Origin: Salana multivorans
GTDB lineage: Bacteria; Actinomycetota; Actinomycetes; Actinomycetales; Beutenbergiaceae
Direction: 5' to 3'
Assembly: GCF_003751805.1 (NCBI RefSeq)
Contig: NZ_RKHQ01000002.1
Span: 992,001-1,056,000 of the forward strand
Length of the DNA stretch: 64,000 nt
Each line of letters starts with the position of its first letter. The first letter of the stretch is position 1. A program made the translations under genes and the position numbers. Under the pieces are notes generated by a model. That model ran no database searches, was not told the origin of the DNA, and was given only the letters and a program-made list of their open reading frames with translations. Below are positions 1 through 64,000 of the stretch, in pieces.

Positions 1-69
1 GGTGCCCGTGACGCGCGTCGGCTGGCGCGCACCGGCGACCAGCGCCGGGACGCGCGCCGACGACGCGGG

Positions 70-1647
70 TCAGCGGCCGAGGAACTTCCCGAGCCCCTCG
101 GGCAGGTCGAGCTTCGGCGGTGCGTCGGGGTCGGTGAGCCCGAACGCGCTGCCGGCGGCGGGCCGGACGCCGGACGACTCGGCCCGCTCCGCCGCCGCCC
201 GCTCCTGCGCCGCCCGCTTGGCCGGGTTGCCGGAGCGGGACTTCTTGCCGCGCTGGGGCGGGGCCTGCATGCGGCCCTTGGACTTCTTGCCCATGCCGGG
301 CATCGACCCCATGCCGAAGCCGCCGGGCACGCCGGGGGCTCCGCCGCCGCGAGCCATCGAGCGCATCATCGTCTTGGCCTGCTCGAACCGGTCGAGCAGC
401 CCGTTGACCTCGGTCACGGTGACGCCGGACCCGCGCGCGATGCGCGAGCGGCGCGAGCCGTTGATGATCTTGGGGGTGCGGCGCTCCTCCGGCGTCATGG
501 ACCGGACGATCGCCTCGACGCGGTCGACCTCGCGCTCGTCGAAGTTCTCGAGCTGCTCGCGGATCTGCCCCATGCCGGGCAGCATGCCGAGCATCTTCTT
601 CATCGACCCGAGCTGACGCATCTGCTGCATCTGCACGAGGAAGTCCTCGAGCGTGAAGTCGCCGTCGCCGGCGATCTTGGCCGCCATCTCGGCGGCCTGC
701 TCCTCGTCGAACGCGCGCTCGGCCTGCTCGATGAGCGTCATGACGTCGCCCATGTCGAGGATGCGCGACGCCATCCGGTCGGCGTGGAAGCGCTCGAAGT
801 CGCCGACCTTCTCGCCGGTCGAGGCGAACATGACCGGGACGCCGGTGATCGAGGCGACGGACAGCGCCGCACCACCGCGGGCGTCGCCGTCGAGCTTGGA
901 CAGCACGACGCCGGTGAAGCCGACGCCCTCGGCGAACGCGTTCGCCGTCGTGACGGCGTCCTGACCGATCATCGCGTCGATGACGAACAGGATCTCCTGC
1001 GGGTCGACCGCGTCGCGGATGTCCGCGGCCTGCTGCATCATCTCCGCGTCGACGCCGAGCCGGCCCGCGGTGTCGACGACGACGACGTCGTAGAAGGCGT
1101 CCCGGGCGTGCTGGACGCCGGTGCGCGCGACCTCGACCGGGTTCCCGACGCCGTTGCCGGGCTCGGGAGCCCACACCGCGACACCGGCGCCGTCGCCGAC
1201 GATCTGGAGCTGCTGCACGGCATTGGGGCGCTGCAGGTCGGCGGCGACGAGCAGGGGCGTGTGGCCCTGCTCGCGCAGCCACTTGCCGAGCTTGCCGGCG
1301 AGCGTGGTCTTTCCGGCGCCCTGGAGGCCGGCGAGGAGGTAGACGGTCGGGCCGCGCTTGGCGAACCGGAGGTCCCGCGTGTGGCCGCCGAGGATCCGGG
1401 TCAGCTCCTCGTGGACGATCTTGACGATCTGCTGCGCGGGGTTGAGCACCTTGGACAGCTCGGCCTGCTCCGCGCGCTCGCGCACCGTCGCCGTGAAGTC
1501 CCGCACGACCGGGAGCGCGACGTCGGCATCGAGCAGCGCGCGGCGGATCTCACCGATGGACGCGGCGATGTCGGCGTCGGACAGGCGGCCCTTCCCCCGC
1601 AGGGAGGAGAGGGCCTGGGTGATGCGGTCGGACAGGCTGGCGAACAC
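70..1647 (-). CDS. ffh: Signal recognition particle protein Ffh
   Basis: This is the GTPase and signal-sequence-binding subunit of the SRP, which delivers nascent membrane and secreted proteins to FtsY (also in this window). The 525-residue protein has an N domain, a G domain with P-loop GLQGAGKTT at about 107-115, DTAGRL, and the TKLDGDARGG guanine-specificity region. A methionine-rich M domain (MLGMLPGMGQ, then a cluster of MM and MG motifs in the C-terminal 200 residues) follows. The start is GTG after a GAGGT ribosome site. It lies 76 bp downstream of glnD on the same strand, completing the amtB-glnK-glnD-ffh order common in actinobacteria. The last ~50 residues are a basic, low-complexity tail. 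Identification is secure. Confidence 0.98.
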   Translation of the reverse strand: MFASLSDRITQALSSLRGKGRLSDADIAASIGEIRRALLDADVALPVVRDFTATVRERAEQAELSKVLNPAQQIVKIVHEELTRILGGHTRDLRFAKRGPTVYLLAGLQGAGKTTLAGKLGKWLREQGHTPLLVAADLQRPNAVQQLQIVGDGAGVAVWAPEPGNGVGNPVEVARTGVQHARDAFYDVVVVDTAGRLGVDAEMMQQAADIRDAVDPQEILFVIDAMIGQDAVTTANAFAEGVGFTGVVLSKLDGDARGGAALSVASITGVPVMFASTGEKVGDFERFHADRMASRILDMGDVMTLIEQAERAFDEEQAAEMAAKIAGDGDFTLEDFLVQMQQMRQLGSMKKMLGMLPGMGQIREQLENFDEREVDRVEAIVRSMTPEERRTPKIINGSRRSRIARGSGVTVTEVNGLLDRFEQAKTMMRSMARGGGAPGVPGGFGMGSMPGMGKKSKGRMQAPPQRGKKSRSGNPAKRAAQERAAAERAESSGVRPAAGSAFGLTDPDAPPKLDLPEGLGKFLGR

Positions 1648-1723
1648 TCAGACCTCGTTCGTTGACGGTTCCGGCGACCGGGAGACGGCACGACCGCCGG
1701 GCAGCGCGTGCATGGGGCGAGGT

Positions 1724-3598
1724 TCAGGGTATCGCGAGCGCCGCGCGCGACCGCCGCGTGAGCGTGTCGACGAGCCCGGCCCGCCACGGTGTCCAGGCCG
1801 TCGGTCCCGCGGCGCGGGAGTCGGCCTCGGTGAGCAGTCGCAGCAGCTCCAGCAGGTCGGCGCGGCCCCCGAGCGCCTCGACGACGGTGCCGGCCGTCGC
1901 CGGATCCTCCGGGTCGGCCCTCGTCGCCAGCTCGGCCAGCAGGAGGTGGTGCCGCACGAGCAGCTCGACGTCCTCGGCCGGCTCGCGGGGAACGCCGAGC
2001 CGCGGCAGCAGCTCCCGGACGATCGCCGCGCCAGCGGCGCAGTGGTCCGTCTCCCCCGCGACCTTCCCGATGTCGTGGAACAGCGCGGCGAGCAGGAGGG
2101 TGTCCCGGCCGGACGGGACCGGCCCGGTCGCCGGGTCCACCGACATCGCCGGGCCCACCGACATCTCCGAGGCGTTCGCGGCCGTCTCGACGAGGTGGCG
2201 GTCGACGGTGAACACGTGGAACGGGTTGCGCTGCTGGCGGTTGCGCACGTCCCGCCACGGCGGGAACCAGCGGGTGACGACGCCGGCGAGGTCGAGCGCC
2301 TCCCACACGGGAAGCTGCGCGCGGCCGGACCCGAGCAGCGTCAGCAGGTCGCGGAGCGCGGGGTCCGGCCACGGCTGCCGCGGGGCCGGGGCCTCGGCGA
2401 GCGCCGTGACCGTCACGGGCGACAGGGGCAGCCCGGTGGTCGCCGCCGTGGCGGCCGCGCGCAGGGACAGCAGCCGGTCCTCGCCCGGCCGGGCGTCGGC
2501 GGCCAGCACGATCTCGCCGTCGTGCTCGACGAGGCCGTCGGCGAGGCTGCGCAGCCGGGGCGCCTCGCGCCGACCGCGGACGAGGAACGGCCGCGCCACC
2601 GCGAGCGGCGAGCGCCGTGCGGCCTTGCGCGCCCGGCGGGTCGTGACGTCGAGCGTGTAGGAGACGGTGCGAGCCGCCTCCGCGAGCGAGGCCGCCAGCT
2701 CGTCCCGGTCGGGGTAGCCGAGCCGTCGGGCCACGGCGTCCGCGTCGACCTGGAGCAGCCGGGCGCCCGGACGTCCCGTCTCGAGCGCGACGGCGTCGCG
2801 GACCGTGAGGAGGTGGTCGGCGGCGCGGTCGAAGGGGCCGTGCGGCCGGTCGGCGAGCCAGGTCGCCACCAGCGCCTCGGTCACGACGGCGTCCCGGATG
2901 CCGCCCCGCGCCTCCTTCAGGTCCGGCTCGAGGAGGTAGGCGAGGTCGCCGCTGCGCTCGGCACGCTCGGCGACGGAGTCGAGCAGCTCGGGCAGCCGCC
3001 GCCTGGCCGCCCCGCGCCAGTCGGCGAGCAGCGCGGAGCGGGCGTCGACGACGAGGTCGCGGTCGCCGGCGACCGGGCGCAGGTCGAGCAGGCCGACGGC
3101 GGCGACGAGGTCGGCCGAGGCGACCCGGCGGCACTGCGCGAGCGTGCGGACGGAGTGGTCGAGGGCGAGCCCGGCGTCCCAGATCGGGTACCACAGGGCC
3201 CTGGCCAGCTCCTCGACCTGCGCCTCGCTCAGCGAGCGGCCGTCGTGGACCAGGAGGCAGTCCAGGTCGCTCGTCGGGCCGGCGTCGCGCCGCCCCTGGG
3301 AGCCGACGACGCCGAGGGCGACCCCGGTGTCGGGCACGCCCCCGACCGATCGGGTCGCCTCGGCCCAGAGCGTCTGGAGCGCCCCGTCGACCAGCTCCGC
3401 CAGCCGGTGCCGGTGCTCGCGGCCGGTGCGCATGTCGGCCGCCGACCCGGAGGCGCGATCGGGGCCGGGGCGGGTGGCGCGGACGCGGGCGTCGAGCTCG
3501 AGACGCAGACGGGGAAGGTCCCGCACACCCGGGTGCGGGACCTCCCCCGTCGATCGTGTCGACGACACCACCTGCTGCGCCGGTGGACGGTCGGTCAC
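1724..3598 (-). CDS. glnD: PII uridylyl/adenylyl-transferase GlnD, short form
   Basis: GlnD modifies and demodifies the PII protein in response to nitrogen status; in actinobacteria the modification is usually adenylylation. The nucleotidyltransferase motif [15 protein letters not shown] and the HD phosphohydrolase motif LFHDIGK (about residue 506) are both present. The protein is 624 residues and stops about 115 residues after the HD motif. The tandem C-terminal ACT domains that sense glutamine in typical 750-900-residue GlnD proteins are therefore missing. The start is GTG at 3598, five bases after a GGAGG site. A longer frame reaches GTG at 3637 but would overlap glnK. It lies 13 bp after glnK and is surely cotranscribed. 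The family call is firm; loss of glutamine sensing is inferred. Confidence 0.93.
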
Positions 3599-3611
3599 GG
3601 TGACCTCCGGA

Positions 3612-5280
<1,669 letters not shown>

Positions 5281-5460
5281 GCGGGATACCTCCTCGTCTA
5301 CCCGGGCCGGCCGATGCGGCCGCCGGTGGAACGAGAATCACGGCGCGCGGTTTCGAGCAGCCCCTCCGTGGATTTCCGGGACGTCACGATCGCGAGTCGG
5401 GACGTCGCGCGCGTGAACGTCGCGTTGCGGGCGCGTCACACGGGGCGGACGACGCGGCGC

Positions 5461-6846
5461 CTACGGCGCCGTCAGCACCTCGCGCAGCCTCGGCTCGGCT
5501 GCGAGGTAGCCGTCGAGCAGGCGCCGGCCGAGCTCGGGCGAGCTGACCAGCGGGTGCTCGGCGAACGCGCGCCACGCCAGCTCGCGGGAGCCGGTCCGCG
5601 CGGCCTCGATGGCGAGGCGCTCGCACGCCTTCACGCCGGCGACCAGCCCGAGCTGCGCCAGCGACAGCTCCGCGTGCGGGCCGGCCGGTCGCGCGCCACC
5701 GGCGTCGACGCGGGCCGACACCTCGATGACGGCGTCGTCCGGGAGCGCCGGGACGACGCCGTCGTTCGCGAGGTTGAGGATCATCCACGCGGGGTCGCCG
5801 CCCAGGAGCGCCGCCATGAGGTCGACCGCGACCTCGTGGTAGCCGCCGCCCTGCCGATCGCCCTTCTCGTCGCGCCCGAGGTCGGTGTGCTCCCGGGTCC
5901 TGGCGTCGGCCATGTAGGTGTTCTCGCGCTCCGCGAGCGCCGCACGCCATCGCCGCGCCGCCCCGACCCCCGGTCCGGCGGCGAAGAACTCCCCCTGCTG
6001 GCGGGCGAGGTAGGCGGCGCGGCCCTCGTCGTGCCCGGCCGGTCCGTCGCCGCCCTCGTGGCTCCCGGCCGGTCCGTCAGGCGCCTCTCGCTCGTAGTAG
6101 TGCAGGTACTCCCCCGGCAGGCAGCCGATCGCGCGAAGCCACGCGACGTCGTAGAGCGCGGCCTCGTCGAGCCGGAGCAGCGCCTCGTCGCTCGCGAGCA
6201 GCGCCGGCAGGTGGTCGGTGCCGTCGTGGACGAGCGAGCGCAGCCAGCCGAGGTGGTTGAGCCCGAGGTAGTCCCCCGTCGCGCCGCGCTCGGGCAGTCC
6301 CGCCGCCCTGGCCGCGCTGCGCACCAGCCCGATGGGCGTGTCGCAGATCCCGACGACGCGGTCGCCGAGCCGCGCGCGCATCGCCTCGGTCACGAGGCCG
6401 GCCGGGTTGGTGAAGTTGACGACCCACGCCTGCGGTGCCGCCTGGGCGACGACGGACGCGATCGCGTCGACCACGGGCACGGTCCGCATCGCGTAGGCGA
6501 GCCCGCCCGGGCCGACGGTCTCCTGGCCGAGCAGCCCGAGGTCGCGCGCCACCCGCTCGTCGTCCACCCGGCCCCGCGTGCCACCGACGCGGATCGCCGA
6601 GAACACGATGGCGGCGTCGGCGACGGCCGCGCGCAGGTCGCGCTCGACGCGGACCCGCGGCGCGTCGGACCCGCCGGCGCGTCCCGCCACCTGCTCGGCC
6701 ACCACGGCCCGGATGACCGCGAGCCGCTCGGCGTCGACGTCGTGGAGCACGATCTCGTCGATGTCGACGCGGTCGCGGGCTCGCGAGACCGCGTCGACGA
6801 CCAGCGGGACGCGGAACCCTCCGCCGCCAAGGATCGTCAGTCGCAT
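5461..6846 (-). CDS. GH4 family glycosidase (6-phospho-beta-glucosidase-like)
   Basis: Family 4 glycosidases hydrolyse glycosides by an NAD- and Mn-dependent redox mechanism in the cytoplasm. The 461-residue protein starts with the Rossmann motif LTILGGGGFRVPL, which matches the 6-phospho-beta-glucosidase branch. It has the NFTNPAG motif and the metal-binding cysteine in GICDTP with the histidine in LNHLGW. The ATG at 6846 sits 7 nt after a TAGCGT -10-like box (6854-6859), so the mRNA is probably leaderless; a longer frame to 6876 is less likely. It is divergent from a PfkB kinase across 74 bp. No PTS sugar transporter is nearby to supply a phosphorylated substrate, so the exact specificity is open. 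Confidence 0.88.
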   Translation of the reverse strand: MRLTILGGGGFRVPLVVDAVSRARDRVDIDEIVLHDVDAERLAVIRAVVAEQVAGRAGGSDAPRVRVERDLRAAVADAAIVFSAIRVGGTRGRVDDERVARDLGLLGQETVGPGGLAYAMRTVPVVDAIASVVAQAAPQAWVVNFTNPAGLVTEAMRARLGDRVVGICDTPIGLVRSAARAAGLPERGATGDYLGLNHLGWLRSLVHDGTDHLPALLASDEALLRLDEAALYDVAWLRAIGCLPGEYLHYYEREAPDGPAGSHEGGDGPAGHDEGRAAYLARQQGEFFAAGPGVGAARRWRAALAERENTYMADARTREHTDLGRDEKGDRQGGGYHEVAVDLMAALLGGDPAWMILNLANDGVVPALPDDAVIEVSARVDAGGARPAGPHAELSLAQLGLVAGVKACERLAIEAARTGSRELAWRAFAEHPLVSSPELGRRLLDGYLAAEPRLREVLTAP

Positions 6847-6920
6847 GGGTCCAACGCTATCCGGCCGCGCCCGCACGGCGGAGCCCGGCGCGGACGTCGC
6901 GGGATGACAGACTCACGGCC

Positions 6921-7985
6921 ATGACCGACGAGCCCGAGCTGGATCTCCTCCTCGCGGGGACCGTGTTCTTCGACATCGTGTTCACGGGGTTCCCCCACCT
7001 GCCGCGACCGGGGACCGAGGTGTGGGTCGACGGCATGGGAACGGCGCCCGGCGGCATCGCCAACCTCGCGGTCGCGGCGGCGCGGCTGGGTCTGCGGACG
7101 TCGGTCGCCTCGGGCTTCGGCGACGACCTGTACGCGGACTGGCTCTGGTCGGTGCTGCGCGACCAGGAGCGGATCGACCTGCGCTACTCCCAGCGCCACC
7201 ACGGCGAGCACACGCCCGTCACCGTCGCGCTCAACTATGACGACGACCGGGCGTTCGTCACGCACGGGCACCCGTGGCCGACGTCGGTCGCGCAGATGCT
7301 CCGGACGACGCCGCGCACGCGCGCCGTGCTCGTCGACATCGGCGACGAGACGGTCCGCGAGGAGGACTGGTGGCGCCGGTGCGCCGCCGACGGCGCGCTC
7401 GTGTTCGCCTCGGCCGGGTGGGACTCGGCGCAGCAGTGGGACCGCCGCATCCTCGACGCGCTCGCCGGGTGCCACGCGTTCATCCCGAACGCCGGCGAGG
7501 CGATGGGCTACACGCGGACCGACAGCGTCGACGCCGCCGTCGACGCCCTCGCCGAGCGCGTGCCGCTGGCGATCGTCACGTGCGGGCGGGACGGCGTCAC
7601 GGCCGTCGACGGCACGACCGGCGAGCGGGCGAGCGTCCCCGCCGTCCCGGTGGCGCCGATCGACACCACCGGCGCGGGCGACGTGTTCGCCGCCGCGATC
7701 GTGCTCGGCACGCTGTCCGGCTGGCCCCTCGACCAGCGGCTGCGGTTCGCCTCGCTCTGCTCGGCGCTCGCCATCACCCAGGTCGGCGGCTCGCTCGCTG
7801 CGCCCGGCTGGGGCGACGTCGCGGACTGGTGGCGCGAGCGCCAGACGGCCGCGCGGGAGGGCGACCCGGTCGCCCTCGACCTCGTGACGCGCTACGGGTT
7901 CCTCGCGGACTGCCTGCCGAGCGTCGACGCGCCGCGGGTCCGGCGCGCCGAGGCGACCATCGCGCGGTTCTCCGACGCGGGCTGA
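6921..7985 (+). CDS. PfkB-family carbohydrate kinase
   Basis: This is a ribokinase-fold sugar kinase, probably cytoplasmic. The 354-residue protein has the N-terminal substrate-side glycines (GTAPGGIANLAVAAARLG) and the C-terminal catalytic motif DTTGAGDVF with its general-base aspartate. The ATG lies 7 nt after CAGACT (6908-6913), a candidate -10 box for a leaderless transcript. Divergence from the GH4 glycosidase suggests both act on the same sugar, with the kinase phosphorylating either the free sugar or the disaccharide before GH4 cleavage. The substrate cannot be assigned from sequence. The C-terminal ~40 residues extend beyond the usual PfkB core. Confidence 0.88.
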   Translation: MTDEPELDLLLAGTVFFDIVFTGFPHLPRPGTEVWVDGMGTAPGGIANLAVAAARLGLRTSVASGFGDDLYADWLWSVLRDQERIDLRYSQRHHGEHTPVTVALNYDDDRAFVTHGHPWPTSVAQMLRTTPRTRAVLVDIGDETVREEDWWRRCAADGALVFASAGWDSAQQWDRRILDALAGCHAFIPNAGEAMGYTRTDSVDAAVDALAERVPLAIVTCGRDGVTAVDGTTGERASVPAVPVAPIDTTGAGDVFAAAIVLGTLSGWPLDQRLRFASLCSALAITQVGGSLAAPGWGDVADWWRERQTAAREGDPVALDLVTRYGFLADCLPSVDAPRVRRAEATIARFSDAG

Positions 7986-8054
7986 ACCGACGAGCACCGG
8001 CACCCCGGCGAGCACCGGCTCGACGCCCGCTGCGGGCCGAGCGGTCGCCGACTC

Positions 8055-8429
8055 CTAGGACGACGGCGGAAGCTGCTCGACGAGACCGACCAGGTTCCCC
8101 TCGCTGTCGCGGATGAACGCCTGCCACTCCCGGGTGCCGGTGGGGCCGAGGCGATCGTCGGCGTGCTCGAAGATGACGTGCGGCTCGCCCTCGATCGGGA
8201 CGCCGGCCGCCCGCAGCTCCTCGACCAGCTCCCGGAGCCGCGCGACGCGGAGGTAGACCAGGGCGGACGGCGCTCCCCGGTCCAGCAGGAGCCGCGTCCC
8301 GCCGAGGTCGAAGAACAGCAGGCCGGGCGGGTCGAACCGTCCGGTCGGCCCCGTCCCGAGCAGGTCGGTGTAGAACCTCTCCGCTCGGTCGAGGTCGTCG
8401 GCGTGCTGGGCGATCTGCACCAGGTCCAT
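8055..8429 (-). CDS. VOC (glyoxalase/dioxygenase-fold) protein
   Basis: This 124-residue protein has the vicinal-oxygen-chelate fold pattern. It starts MDLVQIAQHADDLDRAERFY and includes RFDPPGLLFFDLGGTRLLL and a C-terminal DSEGNLVGLVEQ strand. The family includes glyoxalase I, dioxygenases and resistance proteins, and no specific reaction can be named. A single domain of this size usually forms a dimer. It lies 25 bp after ftsY on the same strand and may be read through from it, although no functional link is obvious. Confidence 0.8.
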   Translation of the reverse strand: MDLVQIAQHADDLDRAERFYTDLLGTGPTGRFDPPGLLFFDLGGTRLLLDRGAPSALVYLRVARLRELVEELRAAGVPIEGEPHVIFEHADDRLGPTGTREWQAFIRDSEGNLVGLVEQLPPSS

Positions 8430-8454
8430 CGTCGCTCCTCCCGCCGGTCGTCGG

Positions 8455-9639
8455 TCAGCCGAGGAGCGCGTCGACGAAGGTCTCGGGGTCGAACGGCGCG
8501 AGGTCGTCCGGTCCCTCGCCGAGGCCGACGAGCTTGACCGGGATGCCCAGCTCCCGCTGGACGGCGACGACGATGCCGCCCTTGGCCGAGCCGTCGAGCT
8601 TCGTCAGCACGATCCCGGTGAGCTGCGCGACCTCGGCGAACACGCGCGCCTGACGCAGGCCGTTCTGACCCGTGGTGGCGTCGAGCACGAGGAGCGACTC
8701 GGCCACGGGGGCCCGCTTCGTCACGACGCGGGTGATCTTCCCCAGCTCGTCCATGAGGCCGGACTTGTTCTGCAACCGGCCGGCCGTGTCGACGATGACG
8801 ACGTCGACGCCGTCCCGCGCGCCGCGCAGCACGGCGTCGTGGGCGACGCTCGCGGGGTCGGCGCCCTCGCGGTCCGAGCGCACGACGTCGACCCCGACCC
8901 GCTCGCCCCACGTCTGGAGCTGGTCGGCCGCCGCGGCGCGGAACGTGTCCGCCGCACCGAGCAGGACCGTCTTGTCCTCCGCGACGAGGAGCCGGGCGAG
9001 CTTGCCGGCCGTCGTCGTCTTGCCGGTCCCGTTGACGCCGACCATGAGGAACGTCGCCGGGAAGTAGACGACGGAGTCGGGGTCCTCGGCGCTGCCGCCG
9101 AGCACGTGCCGCTGCGTGTGCAGCGTGCGGTCCATCGTCGGGTCGACCTCGGCGAGCAGCAGCTCGCGCAGGATCGACCGCACCTGCGCCGGGTCCTTCG
9201 TCCCGTCGACCCGGATCCGGGTGCGCAGCTCCGTGAGGATGCGCGTGGTCGGGTCGATGCCGAGGTCGGCCTGGAGCAGCGTCTCCTCCAGCTCCTCCCA
9301 CGCGGCCTCGTCGAGGTGGTCGCGCCCCAGCACGGCCAGCAGCGCCTGCCCGAGCGCGCCCGAGCGGGCGAGCCGGGCGCGCAGCCGGACGAGCCGGCTC
9401 GCGACGTTCTCCGGCTTCTGGATCGCGCCGTGCGGGTGGGTGATGACGACGCCGTCGATGGCGCCGGGATCGGCGGGCTCACCCGTGCTGGGCGGGAAGG
9501 CCGGGATCTCGCCGCCGGTCTGGGCGTCGCCCGGCCCGACCTCCCCGGCGCCGCGCCGCGAGCGCCTCGCGAGCACGAGCCCGACGACCACGACGACGAG
9601 CACCGCGACGGCGAGGATGATCCAGACGGTCGTGTCCAT
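8455..9639 (-). CDS. ftsY: SRP receptor FtsY
   Basis: FtsY is the membrane-associated GTPase receptor for the Ffh-SRP complex. The 394-residue protein starts with a hydrophobic anchor (VWIILAVAVLVVVVVGLVLA) followed by arginines. A short acidic/proline linker and the NG domain with GVNGTGKTTTAGKLA, DTAGRL and TKLDGSAKGG follow. The membrane segment and the shorter acidic region are typical of actinobacterial FtsY. The ATG at 9639 is preceded by a G-rich site (GAGGGG). It lies about 6 kb from smc, a neighbour of ftsY in many actinobacteria; here the surface-protein/LuxR block lies between them. Confidence 0.97.
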   Translation of the reverse strand: MDTTVWIILAVAVLVVVVVGLVLARRSRRGAGEVGPGDAQTGGEIPAFPPSTGEPADPGAIDGVVITHPHGAIQKPENVASRLVRLRARLARSGALGQALLAVLGRDHLDEAAWEELEETLLQADLGIDPTTRILTELRTRIRVDGTKDPAQVRSILRELLLAEVDPTMDRTLHTQRHVLGGSAEDPDSVVYFPATFLMVGVNGTGKTTTAGKLARLLVAEDKTVLLGAADTFRAAAADQLQTWGERVGVDVVRSDREGADPASVAHDAVLRGARDGVDVVIVDTAGRLQNKSGLMDELGKITRVVTKRAPVAESLLVLDATTGQNGLRQARVFAEVAQLTGIVLTKLDGSAKGGIVVAVQRELGIPVKLVGLGEGPDDLAPFDPETFVDALLG

Positions 9640-9717
9640 CCCCTCAGTCTGCCCCAGTCCGCGCGATGGGATCGGTGCCGGACGCTCCGTAGCCCGTGAG
9701 TGGCCGCCCCCGAAAGA

Positions 9718-9835
9718 CAGGTAGTACGCGGACGGTTTCAGGTAGTCCCACGGCCAAGTGCCGCCAGAACCGCACCGACACTGGAAGTCCTCGGGGCATC
9801 TCACCCCGGGTGTTCTTTTGTTCCGAAGAGGGGGA
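9718..9835 (+). promoter_or_regulatory. Leader of surface-protein gene: direct repeats and attenuator-like element
   Basis: The 204 bp between ftsY and the surface-protein gene contain two direct copies of CAGGTAGT at 9718-9725 and 9739-9746. They are 21 bp apart, two helical turns, as expected for tandem binding by an activator. Further down, a small hairpin (CGGGG/CCCCG, 9792-9808) is followed by a rare T-rich run TGTTCTTTTGTT (9811-9822), which resembles an intrinsic terminator inside the leader. A strong ribosome site (GAAGAGGGGG) precedes the ATG. The function of both elements is inferred. Confidence 0.4.
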
Positions 9836-9843
9836 CTCACCTG

Positions 9844-12636
9844 ATGGACATGACAACTCGCGGGCGCCAACGCGCCTGGCGACGGCCTGTGGCGATGGCA
9901 GCGACCGGACTCGTCGCCGCGGCGGGAGCGCTGACGCTCGCGGCGACGCCCGCCGCCGCCGCGACCAACGTGCCGATGGGGCTGCTGCAGCCCATCGAGA
10001 CGGGCTTCGTCGTCAACGGCGACGTGCTGACCTTCGGGAACGGCCTGCTCGTCTGCGCCCAGCCGAACCCGTCCCTGCCCCAGCTCGCGTGCCCGAGAAT
10101 GCACAACGGCACCGACGGCAACAACGGCTACGTCATGAACTACGTCGACGTCGACGACGACCCGACGACGTTCAACTCGAGCAGCTCGACCGTGACGATC
10201 CCGGCTGGCGCCACCGTCGCCAAGGCGTGGCTGTTCTGGTCAGCCGACGGCTTCGACCCCGAGACCGGCGGAACCGCCGAGAACGCTCAGTGCGGCGGCG
10301 GTGCGTCCGCCGACCCGAGCTACCAGCTCCCACGGACGCCCGCCTCGATCGACGACGTGGTGGCGTCCGACCCGCAGGTGTCGATCGACGGCGGGGCCTA
10401 CGCCTCCGCCGGCCTGGCCGACTACATCGCCGAGGTGCCCGCGAACAACCGCGAGCACAGCATCCGGACCCACGGCGCCGTCGAGATCACGGACGTCCTC
10501 GGCGGGCTCGGCGGCGGTACCCACACCATCACCGTCGGCAACGTCGCGGGCTCCCAGGGCATCTCGTGCGCCGCCGGCTGGGCGATCCACCTCGCCTACG
10601 ACCACGGCTCGTTCGACCCGGGTGACATGGACACCGCCGCACGCAAGGTCTACACCTCCTTCGGCATCGACACGGGACGCTGGGCTGACCAGCGCCAGAC
10701 GCCGCTCGTCTTCGACGGCTTCAAGACGACGACCCCCGGCGCGCGCGTCCTGGTCACCGCGACCGAGGGTGACAACTCCGACGGCCCCGGCTTCAACGAG
10801 GACTTCCTCGTCGCGAGCTGGGACGGCGGCTCCGCCAACGTCGCCAACGCGCTGGGCCAGACCGTCAACGTGTTCCGCTCGCACGCCGAGAACAACGTCT
10901 CGTTCTACCCCGGGGTGGACACGGCCGACTTCTTCAACGGGAGCCAGGACACCTTCACGAGCACCATCGCCGGGGTCCCGGCGGGCACCACGTCGATCGC
11001 GCTCCTGTTCCGGTCGGCCGGCTACGAGGGCTTCAACCCCGAGGCGGTCACCCTCGCGGTCCCGGTCGGTGCCGTGATGATCGACAAGACAGCCCCCGAC
11101 GGCAACGACGGGCAGGTCCTCGTCCCCGGTGGCACGCCGGCCTACAACATCGCCGTCACCAACGCCGGCGCCGTGCCGCTGCAGAACGTCGTCGTGAGCG
11201 ACCCGCTCGCACTGGCGTGCTCGGTCGACGGCACGCCGCTGACCCTCACCGACGACGGCTTCGTCGTCGGAAGCCTCCCGGTGCAGGGCGAGGTGCTCCT
11301 GGAGTGCACAGGCGAGCCCGTCGCCTCCGGCGACGACAACTTCGTCAACACCGCGACCGTCACCGGCGAGGACCCGACCGGCGACCCGGTCGAGCCGGAC
11401 AGCGACGACTCCGCGGTGTTCATCGGCGAGATCGAGCTGACGAAGACCGTGTCGCAGCCGGTGGTGCCGATCGGCGGCGACGTGACGTGGGACATCGTCG
11501 TCGGCAACGTCGGCCAGACCCCCATCAGGGACGTCGAGCTGACGGACGAGGACTGCACCGGCACGCTCGAGGGTCCGACGGGCCCCGGGAGCGACACGGG
11601 CACGCTGGCCCCGGGCGACACCTGGGCCTACGCCTGCACCGAGCCGCTCGAGGAGGGCAAGGTCAACCACGCCTCCGTCACCGGCACGCCGTTCGTCGTC
11701 GTGGACGGCGAGGAGGTCACGGGACCGCAGGTCGCCGACGAGGACGACGCCGAGGCGTCCGTCGCCGGGCTCGCCCTCAAGAAGTACACGAACGGCGAGG
11801 ACGCCGACGAGCCGACCGGTCCCTACGTACCCGTCGGCGACGAGGTGGTGTGGACCTACCAGGTCACCAACGTCGGCGAGGTGGACCTCTACGACGTCGT
11901 CGTGACCGACGACCAGGGCGTCGTCGTCCCCGTGACGCCGACCTCCGGCGACACGGACGAGGACGGCGTGCTCGACGTCGGCGAGGTCCGGGTCTTCTCC
12001 GCCACCGGCACGGCGACCGCCGGGCAGTACGCGAACATCGGGACGGCGACGGCCGCCTTCGACGACGACCTCGACCCCGAGACGCCGCCGGTCCCGCTCG
12101 CCCCGGTGGACGACCCGTCGCACTACTTCGGCTCGGCTCCGGCGATCGACCTCGTGAAGACGCCGGACCGCACGACGGCCGCCCCGGGCGACCTCGTCAC
12201 CTACACCTTCGTGGCGACGAACACGGGCAACGTCGAGCTGACCGACGTCGTCATCAGCGAGGAGTCCTTCACCGGCGGTGGGACGGTCTCCGACCTGACC
12301 TGCGCGCCCGCCCAGCCCGCCGTCCTCGCGCCGGGTGCGTCGATGACCTGCACCGCGACGTACACGGTGCAGGCCGGTGATCCCGCGACCATCGACAACG
12401 TCGCAGTCGTGACGGGTGAGCCGCCGGTCGGTCCGCCGGTGACCGACCGGGACGACGCGAGGGTCACCACGCCTCCGCCCGCGGCACCCTCGTCGCCCTC
12501 AGCCCCGGCCACCCCCTCGTCGCCCTCCGTGCAGCTCCCTCGCACGGGTGCCGCGATCGGGCTCGCCGGACTGGGTGCTCTGATCCTGGTCGCCGGTGGC
12601 GTCACTGCCCTCACAGTGCGCCGCCGAACCAGCTGA
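9844..12636 (+). CDS. LPXTG-anchored cell-surface protein with DUF11 repeats
   Basis: This secreted 930-residue protein is predicted to be fixed covalently to the cell wall by sortase. It has a twin-arginine-free Sec signal peptide ending in ATPAAAA. An N-terminal region of ~370 residues of unknown fold, with several cysteines, follows. Four DUF11-type repeats start near residues 412, 530, 642 and 766, each opening with a K-T or K-K-Y motif. A Pro/Ser linker, LPRTG near residue 898, a hydrophobic helix and an RRR tail complete the protein. DUF11 repeats build rod-like stalks. The ATG is chosen because the signal peptide starts there after a good ribosome site. A 15-bp terminator follows, so the gene is monocistronic. 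The adhesive target is unknown. Confidence 0.92.
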   Translation: MDMTTRGRQRAWRRPVAMAATGLVAAAGALTLAATPAAAATNVPMGLLQPIETGFVVNGDVLTFGNGLLVCAQPNPSLPQLACPRMHNGTDGNNGYVMNYVDVDDDPTTFNSSSSTVTIPAGATVAKAWLFWSADGFDPETGGTAENAQCGGGASADPSYQLPRTPASIDDVVASDPQVSIDGGAYASAGLADYIAEVPANNREHSIRTHGAVEITDVLGGLGGGTHTITVGNVAGSQGISCAAGWAIHLAYDHGSFDPGDMDTAARKVYTSFGIDTGRWADQRQTPLVFDGFKTTTPGARVLVTATEGDNSDGPGFNEDFLVASWDGGSANVANALGQTVNVFRSHAENNVSFYPGVDTADFFNGSQDTFTSTIAGVPAGTTSIALLFRSAGYEGFNPEAVTLAVPVGAVMIDKTAPDGNDGQVLVPGGTPAYNIAVTNAGAVPLQNVVVSDPLALACSVDGTPLTLTDDGFVVGSLPVQGEVLLECTGEPVASGDDNFVNTATVTGEDPTGDPVEPDSDDSAVFIGEIELTKTVSQPVVPIGGDVTWDIVVGNVGQTPIRDVELTDEDCTGTLEGPTGPGSDTGTLAPGDTWAYACTEPLEEGKVNHASVTGTPFVVVDGEEVTGPQVADEDDAEASVAGLALKKYTNGEDADEPTGPYVPVGDEVVWTYQVTNVGEVDLYDVVVTDDQGVVVPVTPTSGDTDEDGVLDVGEVRVFSATGTATAGQYANIGTATAAFDDDLDPETPPVPLAPVDDPSHYFGSAPAIDLVKTPDRTTAAPGDLVTYTFVATNTGNVELTDVVISEESFTGGGTVSDLTCAPAQPAVLAPGASMTCTATYTVQAGDPATIDNVAVVTGEPPVGPPVTDRDDARVTTPPPAAPSSPSAPATPSSPSVQLPRTGAAIGLAGLGALILVAGGVTALTVRRRTS

Positions 12637-12651
12637 TCGAGTGCCCGACAC

Positions 12652-12687
12652 CGTGAGGCCGGACCCTAGGGGGGGTCCGGCCTCACG
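12652..12687 (+). terminator. Hairpin terminator after surface-protein gene
   Basis: A perfect 15-bp stem (arms 12652-12666 and 12673-12687) encloses a 6-nt loop, 15 bp after the stop codon. No T-tract follows, as is common in GC-rich actinobacteria. It separates the surface-protein gene from the LuxR regulator. Confidence 0.8.
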
Positions 12688-12729
12688 GCCGTTCCGGGGC
12701 GGGGACGGCGTCGAAAGTACGGTGGCAGC

Positions 12730-15009
12730 ATGAGGCAGATCCCGGTGCTCGGTGGTCGGTTCGTCGGACGCAGGTCCGAGCTGGCCTCCGTGAGACGCGC
12801 GTTGCAGCGGGGCGAGGTCGTCACGCTGCACGGTCCGGGCGGCGCGGGCAAGACCCGGCTGGCCGTCGAGATCATCGAGGCCCGCAGGCGACGCGGCGGC
12901 GGGACGGTCTTCGTCGACCTCGGGCCGGTCAACGCTCCGGAGCTCGTCCAGCCCGCCTTCGCGTCGGCCGTCGGGGTGTCCCCCGCGCCGGGCAGCGCCG
13001 TCGACCGGGCGCTGCGGGCCCTCGCCGAGCGGTCCGACCTCGTCGTGCTCGACAACTGCGAGCACGTCCTGGACGAGTGCCGCACCCTGATCGGCCGGAT
13101 CAGGGCCGAGGTGCCCGACGCGCGGGTGCTCACGACGTCGCGCGAGGTGCTGGGGCTTCCCGGCGAGTGCGTCGTCGGCGTCGGGGCGCTGCCGCTGGAC
13201 CGCGGACCCGGACACCTGAGCGACGCCGAGACGCTCTTCCTCGACCGGGCGGCCCGCGTGGACGCGGCTCAGGACCCGTCCGAGCTGGACCTCGACCTGG
13301 TGAGGCAGGTCTGCGAGCGTCTGGACGGCAACCCGCTGGCGATCGAGCTCGCGGCGGCGCGCCTGGCCGTCCTGTCGCTCACCGAGCTGGCGGAGCGGGT
13401 CGAGGACCCGCTCCAGCTCCTGCGACAGCAGGGCGGCGGCCGACGCCTGCCCTCCATGGAGGACTCGCTCGACTGGACCTTCGAGCTGTGCTCACCGCGC
13501 GGTCAGGCGATGTTCCTCGACGCCAGCGTGTTCCGGGGCTCCTTCACGGTCGCCGCGGCGGAGGCGGTCACCGGGGCCGGGCCGGACGCACTCGACGTCC
13601 TGCACGAGCTCGTCGCGAAGTCCGTCCTCCTCACCGTCCGCGGCACGGGCCCGCGGCGCTTCCGCATGCTCGAGGTCGTCCGGCGCTACGCCGCGTCGCG
13701 ACTGCGCGCCACGGGGCGCCTCGACCGGCTCCGGCACGCCCACGCCGCCTGGTACGCCGGGCGGGGCGCCGACCTGGAGCTGCGCTGGCTCGGCCCGGGA
13801 CAGCTCGACCGGTTCCACCAGGCGCAGGCCGACCTGCCCAACACGCGGGCGGCGCTCGAGCACGTCCTCGGCCGCCCCGCCGGGCCGGACGCCGACCTGC
13901 TGCTCGGACTGGCGGTGCTGCCGAACCCGCAGCAGTGGTGGACGGCGGGACTCGTCGAGGAGGGACGGATCTGGCTCGACCGGGTGCTGGCGGTGGCGAG
14001 CGACCCCGACCTGCGAGCCCGCACCCTCTACGCCGGCACGACCTACGCGGCCGCGCTCGGCGACGAGGCCGGGACCCGCGAGCTGCTCGCGGCCTCCGTC
14101 GAGATCGCGGCCCGGCTCGACCGCCCGGAGGACCGGTCCGGGGTCGCGTTCGTCCGGGGCTTCGTCGCCCTCCTGTCGGGCGACCCGGTCGAGGCCCGGC
14201 GGATCGCGCGGGACGGGCTGCGCGAGCTCGCGGAGGACTCGGTCGAGCCGACGGCCTTCCGGCTGCTCCAGGTCCTGACCTACGCCCAGCACCTCCTCGG
14301 CGAGACGGACGAGACGGCGGCCGCGTGCCGGGAGGTGCTGCGGCGCTCGGACCTGTGCCAGGACGAGGTCTACTACCGGTCGTTCGCCCAGCACGTGCTC
14401 GGCGCGCTCGCCTGGCGCGAGGGCGACCTCGACGGGGCGTGCGCCCTCCTGACCCGCGCGCTCGGCGTCATGGGCGAGGTCCCGCTGCGGCCGGAGAACA
14501 CCGACGCGCTCGTCGTGGCCGCGAACGTCGCGTACGAGATCGGCGAGCCGGGTGCCGCCGCCCGGCTCCTCGGCGCGACGGAGACGACGCGGCGGACCGA
14601 GATCCCGCTGACCCCGGGGCAGCACGCGCTCGCCGTCACCCTCGGCCAGCGCTACGCCGAGCTGCGGCGCGACCGTCCGGACGAGTGGGCGCTGGGTCGC
14701 GAGCTGACGCCGGCCGCGGCCTGCGACCTCGCGCTGGAGGTCCTCTCGCCGCGGGTGCCGGAGGACGGGAGGGCGGGAGACGGCGAGCCGCTGCCCGCGT
14801 GGCTGCTGACGCCCCGGGAGGTCGAGGTGGCGCGGCTGCTCCTGCTCGGCAGCACCAACCGTCAGATCGCCGCGCACCTCACGGTGTCCGTGCGGACGGC
14901 GGAGGGCCACGTCGAGCGCCTCCGGGTGAAGCTCGCGGCCTCGTCGCGACGGGAGATCGTCGCGCGGCTCCGGGTGAGCGGCTTCGCCCGCGCCGACGAG
15001 GAGCGCTAG
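12730..15009 (+). CDS. LuxR-type regulator with AAA/STAND ATPase domain
   Basis: This 759-residue transcription factor has an N-terminal STAND-type ATPase (P-loop HGPGGAGKTRLA near residue 37, VVLDNCEHVLDECR as the Walker B region, TTSREVLGLPGE sensor region). A long helical/TPR-like middle follows. The C-terminal LuxR helix-turn-helix is LTPREVEVARLLLLGSTNRQIA. Proteins of this build are usually ligand- or protein-activated switches. The ATG is 6 nt after TACGGT (12718-12723), a leaderless pattern. It stands directly downstream of the surface-protein gene, which has tandem repeats in its leader, so local control of that gene is possible but not shown. Confidence 0.9.
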   Translation: MRQIPVLGGRFVGRRSELASVRRALQRGEVVTLHGPGGAGKTRLAVEIIEARRRRGGGTVFVDLGPVNAPELVQPAFASAVGVSPAPGSAVDRALRALAERSDLVVLDNCEHVLDECRTLIGRIRAEVPDARVLTTSREVLGLPGECVVGVGALPLDRGPGHLSDAETLFLDRAARVDAAQDPSELDLDLVRQVCERLDGNPLAIELAAARLAVLSLTELAERVEDPLQLLRQQGGGRRLPSMEDSLDWTFELCSPRGQAMFLDASVFRGSFTVAAAEAVTGAGPDALDVLHELVAKSVLLTVRGTGPRRFRMLEVVRRYAASRLRATGRLDRLRHAHAAWYAGRGADLELRWLGPGQLDRFHQAQADLPNTRAALEHVLGRPAGPDADLLLGLAVLPNPQQWWTAGLVEEGRIWLDRVLAVASDPDLRARTLYAGTTYAAALGDEAGTRELLAASVEIAARLDRPEDRSGVAFVRGFVALLSGDPVEARRIARDGLRELAEDSVEPTAFRLLQVLTYAQHLLGETDETAAACREVLRRSDLCQDEVYYRSFAQHVLGALAWREGDLDGACALLTRALGVMGEVPLRPENTDALVVAANVAYEIGEPGAAARLLGATETTRRTEIPLTPGQHALAVTLGQRYAELRRDRPDEWALGRELTPAAACDLALEVLSPRVPEDGRAGDGEPLPAWLLTPREVEVARLLLLGSTNRQIAAHLTVSVRTAEGHVERLRVKLAASSRREIVARLRVSGFARADEER

Positions 15010-15025
15010 TCCTCGCGCGCGGCAG

Positions 15026-15066
15026 CCGGCGCGGCGCTGGGTCGGAGCCCGGCGCGGCGCTGGGTC
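15026..15066. repeat. Two 18-bp direct repeats between convergent genes
   Basis: The sequence CCGGCGCGGCGCTGGGTC occurs at 15026-15043 and 15049-15066, a 23-bp period, between the ends of the LuxR gene and the small membrane-protein gene. The second copy touches the stop codon of the latter. It may be a simple duplication. Confidence 0.6.
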
Positions 15067-15412
15067 AGTGCCCGGCGCGGCGGGCGGCGACGCGGTCGCT
15101 CAGCGCGCCGATCCCGTGCTCGATCGGCTCGGCGATCGTCTCGAGGCGGTGCTCGATGGCCTCGGGGACGGTGACGTAGCCGGGCGCGTGCTCGGCGTCG
15201 GCGAGGATGTCGACGAGCGAGACGGTGTCGCCGTCGGCGGCCTCGCGGTGCTCGGTGAGGATGCTGGTCCGCTCGCCGCCCTGCGTCGCCAGGTTCGCTC
15301 GCAGCCACGTGCCCCAGCCCTGCTCGGGGCGACGGCGGACGACCATGACCACGAGCGCGACCGCGGCGAGGACGAGGGCGACGAGGAGGGTCCACACGAC
15401 TGAGGTGAGCAT
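15065..15412 (-). CDS. Small membrane-anchored protein of unknown function
   Basis: This 115-residue protein has one N-terminal transmembrane helix (VVWTLLVALVLAAVALVVMVV), a short basic stretch (RRRPEQGW) and a soluble C-terminal domain of ~80 residues. It ends with a predicted amphipathic helix (PEAIEHRLETIAEPIEHGIG). I do not recognise a family. The N-in topology with a cytoplasmic tail follows from the arginines after the helix. It lies about 50 bp downstream of the LuxR gene in convergent orientation and about 90 bp downstream of smc's end on the opposite side, so it probably has its own promoter in the 15413-15500 gap or none strong. The frame is supported by a sensible membrane protein and normal codon use. 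Confidence 0.7.
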   Translation of the reverse strand: MLTSVVWTLLVALVLAAVALVVMVVRRRPEQGWGTWLRANLATQGGERTSILTEHREAADGDTVSLVDILADAEHAPGYVTVPEAIEHRLETIAEPIEHGIGALSDRVAARRAGH

Positions 15413-15500
15413 GCGTCCAGTATCACCGCGCGGGCGTCACCAGCTCGGGCAGGAAGGCCGGTGACCGCGTGAAAGGTTGGTGAGATCCCTCACGCGGGGT

Positions 15501-18500
15501 TCACACGGCGTCCTCGACGTCGTCCTCCCGCTCGATCCGCTGGGAGATGATGGCGGTGACGCCGTCGCGCATCGTGACGCCGTAGAGGGCGTCCGCCACC
15601 TCCATCGTCCGCTTCTGGTGGGTGATGACGATGAGCTGGGAGTCGTTGCGCAGCTCCGTGAAGATCTCCAGCAGCCGGCCGAGGTTCGTGTCGTCGAGGG
15701 CCGCCTCCACCTCGTCCATGACGTAGAACGGACTCGGCCGCGCCTTGAAGATGGCGACCAGCAGCGCCACGGCCGTGAGCGAGCGCTCCCCGCCGGACAG
15801 CAGGGAGAGCCGCTTGACCTTCTTGCCGGGCGGGCGCGCCTCCACCTCGATGCCGGTCGTGAGCATGTCGTCCGGCTCGGTGAGCACCAGCCGCCCCTCC
15901 CCGCCGGGGAAGAGCCGGGAGAACACACCGCGGAACTCGCGCTCGGTGTCGACCCACGCCTCGGTGAACACCTGCTCGACGCGTTCGTCGATCTCGCGGA
16001 CGATCTCGAGGAGGTCCGCGCGCGACTTGCGCACGTCCGCGACCTGCTCGACGAGGAAGGCGTGCCGCTCCTCCAGCGCCGCGTGCTCCTCCAGCGCGAG
16101 CGGGTTCACCCGGCCCAGCAGCGCGAGAGCGCGCTCGGCGGCCCGCAGCCGCTTCTCCTGCGCCGCGCGGTCGAACGGGACGGTCGGGAGGGTGCCGTCG
16201 TCGTCGAGCGGCTCGGCGTCCAGGACCGGCACCGGCACCTGGGGCCCGAACTCCTCCAGCAGCGCCTCCGGGTCGACCGCCAGCTCGTCGAGGCTGCGCC
16301 GCTCCAGCTCCTCGACCCGCAGGCGGTGCTCGGCGCGCGCCAGCTCGTCGCGGTGGAACGCCTCGGTCACCTCCCGCAGCCGGGCGCTCAGGTGATCGGC
16401 GCGCGCGCGGGCCGAGGCGAGGTGCTCCTCGATCTCGCCACGCGCGTGCTGTGCCTGGTCGCGCTCGTCGGCCGCCCGCGCGAGCGAGCCGTCGAGGAGC
16501 TCGAGCGCCCGGGCCGCGATCTCGCGGACCTGGTCGGCGACGGCCGCCCGCGCCTGCCGCCGCCGCTCGAGCTGCTCGGCGCGCGCCCGCGCCTCGCGCT
16601 CCGCCCGCGCCGCGCGCTCCAGGCTGGCCACCCGGCCGTCGGCGGCGCGCTGCCGCTCCTCGACCGTCCGCAGCACCAGTCGGGCGTCCGTCTCGGTCGC
16701 GCGCGCGGCCCTGGCCGCCTCGGCAGCACGGTCCCGGGCGGCGCTCGCCGCGTCGAGGTCGTCGGAGGACTCGGTCGGCTCGGCCTGCGCCCGCTCCAGC
16801 CGGTCCGCCAGCTCGGCCAGCTCCGCCTCGCGCTCGACGCGACCGGTCGTCGCGGCCTCGATCGCCTGCTCGGCCCGCTCGGACTCGCCCTTGGCGGCGC
16901 GGATCGCGGCCGAGAGCCGGCCGAGCCGCTCGGCCACGGCGGTGTAGGCGGCGTCGGACTCGTGCAGCGCCGCGAGCGCCGCCTCGACGTCACGCGCGGC
17001 CGCGGCGAGCGGGTCGGCCAGGGCCGCGAGGGCGAACCGCGACCGGTCGGCCCGCGCGAGCGCGGCGTCCCGGGTCGCGACGGCCTCGTCGCGGGCCGCC
17101 GTGAGGGCGAGCACGTCGGCGCCCGACCCCGTGCCGCCGGCCAGGTGGGTCGGGGCGACGACGTCTCCGTCGCGCGTCACGGCCAGGCGGACGCCGCGGA
17201 CCGCGCTCGCGCCGTCCGCGCCGCGCACGAGCCCGAGGCCGGCCGCGAGATCCGGCACGAGCACGACCCCCGTCAACGCCGCGCGCAGCGCCGCCGCGAC
17301 CACGGGCTCCGCGCTCACGACGTCGAGCGCCCACACGGCGTCCTCGGGCAGGTGGGCGTCCGCCGGGGTCGTGGCCTCGAAGGCCGTGCTGCCGTCGACG
17401 GCGCTCCCGTCGACGGGCTCCGCGAGGAGGAGGACGGCGCGGCCGGCCTCGTGCTCTCGGACCCAGCCGAGGATCGACGCGGCGGCGTCGGCGTCCCGGG
17501 CGACCACACCGTCCACGAGCGGCCCGAGCGCGGCGGCGACCGCACCCTCCCAGCCCGGCGTCACGGTGAGGTGGTCGGCCAGCGCGCCGAGGACGCCGTC
17601 CGGCCCGTCCTGCGCGAGCAGGACGCCGGCGGCGTCGCCCCGCTGCAGCGAGAGGGCGAGGGCGTCGATGCGGGCGGTGAGGCGGTCGGCCTCGGCGGTC
17701 GCGACGCGCTGCTCCTCCGCGAGCGCGTCGCGCTCGGCCTCGAGCTCGGCCAGCCGGGACTGCGCGGCCTCGTGCGCCTCGTCCAGCCCCTCCTCGCCCT
17801 CGCCGAACCCGGTCGCCTGCAGCTCGAGCTCCGCGAACTCCAGCTCGGCCTCGCGCCGGCGGGCGGCGGTCTGCTCCCGGACGGCGTCGAGCCGCTCCAG
17901 CTCGGCGGCCTGCGCCTCGAGCCGCGACCGCACGGCACCCACCTGACCGGCGAGCCGGGCGAGGCCCTCGCGGCGGTCGGCGACGGCGCGGTGCACGGCG
18001 GCCAGCTCGCGCTCCGCGGCGAGCGCGGCCGACTCGGCCTCCTGCCGCGCGGCGACGGCGGCGGTCAGCGCCTCCTGGGCGGCCGCGAGCTCGGCGGCGA
18101 TGCCCCGGGCGTGGACACGGGCGCGCTCGGTCTGGGCGTCGAGGTCGTCGGGATCGGGGCCGGTGGGCTGCGCCTGCGCGACGCCGAGCAGTCGGCAACG
18201 TTCCTGCGCGAGGGTCGCGGTCCCGCGCAGCCGTTCCCGCAGACCGGACAGGCGGTACCAGACCTCGGTCGCCTCGGCCACGGCCGGAGCCAGGCGCGCG
18301 GCCTCGGCCTCGGACCGCGCCAGCACGTCGCGCGCGGCCGCGAGCTCGGCCTCGATCTCCTCGCGGGTGCGGGTGAGCACCGCGACGTCCGCCGACTCCT
18401 GGTCGTGCGCGGCGCGGGCGGCCGCGAGGTCGTCGGCGAGCAGGCGGGACCGGGCGTCGCGCAGGTCGGCCTGGACGACCGCCGCCCGACGCGCGACCTC

Positions 18501-19127
18501 GGCCTGCTTCGCCAGCGGGCCGAGCTGGCGCCGGATCTCGGTGACGAGGTCGCTCAGCCGCGCCAGGTTTGCCGCGACCTGCTCCAGCTTGCGCAGCGCC
18601 TTCTCCTTGCGCCGACGGTGCTTGAGGATCCCGGCGGCCTCCTCGATGAAGCCGCGCCGTTCCTCGGGTGTCGCGCGCAGGACGGCGTCGAGCTGCCCCT
18701 GCCCGACGATGACGTGCATCTGCCGGCCGAGGCCGGAGTCCGAGAGCAGCTCCTGGATGTCCAGGAGCCGGCAGGGCGTGTTGTTGATCGCGTACTCCGA
18801 GCCGCCCGAGGCGAACATCGTGCGCGAGATCGTCACCTCGGTGTAGTCGATCGGCAGCGCGCCGTCGGAGTTGTCGATCGTGAGCGAGACCTCGGCGCGA
18901 CCCAGCGCCGGACGGCTCGCGGTACCGGCGAAGATGACGTCGGCCATCGCGCCGCCGCGCAGCGTCTTGGCCCCCTGCTCGCCCATCACCCAGGCGAGCG
19001 CGTCGACGACGTTCGACTTGCCCGACCCGTTCGGACCGACGACGCAGGTGATCCCCGGCTCGAGCGTCAGGGTGGTCGCCGACGCGAAGGACTTGAATCC
19101 TCGCAGCGTCAGCGTCCTCAGGTACAC
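15501..19127 (-). CDS. smc: Chromosome segregation ATPase SMC
   Basis: SMC forms the ScpAB-SMC condensin that compacts and separates sister chromosomes. The 1208-residue protein has the N-terminal ATPase half (P-loop GPNGSGKSN at 31-39), two long coiled coils rich in Ala/Glu/Arg, a hinge near the middle, and the C-terminal half with LSGGERSLTA at about 1110 and MDEVEAALDD. Translation is placed at GTG 19127 (VYLRTLTLRGFKSFAS), the normal SMC start. This GTG lies 7 nt after TAGGCT (19135-19140), so the transcript is probably leaderless. A longer open frame reaches 19223 but adds a proline-rich, non-conserved extension. Confidence 0.97.
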   Translation of the reverse strand: MYLRTLTLRGFKSFASATTLTLEPGITCVVGPNGSGKSNVVDALAWVMGEQGAKTLRGGAMADVIFAGTASRPALGRAEVSLTIDNSDGALPIDYTEVTISRTMFASGGSEYAINNTPCRLLDIQELLSDSGLGRQMHVIVGQGQLDAVLRATPEERRGFIEEAAGILKHRRRKEKALRKLEQVAANLARLSDLVTEIRRQLGPLAKQAEVARRAAVVQADLRDARSRLLADDLAAARAAHDQESADVAVLTRTREEIEAELAAARDVLARSEAEAARLAPAVAEATEVWYRLSGLRERLRGTATLAQERCRLLGVAQAQPTGPDPDDLDAQTERARVHARGIAAELAAAQEALTAAVAARQEAESAALAAERELAAVHRAVADRREGLARLAGQVGAVRSRLEAQAAELERLDAVREQTAARRREAELEFAELELQATGFGEGEEGLDEAHEAAQSRLAELEAERDALAEEQRVATAEADRLTARIDALALSLQRGDAAGVLLAQDGPDGVLGALADHLTVTPGWEGAVAAALGPLVDGVVARDADAAASILGWVREHEAGRAVLLLAEPVDGSAVDGSTAFEATTPADAHLPEDAVWALDVVSAEPVVAAALRAALTGVVLVPDLAAGLGLVRGADGASAVRGVRLAVTRDGDVVAPTHLAGGTGSGADVLALTAARDEAVATRDAALARADRSRFALAALADPLAAAARDVEAALAALHESDAAYTAVAERLGRLSAAIRAAKGESERAEQAIEAATTGRVEREAELAELADRLERAQAEPTESSDDLDAASAARDRAAEAARAARATETDARLVLRTVEERQRAADGRVASLERAARAEREARARAEQLERRRQARAAVADQVREIAARALELLDGSLARAADERDQAQHARGEIEEHLASARARADHLSARLREVTEAFHRDELARAEHRLRVEELERRSLDELAVDPEALLEEFGPQVPVPVLDAEPLDDDGTLPTVPFDRAAQEKRLRAAERALALLGRVNPLALEEHAALEERHAFLVEQVADVRKSRADLLEIVREIDERVEQVFTEAWVDTEREFRGVFSRLFPGGEGRLVLTEPDDMLTTGIEVEARPPGKKVKRLSLLSGGERSLTAVALLVAIFKARPSPFYVMDEVEAALDDTNLGRLLEIFTELRNDSQLIVITHQKRTMEVADALYGVTMRDGVTAIISQRIEREDDVEDAV

Positions 19128-19240
19128 GGCAGGAAGCCTAGTCGGCGGCGCCGCCGGCCGCCCTCCCGGCGTCGGTGCCCCCGCACCCCCCACCTCCGAC
19201 ATCGGGGTGGGCTCGATCGCCATTCACGATGCGATCCACC

Positions 19241-19327
19241 CCGTTGTCGGAGCAGGAGCAGGTGCGGGCGTCGACCCAGGTGCGGGTGCCGACCCGTTGT
19301 CGAAGCAGGAGCAGGTGCGGGCGTCGA
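19241..19327. repeat. Two 34-bp direct repeats between ndk and smc
   Basis: Copies at 19241-19274 and 19294-19327 (period 53 bp) differ at one base and share GAGCAGGTGCGGGCGTCGA-type sequence. The right copy ends 3 bp before the ndk stop codon, so both lie just after ndk and about 110 bp upstream of the smc start. They could be binding sites, an mRNA-processing element or a recent tandem duplication. Confidence 0.75.
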
Positions 19328-19330
19328 GGA

Positions 19331-19750
19331 TCAGGCGAACCAGAGCGCGATCTCGCGGGCCGCAGCCTCCGGGGAGTCCGAGGCGTGCACGAGGTTGCGG
19401 TGCACCGGCGCGTCCGTGGCCGAGGCGAGGTCGCCGCGCACGGAGCCCGGCAGGGCGAGCGTCGGGTCGGTCGCGCCGATGAGCGTGCGGATCCCCTCGA
19501 TGACGCGGTGGCCCTCGATCACCGCGGCGACGAGCGGCCCCGAGGCCATGAACTCGGCGAGCGGCGCGTAGAACGGCTTGCCGACGTGCTCGGCGTAGTG
19601 CTGCTCCAGCAGCTCGGCGTCGGCGGTGCGCAGCTCCAGGGCGACGATCCGGTACCCCTTCGCCTCGATCCGGGCGAGGATCTCGCCGACGAGGTTGCGG
19701 GCGACGCCGTCGGGCTTGACGAGGACGAGGGTCTGCTGGGGCTGGCTCAC
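19331..19750 (-). CDS. ndk: Nucleoside diphosphate kinase
   Basis: Ndk moves the gamma phosphate between NTPs and NDPs through a phosphohistidine. The protein is about 139 residues, the usual length, with LVLVKPDGVARNLVGEI at the N terminus and the active-site histidine in NLVHASDS near residue 122. GTG at 19750 gives the standard MSQPQQTLVLVKPDG start; an in-frame GTG at 19756 adds two residues. It lies 12 bp after the DUF4233 gene on the same strand. In many actinobacteria these two follow folC and ileS, but here those genes are about 26 kb away. Confidence 0.97.
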   Translation of the reverse strand: MSQPQQTLVLVKPDGVARNLVGEILARIEAKGYRIVALELRTADAELLEQHYAEHVGKPFYAPLAEFMASGPLVAAVIEGHRVIEGIRTLIGATDPTLALPGSVRGDLASATDAPVHRNLVHASDSPEAAAREIALWFA

Positions 19751-19762
19751 GAGCACCAGAGA

Positions 19763-20281
19763 CTACCGGCCGGCGTCCCGCGCGCCGCGGTCCGCCCAGT
19801 AGTCGAGCTCGCCCTGGTACCGCTCGGCGCGCTCGACGTCGATCCTGCGCCCGACGACGAGCGAGACCACCCACAGCAGGGCGAAGGTGACGGCGACCGC
19901 GAGCAGGTGGACGCGCAGGTCGGCCACGAGCGCGCCGGCGAGCAGGAACGCCACCTGGATCGCGCTGCCCGCGACGTATCCGGCGACGCCGCGGAGCATG
20001 CCGGCGGCGAGGAAGCAGACGAGCGCCCCGCCGATGCCGACCGCCAGCAGCACCGGACCGGACGCGGTCCGCATCCCGTACGCGGCGAGCGTCGCGAAGA
20101 ACACGACGAACGCCTGGCAGGCGAGCACGGTCGCGCAGAACATCCGCCGGGCCGACCGGGGTGGACGCGGCGGCCCCCCGGCGGGCGTCGGGTCCGCGGC
20201 CTCCGGCGCGCCGGACCCGTCCCGCGGCGCCTCGGGGGTGCCGGGGTCGGTGGGGCCCGTGGGGTGCTCGGTCACGGTCAC
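19763..20281 (-). CDS. DUF4233 membrane protein
   Basis: This 172-residue protein has a proline-rich cytoplasmic N-terminal ~45 residues and four hydrophobic helices (for example VLACQAFVVFFATLAAYGM and LLAVGIGGALVCFLAAGML). It ends with a short polar tail containing WADRG. The pattern matches DUF4233, an actinobacterial family usually encoded between folC and ndk; its function is unknown. The GTG start overlaps the dhaM stop codon (GTGA), so the gene is now translationally coupled to the dihydroxyacetone kinase operon instead of folC. This odd junction marks the probable left edge of an inserted region. Confidence 0.85.
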   Translation of the reverse strand: MTVTEHPTGPTDPGTPEAPRDGSGAPEAADPTPAGGPPRPPRSARRMFCATVLACQAFVVFFATLAAYGMRTASGPVLLAVGIGGALVCFLAAGMLRGVAGYVAGSAIQVAFLLAGALVADLRVHLLAVAVTFALLWVVSLVVGRRIDVERAERYQGELDYWADRGARDAGR

Positions 20282-21063
20282 AGCTCGCCGAACCCGTCCT
20301 CGAACGCCGCGACGACGGACGCGAGCGCCGCGGCGGCCTGCGGCCCCGTGGCCACGACCTGCGCGGTCGCGCCAGCGGCGAGGCCGAGCCCCATGAGCGA
20401 GAGCAGGCTGGAGGCGTCGACGCCGTCGAGCGTCACGGCGGCGTCGAACTCGGCGACCTGCCGGGCGAGGAGCGCGGCCGGCCGGGCGTGCAGCCCCTCC
20501 GGGTTGACGACGGTCACCGTCGCCCGAGCCTCGCCGTCGGTCGCCGGGCCGGCGTCGGCGGCCGCGTCGAGCTCCGTCCCCGCGAGCGGGTCGATCGCGC
20601 CGGCATCCTCGGCGTCGCCGCCGGCGGAGAGTGGAGCGCCGGCAGCCGGGAGCTGGTCCGCGAGCTCGCGCGTCGTCCGCGCGACCACGGCGACGACGCC
20701 GGCGGCATCCGCCCCGGTCTGCGCGGCGACGGCCCCGGCGACGGTGCCCTCGACGAAGGCTCCGGTCGCGAGGTGCAGCCGCGGGTCCTCCGTCAGGTCG
20801 AGCACGGCCTCGGCCGTCATCCGCGCCGACCCGAGGTCGGCGAGCACGACGACCCCGGAGCACCCGGCCTCGAGCACCTCCTGGACCGCGGCCTCGACGA
20901 CGTCGAACCCGGTGCCGAGCCGGCCGTCCGAGGTCCCGCCAGCCGGCCGCAGCACGACGTCGGGCGCCATCTGCCCCGCGAGGTCGGCGAGACCGGAGGC
21001 GAGGGCCGCCGAGTGCGAGACGAGCACGAGGCCCGTCCCGCGACCCGGCTGCGACCCGGCCAC
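20278..21063 (-). CDS. dhaM: DhaM: PTS EIIA(Man)-HPr phosphodonor for DhaL
   Basis: DhaM passes phosphate from the PTS to the ADP bound on DhaL. The 261-residue protein joins an EIIA-mannose-type domain (active His17 in LVLVSHSAA) through an Ala/Pro/Asp-rich linker to an HPr domain (His192 in NPEGLHARPA). The EI-like third domain of the E. coli protein is absent, so general EI from elsewhere in the genome must supply phosphate. It is third in dhaK-dhaL-dhaM, 2 bp after dhaL. Confidence 0.93.
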   Translation of the reverse strand: MAGSQPGRGTGLVLVSHSAALASGLADLAGQMAPDVVLRPAGGTSDGRLGTGFDVVEAAVQEVLEAGCSGVVVLADLGSARMTAEAVLDLTEDPRLHLATGAFVEGTVAGAVAAQTGADAAGVVAVVARTTRELADQLPAAGAPLSAGGDAEDAGAIDPLAGTELDAAADAGPATDGEARATVTVVNPEGLHARPAALLARQVAEFDAAVTLDGVDASSLLSLMGLGLAAGATAQVVATGPQAAAALASVVAAFEDGFGEL

Positions 21064-21065
21064 GC

Positions 21066-21736
21066 TCAGCTCTCGGCCGCGGCGCGCGCCGCGGCATCGA
21101 GCAGGAGCGCCGTCGAGGCGGCGCCCGGGTCCTTGTGACCCGCGCTGCGCTCGCCGAGATAGCTCGCCCGGCCCTTGAGCGCGACGAGCGGGATGGTCGC
21201 CTCGGCACCCTCGCCCGCGGCGCGGGCGGCGGCGGCGAGCGCGTCGGCGGCCGAGCCACCGGCCGCGGCGACCTCGCTCGCGGCCGCCACGGCGGGCGTC
21301 CAGGCGTCGACCATCGTCTTGTCGCCGACGTTGGCCTTGCCGCGCGCGACGATGCCGCCGAGGGCCGCCTCGAGCAGCGCGTGGACGCCGGCCGCGTCGA
21401 CGTCGGCGACGTCGCTCACCTTGGCCGCGCGCAGGAAGGCGGTGCCGTACAGCGGACCGGCCGCGCCGCCGACCGTCGACATGAGGGTCGTCGCCACGAG
21501 CTTGAGGATGCCGCCGACGGTCGTCGCCTCGCTGGCCTGGACGGCCGCGTCGGCGGCGGTGAACCCGCGGGCGAGGTTCTCGCCGTGGTCGCCGTCGCCG
21601 ATCTCCCGGTCCAGCTCGGACAGCTCGACCCGGTGCGCCAGGACGTCCGCCGTCGCGAGGGCGATGAAGCGCCGCGCCCAGGCGACGTCGATGGTCGATC
21701 CGTCGGGTGCTCCGGTCGGGGTTCCTGCGTCAGTCG

Positions 21737-21749
<13 letters not shown>
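21066..21749 (-). CDS. dhaL: Dihydroxyacetone kinase ADP-binding subunit DhaL
   Basis: DhaL holds a permanently bound ADP that is rephosphorylated by DhaM and then phosphorylates dihydroxyacetone on DhaK. The 227-residue all-helical protein has the Mg-nucleotide motif EIGDGDHGENLARGF and a C-terminal KGRASYLGERSAGHKDPGA lid segment. Its start overlaps the end of dhaK by 13 bp, indicating coupled translation. The length is slightly above the usual 210 residues because of a short N-terminal extension. Confidence 0.95.
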
Positions 21750-22735
<986 letters not shown>

Positions 22736-22841
22736 GGCTCGCTCCCTTGCGTCGGTTCGTCCTCGGCCGCGCAGGCCGCGCGGCGCCGCCGGGTCCTGCG
22801 GACCCACCTCATACTCTGCCGCGCCGGGGGCGAAGTTGGAA

Positions 22842-22873
22842 CACCCCGGAGGACGCGAGGATCCTCCGGGGTG
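22842..22873 (-). terminator. Hairpin terminator after manA operon
   Basis: A perfect 12-bp stem (22842-22853 and 22862-22873) with an 8-nt loop lies 21 bp after the manA stop. It should end the long ABC/kinase/isomerase transcript before dhaK, which then needs its own promoter. Confidence 0.8.
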
Positions 22874-22894
22874 GCACGGGCGCGGTCCGCGCCG

Positions 22895-23938
22895 TCAGGG
22901 AAGCGGCGGGCGGCACAGGACGAGCTCGACCGGCTCGGCGTCACCCGCGTCCTCGACCGTCACGTCCCCCCACGCCGCCGGGACGAGCAGCGTCTGGCCC
23001 ACCGTCACCTCGACCGGCTCGACGCCTCCGCCGGGCTCTCCGGAGCCGTGTCCGACCAGCCGTCCGACACCGTGCGTCACGACGACGACCGCAAAGCCGG
23101 CCGGCCACGCGTCGCCGGCACCGAGCCGGTCCGCGCGGAAGAACGCCGCGCCCCCGGGCAGCAGCTCGCCGCGGGTCCCGGCCCGCGCCTGGACGAGGGC
23201 GCGCACGTCGTCGGCGGAGCTGGCGCGGCGGTCGACCGCACCGAGCGCCGTGGGGAAGCCGAGGCCGAGGTGACCGTCCCGCGGGCCGTCGATCGCGAAG
23301 TCCTGCCACTCCATGAGGATCGAGAGGTCCGTCGGCTCCTGCAGCTCGACGACGAGCGCGCCCGCGCCGATCGCGTGGGCGGTGCCGGCGGGCACGAGGA
23401 CGGCGTCACCCGCGGAGACCTCGAGGTGGTGCATCGCGCCGAGCATCCCGGCGACGTCCTGCTCACCGACCCACCGGTCGAGCTCCTCGCGCGAGACGTC
23501 GCGCGTGAAGCCGAGCCCGACCCGGCACGGCGCGAGCACGATCCAGGCCTCCGTCTTGCCGTGGGCGAGCCCGAGGTGCTCGCGCGCGAACGGGACGTCG
23601 GGGTGGACGTGGACGGGCAGCCGCTCCCCCGCGTCGAGGAGCTTGACGAGCAGGCCGACGTCGGCGCCGTACCGCTGGACGTGGGCGGCGCCGAGCCAGG
23701 CGACCGGGTCCGCCTCGACGGCCTCGCGCAGGAGACGGCCGTCGGGCAGGCGGCTGAGACCGAGCTCCCGCTCGCCGAACAGCGTCGTGCACGAGCCGAC
23801 CCAGTCCTCCGGCGTGCGCAGCAGCGCGGACGCGTCGGGGGCGGGCAGCCGGGCTCCGTCGCGGAAGGCGGCGATGCGCTCGCCCCCGCGGTAGAAGCGG
23901 TCGGCTGGCTGGTTCGGCGCGAGGGTCACGGGGTGCAC
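22895..23938 (-). CDS. manA: Class I mannose-6-phosphate isomerase-like protein
   Basis: Family members interconvert mannose-6-P and fructose-6-P, or related aldose/ketose phosphates. The 347-residue cupin-fold protein has the metal site PVHVHPDVPFAREHLG followed by HGKTEAW. A second cupin part with VPAGTAHAIGAGALVVELQE completes the family pattern. GTG at 23938 is 4 bp after AGGAGG. GTG at 23929, overlapping the previous stop as GTGA, is an alternative giving 344 residues. It is last in the operon. Given its neighbours it may act on another sugar phosphate, so the symbol is by family only. Confidence 0.85.
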   Translation of the reverse strand: MHPVTLAPNQPADRFYRGGERIAAFRDGARLPAPDASALLRTPEDWVGSCTTLFGERELGLSRLPDGRLLREAVEADPVAWLGAAHVQRYGADVGLLVKLLDAGERLPVHVHPDVPFAREHLGLAHGKTEAWIVLAPCRVGLGFTRDVSREELDRWVGEQDVAGMLGAMHHLEVSAGDAVLVPAGTAHAIGAGALVVELQEPTDLSILMEWQDFAIDGPRDGHLGLGFPTALGAVDRRASSADDVRALVQARAGTRGELLPGGAAFFRADRLGAGDAWPAGFAVVVVTHGVGRLVGHGSGEPGGGVEPVEVTVGQTLLVPAAWGDVTVEDAGDAEPVELVLCRPPLP

Positions 23939-25005
23939 GGGTCCTCCTGGGACGGGGTCGGGGCTGCGGTCGGGCCGGCGGGAACGAGGGACGGCGACGC
24001 GGGGTCGACGTCGACGACGACGCGGGCGCGCAGCTCCTCGCCCGGCGCGAGGACGGGGGCGCCGGCCCACGGCCGGGTCCGCTCGGGGCCGAACAGCGCG
24101 GCGTTGGCCGGCTCGATCCCGAGCGCCCACGTGCCGGTCTGGGGGAAGCACCAGGTGTCGAGGCGCGGCAGCGTCGCCGTCGTCCAGGTGACGCGGGCGC
24201 GGGGCGCGCCGTCCGGACCCGTCAGGACCGCGACGGCGGTGTCGGTCGCCGTCGCGGCGTCCCAGGCGGGGCTGCGGTGCTCGGCGACGACCGGAGCGTG
24301 GCCGGGGTCGGCGCCCGGGACGTCCAGCGCCGTGCGACCCTCCGGCAGCGGCTCGCGCGTGCGGGTGGTCAGCCGCCCGTCCCCCGCGTCGACCTCGACC
24401 CGGCCGCCGGGAGCGAGCAGCGGCGCGCCGAGGTTGACGTGGTAGAGCAGCGCGATCCCGGCCGAGGCGGCGCCGGCGTTGCGCCACACGTCGTCGACCG
24501 TGACGGCACCCGACCCGGTCGCGACGCGGATGGTGCGCCGGACGACGAGCCGCGGGCCGCCGAGGCTCGTGTGCGCGACGCTGCCGGAGACCTCGACGAC
24601 GATCTCGCCGTCCCGCTCGACGCGGCGCCAGGTGACGTCGTGGGCCGGCGTGCCGTGGTGCGTCCCGTGCTGGCCGCGACCCTCGCGCGGCTCGCCGATG
24701 TTGTCCGGCCCGCAGGTGACGAGCAGCCCGCCGCGGAACCGCGACTCCCAGTCGGCCCACGGCCCGGGGTCGACCGGGTTCGGGGAGCGCCACGCGACGG
24801 GCACGCCCGCGTACCAGGCCTGGCCGAGGTCGAGGCCGTGGTCGAGCAGCACGTCGAGGTGCAGCCCGCCAGCCAGCCGGAGGCGCAGCACGCGCTCTCC
24901 CCCGGCGGCGACGACCTCGCCGACGTCCGCGACCAGGTCGACGAGCGGCGCGTAGCCGGCGGTCACGAGATCGGCCCAGCCGGACGGCTGCGGGGAGATG
25001 GGCAC
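23926..25005 (-). CDS. DUF4432 aldose-epimerase-like protein
   Basis: This 359-residue beta-rich protein resembles the aldose 1-epimerase superfamily of the DUF4432 branch. It shows LDHGLDLGQAWYAGVPVAWRSP, then RGGLLVTCGPDNIGEP and a HGTHHGTPAHDV histidine segment typical of that fold. Members are usually assumed to handle sugar anomers or epimers, but few have been tested. It lies between the predicted ADP-dependent kinase and manA, with its stop inside the manA start region. Its role in substrate entry is inferred from context. Confidence 0.8.
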   Translation of the reverse strand: MPISPQPSGWADLVTAGYAPLVDLVADVGEVVAAGGERVLRLRLAGGLHLDVLLDHGLDLGQAWYAGVPVAWRSPNPVDPGPWADWESRFRGGLLVTCGPDNIGEPREGRGQHGTHHGTPAHDVTWRRVERDGEIVVEVSGSVAHTSLGGPRLVVRRTIRVATGSGAVTVDDVWRNAGAASAGIALLYHVNLGAPLLAPGGRVEVDAGDGRLTTRTREPLPEGRTALDVPGADPGHAPVVAEHRSPAWDAATATDTAVAVLTGPDGAPRARVTWTTATLPRLDTWCFPQTGTWALGIEPANAALFGPERTRPWAGAPVLAPGEELRARVVVDVDPASPSLVPAGPTAAPTPSQEDPCTP

Positions 25006-25067
25006 GGGGGCTCCTTCGGGTGCTGCGGGAGGGGTCGGGACCAGTCTGCCGCGGTTCCGGCCCCGGG

Positions 25068-26336
25068 TCAGCGGGTTGGCTCGGGGCGGGCGAGCGCCGC
25101 GACGAAGCCCCCGACGAACGTGTCGCCGAGCCCGATCGTCGTGGGGTCTGCCGTGACCAGCCGCAGGGCCGGCTCGACGACCAGACCGGGCACGAGGTCC
25201 GCGAGGGCGCCGGCGCGGGCGAGGTTGGCCGGGTCGGGGTCGAGGGCGGCGACGGCGTCGTAGCCGGCGCGGTCGAGGGCGTCACCGTGCAGGTAGCGCG
25301 CGCCAGCGGCCGTGATCCCGCCGCGCAGCGCCGGGCGCAGGGCCTCCGCGTCGTCCCCGACGGCGAGCGCCCACAGGCTCGAGTGGACGACGATGGTGCG
25401 CGCCGGGACGATGCGGCGCAGCTCGGCGAGGGCGCGCGCGACGTCGTCGACGTCCGCCGGGTCGACGGTCCGCCCGACGAAGGCCCCCAGCTCGTCCTCG
25501 TTCATCGAGTAGACATGCGCGAGCGGGGCCATGACCGCGGTGACGCGGGCGCGGAACGACTCGACGTGGTAGCCGGCCTCCTCCCAGAGCACGAGGGTGC
25601 CCGGGTCGAGCGAGGCGACGATGGCCCCGAGCTCGGCGAGCCGCTCCGCCAGGACGTCGGCCTCCTGGATCGCGTTGAGCGAGGACAGCACGAGGATGCG
25701 GGCGCGGCGAGCCGCCTCGGCGAGACCGGGCGCGAGGCGGAGCGCCCGGTTGGGCGGGTCGTTCGTCAGGATCACCCGGTTGGGCGCCGGCGTGCGGATC
25801 TCGCCGTCGGCCAGCTCGATGACCGCGTCCGCCGGGTACTGGACGATGAGGTGCGGGTCGAGGCTCGCCGAGTCGCCGTGGCGCAGCACCGCGACGCCCG
25901 GCGGCAGGAGCCGGCGCATCGTCGGGTCGACGTCGACGACCGCGACGGTCGCGGGGATGCCGAGGATCGCCATGAGGATCGCGGCGCGGATGTTGGTGCC
26001 GCCGAGCGTGACGCGGTGGGGGAACCGGTCCGCGAGCGCCCACGCGATCGCGGAGCTGGCGAGGAAGACCTCGTTGCCCCGGCCGCGCGCCATGAGCGCG
26101 AGCGTCACCCGGAGCGCCGAGCGGACGTCGAGGATCGGGACGAGGGGGTCGAGGTCGGCGAGACGGATCCCCTCCTCCCGTGCGAGCCGGCTCCACGTCT
26201 CGGCCGACCACGCGAGCTCGACGTCGACGGTCCCGGCCAGCCCCATGACGATCTCGCCGGCACCGGGATCGGGCCGGACGGGGCCGGGATCACCCGACGT
26301 CACGGTGTCGCCGGTGGTCGGAGCGGTCAGGGGCAT
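25068..26336 (-). CDS. Predicted ADP-dependent sugar (phospho)kinase
   Basis: The protein resembles the ADP-dependent phosphofructokinase/glucokinase family, best known from archaeal glycolysis, where ADP rather than ATP donates phosphate. The 422 residues show VTLGGTNIRAAILMAILG near the sugar site, the Mg-related NXXE motif in SMNEDEL, and the catalytic GXGD motif in GLGDTFVGGF. The length and motif order fit that family rather than the shorter PfkB kinases. It lies between a class II aldolase and a DUF4432/ManA pair, which suggests it makes a sugar phosphate or bisphosphate for the aldolase. Nucleotide and sugar specificity are not proven by sequence. Confidence 0.78.
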   Translation of the reverse strand: MPLTAPTTGDTVTSGDPGPVRPDPGAGEIVMGLAGTVDVELAWSAETWSRLAREEGIRLADLDPLVPILDVRSALRVTLALMARGRGNEVFLASSAIAWALADRFPHRVTLGGTNIRAAILMAILGIPATVAVVDVDPTMRRLLPPGVAVLRHGDSASLDPHLIVQYPADAVIELADGEIRTPAPNRVILTNDPPNRALRLAPGLAEAARRARILVLSSLNAIQEADVLAERLAELGAIVASLDPGTLVLWEEAGYHVESFRARVTAVMAPLAHVYSMNEDELGAFVGRTVDPADVDDVARALAELRRIVPARTIVVHSSLWALAVGDDAEALRPALRGGITAAGARYLHGDALDRAGYDAVAALDPDPANLARAGALADLVPGLVVEPALRLVTADPTTIGLGDTFVGGFVAALARPEPTR

Positions 26337-26462
26337 GGGGGCGTCCTCGGTGGTGCTGGGGGTGGTGGAGGTGGCGTCGGGCGGCCGGTCCGGGCCCGGC
26401 GTGCGGGCTCGGTCCGGGGTGCGGTCCCGGGGGTCCGGCCGGCCGCCCGACGTGCTCGGCGA

Positions 26463-27323
26463 CTAGTACAGCGCAGCCTTGCCCGCGGCGCCGAACAGGT
26501 CGATCTTCTGCGCGGCCACCTCCTTGAGGGCGGCCCGGCACGGGGGCTGGATCGCGTCGGGCTCGCGGAGCTGGGCGTCCTGGAGGATCTCGCGCTCCCG
26601 GTCGTAGTAGGCGATCTTGATGTCGCTGGAGATGTTGATCTTGTTGACCCCGCTGTGCGCGGCCTGACCGATCTCCGCGTCGGGGTTGTTCGACCCGCCG
26701 TGCAGGACGAGCGGCACCTCGACGACCCGGTTGATCTCCTCGAGCAGGTCGAGCTTGAGCTCGGGCTGCAGGTCGCTCGGGTAGATGCCGTGCCGCGTGC
26801 CGATCGCGATGGCGAGGGAGTCGACGCCCGTGCGCTCGACGAACGAGACCGCGTCGGCCGGGACCGTGTAGACGATCGAGTCGGCGCCCGACTCGGCGTA
26901 GGTGTCGGTCTTGCCGATCGTGCCGAGCTCGCCCTCGACGGAGACGCCGACGGCGTGCGCCGCGTCGACGACCTTCTTCGTGATCGCGACGTTCTCCTCG
27001 AACGGCAGGAGCGAGCCGTCGATCATGACGGACGTGAACCCGCCCTGGATCGCCTGGAGGATCTGCTCGTAGTCGGCGCCGTGGTCCCAGTGGATCGCGA
27101 CGGGGACGGAGGCCTTGCGCGCGATCTGGATGACCGACGGCATGACGTCCCAGCCGAGGTTCGCGATCTCGTTCGGGTGGATCGCGATGATGAGCGGCGC
27201 CTGCTTCTCCTCGGCGATCTCGACGATCGCGCGGAGCATGGAGTAGTCGCTGACGTTGAAGGCCGGGACGGCGAAGTCGTTCGCGGCGGCGACGGCAAGC
27301 AGGTCCTTACCGGAAATGAGCAT
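26463..27323 (-). CDS. Class II ketose-bisphosphate aldolase (copy 1)
   Basis: This zinc-dependent aldolase is of the fructose/tagatose-bisphosphate type and would cleave a ketose phosphate to DHAP plus an aldehyde. The 286-residue protein has the zinc-binding IHWDHGADYEQ motif, GFTSVMIDGSLL, EGELGTIG and PLVLHGGSNN. Tryptophan replaces the leucine usual between the two histidines (HWDHG instead of HLDHG). It is closely similar to copy 3 in this window and more distant from copy 2. It follows the two permease genes by 108 bp and precedes the ADP-dependent kinase, consistent with a kinase-aldolase pathway. Confidence 0.88.
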   Translation of the reverse strand: MLISGKDLLAVAAANDFAVPAFNVSDYSMLRAIVEIAEEKQAPLIIAIHPNEIANLGWDVMPSVIQIARKASVPVAIHWDHGADYEQILQAIQGGFTSVMIDGSLLPFEENVAITKKVVDAAHAVGVSVEGELGTIGKTDTYAESGADSIVYTVPADAVSFVERTGVDSLAIAIGTRHGIYPSDLQPELKLDLLEEINRVVEVPLVLHGGSNNPDAEIGQAAHSGVNKINISSDIKIAYYDREREILQDAQLREPDAIQPPCRAALKEVAAQKIDLFGAAGKAALY

Positions 27324-27431
27324 GACGGGGTCCTCTCGTGAGGTTGGGGAATCGGACGGACTTCGAGGGTTCGGGTGGCTCTGGCGAGCCGGGTCGGCGG
27401 CTCGGGCGGGTTCACGCTGGCGGCACAGGCA

Positions 27432-28337
27432 TCAGACCTTGACCGCGCCGGCGGTCATGCCGCCGATGAAGTAGCGCTGGAAGAAGAGGAAGAGGATGAG
27501 GACGGGCAGGCAGCCCATGACGCTCATCGCCATCATCTGGTTCCACTCGTAGGAGTGCTGGCCCATGAGGAGCTGGATCCCGATGGGCACCGTGCGCATG
27601 TCCTCGGTCCTGGTCAGCGTGAGGGCGAACAGGAACTCGTTCCACGCGATCATGAAGGTGTAGACGCCCACCGACACCAGCCCGGGGACCGCGATCGGCA
27701 CGAGCACCCGCCACAGCGCGGTCCACGACCCGGCCCCGTCGACCCGGACCGCCTCGTCCAGCTCCTTGGGCAGGGTGTTGAAGTAGCCCGTCAGCATGAT
27801 GACCGCGTACGGGAGCGTGAACACCATGTAGGTGAGGATGAGACCGGGGTAGGTGTTGTAGAGCCGGAGCGCGACCATGAGCCCGAAGTACGGGATCAGC
27901 AGCGTGATCGGCGGCACCGCCTGGACGCTCACGATGACGACGTTGAGCGTTCGCTTGAGCGGGAAGTCGAACCGGCTGAACGCGTACCCCGCGAGGATCC
28001 CGACGAAGAGCGTCAGGACCGTCACGGCCCCGGCCACGACGTAGCTGTTGACGAAGAACCGGACCTTGACCGGGTCGGTCAGGATCGCGGTGAACGCGTC
28101 GAAGGAGAAGCTCGACGTGATGAGCTGCGGCGGCGACGCGAACATCTCGCCGTTCGTCTTGAACGAGCTCGACAGCATCCACAGCACGGGGAGGCCGGCG
28201 AACAGCGCGGCGACGAGGAGCGCGACGAAGGCGCCGATCGACTTGCCCGTGCTGGAGCGCCCGCGCCGCGGCACGTTCAGCGAGCGAGGGGCCGGGGTCC
28301 GCCCGGGGACGGCGTCGGTCGTCTCTGCGTAGGCCAT
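27432..28337 (-). CDS. ABC sugar importer permease, MalG type (system 1)
   Basis: This is an inner-membrane subunit of a CUT1 carbohydrate importer. The 301-residue protein has a basic N-terminal tail and six predicted helices. The cytoplasmic EAA loop LDEAVRVDGAGSWTALWRVL contacts the ATPase. The ATG lies 1 bp after the MalF-type gene. The C terminus IGGMTAGAVKV is nearly the same as in the paralogous system 2 permease (VGGMTAGAVKT). No ATPase gene is in the cluster. Confidence 0.93.
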   Translation of the reverse strand: MAYAETTDAVPGRTPAPRSLNVPRRGRSSTGKSIGAFVALLVAALFAGLPVLWMLSSSFKTNGEMFASPPQLITSSFSFDAFTAILTDPVKVRFFVNSYVVAGAVTVLTLFVGILAGYAFSRFDFPLKRTLNVVIVSVQAVPPITLLIPYFGLMVALRLYNTYPGLILTYMVFTLPYAVIMLTGYFNTLPKELDEAVRVDGAGSWTALWRVLVPIAVPGLVSVGVYTFMIAWNEFLFALTLTRTEDMRTVPIGIQLLMGQHSYEWNQMMAMSVMGCLPVLILFLFFQRYFIGGMTAGAVKV

Positions 28338-28338
28338 C

Positions 28339-29277
28339 TCAGTCCCTCGCCTTCTGACTACGGGCGTAGAAGAACGCCAGGACCATGGACATGACGAGGA
28401 TGACGACGGCGCTCGTCGCGGCCATCGCGAACTGGTACTTGGTGAACGCGAGCTTGTACGTGAAGGTGCTGAGCACCTCGGTCGCGTCGATGGGGCCGCC
28501 GCCCGTCGTCATCCAGATGAGCGCGAACTGCTGGGTCGTCCAGATGAAGTCGAGCAGCGCGAGGCTGATGAGCAGCGGGCGCAGCTGCGGGATGGTGATG
28601 TTGAAGAACCGCTGCCACCAGCCGGCGCCGTCGACCTTGGCCGCCTCGTAGAGGTCGCGCGGGATCCCCTGCAGCCCCGCGAGGAGGCTGATCATGTAGA
28701 ACGGGTAGCCCGACCAGATGTTGATGAAGGTGACGGCCGCGAGCGCGGTCGCGGGGCTGGCGAGCCACTCGGTCTGCCCGCCCGTGAGGCCGACGGCCTC
28801 GAGGATGAAGTTCACCACGCCGTTGGGTGAGAGCAGCATCCGCCACAGCACCGCGATGATCGCGACGGTGAAGAGCCACGGCAGCACGAGGATGACGCGG
28901 AACGTCGCCTTGGTCCACGTCCCCAGCAGCTCGGTGTTCAGCAGCATCGCGAACGTGACGCCGAGGACGAGGTGGACGACGACGCTGACGGCCGTGAAGA
29001 CGAACGTGTTCCTCGCGGCCTTCCAGAAGGCGCCGTCGCCGAGGATGTCGAGGTAGTTCGCCAGTCCGACGAGCTCGGGGTTCTTGTTGGTGATGACGTT
29101 GTCCATCACCGAGTACCCGATCACCATGACGATGGGCACCGCCATGAGGACGAGCAGGAGCAGGATCGTCGGGGAGAGGTACCCGAACGGGGTGAGCAGC
29201 CGGCCCCAGTGGAGCCGGCGGGGGCGCTGCGACGGCGTCCCCAGCCCAGCCGGCCGGCTGGGAGTCGTGACGGTCAT
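28339..29277 (-). CDS. ABC sugar importer permease, MalF type (system 1)
   Basis: This 312-residue CUT1 permease has six predicted transmembrane helices and the EAA loop YEAAKVDGAGWWQRFFNITI. It has the conserved segment NIWSGYPFYMISLLAGLQGI, which is almost identical in system 2. A ribosome site (GGAGG) precedes the ATG. It is separated from the binding-protein gene by a 79-bp gap with a stable stem-loop, which likely lowers permease relative to binding-protein expression. Confidence 0.93.
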   Translation of the reverse strand: MTVTTPSRPAGLGTPSQRPRRLHWGRLLTPFGYLSPTILLLLVLMAVPIVMVIGYSVMDNVITNKNPELVGLANYLDILGDGAFWKAARNTFVFTAVSVVVHLVLGVTFAMLLNTELLGTWTKATFRVILVLPWLFTVAIIAVLWRMLLSPNGVVNFILEAVGLTGGQTEWLASPATALAAVTFINIWSGYPFYMISLLAGLQGIPRDLYEAAKVDGAGWWQRFFNITIPQLRPLLISLALLDFIWTTQQFALIWMTTGGGPIDATEVLSTFTYKLAFTKYQFAMAATSAVVILVMSMVLAFFYARSQKARD

Positions 29278-29303
29278 GCGGACCTCCTAGGTCGAGGGTC
29301 GCG

Positions 29304-29341
29304 CCCGCCGGACGCCCGAGGTCGCTCGGACGTCCGGCGGG
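29304..29341 (-). terminator. Stem-loop between binding protein and permeases (system 1)
   Basis: An 11-bp stem (29304-29314 and 29331-29341) lies 15 bp after the binding-protein stop and before the permease start. Such intercistronic hairpins stabilise the upstream mRNA or cause partial termination. The second importer has a hairpin at the same place. Confidence 0.6.
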
Positions 29342-29356
29342 AGCACGGGGCTGGAC

Positions 29357-30664
29357 CTAGAACTCGGCTTCCCAGGACTTCTGGGCGTTGGCGAGGGCGT
29401 CCTCCATCGGCTGGTCACCGTTGAGGGCCTTCTGGAACTCCTGCGAGAACTGGCGCATGAGCTCCTCGGCGACGGGCAGGCCCGTGAACTCGTTGGCCGG
29501 GTAGCCGGCCTGGTAGATCTCGAACGCCTTCTCGATCAGCGGGTCGGCGTCCGCGAAGTCGGGCTTGGAGCCGACGTTGCCGGGGAAGGCGTTCGCCATC
29601 GTCGAGAGCTCGGAGTTGGTGGACTCGCTCATGAGGAACGAGACGAGCTTCCACGCCTCCTCCTTGTGGTCGCTGTTGTCCGCGACGCCGATGCCCCACG
29701 AGGCGTAGGGGATGCCCCGCTCGCCGTCGTAGCCGTCCTGCGCCGGGATGGCCGAGATGCTGAACTCGAGGTCGGGGTTCGCCTCGCGGATCAGGTTGAT
29801 GTGGGCGAGGGAGTCGATCATCATGCCGACGCGGCCGTTGGTGAACTCCTCGACCATGTCCTGCTCCTTCATGGTGAAGGCGCCGGGCGCGGTGACCCCG
29901 TCGTCCCAGAGCTGCTGCAGGAACGCCATGGCCGACGAGACGTCGTCGTTGGTGAGGTCGGGCTGGCCGTCCTTGAGCATCGAGCCGCCCGACGCCCACA
30001 CCCAGGACATGACGTTGTTCTGGATGCCGCTCGGCTGCTCCAGCGAGAGCGGGAAGATCCACCCGGGCTGGCTCGTGGCGTCCTTGATCTTCTGGGCCGC
30101 GGCCGAGAACTCGGAGCGGTTCGACGGGATCGAGGTCACGCCGGCGTCCGCCAGCAGGGCGTCGTTCGTGTAGAGCGGGTAGACGAAGTTGACGACCGGG
30201 ATCATGTAGGTCGCGCCGTCGACCTGGATCTGGCTCGCCAGCTCGGAGTCGTCGTAGCCGAACTCGCTCATGAGCGCCGTGAGGTCGGCGATGGAGCCCT
30301 GCTTGGCGAAGTCGTAGACCCACGCGCCGTCGAGGCCGACGACGTCCGGCATCGTGCCGGCGGCGGCGCTGGCGATCACCTGCTCCTTGGTCGACGCGTA
30401 CGGGCCGGACAGGAGCTCGACCTTGATCCCCGGGTTCTCGGCCTCGAACTTGTCGATGAGCGCGCGGAACTCACCGCTCGGGAGCTCCGGCTCCCACCAC
30501 TGCTGGAACTCGAGCGTGACCTGCTCGCCGCCGCCGTCACCACCCGTCGACCCGCCGCCGTCCCCCGTCGACGTACCGCCGCCCGATCCGCCACCGCACG
30601 CGGCGACGAGACCGACGGCAGCGAGACCCGCAACCGATGCGAGCCAGTGCTTCCGACTGACCAT
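29357..30664 (-). CDS. Extracellular sugar-binding lipoprotein (system 1)
   Basis: This is a family 1 solute-binding protein of a CUT1 importer, 435 residues. It has a lipoprotein signal with lipobox LVAAC and a Gly/Ser/Thr linker. A mature domain opens with EFQQWWEPELPSGEFRALI and continues with VNFVYPLYTND. The ATG at 30664 follows GGAGGAG. It is first in the operon leading to permeases, aldolase, ADP-dependent kinase, DUF4432 and ManA-like genes. It is clearly paralogous to the protein at 35.6-36.9 kb (shared QWWE, YPxYxN and VEEFTxGR segments). Confidence 0.93.
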   Translation of the reverse strand: MVSRKHWLASVAGLAAVGLVAACGGGSGGGTSTGDGGGSTGGDGGGEQVTLEFQQWWEPELPSGEFRALIDKFEAENPGIKVELLSGPYASTKEQVIASAAAGTMPDVVGLDGAWVYDFAKQGSIADLTALMSEFGYDDSELASQIQVDGATYMIPVVNFVYPLYTNDALLADAGVTSIPSNRSEFSAAAQKIKDATSQPGWIFPLSLEQPSGIQNNVMSWVWASGGSMLKDGQPDLTNDDVSSAMAFLQQLWDDGVTAPGAFTMKEQDMVEEFTNGRVGMMIDSLAHINLIREANPDLEFSISAIPAQDGYDGERGIPYASWGIGVADNSDHKEEAWKLVSFLMSESTNSELSTMANAFPGNVGSKPDFADADPLIEKAFEIYQAGYPANEFTGLPVAEELMRQFSQEFQKALNGDQPMEDALANAQKSWEAEF

Positions 30665-30767
30665 GACTCTCCTCCTTGAGACGCACAACCACGCGCATTC
30701 GTGCGCGGTGCCGCAACCGTACTGCCGATTTATGCGTCTCGGCAAGCCGAGGTGTGCCGAAGTGTGC

Positions 30768-30784
30768 AACGAATCGGTAACGAA
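30768..30784. promoter_or_regulatory. Tandem AACGAA operator-like sites upstream of system 1
   Basis: The 293-bp gap between the binding-protein gene and the DeoR gene contains AACGAA at 30768-30773 and again at 30779-30784, an 11-bp period on one face of the helix. On the minus strand these read TTCGTT, as in the aldolase/kinase operator at 33.0 kb. A TTGCCG / TACGGT pair about 18 bp apart further toward the gene could be the promoter. The rest of the gap shows no gene. DeoR binding is inferred. Confidence 0.5.
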
Positions 30785-30957
30785 AGCCGCGCGAACCAGC
30801 ATCGAGAGGTGCGTGAACCGGCAGGGAGGGGCACGGATCCGGGTCGCTCCCACCCCTGGGCGCGTCGATCCGGGGTGGGGCGTCGTCAGCGCGCGGGCGG
30901 GCCGAGCCCGGCGGCCGCGTGGGCCGGGCTCAGCGTGCGGGTGGGCCGCACCCGGCG

Positions 30958-31779
30958 CTAGGGGGTGATGACCTCGACGCCCGCGGCGGCGAGCGCCTCG
31001 GCGAGCTCGCCCTCGGGTGCCCGCTCGGTGACGAGGTAGTCGGCGGCCTCGAACGAGGCGATCCGCGCGAAGAGCTGGCGGCCGAACTTCGAGGAGTCCG
31101 CGAGGACCGCGACCTTCGCGGCGCGGTTGATCATCCCGGCCATCATCGCGGCCTCGCCGAGGTTGCTGGTCGACCAGCCCTGCTCGACGGAGACCGCCCC
31201 GACCGCGATGAGCGCGAGGTCGGCGCGGATGTGCACGTCGCCGGGGTTCTCGGCGGACTCGAACACGACGGGGCCGACCGTCGCCTGCGAGACGAACCGC
31301 ACGGTGCCGCCGATGAGGTAGAGGTCGCGGACGCACTCGGGGCTGATCTCCTGCGGCAGGCGCAGGTTGTTCGTCGCGATGGTCAGCTCCCGGTGGCCGC
31401 GCAGGTGCCGGGCGAGGGCGAGCGTCGTCGTGCCGGAGTTGACCGTGATGGCGGTGTTGTCCTCGACGAGGCCCGCGGCCAGCTCGCCGATCCGCTCCTT
31501 CGCCTCGGCCTGGACGCGGATGCGCACGTCGAGCGCCGAGTCGGGCTTGGGGAACCCGGAGAGGCTGACGGCTCCCCCGTGCGTGCGGAGCAGGACGCCG
31601 TCGGCGTCGAGCCGGTCGAGGTCGCGCCGGATGGTGTCGGGCGACACCTCGAACCGCTCGGCGAGCTGCGCGACCGTCACCTCCCCCACGCCGTTGACGT
31701 AGGACGCGAGCTCGGCCTTGCGCCCGGCGGGAAGCCGCCTACCCGTGCTGATGGTCTCACTCCCCTGCGTCGTTGCCAT
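30958..31779 (-). CDS. DeoR/GlpR-family repressor 1
   Basis: This is a sugar-phosphate-responsive repressor of 273 residues. The N-terminal winged helix is TVAQLAERFEVSPDTIRRDLDRLDADG with the family RTHGGAVSL motif. The C-terminal isomerase-fold sensor domain has NSGTTTLALARHL and VLADSSKFGRQ motifs. It lies upstream of system 1 on the same strand, with the next gene start 293 bp away. Its targets are likely the AACGAA-type sites at both ends of the cluster. A longer N-terminal tail precedes the helix than in DeoR 2. Confidence 0.92.
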   Translation of the reverse strand: MATTQGSETISTGRRLPAGRKAELASYVNGVGEVTVAQLAERFEVSPDTIRRDLDRLDADGVLLRTHGGAVSLSGFPKPDSALDVRIRVQAEAKERIGELAAGLVEDNTAITVNSGTTTLALARHLRGHRELTIATNNLRLPQEISPECVRDLYLIGGTVRFVSQATVGPVVFESAENPGDVHIRADLALIAVGAVSVEQGWSTSNLGEAAMMAGMINRAAKVAVLADSSKFGRQLFARIASFEAADYLVTERAPEGELAEALAAAGVEVITP

Positions 31780-31840
31780 GTCGCCGTTCTAACACAAAAC
31801 CGCATGAAGTCGCATCGTGGGCGAGTGCCAACCGACGACA

Positions 31841-31886
31841 CGGGCGTCGCCCGGGGCGACCGTTCGGCCACCCCGGGCGACGCCCG
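31841..31886 (-). terminator. Hairpin terminator after aldolase 2
   Basis: A perfect 16-bp stem (31841-31856 and 31871-31886) with a 14-nt loop lies 9 bp after the aldolase stop codon and before the DeoR 1 start. It should insulate DeoR 1 from the aldolase transcript. Confidence 0.8.
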
Positions 31887-31895
31887 GTGCGATCC

Positions 31896-32897
31896 TCAGC
31901 GCGGCAGCGCGGCCGGCGAGCGGAACACGACGGGCGTGTAGTCCGCCGCCTTCCCCGCCTGGCCGAACACGACCATCCGCTCCGCCACCATGTCCGACAT
32001 CGCGGTCCGTCCGGCGCTCGCCGCGGGCGCGGGGTCGGCGGCGAGCGGGGTCGAGGCGAGGTGCGCGCGCATCGCGGCCGCGTAGGCCATGTGCGAGTCC
32101 ATGCCCTGGTTGATCTTCGTGACGCCGAGCGTCGTGGAGCGGGCCTTCTCCTCCTCCGGGACGCCCCACGACTCCGGGAGCGCGCCGCCGTGGGCGTTGA
32201 TGATCTCGCGCAGGTGCGCCGGCAGCGACGACGAGCCGTGCATGACGAGGTGCGTGCCGGGGATCCGGCCTGCGATCTCCTCGATCAGGTCCATGTGCAG
32301 CACGGTCGAGTCGGGCGGGCTGGTGAACTTGTATGCGCCGTGCGACGTGCCGATGGCGACGGCGAGCGCGTCCACGCCGGTGCGCGCCACGAACTCGGCG
32401 GCCTCGTCCGGGTCGGCGAGGACGATCTCGGCGTGCGTGGCGCCGTCCTTCGACCCACCGATCGTGCCCAGCTCGCCCTCGACGGAGACGCCGCGCTCGT
32501 GCGCGTACTCGACCACCCGGAGCGTGACGGCGATGTTGTCGTCGAAGCTCATCGGCTGGTGCGTCTCGGGGTCGAGGCTGCCGTCGATCATGACGCTGGA
32601 GAAGCCGGCGTCGATGGCGCGGAAGCAGGTCTCGGCGTCCGGCCCGTGGTCCAGGTGCACGACGACCGGGACGTCCTCGTAGTGGTCGACCGTCCGCAGC
32701 AGCAGGTCCCAGAACAGCTCGTCGGAGGCGAAGGCGGAGGCTCCGGCGATCGTCTGGACGATGACGGGCGACGCGGTGCGACGCGCGGCGTCGAGCACGG
32801 CCTCGACCTGCTCGATGTCGGTGACGTTGAACGCGCCGACGCCGTAGCCGCCGGCTCGGGCATGGTCGAGGACCTCGCGGAGTGTACAAAGTGCCAT
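31896..32897 (-). CDS. Class II fructose-bisphosphate aldolase (copy 2)
   Basis: This 333-residue zinc aldolase is longer than the other two copies. It has VHLDHGPDAETC, GFSSVMIDGSLDP, EGELGTIGGSKDG, the LVMHGSSSLP phosphate-site motif and GVTKINQGMDSHMA. The insertions near the DHAP site and the extended C terminus match the group that includes classical class IIA/B fructose-bisphosphate aldolases. It is divergent from the FGGY kinase gene across a 200-bp region holding a large inverted repeat, so the two are likely coregulated. The substrate is unknown. Confidence 0.9.
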   Translation of the reverse strand: MALCTLREVLDHARAGGYGVGAFNVTDIEQVEAVLDAARRTASPVIVQTIAGASAFASDELFWDLLLRTVDHYEDVPVVVHLDHGPDAETCFRAIDAGFSSVMIDGSLDPETHQPMSFDDNIAVTLRVVEYAHERGVSVEGELGTIGGSKDGATHAEIVLADPDEAAEFVARTGVDALAVAIGTSHGAYKFTSPPDSTVLHMDLIEEIAGRIPGTHLVMHGSSSLPAHLREIINAHGGALPESWGVPEEEKARSTTLGVTKINQGMDSHMAYAAAMRAHLASTPLAADPAPAASAGRTAMSDMVAERMVVFGQAGKAADYTPVVFRSPAALPR

Positions 32898-32984
32898 GGG
32901 CGGCGGCCTTTCGCTTGCCGGATCGTCGCGCCCACGCCCCCGGACCGGGGCGTCGGACGCCTGGGACAGACGTTGAGTAGAGTA

Positions 32985-33025
32985 ACAGAACGAATGCTAG
33001 TTGGCTTCTAATCATTTCGTTCTGT
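32985..33025. promoter_or_regulatory. Inverted-repeat operator between aldolase 2 and FGGY kinase
   Basis: A perfect 10-bp inverted repeat (ACAGAACGAA at 32985-32994, TTCGTTCTGT at 33016-33025) with a 21-bp spacer sits in the middle of the divergent promoter region. Half-site centres are about three helical turns apart. The core AACGAA/TTCGTT also occurs upstream of the first sugar-binding-protein gene. The region is visibly AT-richer than its surroundings. The likely binder is one of the two DeoR regulators. Confidence 0.7.
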
Positions 33026-33098
33026 GATGCCGCCGGACCCTCCGGCGGCCGCGGACGACCGCGCCGAAGGGCGCGAGGCCGGACATGGGAGGAGCACC

Positions 33099-34484
33099 GT
33101 GAACGAGGACGTGCTGGTCGGGGTCGACATCGGCAGCTCGCGGGTCAAGGCCGCCGCGTACCGCCGCGACGGGACGCTCGCGGCGATCGCCGACGCGCCG
33201 ACACCGGTCGTGACGCACGCCGAGGGGGACGACTTCCCGGTGCTGGAGATGCTGGCCGCCGCGGCCGGCGCCGTCCGGGGACTCCGGCTCCCACCTGCGT
33301 CGATCGTCGGTCTCGCGGTCACGTCGATGGGCGAGGTCGGCACGGTCCTCGCCGACGACGGGCTGCGGGACGTCGTCTTCCCGTCCTGGTACGACGGACG
33401 CGGGGTCGACGTCGTCGACCACCTCGAGCTGACGTGGGGCGCGCGCGAGCTGCGCGACCGGACCGGCCGGCACGCGCGGCTGGTCTCGACCGTCGCCAAG
33501 CTCGGCTCCGTCCCGTCCGTGCCCGCCGGCACCTTCGTCGGAGTTGCGGGTGCTTTCGTCTGGCAGCTCACGGGAGAGGCGTGGCAGGAGGCGTCGCTGG
33601 CCGCGTCGAGCGGGGTGTACGACGTCGTGCGACGCACGTACCTCGACGACGTCTGGGCGAGCGCCGGGCTCGCGCACGTCGCCCTGCCGCCGGTGCGGCG
33701 GCCTGGCGCGTGGAGCCCGGCGAGCACCGACCTGGCGACCGAGCTCGGCCTCGCGCCCGGCGCCCCCGTCGTGATCGCCGGCCACGACCACCCGGTCGCC
33801 TCCCTCGGGGCCGGCGCGCGACCCGGCGAGGTGGTCGACTCGATCGGGACGGGCGAGGCGGTCATCGCCGTCGTGCGCCCCGACCTCGCCGCCGACCCGG
33901 ACCACCTCCCATCGCTCCTCGACCTCGACCCGTACCTGAGCGTCGAGATGTGGCCGTCGACCGGGGAGCAGCTCGTCGTCTGGGAGCGGATGCGGCCGGG
34001 TCTCGCGATGCGCACGTTCCTGGACCGGGCGGACCTCGACCGCACGACGCTCGACGCGACCGCGCCCGCCCCGCGCGCGCCCCGCCGCGTCGACGAGGAG
34101 GTCTCGCTCGCGCTCGAGGCCGGCCGAGCGGTCGACCTGGCCTACGACGCCACCGCCTGGGGCGAGCTCACCGACTACTACGTCCTGCTCGCGCAGCGCG
34201 GCGAGCTGCTGGTGCGCCGGGTGACGGGCGCCGACGGCGCCACCGTCCTCACCGGCGGCGGGCTGCGCTCGCCGCGGTGGCGCGCGGCCAAGGCCGAGCT
34301 GGCGACGACCGGCGTGGACGTCTCGACGGTGACCGAGACCGCGACCCGCGGCTGCGCAGCGATGGTCGGCGTCGCCAGCGGCTGGTGGGAGCAGGCGGAG
34401 GCGATGCCGGGCACGGGGCGCGTGCACGTGCGCCCCGGCGCCGTCGACGCCATGGACCGCGCGGCGCAGGTGCTCGGTGGCTGA
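33099..34484 (+). CDS. FGGY-family carbohydrate kinase
   Basis: This is a cytoplasmic sugar kinase of the hexokinase/actin fold. The 461-residue protein has the N-terminal phosphate loop VGVDIGSSRVKAAAYRRDG, the catalytic aspartate in GHDHPVASLGAG and an adenosine-binding TVLTGGGLRSPRWR segment. GTG at 33099 follows GGGAGGAG by 5 bp and removes a non-conserved 25-residue extension. The family covers xylulo-, fuculo-, rhamnulo- and glycerol kinases, and I cannot pick among them. Context with three class II aldolases suggests the phosphorylated ketose is then cleaved. The downstream DeoR gene begins within 65 bp. Confidence 0.9.
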   Translation: MNEDVLVGVDIGSSRVKAAAYRRDGTLAAIADAPTPVVTHAEGDDFPVLEMLAAAAGAVRGLRLPPASIVGLAVTSMGEVGTVLADDGLRDVVFPSWYDGRGVDVVDHLELTWGARELRDRTGRHARLVSTVAKLGSVPSVPAGTFVGVAGAFVWQLTGEAWQEASLAASSGVYDVVRRTYLDDVWASAGLAHVALPPVRRPGAWSPASTDLATELGLAPGAPVVIAGHDHPVASLGAGARPGEVVDSIGTGEAVIAVVRPDLAADPDHLPSLLDLDPYLSVEMWPSTGEQLVVWERMRPGLAMRTFLDRADLDRTTLDATAPAPRAPRRVDEEVSLALEAGRAVDLAYDATAWGELTDYYVLLAQRGELLVRRVTGADGATVLTGGGLRSPRWRAAKAELATTGVDVSTVTETATRGCAAMVGVASGWWEQAEAMPGTGRVHVRPGAVDAMDRAAQVLGG

Positions 34485-34548
34485 GCTCGGCGCGGCCCCC
34501 CGGGTGCCGATCCCGGCGTTCGACGCGGTACCGGTGTACCCTCGCACC

Positions 34549-35304
34549 GTGCATGCTTCCCAACGTCGCGAAGCGATTCTGGCGGCGGTTTTCGCCCGTG
34601 GGACCGTTCTTACCAGGGACCTCGCCGCCCAGCTCAACGTCTCCGAGGTGACGATCCGCAACGACTTCGAGGCGCTGGAGAAGCAGGGACGGGTCGCCCG
34701 CGTGCACGGCGGCGTCACGATGTCCGAGGTCCCCCTCATGGGGTTCGCGGCCCGCTCGGGACAGAACGTCGAGGCGAAGCAGCGGATCTCGGCGGCGGCC
34801 GCCCGGCTCATCAGCGACGGCTCGACCATCATCCTCGACTCCGGGACGACCATCTTCGAGCTGGCGCGCCAGCTCCCCACGGTCTCCGACCTCGTCGTCC
34901 TGACGCCGGGGATCAACATCGCGCTCGCGCTCATGGAGGTCTCCGGGGTGCACGTCCGCCTCCTCGGCGGCCGCGTCGCCCCCGGGATCGCCGCGACGGT
35001 CGGTTCGGCCCGTCAGCAGGGCATCGAGGGCGAGATCGCCCACCTCGCGTTCCTCGGCGCCGGCGCGATCGACGCCGACCACGACGTCGTGGAGGGCTCG
35101 CTCGACATCGCCGAGTCCAAGCGGACGCTCGCCGGGACGGCCCGGCGACGCGTGCTGCTCGCCGACTCCACCAAGTGGTTCACGTTCGACCGGCACAAGG
35201 TGATGAACGTGGCCGACTTCGACACCGTCATCACCGACGACGCCATGCCCGAGTCGACGCGGGAGGCGATCCGCGCGACCGGCACCGAGCTCATCGTCGC
35301 CTGA
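34549..35304 (+). CDS. DeoR/GlpR-family repressor 2
   Basis: This is a repressor of about 251 residues, the normal DeoR size. The winged helix is TRDLAAQLNVSEVTIRNDFEALEKQG followed by RVHGGVTMSE. The sensor domain has ILDSGTTIFELARQL, LLGGRVAPG and VLLADSTKWFT. GTG at 34549 is preceded by TACCCT (34537-34542) with a 6-nt gap, a leaderless pattern that supports this start. A longer frame to 34477 would overlap the kinase gene and add 24 non-conserved residues. Its position between the FGGY kinase and importer 2 suggests it controls one or both. Confidence 0.9.
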   Translation: MHASQRREAILAAVFARGTVLTRDLAAQLNVSEVTIRNDFEALEKQGRVARVHGGVTMSEVPLMGFAARSGQNVEAKQRISAAAARLISDGSTIILDSGTTIFELARQLPTVSDLVVLTPGINIALALMEVSGVHVRLLGGRVAPGIAATVGSARQQGIEGEIAHLAFLGAGAIDADHDVVEGSLDIAESKRTLAGTARRRVLLADSTKWFTFDRHKVMNVADFDTVITDDAMPESTREAIRATGTELIVA

Positions 35305-35455
35305 CCCCTTCCCGCGCGGGTCGGCCGAGCCCAGCCGCGCGTGCACGCGTGCAGCCCGGCCTGCGGCCGGGGGGCTGGGCCGGCCAACGGACCGGAGCCC
35401 GACCGCGACGGGACTCGAAGCACGCCTGCGCCAGGGTGTCACCTCACAACTTGGT

Positions 35456-35488
35456 AACGATATGAAACGTAAGACTGGCGCTTTCGTA
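35456..35488. promoter_or_regulatory. Promoter/operator region of importer 2
   Basis: The 273-bp gap between DeoR 2 and the binding-protein gene is GC-rich in its first half, with short self-complementary stretches. It turns AT-richer near 35446-35510. It contains AACGAT (35456), AAACGT (35465) and TTTCGTA (35482), variants of the AACGAA half-site about 10 bp apart. GGTAACGA is shared exactly with the region upstream of importer 1. It is probably a DeoR-type operator overlapping the promoter. Confidence 0.45.
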
Positions 35489-35577
35489 TCCTGCCGCCTA
35501 CAGTCTGTCTTGGCCACATGGCCGTGCGGGCGCGCCGGCAAGCGTGCACCGCCACGTACTCAAGGAGGAGAAGGACT

Positions 35578-36900
35578 ATGCAGCGCAAGCTTGCGATGGT
35601 CGCGGCACTCGGGGCGGCGACGGCGCTCGCCCTGGCTGGATGCTCGTCGTCGAACCCCGGCACGGGTGGGACGACCGGCTCGGGCAGCACCGACGGGTCG
35701 TCGGGCTCGACCGACGGCGGCGGCTCGGGCGGCGACATCACGCTCGACTTCAGCCAGTGGTGGGAGGTGGAGCTCGCACCGGGCGTCATGCGCGGTCTCA
35801 TGGACCGGTTCGAGGAGGAGAACCCGGGCGTCACGGTCAACCTCATCTCGAACCCCTACTCGGCCACCGTCGACCTCCAGACCTCCGCCGCCGCGACGGG
35901 GACGCTCGCCTGCCTCGTCGCCATCAACGGCGCGAGCGTGTACGACCTGAAGACGCAGGGCGCCATCACGAACCTCAGCACCCTCATGGACGAGGCCGGG
36001 TTCGACCCGTCGACGCTGGTCAGCAACGACCAGATCGACGGCGCCACCTACATGGTGCGGGCGCTCAACTTCGCGTACCCGATGTACTACAACCTGGACC
36101 TGCTCGAGGCCGCGGGCATCACCAAGCTGCCCGAGACGCGCTCGGAGTTCGAGGACGCGGCCACCAAGGTCACCAACCCGGACACCAACGTCTACGCGTG
36201 GTCGCTGCCGATCAACGTCCAGTCCCCCGCCGGGTTCGACTCCCAGTCCTGGCTCTGGGCCTCGGGCGGCCGGTTCCTCAAGGACCGCAAGCCGAACTTC
36301 GAGACCCCGGAGATCGCGAACTGGCTCGGGTTCCTCAAGTCGCAGTACGACGCCGGCGTCATCACGCCCGGTGCCTTCACGCAGCAGGAGCAGCAGAAGG
36401 TCGAGGAGTTCACGGCCGGTCGCAACGCCATGATGAACGGCTCGCTCGCCCACATCTCGGGCATCCGCGAGTCCAACCCCGACCTCAGCTTCGACATCGG
36501 GTACGTCCCGGTCGAGGACGGGTTCACGGGTGAGCGCGGCCTCGCCGGCGCGAGCTGGGGCATGGGCATCGCCGAGAACTGCGAGCACAAGGCCGAGGCC
36601 TGGAAGCTCGTCGAGTTCGTCATGAGCACCGACGTCAACTCGGAGCTCGCCACCGAGGCGACCGGCTTCCCGGGGTCGGTCGACGCCGTCCCGGGCTACG
36701 TCGACGGCGACCCGCTGTACGAGAAGGCCTTCGAGGTCTACCAGAACAGCGAGTTCGTGACCGAGCTCGAGGGCCTGCCGAACGCGCTGGACCTCAACCG
36801 CAACCTCAACGAGAACCTCGTCCGGCTCCTGCAGGGCGACGCGACCATCGAGGAGACGCAGTCCTCGCTCCAGGAGTACTGGACCGGCGTCCTGGGCTAG
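35578..36900 (+). CDS. Extracellular sugar-binding lipoprotein (system 2)
   Basis: This 440-residue family 1 solute-binding lipoprotein has lipobox LALAGC and a Gly/Ser/Thr linker. The mature domain starts DFSQWWEVELAPGVMRGLMDRF and shares IDGATYM, NFAYPMYYN and KVEEFTAGRNAMM segments with the system 1 protein. The ATG at 35578 follows AAGGAGGAG. It heads an operon with two permeases and aldolase 3. The ligand probably resembles that of system 1, but the binding cleft cannot be read from sequence. Confidence 0.93.
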   Translation: MQRKLAMVAALGAATALALAGCSSSNPGTGGTTGSGSTDGSSGSTDGGGSGGDITLDFSQWWEVELAPGVMRGLMDRFEEENPGVTVNLISNPYSATVDLQTSAAATGTLACLVAINGASVYDLKTQGAITNLSTLMDEAGFDPSTLVSNDQIDGATYMVRALNFAYPMYYNLDLLEAAGITKLPETRSEFEDAATKVTNPDTNVYAWSLPINVQSPAGFDSQSWLWASGGRFLKDRKPNFETPEIANWLGFLKSQYDAGVITPGAFTQQEQQKVEEFTAGRNAMMNGSLAHISGIRESNPDLSFDIGYVPVEDGFTGERGLAGASWGMGIAENCEHKAEAWKLVEFVMSTDVNSELATEATGFPGSVDAVPGYVDGDPLYEKAFEVYQNSEFVTELEGLPNALDLNRNLNENLVRLLQGDATIEETQSSLQEYWTGVLG

Positions 36901-36935
36901 TCCTGGGCTGATCGGCCAACACCCGGCCGGCCAGC

Positions 36936-36966
36936 GTGCGCGGGGCGCGTCACGCGCCCCGCGCAC
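36936..36966 (+). terminator. Stem-loop between binding protein and permeases (system 2)
   Basis: A perfect 14-bp stem (36936-36949 and 36953-36966) with a 3-nt loop lies 35 bp after the binding-protein stop. It matches the placement of the hairpin in system 1 and probably sets higher binding-protein than permease levels. Confidence 0.7.
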
Positions 36967-37026
36967 ACCCGCGTGACCCCCAGCGCGGCCCACGACGTCC
37001 AACCCCCTGTCCCCCGCGAGGTTCCG

Positions 37027-37959
37027 ATGACCGCACCCCCGCTCGTGCGCACGAGTCGCACGCCCCACCCCGTCCGCCGCTCCCGTCGGCTCCGCGACAA
37101 CCTGACGGCGTACACCTACATGTCGCCGACCATCCTCGTGATGGCGCTCATGATGGCCACCCCCGTCGTCATGGTCTTCATCTACTCCACGCTGAGCAAC
37201 GTGGTGATGGTGAAGGACTCGACCTTCGTCGGCGCCGCCAACTTCGCCACCCTGTTCGGCGACCCGATCTTCCGCAAGGCGATCGGGAACACGCTCATGT
37301 TCACGGCCGCGTCGGTCACGTTCCACCTCGTCCTCGGGATGCTGTTCGCGCTCATGCTCAACAGCACGCTCATGCCGCGGCTGGCGTCGTCGATCTTCCG
37401 GGTGGTCTACATCCTGCCGTGGGTGTTCACCGCGTCGATCGTCGTCATCCTCTGGCAGCTCCTGCTCAACCCGAACGGCGTCGTCAACTACCTGCTGCGC
37501 ACGCTCCACCTCATCGATCAGCGCGTCGAGTGGTTCTCCAACCCCGATCTCGCGCTGCTCACCGTCATCTTCATCAACATCTGGGCCGGCTACCCGTTCT
37601 TCATGGTGAGCCTGCTCGCCGGTCTCCAGGGCATCCCGGCCGACCTGTTCGAGGCGGCCCAGGTGGACGGCGCTGGCGGCGTCGGCCGGTTCTTCCACAT
37701 CACGGTGCCCCAGCTCATGCCGATCATCGTGGCGATGGCGATGCTCGACTTCATCTGGAACATGCAGCAGTTCCCGATCGTCTGGCTCGCCACCGGCGGC
37801 GGGCCGCTCAACGCGACCGAGACCATCGCGACCTACACCTACAACCTGGCCTTCTCCAAGCACCAGTTCTCGCTCGCGGCGGCGAGCGGCGTCGTCCTCT
37901 TCCTCGTGTCGATGGTCGTCGCCCTGGTCTACGTGCGCCACCAGAAGGCGAGGGACTGA
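37027..37959 (+). CDS. ABC sugar importer permease, MalF type (system 2)
   Basis: This 310-residue CUT1 permease has six helices and the EAA loop FEAAQVDGAGGVGRFFHITV. The conserved stretch NIWAGYPFFMVSLLAGLQGI nearly copies system 1. The ATG at 37027 follows a GAGG site; an upstream in-frame start at 36973 lies in the hairpin region and is unlikely. It is paired with the next permease at a 1-bp gap, the same spacing as in system 1. Confidence 0.93.
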   Translation: MTAPPLVRTSRTPHPVRRSRRLRDNLTAYTYMSPTILVMALMMATPVVMVFIYSTLSNVVMVKDSTFVGAANFATLFGDPIFRKAIGNTLMFTAASVTFHLVLGMLFALMLNSTLMPRLASSIFRVVYILPWVFTASIVVILWQLLLNPNGVVNYLLRTLHLIDQRVEWFSNPDLALLTVIFINIWAGYPFFMVSLLAGLQGIPADLFEAAQVDGAGGVGRFFHITVPQLMPIIVAMAMLDFIWNMQQFPIVWLATGGGPLNATETIATYTYNLAFSKHQFSLAAASGVVLFLVSMVVALVYVRHQKARD

Positions 37960-37960
37960 C

Positions 37961-38848
37961 ATGACGACCGCAACCCACCCCGCCCGGGACGTCCGGGCCG
38001 ACCGCGGTCCGAGCGCCAGCCGTCGACGGCGGCTGATCCGCGTCTGGCTGTGGATCGGGACGCTGGTCGGCGCCTTCTACGCCGGCGGCCCCGTCCTGTG
38101 GATGCTCACCAGCTCGGTCAAGCCGAACACGGAGATCTTCGCCTACCCGCCGACGTTCATCCCCGAGCGCTTCACCCTCGCCGCGTACGCCGAGATCCTC
38201 GGCAACCCGGAGAAGGTCCGGTTCTTCCTCAACAGCTACACGGTCGCCGCCGGCGTCGTGCTGCTCACGCTGTTCGCCGGCATCATGGCCGGCTACGCGC
38301 TCAGCCGGTTCGACTTCCGATTCAAGGGGCCGCTCGGCGCGATCATCATCTCGATCCAGGCGGTCCCGCCGATCACGCTGCTCATCCCGTACTTCGGGCT
38401 CGTCGTCTGGCTGCGGCTCTACGACACCCTGTGGGCGCTCATCCTCACCTACATGGTGGCGACGATCCCGTACGCGATCCTCATGATGACGGGGTACTTC
38501 AACACCATCCCCAAGGACCTCGACGAGGCCGTGAAGATCGACGGCGGCGGCACCTTCCGCACGCTGTGGCGGTTCCTCGTGCCGATCGCGCGGCCGGGCA
38601 TCGTCTCGGTCGGCGCGTACACGTTCATGGTCGCCTGGAACGAGTACCTGTTCGCCCTGACGCTGACGCAGAACCGCTCCAACCGCACCGTCCCCGTCGG
38701 GATCCAGCTCCTCATGGGCGAGCACTCGTTCCAGTGGAGCGAGATGATGGCGATGAGCGTGCTCGGCTGCCTGCCGGTGCTCATCCTCTTCCTGTTCTTC
38801 CAGCGGCAGTTCGTCGGGGGAATGACCGCGGGGGCCGTCAAGACGTAG
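37961..38848 (+). CDS. ABC sugar importer permease, MalG type (system 2)
   Basis: This 295-residue CUT1 permease has the EAA loop LDEAVKIDGGGTFRTLWRFL and the C-terminal FVGGMTAGAVKT tail. The region MAGYALSRFDFRFKGPLG is close to its counterpart in system 1 (LAGYAFSRFDFPLKRTLN). It completes the membrane channel with the MalF-type protein. The ATPase must come from elsewhere in the genome. Confidence 0.93.
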   Translation: MTTATHPARDVRADRGPSASRRRRLIRVWLWIGTLVGAFYAGGPVLWMLTSSVKPNTEIFAYPPTFIPERFTLAAYAEILGNPEKVRFFLNSYTVAAGVVLLTLFAGIMAGYALSRFDFRFKGPLGAIIISIQAVPPITLLIPYFGLVVWLRLYDTLWALILTYMVATIPYAILMMTGYFNTIPKDLDEAVKIDGGGTFRTLWRFLVPIARPGIVSVGAYTFMVAWNEYLFALTLTQNRSNRTVPVGIQLLMGEHSFQWSEMMAMSVLGCLPVLILFLFFQRQFVGGMTAGAVKT

Positions 38849-38918
38849 ACCGCCCCGACCGCCCAGCGTCAGCCACCCAGCCCCACCCCCACCGCCTCAC
38901 CAGAAGGACGACACCACC

Positions 38919-39845
38919 ATGCTGCTCTCCGGCACCGACATCCTCGCTCCCGCGGCGGCGAACGGCTTCGCCGTCCCCGCCTACAACATCTCCGACTACG
39001 GGATGATGGTCGCCGCCATCGCCGCGTGCGAGGAGGTCGGCTCCCCGATGTTCATCGCGATCCACCCGTCGGAGTGGGAGCTGGTCGGCGACCCGTTCGT
39101 CGCCTCCGCGCTCGAGGTCGCTCGCACGTCGTCGGTCCCGGTGGCGATCCACCTCGACCACGGGGCGACGTTCGAGCAGGCCATGGCCGCCGTCCGGCTG
39201 GGCTTCACGTCCGTCATGATCGACGGCTCGCTCCTGCCGTACGAGCAGAACGTGGAGCTGACGCGGCGCGTCGTGGAGTCGGCGCACGCGGCCGGCGTCT
39301 CCGTCGAGGGCGAGATCGGCACGATCGGGCCGCGCGACCCGCGCAGCGCGGAGGAGATGAAGCGCTTCTCCTACACGACGCCGGAGGAGGCGAGCCAGTT
39401 CGTCGCCGACACCGGCGTGGACTCCCTCGCCGTCGCGATCGGGACGGCGCACGGCGTGTACCCGCCGGGCGTCAAGCCGGAGATCAACGTCGAGCTGGTC
39501 TCGCGGATCGCCGCGACGGTCGGGGTCCCGCTCGTCCTGCACGGCGGCTCGGGCGCCGTCGACGCGGAGGTCACCGAGGCGGTCTCCCGCGGCATCGCCA
39601 AGGTCAACGTGTCCGCCGACATGAAGCTCGCCTACTTCGCCCGGCTGCGCGAGGTGCTGAGCGACCCGGCCGTCCGTGAGCCGCACGACGCCTACCCGCC
39701 CGCGCTCGACGCGCTCAAGGCGGCCGTCCGGCACAAGGCGGAGGTGTTCGCGTCGGTCGGGGCCGCGCGGCACTACGACTACCGCCCGGTCGGTCTGCGC
39801 GCGCCCATCTGGACGGCGTCCGCCGCCCCCGTCCTGGAGCACTGA
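38919..39845 (+). CDS. Class II ketose-bisphosphate aldolase (copy 3)
   Basis: This 308-residue zinc aldolase is close to copy 1 through its core. It has AIHLDHGATFEQ, GFTSVMIDGSLLPYEQNVE, EGEIGTIG and VPLVLHGGSGAVD. It has the usual leucine in HLDHG and an extra ~20-residue C-terminal tail. The ATG follows GAAGGACG. As last gene of the system 2 operon it occupies the same relative position as copy 1 in system 1, showing that importer plus aldolase was duplicated as a unit. Confidence 0.9.
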   Translation: MLLSGTDILAPAAANGFAVPAYNISDYGMMVAAIAACEEVGSPMFIAIHPSEWELVGDPFVASALEVARTSSVPVAIHLDHGATFEQAMAAVRLGFTSVMIDGSLLPYEQNVELTRRVVESAHAAGVSVEGEIGTIGPRDPRSAEEMKRFSYTTPEEASQFVADTGVDSLAVAIGTAHGVYPPGVKPEINVELVSRIAATVGVPLVLHGGSGAVDAEVTEAVSRGIAKVNVSADMKLAYFARLREVLSDPAVREPHDAYPPALDALKAAVRHKAEVFASVGAARHYDYRPVGLRAPIWTASAAPVLEH

Positions 39846-39858
39846 CCACCTCCCGAGG

Positions 39859-39906
39859 GAACGACCCGCGTCCCGGCCGCCGATGTGGCCGGGACGCGGG
39901 TCGTTC
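39859..39906 (+). terminator. Strong hairpin terminator after aldolase 3
   Basis: A perfect 20-bp stem (39859-39878 and 39887-39906) with an 8-nt loop begins 13 bp after the aldolase stop. It ends the importer 2 transcript before the convergent surface-protein gene. Confidence 0.9.
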
Positions 39907-39964
39907 TCCGTTCCGGGGTGGTCGGCGTCCCCGAGGCACTCGAGGCCCCGACGAGGGCAAGGGT

Positions 39965-40000
39965 GGGCCCCCGTTCCGAGGGGGAGTGGAACGGGGGCCC
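39965..40000 (-). terminator. Hairpin terminator after large surface-protein gene
   Basis: A perfect 13-bp stem (39965-39977 and 39988-40000) with a 10-nt loop lies about 30 bp beyond the stop codon of the minus-strand surface-protein gene. With the previous hairpin it insulates the two convergent transcripts. Confidence 0.8.
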
Positions 40001-40030
40001 GTGCGGTGGCGTCCTAGAGGGAGTGGACGA

Positions 40031-43000
40031 TCACCGCGTCGTGGCGCGGCGGCGCAGGAGCATCGTGGTGCCCCCTGCGAGCAGCAGTAGTCCTGCCGCC
40101 GCGACGAGTCCGAGGATCCCGGCACCGGTCGAGCCCAGCTCGGGTCCGGGTGTGGGCGAGGCGACCGGCGTCGAGGGAGACTCCGACGGCGAGTCGGGCG
40201 GCGTCGGGGTCGGCGTCGGGCCCGGGATCACCGGCGCGGGAGCGCAGGCCTCGGCCGTGCTGGAGTCCTCACCGGTGGTGAGGGTGGCCTCGTTGAGGAA
40301 CCCGGTCCCCTCCTCGCCCTCGGTCAGCTCGCAGTCGGCCTGCTCCTGGGTGAGGCCGACGGGGACCCGGACGTCGACCTCGACGACGTACCGGTGCACC
40401 TCGCCCCCGGCGATCGGCACCTGGGTGGCGATGACGGGCTGGCCCGCGCCGTCGAAGCCCGGGGTGAGCTGGATCTCCTCGAGCTCGGGCGGGACCGTGA
40501 CCCGGACCCCCTCCACGACGATGCCCTCACCCGGCCGCAGGGTGTCCGACAGGTCGTAGGTGCCCGACGCCGTGCCCTCGCTGGTGACGACCACGTCGTA
40601 GGTCAGGGTCGTGGTGTGCTCACCGGTCAGGGGCGTCTGCTTCGTGAGCTCCTTCGTGATCGCGATCGCGACGTTCCGGTCGATCACGATCCCGGCGTTG
40701 CGCGTGAGGTCACCGGTGTCCGCGGCGAGCGTGAACTCGGGCGTGAGACCCGTGGCGACGTCGACATCGGAGTAGACACCCTCGCTCGAGGCGTGCTGCT
40801 GGGTGAACGTGTGGTTCACGGGCAGCCCCTCCGGAGCGACCTGCACCTGGTAGGTGCCCGAGGCCAGCTCGGGGAAGGAGTACTCGCCGTTCCCGTCCGT
40901 CGTGGTCTCCAGCGAGACCGGGTTGCCGTCCTTGTCCGTCCCGGTCAGCACGACCCGGATCCCGGGCACGCCCGGCTCCCCCGCGTCCCACAGCCCGTTC
41001 TTGTCCAGGTCCTCCCAGACCAGGTGCCCGATGCTCGAGGCGACGACCTTGACGTCGCGCCGGGCCGGCCCGACGCCCTGCGTCACGCCGTCGGCGCGGC
41101 CGGAGGTGATGTTCCGGTAGACGTCACCCGAGTGGTTGCCGACCGGGGTCATGAGGATGTCGACCTGGAAGTCGTCGTCCGGGTCGAACTCCCCCGGACG
41201 CAGGAAGCGCAGCCCCGTGACCTCCTCGTTCGAGGCCGGGCAGTCCGCGGCCGGATCGGCCGGATCACTCGACTCGCCGCTGACCACGGCGCCGCCCGTC
41301 GGGGCGTCGCACCACACGGTCGAGCCGTCGGCGAGGTTGCTGGCGGCGGACGGGTTGGACTCCAGCTCGCCGGAGGGCCGCTTCGTGTACAGGATCGTCA
41401 CGTCGGTCGTGCCGGCCGCCGGCGCGGCGGAGTCGAACCGCAGGCTGCCCTGGAAGTCGTTGCCCGCCAGACCGTTCGCCGGCAGCACGTCGATCACGTC
41501 GACGTTGCCCACGTTCGGCGGACCGTCGATGTTCGCGAAGAACACGCTCCACCTCAGCGTCCGCGGCGTCGCGACACCCTCCGGGTTCACCTCGATCACC
41601 CCGGGGTCGGCCGTCTTGGAGATCTTCAGCCCCGTCGGCACGACGAGCTGCATCTGGACGTCGTCCGACCGCACCCCCACCGGCGAGGTGTCGGCGGGCG
41701 ACGCGATCACCGTCTCGTTGGTGAACGTGCCGTTGCGGGCCACGTCCAGGATCTCCACCGTCACCACGATCGGCTCGATCGGCGCCCCCACCGCCAGCTC
41801 ACCCAGGTCCCACCTCAGGTACTGCTGGTTCGCCGGGCACGCGATCTCCGCCTCCGCGGGCGCGCCCATCTGCACGACGACCGGGTTCAGCGCCGCTGCG
41901 CCCTGGGCCGCGGAGTCGAAGACCTGGAACCGCGGCAGGCAGTCCTCGATCGTCACCTGCTGCTTCTGTCCGTCGACGGTGACGTCACCCGTCAGGGACG
42001 GGTCGAGCCGGTACCGGATCGTCGAGCCCGACGTGTACTGCGGCACGGCCGCGTCCGTGAACTCCCCCGACCCGGGAACCCGCTCCACCAGCTTGCGGAT
42101 GCGTGCGCGCGCGTCGCCCTGCCAGAGCCGGTCGCCCTGGTTCTTGGTGTGGGTGACCGGGTCGTACGTCGGCATCTGCTCGCGGTGGGTGCCGGAGAAC
42201 ACCTCGTCCGTCGTCCTGGTGCCGTCCGCGAGGACCTGCGAGGCCCAGTTGCCGATCGGGGCGGCGTGGTCGCCGTCCAGCACGACCATCCCGACGGCGA
42301 GCCGGAAGATGGTCTCGCCGAACGTGGTGCCGGCCGGGAAGGTCGCGACCCAGGTGACGCGCACCCGGTTGATGCCGTCCCAGACCGTCCGACCCTGTGC
42401 GTCGACGGTCGGCGCCACGACATCGTCCGGGTTCTCCGACCACGTGCCGGTCGAGCAGTCGGCGTCAGCTCCCGGACCCGCGGGGCCGGAGCTGTACTCG
42501 ACCTTGTAGCTGCCGATGCCGCTCTGGTCCTGCCCGATCGTCGAGGCCGGGAGGTTGTAGTACGGGTGTCGGACCAGCACCGGGAAGACCGGCCGGCCGT
42601 TGCCGGGGTAGGCCGACGCGCTGCTCCCGTTCCAGTCCGGGTGCGACGCGAGCGCGAGCCGGTCCCCGTCCCAGACGTCACAGGTGACGAGCGTCTGCGA
42701 CGTGTTGGTGCCCGCGGCGCCCTGCGCCGAGGTCATCAGGAGGGAGTAGACCCCCTGCCCCTGCATGACCACCGTGTTGCCGTCCTTGATCCGGCCCGAC
42801 CCGGGCGGGCCCGGCAGGTTGGTGGCGTCTCCCTGCATGAAGGTCCCGCTCGGGGTGTTGTCCTCGACGCCGGGGATGCCGGTGAAGGCCTTGTCGATCG
42901 TCCCGTTGAGCTGGATCCGGATCGTCTGGTTCCGCGCGTCGTTGTCCGGGTTGGCGTCAGTGATCGGCTGTCCGTCGATCGTCCTCGCCGTGAGGTCCGT

Positions 43001-44233
43001 GAACTCGTTGCGGGTGGCCAGCGTCATGGCGCCGCCCTCCGGCGTCGTGCCGAACTCGACGATGGCCGCCATCGGGACCGCGACCGAGAGCTCGAACGAC
43101 GCGACGTACGCCTTGTTCGCCGGGAGCGCGTTGCCGCTGCCCGTCGTCGTCGGGACGGTGAACGCCGACGTGTCCGCGTCGGTGATGGTGATGGTCGACG
43201 GCTCTCCGCGCGGCGCCGTCGGGCAGGAGATCGTGCCCGAGTTGCGCGTGGCGTTGGCCTCCGTCGCATAGCTCGCCGACAGGTAGGAGTACGGCAGGCT
43301 CGACCGGAAGCCGGAGCCCTGGCCGATGCTGCCGCAGCTGCTGACCTGCGGCCCGTACGCCGCCTTCGCGTCCGCCTCGGATCCGGCCGACGCGACCATG
43401 GCCGCCCAGGTGCTCGCGCCGTAGAAGGCCTCGGGGTCGACGTCGTCGACGAACGTGATCGGGCTCTGCAGCGGCGTCGTCCCGCGACCGCCGGCCGGCA
43501 CCGTGATCGTCACCGGGTAGGCGATCCGGAAGCATGCCTCCGTCTCGTGCGGAGGCGGACAGGCGGCCTGGCTCTGGAACAGCGGACCGGCGTTCGCGCT
43601 GGACGCGTCGTTGTTCTTCGACAGGTCGAACGTCGCCGCGGCCGACACGGTCACCGGGTCGGGGCCGATCGTGGCGGGCTCGGTCACCTGGTCCGAGGTC
43701 ACCTCGAAGGTGAGCTGGTCCATGACGGTGCCGTTCGGCACCTCCGAGCGCACCTGCGCCAGGAACGAGTAGTTCAGGGCCGTGCCCATGGCCTCGTTCC
43801 TGAGCACGCACGTCACGCTCTGACGCGGCAGCGACTCCCACGACGTCGCCGTCAGCGGCGACGCCGGAGCCGGCAGCTCGACCGGATCGACGGAGCTGCC
43901 CGCGAGGCAGAACGGCGGGAGCTGCACGAGCTCCTGTCCCCGCGGCAGCTCGAACCGAATCGTCGGCGCCGTCTGGTCGTCGCCCTCGTACCGGATGCCG
44001 ATGGAGTAGGTCAGGGTGTCGTTGGTCCGCACGACGTCGTTGTCGGGACCGGAGTCGTTCCCCGGGTCGTCGTTGTCCTGGAACGGTGCCGTGCCGCTCG
44101 TCTGGACGAAGGTGAGCGAGAGGCTCGCTAGATCATCGGCGAACGCAGGAGAGGCAAGGAATACCCCCCCCCCCAGCGCCAGGGCTGTCAGCCCGGCTAC
44201 CAGCCGAGCACGAGCAGGTGAAGAACTACGCAT
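40031..44233 (-). CDS. Large cell-wall surface protein with SdrD-B-like and DUF11-like domains
   Basis: This exported 1400-residue protein has a signal peptide ending SPAFADD. About 1000 residues of repeated beta-rich, DUF11/isopeptide-adhesin-like sequence follow. An SdrD B-like (CnaB-type) domain lies at about 1068-1183 (GHLVWEDLDKNGLWDAGEPG, DGNGEYSFPELASGTYQV), then another DUF11-type module to about 1330. A Pro/Ser/Thr linker and a C-terminal anchor complete it. The sorting motif reads ELGSTG, not LPXTG, before a hydrophobic helix and RRRATTR. The signal-peptide codons for LGGG contain eleven consecutive G bases, a possible phase-variation site. The ATG at 44233 fits the signal peptide; an upstream frame starts at 44335. 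Ligand unknown. Confidence 0.88.
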   Translation of the reverse strand: MRSSSPARARLVAGLTALALGGGVFLASPAFADDLASLSLTFVQTSGTAPFQDNDDPGNDSGPDNDVVRTNDTLTYSIGIRYEGDDQTAPTIRFELPRGQELVQLPPFCLAGSSVDPVELPAPASPLTATSWESLPRQSVTCVLRNEAMGTALNYSFLAQVRSEVPNGTVMDQLTFEVTSDQVTEPATIGPDPVTVSAAATFDLSKNNDASSANAGPLFQSQAACPPPHETEACFRIAYPVTITVPAGGRGTTPLQSPITFVDDVDPEAFYGASTWAAMVASAGSEADAKAAYGPQVSSCGSIGQGSGFRSSLPYSYLSASYATEANATRNSGTISCPTAPRGEPSTITITDADTSAFTVPTTTGSGNALPANKAYVASFELSVAVPMAAIVEFGTTPEGGAMTLATRNEFTDLTARTIDGQPITDANPDNDARNQTIRIQLNGTIDKAFTGIPGVEDNTPSGTFMQGDATNLPGPPGSGRIKDGNTVVMQGQGVYSLLMTSAQGAAGTNTSQTLVTCDVWDGDRLALASHPDWNGSSASAYPGNGRPVFPVLVRHPYYNLPASTIGQDQSGIGSYKVEYSSGPAGPGADADCSTGTWSENPDDVVAPTVDAQGRTVWDGINRVRVTWVATFPAGTTFGETIFRLAVGMVVLDGDHAAPIGNWASQVLADGTRTTDEVFSGTHREQMPTYDPVTHTKNQGDRLWQGDARARIRKLVERVPGSGEFTDAAVPQYTSGSTIRYRLDPSLTGDVTVDGQKQQVTIEDCLPRFQVFDSAAQGAAALNPVVVQMGAPAEAEIACPANQQYLRWDLGELAVGAPIEPIVVTVEILDVARNGTFTNETVIASPADTSPVGVRSDDVQMQLVVPTGLKISKTADPGVIEVNPEGVATPRTLRWSVFFANIDGPPNVGNVDVIDVLPANGLAGNDFQGSLRFDSAAPAAGTTDVTILYTKRPSGELESNPSAASNLADGSTVWCDAPTGGAVVSGESSDPADPAADCPASNEEVTGLRFLRPGEFDPDDDFQVDILMTPVGNHSGDVYRNITSGRADGVTQGVGPARRDVKVVASSIGHLVWEDLDKNGLWDAGEPGVPGIRVVLTGTDKDGNPVSLETTTDGNGEYSFPELASGTYQVQVAPEGLPVNHTFTQQHASSEGVYSDVDVATGLTPEFTLAADTGDLTRNAGIVIDRNVAIAITKELTKQTPLTGEHTTTLTYDVVVTSEGTASGTYDLSDTLRPGEGIVVEGVRVTVPPELEEIQLTPGFDGAGQPVIATQVPIAGGEVHRYVVEVDVRVPVGLTQEQADCELTEGEEGTGFLNEATLTTGEDSSTAEACAPAPVIPGPTPTPTPPDSPSESPSTPVASPTPGPELGSTGAGILGLVAAAGLLLLAGGTTMLLRRRATTR
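44164..44174 (-). repeat. 11-G homopolymer in a signal-peptide coding region
   Basis: Eleven C on the plus strand (eleven G in the coding strand) span codons for Leu-Gly-Gly-Gly-Val about 22 residues into the surface protein. Gain or loss of one base would shift the frame inside the signal peptide and abolish the protein. Long G tracts of this kind are used for phase variation in other bacteria. Confidence 0.85.
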
Positions 44234-44301
44234 GTGATGCCCCCATACATGTGAAACCGACCAGGCGCGCATCCTCGCCGGCGCAAGTCCCTGGCCCGGT
44301 G

Positions 44302-44307
44302 ACCATA
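44302..44307 (-). promoter_or_regulatory. Extended -10 promoter of the large surface-protein gene
   Basis: On the minus strand TGC-TATGGT (hexamer 44302-44307) forms an extended -10 element about 70 nt upstream of the start codon. A G-rich site (GGGGG) precedes the ATG at 44233. The -35 region is weak, consistent with activation from the repeats farther upstream. Confidence 0.45.
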
Positions 44308-44370
44308 GCAGGCAACCCGACCCATCGCACCTCAACCCGATCCCACTCCGCCAGACCAGGCTCTAGTCGA

Positions 44371-44460
44371 TCCCGTCCGATCCCGTCCGACCCGGCTCGA
44401 CCCCGTTCGACCGGAGCCGCCCCAGGTTGAGCTGGACGGATCGGGACGGATGCGGACGCA
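44371..44460. repeat. Two arrays of 10-bp repeats in the 381-bp intergenic region
   Basis: The gap 44234-44614 holds no gene. Four tandem decamers with consensus TCCCGTCCGA run from 44371 to 44410. Three decamers of the form TCGGGACGGA, similar in reverse complement, run from 44431 to 44460. The exact one-helical-turn period and the mirrored orientation suggest cooperative protein binding, 65-150 bp upstream of the surface-protein promoter. They could equally affect the divergent MFS gene. Confidence 0.6.
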
Positions 44461-44614
44461 TCGTCTCGCTCCCGGACGGGTCACCAACATGCCGGACCGA
44501 GTCCGACCGGCGCCGCCTTCCTCGCCTTCCAGCGGCCGCCTCGGCCACCGCGCCCACCGCGGTGTCGACCCGTGCCGTCGGGCCAGCGCGCGCCCGCGGT
44601 GGCAGAGTTGTCCG

Positions 44615-45931
44615 GTGCCCGTGACCGACCCCTTCGGCTCCCCCGAGCCCGCCGGCTCCCCCGCCACCCTCGATCGCTCCCGCGTCGACGCGCTCCGCCG
44701 GCGCACGATCGTCCTGCTCTCCGTCGCCCAGGTGTTCAGCGGCCTCGCGGCCGGCTCGGTCGTGTCGATCGGTTCGCTGCTGGCCGTCGAGATCACCGGG
44801 AACGACGCGTTCGCGGGGTCGGTCACCACCGCGGCGACGCTCGGCGCCGCCTTCTCCGCGCTCTGGCTCGCCCGCCTCGCGCTGGCCCGCGGCCGCCGCG
44901 CGTCACTCAGCTCGGGCCTGCTGCTGGCCTCCGTCGGGGCCGTCGCGTTCGTCCTCGCGTCGGTGTGGCAGAGCTTCCCGCTGCTCCTGGCCGGCGGCGC
45001 ACTCATGGGCGTCGGTTCGGCCGTCAACCTTCAGGCGCGGTTCGCGGCGACCGACCTGTCGACACCGGGCAGCCGCGCCCGCGACCTCTCGCTCGTCGTG
45101 TGGATGAGCACCGTCGGCGCCGTCACCGGCCCCAACCTGGTCGGGCTCGGCGGCCCGCTCGGCCGCCTCACCGGGCTGCCCGAGCTCGGGGCGGCGTTCC
45201 TCTTCTCGCTCGCCGGCATGCTCGCGGCGATGCTCGTGCTGTGGATCGGCCTGCGGCCGGACCCGCTCGCCGTCGCGCGCGAGGGCGAGCACGGGCACAG
45301 CGTCGTCACGGGGGTCCGCACCCGCGTGCCGATCACCGAGGCGCTGGCGACGCTGGCGCGCTTCCCCAGGGCCGTCGGGGCGCTGCTCGGGATCCTGGTG
45401 GCGCACGCCGTCATGGTCGCCGTCATGTCGATGACGCCGGTCCACATGGCGGGGCACGGTGCCAGCATCAGCCTGGTCGGTCTCACCGTGAGCCTGCACA
45501 TCGCCGGGATGTACGCGCTCTCCCCCGTGATGGGCTGGCTCAGCGACCGGATCGGCGCCCCCGTCGTGCTCGTCCTCGGCCTGCTGACGCAGGTCGCCGC
45601 GGTCGCCGTCGCCGGCACGTCGGGGGCCAGCGCGGGCGCGACGACGATCGGTCTCGTCCTGCTCGGCGTCGGCTGGTCGGCGGCGACGGTCGCCGGGTCG
45701 AGCAGCATCGCCGGCGCCGTTCCCGGTGACGGCCGCGTGGCCATCCAGGGCCTCTCGGACTCCCTCATGTCGTTCGCCGGCGCCGGCGGCGGCGCGCTGG
45801 CCGGGGTCGCCCTGGCCCGCATCGGGTACGACGGCCTCAACCTGGCCGCCGGGGTGCTCGCCGCGGCCGGCGCCGTCGCCGCGTTCCTGGTCCAGCGGCG
45901 CGCGGCGACGCGGGACGCCCCCGTCGTCTGA
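44615..45931 (+). CDS. MFS transporter
   Basis: This major facilitator superfamily permease of about 438 residues has twelve hydrophobic segments. A polar N-terminal tail is followed by VLLSVAQVFSGLAAGSVVSIGSLLA, and a central cytoplasmic loop of ~35 residues carries charged sequence (RPDPLAVAREGEHGH). GTG at 44615 lies 6 nt after CAGAGT (44603-44608), a leaderless pattern; the longer frame to 44450 adds a non-hydrophobic, arginine-rich stretch. The substrate is not predictable. It is convergent with folC at a 22-bp gap and marks the right side of the accessory region. Confidence 0.88.
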   Translation: MPVTDPFGSPEPAGSPATLDRSRVDALRRRTIVLLSVAQVFSGLAAGSVVSIGSLLAVEITGNDAFAGSVTTAATLGAAFSALWLARLALARGRRASLSSGLLLASVGAVAFVLASVWQSFPLLLAGGALMGVGSAVNLQARFAATDLSTPGSRARDLSLVVWMSTVGAVTGPNLVGLGGPLGRLTGLPELGAAFLFSLAGMLAAMLVLWIGLRPDPLAVAREGEHGHSVVTGVRTRVPITEALATLARFPRAVGALLGILVAHAVMVAVMSMTPVHMAGHGASISLVGLTVSLHIAGMYALSPVMGWLSDRIGAPVVLVLGLLTQVAAVAVAGTSGASAGATTIGLVLLGVGWSAATVAGSSSIAGAVPGDGRVAIQGLSDSLMSFAGAGGGALAGVALARIGYDGLNLAAGVLAAAGAVAAFLVQRRAATRDAPVV

Positions 45932-45953
45932 CCCCGCCGATGGCCGGGGCTCG

Positions 45954-47438
45954 TCAGCCGCGGCCGACGAGCGTGCGCACCTCCGCCGCGAGCACGACGG
46001 ACCCGAGCGCGACGACCCCGGCACCGGCGCCAACGCCGTACGCCTCGGACTCGGCCAGCTCGACCGCGAGCGTCAGGGCCTCGTCGAGCCGCTCGGCGAC
46101 GTGGACGCGGTCCTCCCCGAACACCTCGCGGGCCAGCTCGGCCAGGTCGTCGACCTCCATCGAGCGCATCGACGTCGAGCGGGAGACCACGAGCTCCGCG
46201 AGCACGGGCTCCAGCTCGACGAGCATCCCCTCGACGTCCTTGTCCGCCATCGCGCCGAACACGCCGACCAGCCGCTCGAACGCGAACGCCTCCTCGAGCG
46301 TGTCGATGGCCGCGCGGACCCCGGCGACGTTGTGCGCCGCGTCGACGAGGATGGTCGGCGAGCTGCGGACGATCTCCATCCGTCCCGGCGAGCTGACCGA
46401 CGCGAACGCGGCCTCGACCACGTCGGCGGGCAGCGCGACACCACCGAGGAACGCCTCGACGGCCGCGAGCGCGACGAGCGCGTTATGGGCCTGGTGGCGC
46501 CCGTGCAGCGGCAGGAAGACGTCCTCGTAGACGGCGCCGATCCCGCGCATCGACACGAGCTGGCCGCCGACGGCGACGGCGCGGGACAGCAGCGCGATCG
46601 GGGTCGTGCCGTCCGGGAGCGCGGCGAGCACGGCCTCCGCGTCGAGCTCGGCGACACCCCCGTCGGCGTCGGCGTCGGCGTCGAACGTCTCGATCTCCAC
46701 GACGAGCCGGGCGCCGACGGCGACGCACCGCGCGGCGATGACCTCGAGCACCTCGCTCTCCTGGTTCCCGACGACGGCGGTGGCCCCCGGCTTGATGATC
46801 CCCGACTTCACGGCGGCGATCTCCGGCAGCGTGTGGCCGAGCCAGCGCTCGTGGTCGTGGCTGATCGGCGTCAGCACGGCGACCTCCGCGTCCACGACGT
46901 TGGTCGAGTCCCACTCGCCGCCCATGCCGACCTCGAGGACCGCGACGTCGACCGGGGCGTCGGCGAAGGCGGCCAGCGCCATCGCCGTCAGCACCTCGAA
47001 GAACGACAGCTCGCCGCCCGCGCCGTACTTGCCGGACGCGACCAGCTCGGCGTCGATCATCTCGATGTAGGGCGCGACGTCGTCCCACGCGCGCACCCAC
47101 TCCTGCGCGGTGAGCGGCTCGCCGTCGATCGCGATCCGCTCCCGGACGGTCGACAGGTGCGGGGAGGTGAACCGGCCCGTCCTGGTGCCCAGCTCGCGCA
47201 GCAGCGCGTCGATCATCCGGGCCGTCGACGTCTTGCCGTTCGTCCCCGTGAGGTGGATCGCGCGGAACATCTGCTGCGGCGACCCGAGCACGTCGACCAC
47301 GCGGGCGACGCGCTCGATCGTCGGATCGAAGTCGTGCTCCGGCGTGCGGCGCAGGATCTCGCGGTAGATCTCCCGCGCGCGCTGCTCGGACTCGCCCGCC
47401 TCGCTCGCGCGCCGCGCGTCGGCCCCGTCCCGGCTCAT
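45954..47438 (-). CDS. folC: Folylpolyglutamate/dihydrofolate synthase FolC
   Basis: FolC adds glutamate to folates, and the bacterial enzyme often also makes dihydrofolate. The 494-residue protein has the P-loop [13 protein letters not shown], the [14 protein letters not shown] segment, [19 protein letters not shown] and [12 protein letters not shown]. The ATG overlaps the ileS stop (ATGA), so translation is coupled. In relatives the next gene is DUF4233 followed by ndk; here the MFS gene of the accessory region follows instead, in opposite orientation. Confidence 0.96.
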
Positions 47439-50400
47439 GCCAGCTCCTCGCTCGTGCTCGCGTCCCGGCGCAGGTCGACGACCGCGACCGCTCCCCTGGC
47501 CAGCTCCCCCGCGTCGACCGGCCCGATCGCGAGCGACGTCGCGAGCGTCTCCCGCGCGATGTGGTCGCGCCAGGTCTCTGCGTCCGCGACGCGTTCGTCC
47601 GGGACCCCGAGACGCAGGTCGATCCGGTCGCTCACGTGCAGGTCGGCGGCCTTGCGCGCGTCCTGCACCTGGCGCACGACGTCGCGCGCGAAGCCCTCGG
47701 CCCGCAGGGCGTCGTCGAGCGCGAGATCGAGGACGACGAAGCCGCCGCCCGGGAGGACCTGGACGGCGAGCTGCCGCTCGTCGCCCTCGTCGGCGGCGCT
47801 CGCCTGGGTGACGAGCTCGTACTCCCCGTCGAGCAGCACGACGCCGCCGGCGACGACCGCGCCGTCCGGCCCCTGGGTCCAGTCGCCCTCGCGGGCGGCT
47901 CGGATGACGGTCTGGACGTCCTTGCCGAGGCGCGGTCCCGCGGCGCGCGCGTTGACCGAGAGCCGGGTCTCCACGCCGTAGCGGGCGGCGGCGTCGGAGG
48001 CGAGGTCCTCGAGCGCCACGGCCTTGAGGTTGACCTCGCTCGCGACCAGGTCGGCGAACGGCGCGAGCGCGGCCGCCTCGTCGGCGTCGCTCAGCACGAC
48101 GACGAGCGAGCGCAGCGGCTGGCGCACGCGGACCTTGTTCGCCTTGCGCAGCGCGTGCGCCGTCGAGACGACCTCGCGGACGCGGTCCATCGCCGCGACG
48201 AGCCCGGGGTCGGCGACGAGCGCGGGCTCGACGTCGTAGGTCACGGTCCCCCCGTGCTCGCCGTCCTCGGTCTCCCGCGTCGTCACCGGCCAGTCCGTCA
48301 GGTGCACGGACTCCCCGCCGGTGAGCCCGCGCCAGATCTCCTCCGTGAGCAGCGGCGCGAACGGCGCCATGATCCGGGTGAGCGCCTCCAGCGCCGTGCA
48401 GAGCGTGTCGAAGGCCCGGGTGTCCTCCGCCCAGAACCGCTCCCGCTGGGTGCGGACGTACCAGTTCGTCAGGAGGTCGATGTGCTCGCGGATGAGCCCG
48501 CAGGCCGCGGCGACGTCGAACGCGTCGGCCGCGCGCGTCACCTGGACCGCGAGGTCGTGCGTGCGCGCGAGGAGGTAGCGGTCCATCACTGGCAGGTCCG
48601 CCACGGCCTCCGGCGCGACCGGCTGCGCGAGGTAGCCGGCGCCGCCGTTCAGCGTCCCGGCGTAGAGCGCGAAGAAGTAGTACGCGTTCCACAGCGGCAG
48701 CAGGACGCCGCGCACCTCGGCCCGGATGCCCTCCTCGGTCACGACGAGGTTGCCGCCGCGCAGGATCGGCGAGGACATGAGGAACCAGCGCATCGCGTCG
48801 GACCCGTCGCGGTCGAACACCTCGTTGACGTCCGGGTAGTTGCGCAGGCTCTTGGACATCTTGCGCCCGTCCGAGCCGAGCACGATCCCGTGGCTCACGC
48901 ACGAGCGGAAGGCCGGCCGGTCGAACAGCGCCGTCGCGAGGACGTGCAGCGTGTAGAACCAGCCGCGCGTCTGCCCGATGTACTCGACGATGAAGTCGCC
49001 CGGGTAGTGATGCTCGAACCAGTCGGCGTTCTCGAACGGGTAGTGCACCTGGGCGAACGGCATCGAGCCGGAGTCGAACCACACGTCGAGCACGTCGGGG
49101 ATGCGGCGCATCGTGCTCCGACCCGTCGGATCGTCGGGGTTCGGCCGGGTGAGCCGGTCGATCCACGGCCGGTGCAGGTCGGGCTGGCCGGCGTCGTTGC
49201 GCGGGACGTCGCCGAAGTCGCGGGCCAGCTCCTCGAAGGAGCCGTAGACGTCGATCCGCGGGTACGCCGGGTCGTCGCTCACCCACACCGGGATCGGCGT
49301 GCCCCAGTAGCGGTTGCGGCTGATCGACCAGTCCCGCGCGCCGGCGAGCCACTTGCCGAACTGCCCGTCCTTGATGTGCTCCGGCGTCCAGGAGATCTCC
49401 TGGTTCAGCTCCCCCATCCGGTCCCGGAAGTCGGTGACGCGGACGAACCAGCTCGACACGGCCTTGTAGATGAGCGGGTTCCGGCAGCGCCAGCAGTGCG
49501 GGTAGGAGTGGTCGTAGGTCTCGTGGCGCACGACGAGCGGCCGACGCTCGGCCGGCACCGCGGCCAGCGGACCCGAGCCGGCCTTGAGGTCGGCGATGAT
49601 CCGCGGGTTCGCGTCGAAGACCTGCAGCCCCGCGTAGTCGGGGACGAGCGAGGTGAACTCCCCCGCGTCGCCCACCGTGACGATCGGCGTGATGCCGAGC
49701 GCGTCGCAGGCGAGCATGTCGTCCTCGCCGAACGCGGGCGCCATGTGGACGAGCCCCGTGCCGTCGTCGGTCGTGACGAAGTCCCCGGCGAGGATCTGGA
49801 AGCACGCGGGGTTGTCGGCCTCGGCGCGGCCCGCGTCGTCGGTGAAGTACGGGAACGGCGGGAAGTAGCGGCGGCCGACGAGGTCGGCCCCCGCGATCTC
49901 GGCGACGACGCGCGGCTCCTCGCCGAGCTCGCGGGCGTAGGCGGACAGGCGGGCGGCGGCGAGCAGCACCCGGGTGCCGGGAGCGGCGAGCGCCACCGGC
50001 GTCCCCTCCTCCGGCTCGACGACGACGTAGGTCACCCGCGGGTTGACGGCGACCGCCTGGTGGCTCGGCAGCGTCCAGGGCGTCGTGGTCCAGACCAGGA
50101 GGTCGGTGCCAGCCAGGACGGCGTCGAGCTGGTCGTGGTCGTTGGCGGGGGCGAGCGCCGGCGCGAACGGGAGCCCGACGGTGAGCGCCGGGTCCTGGCG
50201 CATCTGGTAGACGTCGTCGTCCATCCGCAGCTCGTGGTTGGACAGCGGCGTCTGGTCGCGCCAGCAGTAGGGAAGGACGCGGAAGCCCTCGTACGCGAGG
50301 CCCTTGTCGTAGAGCTGCTTGAACGCCCACAGGACCGACTCCATGAAGCCCGGGTCGAGCGTCTTGTAGTCGTTCTCGAAGTCGACCCAGCGCGCCTGGC

Positions 50401-50848
50401 GCGTGACGTACTCCTCCCACTCCTTGGTGTAGGCGAGCACCGACTCGCGGCACGCGGCGTTGAACGCCTCGATGCCCATCTCCTCGATCTGGGACTTGTC
50501 CGTGATCCCGAGGATGCGCTCGGCCTCGAGCTCGGCGGGCAGGCCGTGCGTGTCCCAGCCGAACCGCCGGTCGACGTGCCGCCCGCGCATCGTCTGGTAG
50601 CGCGGCACGACGTCCTTGACGTAGCCCGTCAGCAGGTGGCCGTAGTGGGGCAGGCCGTTGGCGAACGGGGGGCCGTCGTAGAAGACGAACTCGTTCTCGC
50701 CGTTCTCCCCCGTCGGACGCGCGGCGACGGACTTGCGGAACGTGTCGCCGATCAGCCAGGAGGCGAGCACCCGCTGCTCGATCGCGGGGAAGGAGGGGGA
50801 GGCCACGAGGCCGGCGTCGGTGTGGCGGGGGTAGCTGTCGCTCGTCAA
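47435..50848 (-). CDS. ileS: Isoleucyl-tRNA synthetase, long (IleS2-like) form
   Basis: This class I synthetase charges tRNA-Ile and edits Val-tRNA-Ile. The 1137-residue protein carries the HIGH-type motif as [26 protein letters not shown] and the editing domain. Its length and the [11 protein letters not shown] context match the eukaryote-like IleS2 group, members of which are often tolerant to mupirocin. The start is TTG at 50848 after GGAG; no better ATG/GTG fits. Translation is probably controlled by the T-box leader upstream. The gene is cotranscribed with folC. Confidence 0.96.
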
Positions 50849-51120
50849 CTTCTGCTCCGGTGGTGCTGGCGATTCGCTGGTCGGTCCTGCGTCGTGCGTG
50901 CTGCGTCGCGAGGACGACCCGCCGGCTCGCGCCGGTGGACCGCGGTACCACCCCGTTTGCCGCGGGCCCCGGTCGAGGCGGGCCGCGCGGCCACTCGTTG
51001 ACGGCTGTGACGGGCCTGCCCGTCCGGTTCTACTGAGCCCGCGCGCGACCCCGTCGAGGGGGTCGGGGCGGAGGGCCGTTCTTCCGGAGGCTCACCGGTG
51101 ATGGCCGGGTCGACGCCTGT
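50849..51120 (-). promoter_or_regulatory. T-box riboswitch leader of ileS
   Basis: The 354-bp gap between the ileS start and the divergent gene at 51203 holds a T-box leader. On the minus strand TAGGAT (51128-51133) is a -10 box. The transcript then has a short stem I with an ATC isoleucine specifier (51100-51102) inside GGCCATCACCGG, followed by conserved segments CCGGAAGAACGG and AGTAGAACCGGACGGG. The T-box core GGGGTGGTACCGCG lies at 50941-50954. GGTGGT can pair with ACCACC just before the ileS GGAG site, so uncharged tRNA-Ile would free translation rather than prevent termination, as known for actinobacterial T-boxes. Confidence 0.88.
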
Positions 51121-51202
51121 GCGTCCGATCCTACGCCCCCGTCCGGCCCGGCCGCACGGGCGCCGCCCCGCGCGGTCCGACGCGCCTGCGAGACTGGTCG
51201 GC

Positions 51203-51766
51203 ATGTCCGACACCCCCTGGTCCCCTCCCCCCGGCACGACAGACGGCGGCGGTCGCGAGCGCATGCTCGCGTGTCTCGAGCGCGCGGTCGAGGGCACGCC
51301 CTACCGCCTCGACCCGGACGACCGCGGCGTCGTCCTCTCCCTCGACATCGCGGACGCAAGCTGGTGGGGAACCCTCTCGGCCGCGGGCGTGACGGCGCAG
51401 CAGCGCGAGATCGTCCGGTTCCCGTCCGAGACGACGGTCGCGATCACCGACGAGATCCGCGAGCTGCGGTGGAGCGCCGGCCGGCCCAGCCTCGTGACGG
51501 GGTCGCTCGTCCGGGGCCGGATCAGGACGCGGCGGCGCGAGGTCGTGTGGGGCTGGCGGGCCGACGGCTCGTTCGGCCGGGTCCTCGACCTGCGCCTCGA
51601 CTCCGCCGAGGCGCGCGAGCTCGTCGAGGCGGCCGCGGCCGCCGCCGGGCTGACGGTCGTTCGCGGCGGCGCCGAGCGCGGCGCGATCATCGCCGCGTGG
51701 GTCGGCGGGGCCGTCGCCCTGCTGGGGATCGTCGTCGCCCTCGTGGTGACGCTGGCGGTCGCGTAG
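51203..51766 (+). CDS. Hypothetical tail-anchored membrane protein
   Basis: This 187-residue protein has a soluble domain (for example YRLDPDDRGVVLSLDIADAS and RTRRREVVWGWRADG) and a single C-terminal transmembrane helix (AAWVGGAVALLGIVVALVVTLA) at the very end, a tail-anchor-like layout. I do not recognise the family. The ATG lies 7 nt after GAGACT (51190-51195), consistent with a leaderless transcript; an upstream frame from 51098 overlaps the T-box promoter and is arginine/proline-rich. It is followed 3 bp later by the HAD phosphatase gene. Confidence 0.7.
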   Translation: MSDTPWSPPPGTTDGGGRERMLACLERAVEGTPYRLDPDDRGVVLSLDIADASWWGTLSAAGVTAQQREIVRFPSETTVAITDEIRELRWSAGRPSLVTGSLVRGRIRTRRREVVWGWRADGSFGRVLDLRLDSAEARELVEAAAAAAGLTVVRGGAERGAIIAAWVGGAVALLGIVVALVVTLAVA

Positions 51767-51769
51767 CCG

Positions 51770-52447
51770 ATGGGGACGACGACGGCTGCTCCCCTCGTCC
51801 TGCTCGACCTCGACGGCACGCTGACCGATTCCGCACCCGGGATCATGGCATCGGCGGCCGCGGCGTTCGACGCCCTCGGTCTCGCACGACCCACGCCGGA
51901 CGAGCTGCGCTCGTTCGTCGGTCCGCCCCTGCCGGTCTCGATGCGAGCGCTCGGCGTGCCGCCCGAGCGCCTCAGCGAAGCCGTGCGGGCATACCGCGCC
52001 TCGTTCGCCGCGGGCAACATGTGGGACAACCGGGTCTACGACGGCATCCCGGAGCAGCTCGGGCTCCTGCGCGCAGCAGGCTGCACGCTCGCCGTCGCCA
52101 CGTCGAAGCCTGAGGTCTACGCCCGTCCGATCTGCGAGCGGTTCGGGCTGACCGCACGTGTCGACAGGGTCTACGGCGCGCCGCTCGACGACGTCCCGTC
52201 CTCGAAGGCGAGCGTCATCGCGCACTCGCTCGCAGACCTGCGCAGGCGCGAGCTCGTCCCCGACGCGGAGCGCATCCTCATGGTGGGCGACCGCCACCAC
52301 GACGTCGAGGGTGCGCGCGAGCACGACATCGACTGCCTCGGCGTCGGCTGGGGCTATGCCGTCCTGGGCGAGCTCGCCGACGCGGTCGGCATCGTCCCGC
52401 GCGTCGACGACCTCGCGGCCGCCGTGCTCGCTCGCCTCACCGGCTGA
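51770..52447 (+). CDS. HAD-superfamily phosphatase (phosphoglycolate phosphatase-like)
   Basis: This 225-residue haloacid-dehalogenase-fold phosphatase has the nucleophile motif LLDLDGTLTDSAPGI, motif II in AVATSKPEVYA, the lysine in SSKASVIAHSL and motif IV GDRHHDVEGAREH. A helical cap of the Gph type lies between motifs I and II. Likely substrates are small phosphate esters such as 2-phosphoglycolate or pyrophosphate-like molecules. The ATG is 4 bp after the previous stop, so the two genes are coupled. Confidence 0.9.
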   Translation: MGTTTAAPLVLLDLDGTLTDSAPGIMASAAAAFDALGLARPTPDELRSFVGPPLPVSMRALGVPPERLSEAVRAYRASFAAGNMWDNRVYDGIPEQLGLLRAAGCTLAVATSKPEVYARPICERFGLTARVDRVYGAPLDDVPSSKASVIAHSLADLRRRELVPDAERILMVGDRHHDVEGAREHDIDCLGVGWGYAVLGELADAVGIVPRVDDLAAAVLARLTG

Positions 52448-52519
52448 CCCGGCGCGGGTCGCCCTCGCGCCGCGAGCGGGTCGGACGCGCCGTCCGGGGG
52501 CGGGAGTAGAATCGATTCG

Positions 52520-54493
52520 ATGCCTGTGTCACCCGGCCCCAAGAGACCAGCAGCCCCCCGCTCGACCCCAGCAACGATGCTTCGCCTGCTCGACTGGGTT
52601 CGTCCCGTGCTGCCCCGAATCGTCATGGGCGGCATCACCGCCCTCCTCGCCAGCCTCATGGCGCTCGCCATCCCCCAGGTCCTCCGCGTCGTCATCGAGG
52701 GCCCGCTGCTGAGCTCCGGGTCGGTCACCGGCCTGGTCTGGGCGACGGCGCTCGTGCTCGCCCTCGGTCTCATCGAGGCCTTCCTCGTGTGGTGCCGCCG
52801 CGTCTTCATCGCGACGGCGGCGACGGGCGCCGAGCACGACATGCGCGTCGAGCTCTACCACCGCCTGCTCGACCTGCCGATCGCGTTCCACAACCGGACC
52901 TCCGGCGGCCAGCTCATCCAGCGCTCGATGGGCGACCTGTCCGCCGTCCGGCGCTGGGTCGCGTTCGGCTTCGTCATGATGGTCGTCTCCAGCGCGACCA
53001 TCGTCGTCGGCGTCGTCCTCATGATCGTCAACGCCTGGCAGCTCGGCCTGCTCTACCTCGTCGGCGCGATCGTCATGGTCGTGCTCACGTTCCGCCTGCG
53101 CCGCTCCTACGGAGCCGCGGCCCGGCGCGCCCGCGACCAGGCGGGCGACCTCGCGACCAACGTCGAGGAGTCCGTCCAGGGCATCCGCGTGCTCAAGGCG
53201 TTCGGCCGCGGCGAGGACGCGCACGAGGACTTCTTCTCCCAGGCCGACGAGCTGCGGCGAACGGAGCTGGTCAAGGCGGGCGCCCAGGCACGCATCACGG
53301 CCGTCCTGACGATCCTGCCGGAGTCGCTGCTGGCCGTCTCGCTCGGGCTGGGCGCCTACCTCGTGGTGCACGACCAGCTCACGATCGGCGCGCTCTCCGC
53401 GTTCTTCGTCACCGCGGCCGTCGTCAACCGCCCCGTCGAGATGCTCGGCAACCTGCTCGCGATGACGCTCGACGCGCGGGCGGCCCTCGACCGCTACCTC
53501 GACGTCATCGACCTGCCCAACCCGCTGACGGACCCAGCCGACCCTGCGCGCCTCCCGGCCCCGGCCACGCCCGAGGGCTCGACGGTCGAGCTGCGCGACG
53601 TGGTGGTCCAGTTCTCCCCCGACGAGGCGCCCGTGCTCGACGGCGTCGACCTCGTCCTCCCGCCGGGCCGGACGACGGCGCTGGTCGGGCTCACCGGCAG
53701 CGGGAAGTCGACGCTGCTGGCCCTGCTCCCGCGCCTGCTCGACACCACCTCCGGCTCGGTCCTGCTCGACGGCGTCGACGTCCGCGACCTGTCCCGGCGC
53801 GACGTCCGCTCGATCGTGGCGCCGGCGTTCGAGGACTCCGTCCTCTTCTCCACCAGCGTCCGCGACAACGTGCTCATGGGCGCCGCCGCGACCGCCCGGG
53901 CCGAGAGTACCGAGGGGACCGACGCCGACGGTGCGGCCGTGCTCACCCCGCAGGAGGAGGACACGCGGCTGGCCGAGGCGCTCGAGGCGGCGCAGGCGGA
54001 CTTCGTCGCCGACCTCGAGGACGGCACCGACACGATCATCGGCGAGGAGGGGCTCAGCCTGTCCGGTGGACAGCGTCAACGTCTCTCCCTCGCCCGGGCC
54101 ATCGCGGCCCGCCCGCGCGTGCTCGTGCTGGACGATCCGCTGTCCGCCGTCGACGTCGCGACCGAGACCGCCGCGACCGACGCGCTGCGGCGGCTGCTGC
54201 CCGGGACGACGACGCTGGTCGTCGCCCACCGGCCGTCGACGGTGGCCCTCGCCGACCACGTCGTGGTGCTGGAGGGCGGGCGCATCACCGGGGCCGGGAC
54301 GCACACCGAGCTGCTCGCCGGCCACCCGCACTACCGGTACGTGCTCACGGCGATGGAGCAGGAGCACCCCGCCGACGAGGACGTCGCGGACGCCGAGCAG
54401 GCCGTCGACGAGGTCGAGCACGAGATCATCGACGAGGCCGAGCAGGAGGCCGAGCTGGACGCCCGGCTCCAGGACGAGGAGGTGGCGCGATGA
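52520..54493 (+). CDS. ABC exporter half-transporter A (degenerate Walker B)
   Basis: This 657-residue half of an ABC exporter has six N-terminal helices with the type I exporter fold. The ATPase domain has P-loop GLTGSGKST, signature LSLSGGQRQRLSLARA and LVLDDPLSAVD. Aspartate replaces the catalytic Walker B glutamate, as in the non-hydrolysing half of heterodimeric exporters. A charged, Glu/Asp-rich C-terminal tail of ~45 residues is unusual. The ATG lies 7 nt after TAGAAT (52507-52512), so the mRNA is probably leaderless. The stop overlaps the start of the partner gene (ATGA). The substrate (drug, lipid or peptide) is unknown. Confidence 0.93.
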   Translation: MPVSPGPKRPAAPRSTPATMLRLLDWVRPVLPRIVMGGITALLASLMALAIPQVLRVVIEGPLLSSGSVTGLVWATALVLALGLIEAFLVWCRRVFIATAATGAEHDMRVELYHRLLDLPIAFHNRTSGGQLIQRSMGDLSAVRRWVAFGFVMMVVSSATIVVGVVLMIVNAWQLGLLYLVGAIVMVVLTFRLRRSYGAAARRARDQAGDLATNVEESVQGIRVLKAFGRGEDAHEDFFSQADELRRTELVKAGAQARITAVLTILPESLLAVSLGLGAYLVVHDQLTIGALSAFFVTAAVVNRPVEMLGNLLAMTLDARAALDRYLDVIDLPNPLTDPADPARLPAPATPEGSTVELRDVVVQFSPDEAPVLDGVDLVLPPGRTTALVGLTGSGKSTLLALLPRLLDTTSGSVLLDGVDVRDLSRRDVRSIVAPAFEDSVLFSTSVRDNVLMGAAATARAESTEGTDADGAAVLTPQEEDTRLAEALEAAQADFVADLEDGTDTIIGEEGLSLSGGQRQRLSLARAIAARPRVLVLDDPLSAVDVATETAATDALRRLLPGTTTLVVAHRPSTVALADHVVVLEGGRITGAGTHTELLAGHPHYRYVLTAMEQEHPADEDVADAEQAVDEVEHEIIDEAEQEAELDARLQDEEVAR

Positions 54494-56247
54494 GCCGGGG
54501 GGAGCGCAGCCCGTCCCTCGCGCTGCTGATGTCGCTGGCACGGCCCGTGCGCGGGCGCGTGGCGCTGCTCGCCGTCGTCGTCGTGCTCGCGCAGCTCGCC
54601 CTCGCGGCCGGGCCGCTCCTCATCGCGTGGGGGACCGACGCGGCGCTGGCCGCAGCTCAGGGCCGCGGCGAGCTGGGCCCCGCGCTCGTCTGCTCCGCGG
54701 TGTACCTCACGGCGGCGATCGTCGGCGGCGTGCTGTCGGCGGCGACGATCAAGATCGCGGCCGGCGTGAGCCAGTCGATGCTGCTCGACCTGCGCTCGCG
54801 ACTGTTCCGGCACACCCAGCGGCTCGACCTGGAGTTCCACGAGCGCTACACCTCCGGCCGGGTGATCTCGCGGCAGACCTCGGACACCGAGGCGCTGCGC
54901 GAGCTGCTCGACGGCGGCGTCACGGCGCTGGCCGGCAGCGCGCTCTCGATGATCCTCACGGTCGTGTTCCTCGTGACGATGGACTGGCCGAGCGGCGTCG
55001 TGCTGCTCGTCGCCCTCGTCCCGGCCGTCCTCGTGACGCGCTGGTTCCAGCAGCGCTCCTCCGTGCAGTTCCGGCGCCAGCGCACGGCCTCGGCCCGGCT
55101 CATCGTCCACTTCGTCGAGGCCATGACCGGGATGCGCGCGCTCCAGGCGTTCCGCCGCGAGCGCCGCTCGTCCGAGGACTACACGGAGCTCGCGCTCGAC
55201 TACCGCGAGGCGAACGTCGAGTCCATCCGGCAGTTCGGCGTGTTCGACACGAGCCTCACCGCCATCGGCAACGTGACGGTCGCGCTCGTGCTCCTCGTCT
55301 CGGGCCTGCGCGTCATCGACGGCTCGATGGCGATCGGCGTCGTGCTCGGCTCCGTCATGTACGCGCGGCGGTTCTTCGCCCCGCTCGCCCAGATCGGCAC
55401 GTTCTACAACTCGCTGCAGTCGGCGATCGCCGCGCTGGAGAAGCTGTCGTCGCTACTGGCGGAGAGCCCGACCGTTCCCGAGCCGACCCGCCCGGTCGGC
55501 CTCGCCCGCGCGCGGGGCCGGGTCGACTTCGACCACGTGGAGTTCGGCTACGGAACGCTCCCCGCCGTCCTGCCCGACCTCGACCTGCACATCCCGGCCG
55601 GCCAGCAGGTCGCGCTCGTCGGGACGACCGGCGCCGGCAAGTCGACCATCGCCAAGCTCGTCGCGCGGTTCTACGATGTCCGGCGCGGCTCCGTCCGGCT
55701 CGACGGCGTCGACCTGCGCGACCTCGCGTCCGACGACCTGCGACGCGCCGTCGTCATGGTCACCCAGGAGGCGTACCTGTTCTCCGGCTCCGTCGCCGCG
55801 AACATCGCGATCGGGAACCCGCGCGCGACGCGCCAGCAGATCGAGGCGGCGGCTCGCGCGGTCGGCGTGCACGACGTCGTCATGGCGCTCCCCGAGGGCT
55901 ACGACACGCCCGTCGACGGCCGCGGCGTCCGTCTCTCGGCCGGCCAGCGCCAGCTCGTCTCGTTCGCGCGGGCCTTCCTCGCCGACCCGGCCGTGCTCGT
56001 GCTGGACGAGGCGACCAGCTCGCTCGACGTCCCCGGCGAGCGGATCGTGCAGGAGGGCCTGGAGACGCTGCTCGCCGACCGGACGAGCATCGTCATCGCA
56101 CACCGGCTCTCGACCGTCATGGCGGCGGACCGCGTGCTCGTCGTCGAGGGCGGGCGGATCGTCGAGGACGGCTCACCGGCCGAGCTGGTCGAAGCTGGCG
56201 GGCACTTCGCCAAGCTCCACGAGGGCTGGCAGGCGACGCTGGGCTGA
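54490..56247 (+). CDS. ABC exporter half-transporter B (catalytic)
   Basis: This partner half-transporter has 585 residues, six helices and an ATPase domain. It has GTTGAGKST, the deviant signature VRLSAGQRQLVSFAR and a complete Walker B LVLDEATSSLD, followed by the H-loop IAHRLSTV. The intact glutamate here and LSAGQ opposite the degenerate site of protein A fit a TmrAB/TM287-288-like asymmetric heterodimer. The start overlaps the preceding stop by 4 bp, giving equal synthesis. Confidence 0.94.
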   Translation: MSRGERSPSLALLMSLARPVRGRVALLAVVVVLAQLALAAGPLLIAWGTDAALAAAQGRGELGPALVCSAVYLTAAIVGGVLSAATIKIAAGVSQSMLLDLRSRLFRHTQRLDLEFHERYTSGRVISRQTSDTEALRELLDGGVTALAGSALSMILTVVFLVTMDWPSGVVLLVALVPAVLVTRWFQQRSSVQFRRQRTASARLIVHFVEAMTGMRALQAFRRERRSSEDYTELALDYREANVESIRQFGVFDTSLTAIGNVTVALVLLVSGLRVIDGSMAIGVVLGSVMYARRFFAPLAQIGTFYNSLQSAIAALEKLSSLLAESPTVPEPTRPVGLARARGRVDFDHVEFGYGTLPAVLPDLDLHIPAGQQVALVGTTGAGKSTIAKLVARFYDVRRGSVRLDGVDLRDLASDDLRRAVVMVTQEAYLFSGSVAANIAIGNPRATRQQIEAAARAVGVHDVVMALPEGYDTPVDGRGVRLSAGQRQLVSFARAFLADPAVLVLDEATSSLDVPGERIVQEGLETLLADRTSIVIAHRLSTVMAADRVLVVEGGRIVEDGSPAELVEAGGHFAKLHEGWQATLG

Positions 56248-56298
56248 CGCCGGTCGGTCGCGCGGGGCCCGTCCGCGCGGTCGCCGTAGGCTTCCGGC

Positions 56299-56853
56299 AT
56301 GCAGCCAGATCGCCCCCGGCGCCCGCGCGGTGCGCGCGCCGCCGTCATCGCCGGTCTCCTGACCGTCGCGCTCGCCGCGTGCGCCCCGACCGTGTGGGAG
56401 CCCGTGAACGTGACCGTCGGCGATCTCGAGCTGTCCCTCGAGGCGCCCCGGGACAGCACGGTCGAGGACGGCTCGCTCGGCGCCCCCGGTTGCGTCGACG
56501 CCCGGGCGTCGGTGTACGCGGGGAGCAAGGTCCGCAGCAACCTGACGATCGCGACCGCCTCGGCCGACGGCGCCTGCCCGGACGAGCGCCCGCTCAACGG
56601 TCGGTTCCCGTCCTGGGGCGCGGTCGACCAGCTTCCGCAGGACGCCGTCGCGGTGGACCTCGACGTCGCAGCCGGCGCGAGCGCGTACCAGTTCACCGTC
56701 GTCTACACCGAGTGCACCAACTTCTGCACCGACTACGACCGTCCCGTGACGTTCGTCGAGCTGGCCGACGGACGGACGTTCTTCACCACCGGCTACGAGC
56801 TCTCCGACGCGACGCTCACCCGGATGGTCGACAGCATCGCCCTCGTGTCCTAG
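56299..56853 (+). CDS. Putative lipoprotein of unknown function
   Basis: This 184-residue exported protein has a basic N terminus, a hydrophobic core (AAVIAGLLTVALAAC) and lipobox LAAC. About 145 residues of soluble domain with several cysteines follow (VYTECTNFCTDYD). The ATG lies 6 nt after TAGGCT (56287-56292), indicating a leaderless start. I do not recognise the family. It stands alone between the ABC exporter and the sigma-factor gene. Confidence 0.8.
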   Translation: MQPDRPRRPRGARAAVIAGLLTVALAACAPTVWEPVNVTVGDLELSLEAPRDSTVEDGSLGAPGCVDARASVYAGSKVRSNLTIATASADGACPDERPLNGRFPSWGAVDQLPQDAVAVDLDVAAGASAYQFTVVYTECTNFCTDYDRPVTFVELADGRTFFTTGYELSDATLTRMVDSIALVS

Positions 56854-56906
56854 CCGGCCGCGCGAGCGCGGTGTGAATCCGGCGGCCGACCCGGACACTC
56901 CCCGGT

Positions 56907-57545
56907 ATGACCACCTCCTCCCCTGAGCCGGCCGCGCGCCGGTTCGAGCACCTCTGGGACGCCTTCGCGCGACGGGTCCACGCCTACGCGCTGCGCCACG
57001 TCGACCCCGACACGGCGTCCGAGGTGCTCTCGGAGACCTTCCTCGTCGCGTGGCGCCGGCTCGACGACGTGCCGGGCAACCCCCTGCCGTGGCTCCTCGT
57101 CGTCGCGCGCAACACGATCCGCAACCAGAGCCGCTCCCAGTACCGCCGCCGGCTGCTGGAGTCCGAGCTCGGCCGGATCGCCGAGGTCGCGGGCGGCACG
57201 GCGCCGGGCGCCGAGGCGGTCGCGCTGGAGCGCCAGACGCTGCTGCGCGGGCTCGCGACCCTCGCCCCGAAGGAGCGCGAGGCGCTGCTCCTGGTCACCT
57301 GGGACGGCCTCACGACGGCCGAGGCGGCCGACGTCGCCGGCTGCTCGACCAGCGCCTTCGCCATGCGGCTGCAACGCGCCAGGCGTCGGCTGGCCGCCGC
57401 GGTGGACGACGAGGGCGACGGGGCTACGGCTCCCGGCGTCCCCGCCGCCGGCACGACGCGGGTCGCGAGCACCCCGGGCGCACCCAGGGCTCCCAGCGGG
57501 AGGGACGTCGTCGTCCACCCCGCCCACCGGATCGAAGGAGCCTGA
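56907..57545 (+). CDS. ECF RNA polymerase sigma factor
   Basis: This is a group 4 sigma-70 factor of 212 residues. Region 2 is FEHLWDAFARRVHAYALRHV with DTASEVLSETFLVAWRRL. Region 4 is LAPKEREALLLVTWDGLTTAEAADVAGCSTSAFAMRLQRAR (two adjoining segments). A low-complexity Ala/Pro-rich C-terminal tail of ~45 residues is longer than usual. The downstream gene begins 2 bp after the stop and probably encodes its membrane regulator. The inducing stress is unknown. Confidence 0.92.
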   Translation: MTTSSPEPAARRFEHLWDAFARRVHAYALRHVDPDTASEVLSETFLVAWRRLDDVPGNPLPWLLVVARNTIRNQSRSQYRRRLLESELGRIAEVAGGTAPGAEAVALERQTLLRGLATLAPKEREALLLVTWDGLTTAEAADVAGCSTSAFAMRLQRARRRLAAAVDDEGDGATAPGVPAAGTTRVASTPGAPRAPSGRDVVVHPAHRIEGA

Positions 57546-57547
57546 CC

Positions 57548-58540
57548 ATGTCCACCTCCCCCACCACCGTCCCGATCGAGGAGCGGCTGCGCGCCCTCGC
57601 CCCCGCCGTCGACGCGGCCGTCACCGAGCCCCTGGACCCCGCGGGCTTCGCCGCCGCACGCGCCCGCATCGACGCCGAGCTGGCCTCGTCCTCCCCCGCC
57701 GACGGACGCGACGTGCCCGACGTCGTGGCCCTCGACGGCGCCCGCGAGCGTCGCGAGGCCGCGCGGCGTCCGCACCGCACGGCGCGCCGGGTCGCCCTCG
57801 GCGCGGCGGCCGCGGTCGCCGCCGGTCTCACGTTCGCCGTGTGGCCGAGCCCGAGCCAGTCGGCGTACGCCACTTGGAGCCCGACGCCGGACCCGATCGG
57901 CGACGCCGAGCGCGCCGCCATCGTCGACGACTGCCTGGCCGAGCTCGACGGGCCCGGCGCACCCGAGAGCCTGTGGACGATCGACACCACCGAGCTCTCG
58001 GCCCTCGTCGCGGAGCGTCGCGGTGACTGGAGCTACGTCATGTTCGCCGGGCCACCGGACCCGACCACGGGCGACGCGACGCACGCCGACTGCATGCTCG
58101 GGTCGGGCGACCACGAGGACGACGTCGGCGTCAGCGTCGGGATCGGGCCGGCTCCCGCGTCCATCGACGCCACGCAGATCAGGTACACCGGCGGCGGCAG
58201 CAGCTACGCCTACCTCTACGACGGACCGGTGCCGTGGATCTCCTCCGGCGTCGACGGCACGCAGCACGTGTTCGGCGTGGCGGGCTCCGACGTCGCGCGG
58301 GTGACCGTGACGTTCTCGGGCGGTCTCGAGATCGAGGCGACGCTGTCGGAGGCCGGCCTCGCGACCCCGGGCGCGCCGGCCTACTGGGCCGCCTGGTGGC
58401 CGGTCACCAGCGACGCCGACGTCACCCTCACGGTCAGCGGGTACCTCGCCGACGGCACGCTCTCCTCGACCGAGGAGGTCGTCTGGACGAGCGCGCTGGA
58501 GGAGAACCCGACGGAGATCGAGGGCACCGACGCGCCCTGA
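57548..58540 (+). CDS. Probable membrane anti-sigma/regulatory partner
   Basis: This 330-residue protein has a cytoplasmic N-terminal domain of ~75 residues (IEERLRALAPAVDAAVTEPL), one transmembrane helix (ALGAAAAVAAGLTFAVWP) and an extracellular domain of ~230 residues. No zinc-binding HxxxCxxC motif is present, so it is not a standard ZAS anti-sigma factor. Its topology and 2-bp distance from the sigma gene suggest an analogous control role. A GAAGGAG site precedes the ATG at 57548. The extracellular domain has no recognised family. Confidence 0.75.
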   Translation: MSTSPTTVPIEERLRALAPAVDAAVTEPLDPAGFAAARARIDAELASSSPADGRDVPDVVALDGARERREAARRPHRTARRVALGAAAAVAAGLTFAVWPSPSQSAYATWSPTPDPIGDAERAAIVDDCLAELDGPGAPESLWTIDTTELSALVAERRGDWSYVMFAGPPDPTTGDATHADCMLGSGDHEDDVGVSVGIGPAPASIDATQIRYTGGGSSYAYLYDGPVPWISSGVDGTQHVFGVAGSDVARVTVTFSGGLEIEATLSEAGLATPGAPAYWAAWWPVTSDADVTLTVSGYLADGTLSSTEEVVWTSALEENPTEIEGTDAP

Positions 58541-58543
58541 TCT

Positions 58544-58592
58544 CGCGGAGCGGGCCGCGGCCATCCTCGCGGTGGCCGCGGCTCGCTCCGCG
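58544..58592. terminator. Bidirectional hairpin terminator
   Basis: A 20-bp stem with one G-T pair (58544-58563 and 58573-58592) and a 9-nt loop fills the 60-bp gap between two convergent genes. It can serve both transcripts. Confidence 0.85.
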
Positions 58593-58600
58593 TGGGCGCC

Positions 58601-60583
58601 TCAGTCCGCGAGCGGCGGGTGCACGTCCGCCATCGTCCAGGTCCGCTTCCGGGCGATCACGGCCCACGTCGCGCAGAACGCCGCGACCCCGACCAGCGCG
58701 AGCACGGTGACGGCACGCTGGAGCACGGCGGGCGAGCCGCCGGTGAACGTGACGCGCAGCGCCTCGATGAGGTAGGTCATCGGCAGGTAGGGGTGCAGCC
58801 ACTCGAGGAACGGCGGCAGCGTCTCGGGTGGGTAGATGCCGCCCGATGCGGCGAGCTGGAGCATGAGCACGACCAGCAGCACCGCCGACCCGACCAGCCC
58901 CAGCCCGGCCCGGCACAGGTGCGCGAGGAGCGTGAAGACCGCCACCGCGAGCGTCACGACGCCGACCGACCCCCACCAGCTCACCGGGTCCAGCCCGAGC
59001 GCGAACGTCGCGACGCCGAGCAGCAGGTAGGCACCGGTCAGCCCCATGCCGAGGATCGGCAGCCAACCGACCAGCGCGACCCGCCAGGACGGCGCGCGCG
59101 AGACCAGCGCGCGCCCCGACGTCGGCCGGAGCACGAGGAACACGACGATCCCGAACACCCACAGCGAGATCGCGAAGAAGAACGGCGCGAGTCCCCGCCC
59201 GTAGACGCCGGCGTCGTTCGCCACCTCGAGCCGCACGTCGGTCGGGTTGCCGAGGATCGCGGCGTTCGCCTCGGCCTGGTCCGGGTCCATCGCCGGCACG
59301 GCCGCGACCAGCTCGTCCAGCCCGGTGACGAGCGCGTCGGTCCCGTCCACCGCGGTGTCGAGCCCCGTCGCGAGATCGGCCGAGCCCGTCGCGGCGTCCG
59401 CGAGCTTCGTCGCCAGCTCCTCGGCGCCGTCCCGCACCTGGCCGGCGCCCTCCGACACCTCGTGCGCGCCGTCGTTGAGCTCGTTGACCTTGCTCTGCCC
59501 GTCGCGCACCTTCGTCTGCAGGTCCGGCACCGCGTCCTGCAGTGCGTGCGCGTCGGTGGCGAGCCGGTCGGCGTCCGCGTGGATGTCGCCGAGCGCCTGG
59601 TCGACCTCGCCGACGCGGGTGTCGACCGCGCCGACCGCGTCCCGCACCGTGGCGAACGCCGGGTCCGAGGCCAGCTCGGGGTGGGCGGCGACCAGGTCGG
59701 CCAGGGCCGTGTCGACCGCGTCGACCCGCCCGGTCAGCGCGTCGGCGCCGCCGGACACCGTTCCGGCGACGTCGGCGACCGCGTCCGTCACGGCGACGGC
59801 CCCGTCCGCGACGCCGGGGATGGCCGGCACGAGGTCGTCGGCGATCGGGTTGATGAGGTCGGCGATCTGCTGCGTCCCGTCCGCGACCTGGTCCGCGCCG
59901 TCGGCGACCCTGGTGGCCCCGTCGGCGAGGTCGCGGGCACCGGGGGCGCCGTCGGCCAGCCCGTCCGCGAGCGTGTGCGCGCCGTCCTTGGCGTCACCGA
60001 GCCCGTCCCGCAGCTCGCGGGCGCCCTCGTCGGCCCGGCCCAGCCCCGCGCGGAGCTTGCCCAGGTCGCCGTAGACCGACTCGAAGTAGGCCTGCGTCGC
60101 GGCGGCGTTGATCTGCTCCTGCAGCTTCGCCTGCACCGTCTCCGCCATGACGCCGATGACGTAGCCGTTGGCGTCGTTGCGGTGGATGACGATCTCGGCC
60201 CGCTCGGGCGTCAGCTCGGCGCCCGAGGCCAGCCGCGCGGAGAAGTCGCGCGGGATCGTGATCGTCAGGTAGTACCGGCCGGACTCCAGCCCGTCGGCCG
60301 CGTCGTCCGCGTCCGTGACGACCCACAGGAAGCTCGGGTCCGCCTCGAACTTCTCGACGACGAGGTCGCCGCCGGCCACCTCGCGGCCGTCGACCGTGAC
60401 CGCCTCGTCCTCGTTCACGACGGCCACCGGCACCCGGTCGAGCTTCCCGTACGGGTCCCAGTTCGACCACAGGTAGATGGCGCCGTACAGCGTCGGGACG
60501 ACCAGCAGGAACACGAGCGCGATCCGGTGGAGCGTGCTGCGGTTGCGGGCGATCTCCGCCCAGGCGAGACGCACGGTCCTCAT
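58601..60583 (-). CDS. YhgE/Pip-family membrane protein
   Basis: This 660-residue protein of the YhgE/phage-infection-protein and ABC-2 exporter group has an N-terminal helix (LHRIALVFLLVVPTLYGAIYLW). A large extracellular region of ~400 residues is rich in repeated ADG/VADG heptads (DLADGATRVADGADQVADG), suggesting long helices. A C-terminal block of about five helices follows. Related proteins export or sense cell-envelope compounds and some act as phage receptors. The ATG overlaps the stop of the upstream ATPase gene by 4 bp (ATGA), so the two products likely form one transporter. Confidence 0.88.
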   Translation of the reverse strand: MRTVRLAWAEIARNRSTLHRIALVFLLVVPTLYGAIYLWSNWDPYGKLDRVPVAVVNEDEAVTVDGREVAGGDLVVEKFEADPSFLWVVTDADDAADGLESGRYYLTITIPRDFSARLASGAELTPERAEIVIHRNDANGYVIGVMAETVQAKLQEQINAAATQAYFESVYGDLGKLRAGLGRADEGARELRDGLGDAKDGAHTLADGLADGAPGARDLADGATRVADGADQVADGTQQIADLINPIADDLVPAIPGVADGAVAVTDAVADVAGTVSGGADALTGRVDAVDTALADLVAAHPELASDPAFATVRDAVGAVDTRVGEVDQALGDIHADADRLATDAHALQDAVPDLQTKVRDGQSKVNELNDGAHEVSEGAGQVRDGAEELATKLADAATGSADLATGLDTAVDGTDALVTGLDELVAAVPAMDPDQAEANAAILGNPTDVRLEVANDAGVYGRGLAPFFFAISLWVFGIVVFLVLRPTSGRALVSRAPSWRVALVGWLPILGMGLTGAYLLLGVATFALGLDPVSWWGSVGVVTLAVAVFTLLAHLCRAGLGLVGSAVLLVVLMLQLAASGGIYPPETLPPFLEWLHPYLPMTYLIEALRVTFTGGSPAVLQRAVTVLALVGVAAFCATWAVIARKRTWTMADVHPPLAD

Positions 60584-61437
60584 CGGTCCTCCTCCTCGGT
60601 GTCGTCCGACGGGTCGACGGACCTGTCCGGCGGTTCGGTCTCGCCGCTCGGCCCGGCGGCGGGCTCGGCTGCTGCGGGCTCCTCGGCCGCGGCGGGCTCC
60701 TCGGCTGCTGCGGGCTCCTCGAGCACGGCGTGCCGGCCGTGGGCGGCCCCGGCGACGTCGTCGTCCCCGAGCGCGACCACGACGTCCGCCTCCTCGGGCC
60801 CGACGTCGAGCGTCGAGGCAACGACGACGACACCGGAGCCGGCGATCTCGCGGACGATCTCCCAGGCCCGCGCACGCTGCGGGAGCTGGAGCTGGTGCGG
60901 CAGGTCGTCGTGCACGACGACGACCGGGTCGCCCAGCACGGCGAGCACGAGGTGCAGCGCCGTCGCCTCCAGCGCCGGCAGCTTCCCGACGAGGGTCCGG
61001 TCGGGCAGGACGAGCCCGAGCCGGTCAGCCCACGCGCGCACGTGCGCGACGGCGCGCTCGTGCGGCACCCCGATCCAGTCGGCCGCGTCGCGGACGCTCT
61101 CGTGGACCGTGAGCTGCGGGTCGAGCCCGACGAGGTCAGCGATCCGCGACACCGCGACGCGCGAGCGCACGGCCCGGCGGGCCGCCCCCGGTCCGGCCTG
61201 CGCACCGATGACGCGCCCGACGACGTGCACCTCCCCCGCGCTCAGCCGCATCCGCGCGGCGATGGCGAGCAGGAGGCTGGTCTTCCCGCTGCCGGCCGGA
61301 CCGACGACGGCGACGACGCTCTCCGGCGGAGCCGTGAACGAGACGTCCGAGAACACGGGGCGGCGCAGGAAGGTGAGGCTCGCCCCCGAGACGGCGAGCG
61401 CGGTCCGCGCGGGCGGGCTGGTGCGTTGGCTGGTCAC
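60580..61437 (-). CDS. ABC-type ATPase with degenerate signature, partner of YhgE
   Basis: This 285-residue ABC-like nucleotide-binding protein has a clear Walker A (GPAGSGKTSLL) and a Walker B-like VVVVHDD. The LSGGQ signature is replaced by GKLPALEATALHLVLAVLG, and the switch histidine is not visible (VVVASTLDV). The C-terminal ~45 residues contain three copies of the unit EEPAAA, an 18-bp DNA repeat, and an acidic end. GTG at 61437 follows TAGGCT (61446-61451) by 8 nt. ATP binding is likely but normal hydrolysis is doubtful. Coupled translation with the YhgE gene suggests a regulatory or scaffold ATPase. Confidence 0.8.
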   Translation of the reverse strand: MTSQRTSPPARTALAVSGASLTFLRRPVFSDVSFTAPPESVVAVVGPAGSGKTSLLLAIAARMRLSAGEVHVVGRVIGAQAGPGAARRAVRSRVAVSRIADLVGLDPQLTVHESVRDAADWIGVPHERAVAHVRAWADRLGLVLPDRTLVGKLPALEATALHLVLAVLGDPVVVVHDDLPHQLQLPQRARAWEIVREIAGSGVVVVASTLDVGPEEADVVVALGDDDVAGAAHGRHAVLEEPAAAEEPAAAEEPAAAEPAAGPSGETEPPDRSVDPSDDTEEEDR

Positions 61438-61579
61438 GAACAGCGAGCCTACGTCCGCTCCCGCGACGACCGTCCCCGCCGCCTCGCCCCAGGAGGATGC
61501 GGCCGTTGCGACGGCGAGACGCCGCCGTCAAGGGACGACGGAGGTCGTCATCGCCTCGTTCGGTCTCGCCGATGGCCAC

Positions 61580-61598
61580 CGACCGGGACTGCCGGTCG
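61580..61598 (-). terminator. Weak hairpin after pdxT
   Basis: A 7-bp stem (61580-61586 and 61592-61598) with a 5-nt loop lies 30 bp after the pdxT stop, in a 190-bp gap before the YhgE-ATPase gene. Other short self-complementary runs occur in the gap. It is a possible terminator only. Confidence 0.35.
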
Positions 61599-61627
61599 CC
61601 CCTCTCGAGACACCCCTTCGTCGCTCC

Positions 61628-62227
61628 TCAAGGACCGTCATCCCCTCCGAGGCCGAGGAGGCGGCGGTGGAAGAGCGTCTCGCCGGTCAGCTCCGGGTGG
61701 AAGGACAGCCCCGCGATCGAGCCCTGGCGCACGCCGACGACGTGTCCCGCGTGTCGGGCGACCACCTCAACCCCTGGGCCGACCTCGGTGACCCGCGGGG
61801 CGCGGATGAACGCGACCCGGGCTGGGCCGAGGGTCGTGTCCAGGTCGGCCTCGGCGGAGTCGACCTGCGGGCCGAAGGCGTTGCGCTGGACGGTGACGTC
61901 GAGCACGTCGAGCGTCTGCTGGCCCGGTGCCGGGTCGAGGATCCGCCGAGCCAGCAGGATCAGTCCGGCGCAGGTGCCGAGGGTGGGCAGGCCGCCGCGG
62001 ATCGCGGCGGCCAGCGGCTCCCGCAGGCCGACGAGCCGCAGCAGCCGGTCGATCGTCGACGACTCACCGCCGGGCAGGACCAGGGCGTCGACCCGGAGCC
62101 CGTCCGCGCCGGTCAGGTCGGCGGGTACCCGAAGCGGCGTGACCCGGACACCAAGGCCCTCCAGCAGGCGGATGTGCTCGCGCACGCCGCCCTGGAGCGC
62201 GAGCACACCGACCGTCGGCCGGTTCAC
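61628..62227 (-). CDS. pdxT: PLP synthase glutaminase subunit PdxT
   Basis: PdxT hydrolyses glutamine and passes ammonia to PdxS. The 199-residue class I amidotransferase has the catalytic cysteine in PTLGTCAGL (Cys86) and His177/Glu179 in SFHPEL. The substrate-side motif [13 protein letters not shown] is also present. The ATG overlaps the pdxS stop by 4 bp. Together the two enzymes make pyridoxal phosphate from ribose-5-P, glyceraldehyde-3-P and glutamine. Confidence 0.97.
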
Positions 62228-63120
62228 CAGCCCCGCTCGGCCAGGCGATGGGGGGCCGGCAGGTCGGCGACGCTGATCCCGACCATCGCCTCGCCGAGAC
62301 CCCGGGAGGCCTCGGCGATGGCGGCCGGGTCGTCGTAGAGCGCAGTGGCCTTGACGATGGCCGCCGCGCGCGCGGCCGGGTCACCCGACTTGAAGATGCC
62401 CGAGCCGACGAACACCCCGTCGGCGCCGAGCTGCATCATCAGCGCGGCGTCCGCCGGGGTCGCGACGCCGCCAGCGGTGAACAGCACGACGGGCAGCGCG
62501 CCCGTCCGGGCGACCTCGAGCACGAGGTCGTAGGGGGCCCGCAGCTCCTTCGCCGCGACGTACAGCGCGTCCGGGTTGGCCTCGTGGCTGGCCTTGAGGA
62601 CCGCGATCTCGTGTCGGATGGTGCGGATGTGCTTGGTGGCCTCCGACACGTCGCCCGTGCCGGCCTCACCCTTCGAGCGGATCATCGCCGCACCCTCGGT
62701 GATGCGGCGCAGAGCCTCGCCCAGGTTGGTGGCGCCGCACACGAACGGCACGGTGAAGGCGCGCTTGTCGATGTGGTTGACGTAGTCGGCGGGAGAGAGC
62801 ACCTCCGACTCGTCGATGTAGTCCACCTCGAGGTGCTGCAGCACCTGGGCCTCGACGACGTGCCCGATCCGGGCCTTGGCCATCACGGGGATGGAGACGG
62901 TGTCGATGATGGCGCTGATGAGGTCGGGATCGCTCATCCGGGCCACTCCGCCCTGCGCGCGGATGTCAGCGGGAACCCTCTCCAGCGCCATCACCGCGAC
63001 GGCGCCCGCGTCCTCGGCGATCCGGGCCTGCTCGGGGGTGACCACGTCCATGATCACGCCGCCCTTGAGCATGTCGGCCAAGCCGCGCTTGACCAGAGGA
63101 GAACCAATGAGATCTGTCAT
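62224..63120 (-). CDS. pdxS: Pyridoxal 5'-phosphate synthase subunit PdxS
   Basis: This is the ring-forming (beta/alpha)8 subunit of deoxyxylulose-independent PLP synthesis. The 298-residue protein shows [20 protein letters not shown] with the catalytic Asp25, Lys82 in MAKARIG and Lys150 in RSKGEAGTG. The ATG at 63120 gives the standard length; an ATG 9 bp upstream is also in frame. It is divergent from pdxR over an 81-bp region with a palindromic operator. Confidence 0.98.
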
Positions 63121-63142
63121 GCGACCCATCGTCGAGCGCCAT

Positions 63143-63190
63143 AGTGGTCCATGAACAGGGCCAGAAATGGCCCACTGTTCTTGGGCCAGT
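63143..63190. promoter_or_regulatory. PdxR operator between pdxS and pdxR
   Basis: The divergent region holds a large imperfect palindrome with arms 63143-63163 (AGTGGTCCATGAACAGGGCCA) split by a 4-bp centre from 63168-63190, whose reverse complement is almost the same with a 2-bp insertion. Each arm contains two TGGNCCA-like half-sites around GAACA. MocR-type PdxR proteins bind such repeated sites. The right edge touches TAAGGT, the -10 box of pdxR, so autorepression is likely. Confidence 0.75.
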
Positions 63191-63201
63191 AAGGTGTGCG
63201 C

Positions 63202-64000
63202 GTGCGGACCGCCCCCGAGATCACGCTCCCCCTCAGCCTCGAGGACGAAGAGACGGGGAGCTCCATCCCCGGACGGCTCGCGGCGCAGCTCCGTCGTCTG
63301 ATCGCCGGAGCCGTGCTCTCTCCGGGAGACCCGGTGCCGTCCAGCCGCGCCCTTGCCGCTCACCTCGGCGTCTCGCGCGGATCGGTGGTCGCCGCCTACG
63401 ACCAGCTGCTGGCGGAGGGCTATCTCAGCGCCGCCGTCGGCCGCTCGACGGTGGTGAACCCGCAGCTACGCGGTGTGCATCCGCGACCGCAACGCCACGT
63501 GCCGTCGGTCCAGGTGGAGGCGCGGGCAGGCCTGGATCTGCGTCCGGGCCGACCCTGGGCGCTGGACGTCGTGGGACCCGCCTGGAAGGCGGCGTGGCGG
63601 CGGGCCTCCGTCGCGCCGGTGGACATCGCCGTCCCGACCCTTGGCCTGCCCCAGCTGCGAGACGCGTGGGTCGAGCATCTGCGCCGGATGCGTGCGGTGG
63701 TGCGCGCACCCGACCAGATCGCGGTGACCGGTGGCGGCCGGGAGGGCTTCGCGCTCCTGCTCCTCGCGCTCGCCGACGGTCGTCCCTCTCGGCTCAGGGT
63801 GGGAGTGGAGGAACCGGGATACCCATCGCTGAGGCGGGTGCCCGCCCGTCTCGGCGCGACGGTGGTGCCCGTCCCCGTGGACCGGCACGGGCTGCGGGTG
63901 ACGGACCTGCCGACCGGCGCAGACGCGCCCGACCTGCTCATCGTCACCCCCAGTCATCAGTACCCGCTGGGCGGCTCGATGCCCGTCGAGCGCCGCCAGG
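63202..64000 (+). CDS. pdxR: PdxR-type MocR transcriptional regulator (3' end outside window)
   Basis: This is a GntR/MocR regulator that senses pyridoxal phosphate through an aminotransferase-like domain. 266 codons are visible before the window ends. The N-terminal winged helix includes [20 protein letters not shown] and [16 protein letters not shown] linker and the start of the fold-type I domain follow ([36 protein letters not shown]). The PLP-binding lysine lies beyond the edge. GTG at 63202 is 6 nt after TAAGGT (63190-63195), supporting a leaderless start; GTG at 63196 is an alternative. It probably activates pdxST when PLP is low. Confidence 0.93.

Follow-up and report, generated by a model that had tools for sequence, protein, structure and literature searches.

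What would an ADP-dependent type of sugar kinase do in a sugar-import operon of an actinobacterium? Most of what is known of ADP-dependent sugar kinases comes from archaea and animals. The relevant sections of a 2025 review of glucose kinases treat ADP-glucokinase in these two groups (PMC12696579), the presence of ADP-dependent kinases in bacteria is mentioned elsewhere as having been reported (PMC7948494), and the passages on CPR bacteria in a further study report no ADP-dependent kinase for them (PMC7304191). The locus considered here lies in a 64,000-nucleotide stretch of the Salana multivorans genome (the window). The initial annotation placed the protein in the ADP-dependent phosphofructokinase/glucokinase family and envisaged an ADP-driven route resembling upper glycolysis; the family assignment is borne out by profile, fold and most motifs, whilst the glycolysis-like role fares badly.

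The open reading frame (Table 1) is a real gene, on a strand that the initial annotation had left unstated. It matches Pfam PF04587 (ADP_PFK_GK, ADP-dependent phosphofructokinase/glucokinase) at 1.6e-17 (63.8 bits, cut-off 27) and, less well, PfkB at 1.9e-6 (27.9 bits, also above its cut-off of 25.8); the comparison of these two profiles, proposed at the outset as a check, came out on the side of PF04587, and the preference for PfkB that would have spoken against the family did not occur. An ATP-dependent PfkB kinase was rejected on this ground and because the X of GXGD is not a small residue, and a PPi-dependent member of the ribokinase group because the RXGRGD motif is absent, with TTIGLGD standing there instead. 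The genome contains no second PF04587 match, and an NCBIfam scan matched the kinase to no named equivalog, the ADP-glucokinase equivalog PRK14039 being missed at 24.4 bits (cut-off 387). A profile of 12 relatives retrieved 14 PDB sequences below 1e-5, all of them ADP-dependent kinases or reconstructed ancestors thereof, with the best PfkB-type match at 0.034; such a profile was needed, since a single-sequence PDB search gave nothing meaningful (best 0.74). The GXGD and NXXE motifs are present as annotated (G402-L-G-D405 and NEDE at 279–282) and are invariant across a 42-sequence alignment. The other site residues are E252 (HXE position), R187, H318, E89 and, at the sugar site, D160 and H162. 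An HVE at 257–259 was considered as the HXE motif and rejected, as it lacks conservation and the alignment places the motif at L250-W-E252.

An AlphaFold2 model built on the 42-sequence alignment (pLDDT 90.7, pTM 0.88) has a predicted ribokinase-like fold with a lid, which matches solved ADP kinases along its entire length. Residues 1–26 have pLDDT below 50 and little conservation, so the start codon may be more internal. Foldseek aligned the model to solved ADP kinases with a TMq of 0.78; of the 50 matches listed, the first 22 are without exception ADP-dependent kinases (E 4.9e-24 to 5.0e-17) and the 23rd is human ribokinase (2.8e-10). VIA-align likewise puts the model closest to ADP-dependent kinases, with Z 37.5 for the archaeal ADP-glucokinase 5o0j (rmsd 3.0, 387 residues aligned); the best match outside the family, among those listed, is 4e3a (Z 23.7, rmsd 3.0, 279 aligned). 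The ADP-glucokinases of P. furiosus (1ua4), P. horikoshii (5o0j) and T. litoralis (4b8s) have the fold in common with the kinase over 387–390 residues, together with the GXGD leucine, NXXE, the R206- and H360-type nucleotide contacts and the E90- and His-type sugar-site residues; however, identity to them is about 18–20%, and the kinase, encoded in an operon of Actinomycetota together with ABC-import and aldolase genes, lacks the HXE histidine. ADP-PFK and bifunctional ADP-PFK/GK enzymes (6xio, 1u2x, 5od2) belong to the same family and fold, but the kinase is without their K179 and R212 equivalents; mouse ADPGK (5ccf, 5ck7; Z 29.3 and 29.1) has the same fold and, as an animal enzyme, no operon context. 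As identity to solved relatives is just 13–20%, the residue equivalences depend on profile alignments. Membership of the ADP-dependent kinase family is almost certain, and the missing HXE histidine marks the kinase, as judged from its sequence, as a divergent clade of PF04587 and not a standard member of the characterised ADP-dependent sugar kinase group.

The neighbours named in the initial annotation (a class II aldolase, a DUF4432 protein, a ManA-like protein and the ABC genes at 27432–30664) were all found, on the same strand and in a context that is conserved elsewhere; it had not included the DhaKLM genes downstream of the kinase at 20278–22735. We take the DUF4432 protein to be a putative aldose-epimerase-like enzyme. 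Gene spacing suggests a single transcription unit, and there are 4-base overlaps between the DUF4432 and ManA-like genes and between those for DhaK and DhaL. The only Pfam domains of DhaM are EIIA-man and, after it, HPr, so a separate enzyme I would be required for PEP-linked phosphorylation. No palindrome with exact 7-base arms and a spacer of 0–8 was seen in the approximately 320 bases before the solute-binding protein (SBP) gene of the window, and no SBP ligand was assigned from PDB relatives, whose ligand names are too diverse.

Table 1. The kinase gene and its neighbours in the window, in descending order of position.
Feature	Position	Strand	Basis
DeoR-family regulator	30958..31779	minus	profile scan
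ABC solute-binding protein, SBP_bac_1	29357..30664	minus	profile scan (scanned as 29357-30622)
ABC sugar permease 1	28339..29277	minus	named by eye from sequence; conserved order
ABC sugar permease 2	27432..28337	minus	named by eye from sequence; conserved order
Class II aldolase ALD1, PRK08185-like, PF01116	26463..27323	minus	profiles and residue columns
Sugar kinase, PF04587 family, 422 aa	25068..26336	minus	ATG start; ORF, profile and fold
DUF4432 protein	23926..25005	minus	profile scan
ManA-like, class I mannose-6-phosphate isomerase-like	22895..23929	minus	below curated cut-off; no Pfam match
DhaK, dihydroxyacetone kinase subunit	21737..22735	minus	profile scan (scanned as 21737-22807)
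DhaL	21066..21740	minus	profile scan (scanned as 21066-21749)
DhaM, EIIA-man and HPr, phosphoryl donor subunit	20278..21063	minus	profile scan

PF04587 has a patchy distribution and is rare across the phylum as a whole. Of the 24 family genomes 11 carry it, as do 30 of the 347 sampled from the order (15 of 104 genera) and one of the 296 sampled across the phylum, that one being the genome studied here. A pattern scan of GTDB species genomes gave 243 stretches encoding relatives. The best 80 of the 243 were retained, and their titles name Cellulomonas, Microbacterium, Arthrobacter, Serinibacter, Subtercola, Agreia, Promicromonospora, Jiangella and Ruania, among others, all presumably actinobacterial. 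The operon comparison covered 93 regions, namely the window and L018–L109, all found through their PF04587 gene, so that the kinase is present by construction; L026/L030 and L019/L087 are probable duplicates. A simple gene caller recovered the window-type kinase (clade A) in 84 regions, and searching the long open frames with profiles revealed a kinase in every one of the 93; a second clade, B, supplies the sole kinase in two. By gene clustering an aldolase is present in 92 regions, the two permeases in 90 and 89, SBP in 88 and DeoR in 84, while a ManA-like gene after the kinase (51), DUF4432 (16), DhaK/L (6) and DhaM (5) are optional. The recurring order is DeoR, then SBP-permease-permease-aldolase-kinase, followed where present by DUF4432, ManA-like and DhaKLM genes. 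DeoR and SBP were both called in 84 regions; DeoR is divergent in 79 of these and shares the strand in the other five (the window, L026, L027, L030 and L074). The core operon recurs in many, patchily distributed actinobacterial genera.

Clade-B kinase loci (L024:8890-10125, L028:8632-9858 and L022:9542-10573) encode proteins 24–26% identical to that of the window; clade B occurs in some genomes of the family, alone or alongside a clade-A copy, has a canonical HLE motif and adjoins an aldolase of its own type (ALD-B) and an SDR gene. A divergent sulfatase gene stands beside DeoR in L022, L024, L028 and L029. A sulfated sugar was nevertheless rejected as the common substrate, because the sulfatase cluster is found in just four of the 93 regions, all with a clade-B kinase. 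Other nearby genes (alkaline phosphatase, DUF3817, GMP synthase, two glycosyltransferases, tRNA synthetase, acyltransferase) gave no shared sugar theme.

Which acceptor does the kinase use? The clade-A alignment has 92 rows, 90 of them distinct, with 91 readable at each column, the one gap arising from an apparently single gene in L094 that is split into two rows; columns were equated with those of AncMsPFK by eye from HMMER alignments. In the sections of the AncMsPFK study that deal with the sugar site, K179 and R212 are conserved among PFK and bifunctional enzymes, K179A raises the Km for F6P approximately 1,000-fold, the N181 position is His in T. litoralis GK, and GK and bifunctional enzymes retain E90 (PMC7948494). 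The clade-A column for K179, the F6P-phosphate lysine, holds D in 83 rows, H in 5, E in 2 and R in 1, and never K; the R212 column is D, the N181 column H and the E90 column E in all 91 readable rows. By these residues the clade-A sugar site is of GK type and not of ADP-PFK type, although the identity of the sugar is not readable from it. Fructose-6-phosphate is an unlikely substrate, as the kinase resembles GK wherever the sugar site distinguishes ADP-PFK from ADP-GK, and an unphosphorylated acceptor is likely.

The partner aldolase offers a second line of evidence. ALD1 scores 404.3 bits against NCBIfam PRK08185 (named ‘hypothetical protein’; cut-off 405), matches E. coli YdjI (6ofu) at 3.1e-54 and keeps the DHG active-site stretch. 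In the pertinent passages on Giardia FBPA, R259 and R280 bind FBP, S50 is in the binding-site list, and the R259A change takes kcat/Km from 2.4e6 to 866 (PMC6692403). ALD1 of the window has H49, K236 and D256 at the S50-, R259- and R280-type positions and so lacks this set of FBP/TBP aldolase substrate-site residues. The 95-row family alignment includes ALD-B and ALD3, another aldolase of the window, and its S50, K182 and R280 equivalences were read by eye from alignments with 1rv8 and 7ncc, with no superposition. At the S50 position 88 rows have H and 5 have G, with 2 gaps; the K182 position is P and the R259 position K in all 95; and the R280 position is N in 73, L in 10, D in 6, R in 5 and H in 1, the five with R being ALD-B. 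ALD1 thus differs from its PF01116 kin, the class II aldolases (FBA, GatY/KbaY) and YdjI, in having H, P and N/D at S50, K182 and R280. Asp80 and His81 are invariant over the 95 rows, and the GGS and N..S loop residues, which presumably hold the DHAP phosphate, are retained in at least 93. A lysine at the R259 position is also found in the tagatose-bisphosphate aldolase 1gvf; it alone would not exclude a TBP aldolase, and its invariance suggests that binding of a distal phosphate has not been wholly lost. The loss of the K182-type lysine, which we take to be the ligand of the 1-phosphate, does not fit a simple ketose-1-phosphate substrate and keeps a DHA alternative open.

The strongest sign that ALD1 uses the kinase product is the pairing of the two enzymes. 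Clade A occurs with an ALD1-type aldolase only in 86 of the 93 regions (the window being one of these, with two such aldolases), three regions have both A and B kinases with both ALD1 and ALD-B, and two have clade B with ALD-B; the remaining two (L068 and L073) have clade A and no aldolase found at an E-value of 1e-60 or better. Kinase clade and aldolase type thus agree (A with ALD1, B with ALD-B) in 91 of 91 regions with a scored aldolase, and this co-inheritance argues that the kinase probably passes its product to ALD1.

On balance, we favour an ADP-dependent kinase that phosphorylates an unphosphorylated sugar and feeds ALD1, with the chances roughly even that it acts at C1 of a ketose. 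The ABC importer would take up the unphosphorylated sugar, which, where DUF4432 and isomerase-like genes exist, would undergo mutarotation and isomerisation from aldose to ketose. From ADP the kinase would then pass the beta-phosphate to the sugar, leaving AMP and forming a sugar monophosphate; this product, most likely a ketose 1-phosphate, would be split by ALD1 to DHAP and an aldehyde. In the lineage of the window, DhaKLM with PEP may phosphorylate the C3 product, glyceraldehyde or DHA. The operon probably represents a route, common to many actinobacteria, for the uptake and splitting of one particular unphosphorylated sugar.

The gene that follows the kinase bears on the isomerisation step. 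Besides the ManA-like genes, a TIM barrel resembling xylose isomerase occupies the slot in two of the 93 regions (L085 and L091), and no isomerase of the searched types lies within 3 kb of the kinase in 39 (four of which have less than 1 kb of contig left). In five extra loci a GlcNAc-2-epimerase-family gene directly follows the kinase twice, at L114:1519-2679 (minus strand) and L115:10510-11670 (plus). Such unrelated folds in one slot fit an aldose-to-ketose step, ahead of the core reactions, that would be needed only if the imported sugar is an aldose. In Promicromonospora (L091:11293-13148, Pfam scan, and L085) the TIM barrel and a GFO/IDH/MocA oxidoreductase replace the ManA-like and DUF4432 genes; this pair is the only sugar-themed one among the other genes scanned near the operon.

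A different reading of the same genes has the kinase act at C6 like an ADP-glucokinase. The aldose 6-phosphate formed would be converted by the ManA-like protein to a ketose 6-phosphate, ALD1 would release DHA and glyceraldehyde 3-phosphate, and DhaKLM would take the DHA. Relatives of the ManA-like protein normally act on 6-phosphates, which favours this scheme, as do the GK-type sugar site of clade A, the invariant R259-position lysine and the absence of the K182-type lysine from all 95 aldolase rows. The window, L026 and L027, moreover, have DhaKLM immediately downstream, and DhaK/L genes are present in L086 and L093. Yet the scheme is at odds with the distribution of Dak1. Dak1 is found in all 24 family genomes, PF04587-positive or not, and in 14 of the 19 additional order genomes that carry PF04587. 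The five without a Dak1 match (among 30 with PF04587 in the order sample; one of the five, G463, is 88% complete) all have DeoR and SBP-permease-permease-ALD1-kinase. With Dak1 as the one DHA route surveyed, DHA was set aside as an obligate product, and these Dak1-negative core operons favour a ketose-1-phosphate that releases DHAP. Three of the five, from one genus, have no isomerase gene in view, and the two from another genus are those in which the kinase is followed by the GlcNAc-2-epimerase-family protein, whose family works on free sugars. The retention of the GGS and N..S loop residues also tells against a DHA-releasing aldolase, and we know of no class II aldolase that uses DHA naturally. 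E. coli FbaA can use DHA in vitro, according to the part of the literature that touches on it. Overall, we regard this C6 scheme as unlikely.

The route with an unphosphorylated acceptor also presumes ADP as the phosphoryl donor. In the parts of the work of Nagata et al. that concern this motif, GXGD has a small residue at its second position in ATP-dependent members, Ile or Leu in ADP-dependent and Arg in PPi-dependent ones (PMC5931981); all 91 readable clade-A rows and all five clade-B rows have Leu there. The nucleotide-site passages on AncMsPFK describe R206 as contacting the ADP phosphate and H360 its ribose, and R206A as nearly inactive (PMC7948494). Both equivalents are invariant in clade A (R and H, 91/91 each), as are the N and E of NXXE and the glutamate of HXE (the E252 column). 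The HXE histidine, present in 5/5 clade-B rows, is found in none of the 91 readable clade-A rows (Y in 34, F in 25, V in 12, L in 8, M in 7, I in 4 and C in 1), so the handling of Mg-ADP may differ. This loss, with the occurrence of ATP-, ADP- and PPi-dependent members within the one ribokinase superfamily, as the same passages of Nagata et al. relate (PMC5931981), could be taken to mean that an ADP-type fold now uses ATP or PPi; given the GXGD leucine in every readable row of both clades and the invariant ribose-contact histidine and phosphate-contact arginine, we consider that improbable, and family, fold and GLGD make ADP the likely donor.

Least probable of these readings is the PFK-type role implied by the upper-glycolysis-like route of the initial annotation, in which F6P or another ketose 6-phosphate would become a 1,6-bisphosphate for the class II aldolase: ADP-PFKs do belong to the family and the gene adjoins an FBP-aldolase homologue, but the F6P-site residues are missing from the kinase (K179, R212 and N181 columns) and the S50- and R280-type bisphosphate-site residues from ALD1, and the genome has an ordinary PFK (PF00365, three matches, two adjacent to each other).

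The preferred route, from import of a free sugar to cleavage of its monophosphate, recalls the E. coli sulfo-EMP operon YihR-YihS-YihV-YihT, which encodes a mutarotase, an isomerase, a ketose-1-kinase and an aldolase, the kinase being of PfkB type and the aldolase of class I. The likeness is one of logic only. A search over licensed PMC papers found no description of this actinobacterial operon. We put forward tentatively, at somewhat less than even chances, that in this undescribed bacterial route an ADP-dependent kinase of archaeal type has turned into a ketose-1-kinase and keeps strictly to one class II aldolase type as its partner. If so, both sugar-level phosphorylations in the lineage of the window (by ADP at the kinase and by PEP at DhaKLM) would bypass ATP, and the sugar would be one not predicted by current aldolase and kinase models. 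A conserved actinobacterial operon offers a tractable bacterial system in which to ask why ADP is used, on which sugar, and how kinase and aldolase specificities co-evolve; several of the genera that carry it are readily cultured.

A second sugar module adjoins the operon at 31896–39845. It comprises a class II aldolase, ALD2, on the minus strand and, on the plus strand, genes for an FGGY kinase, DeoR, SBP, two permeases and ALD3 (38919–39845). ALD3 is 52% identical to ALD1, with the IHP.E and P182 features in common, and adjoins the FGGY kinase rather than an ADP-type kinase. Beyond the sugar clusters, a large open reading frame of 1333 aa occupies 40031–44032 on the minus strand.
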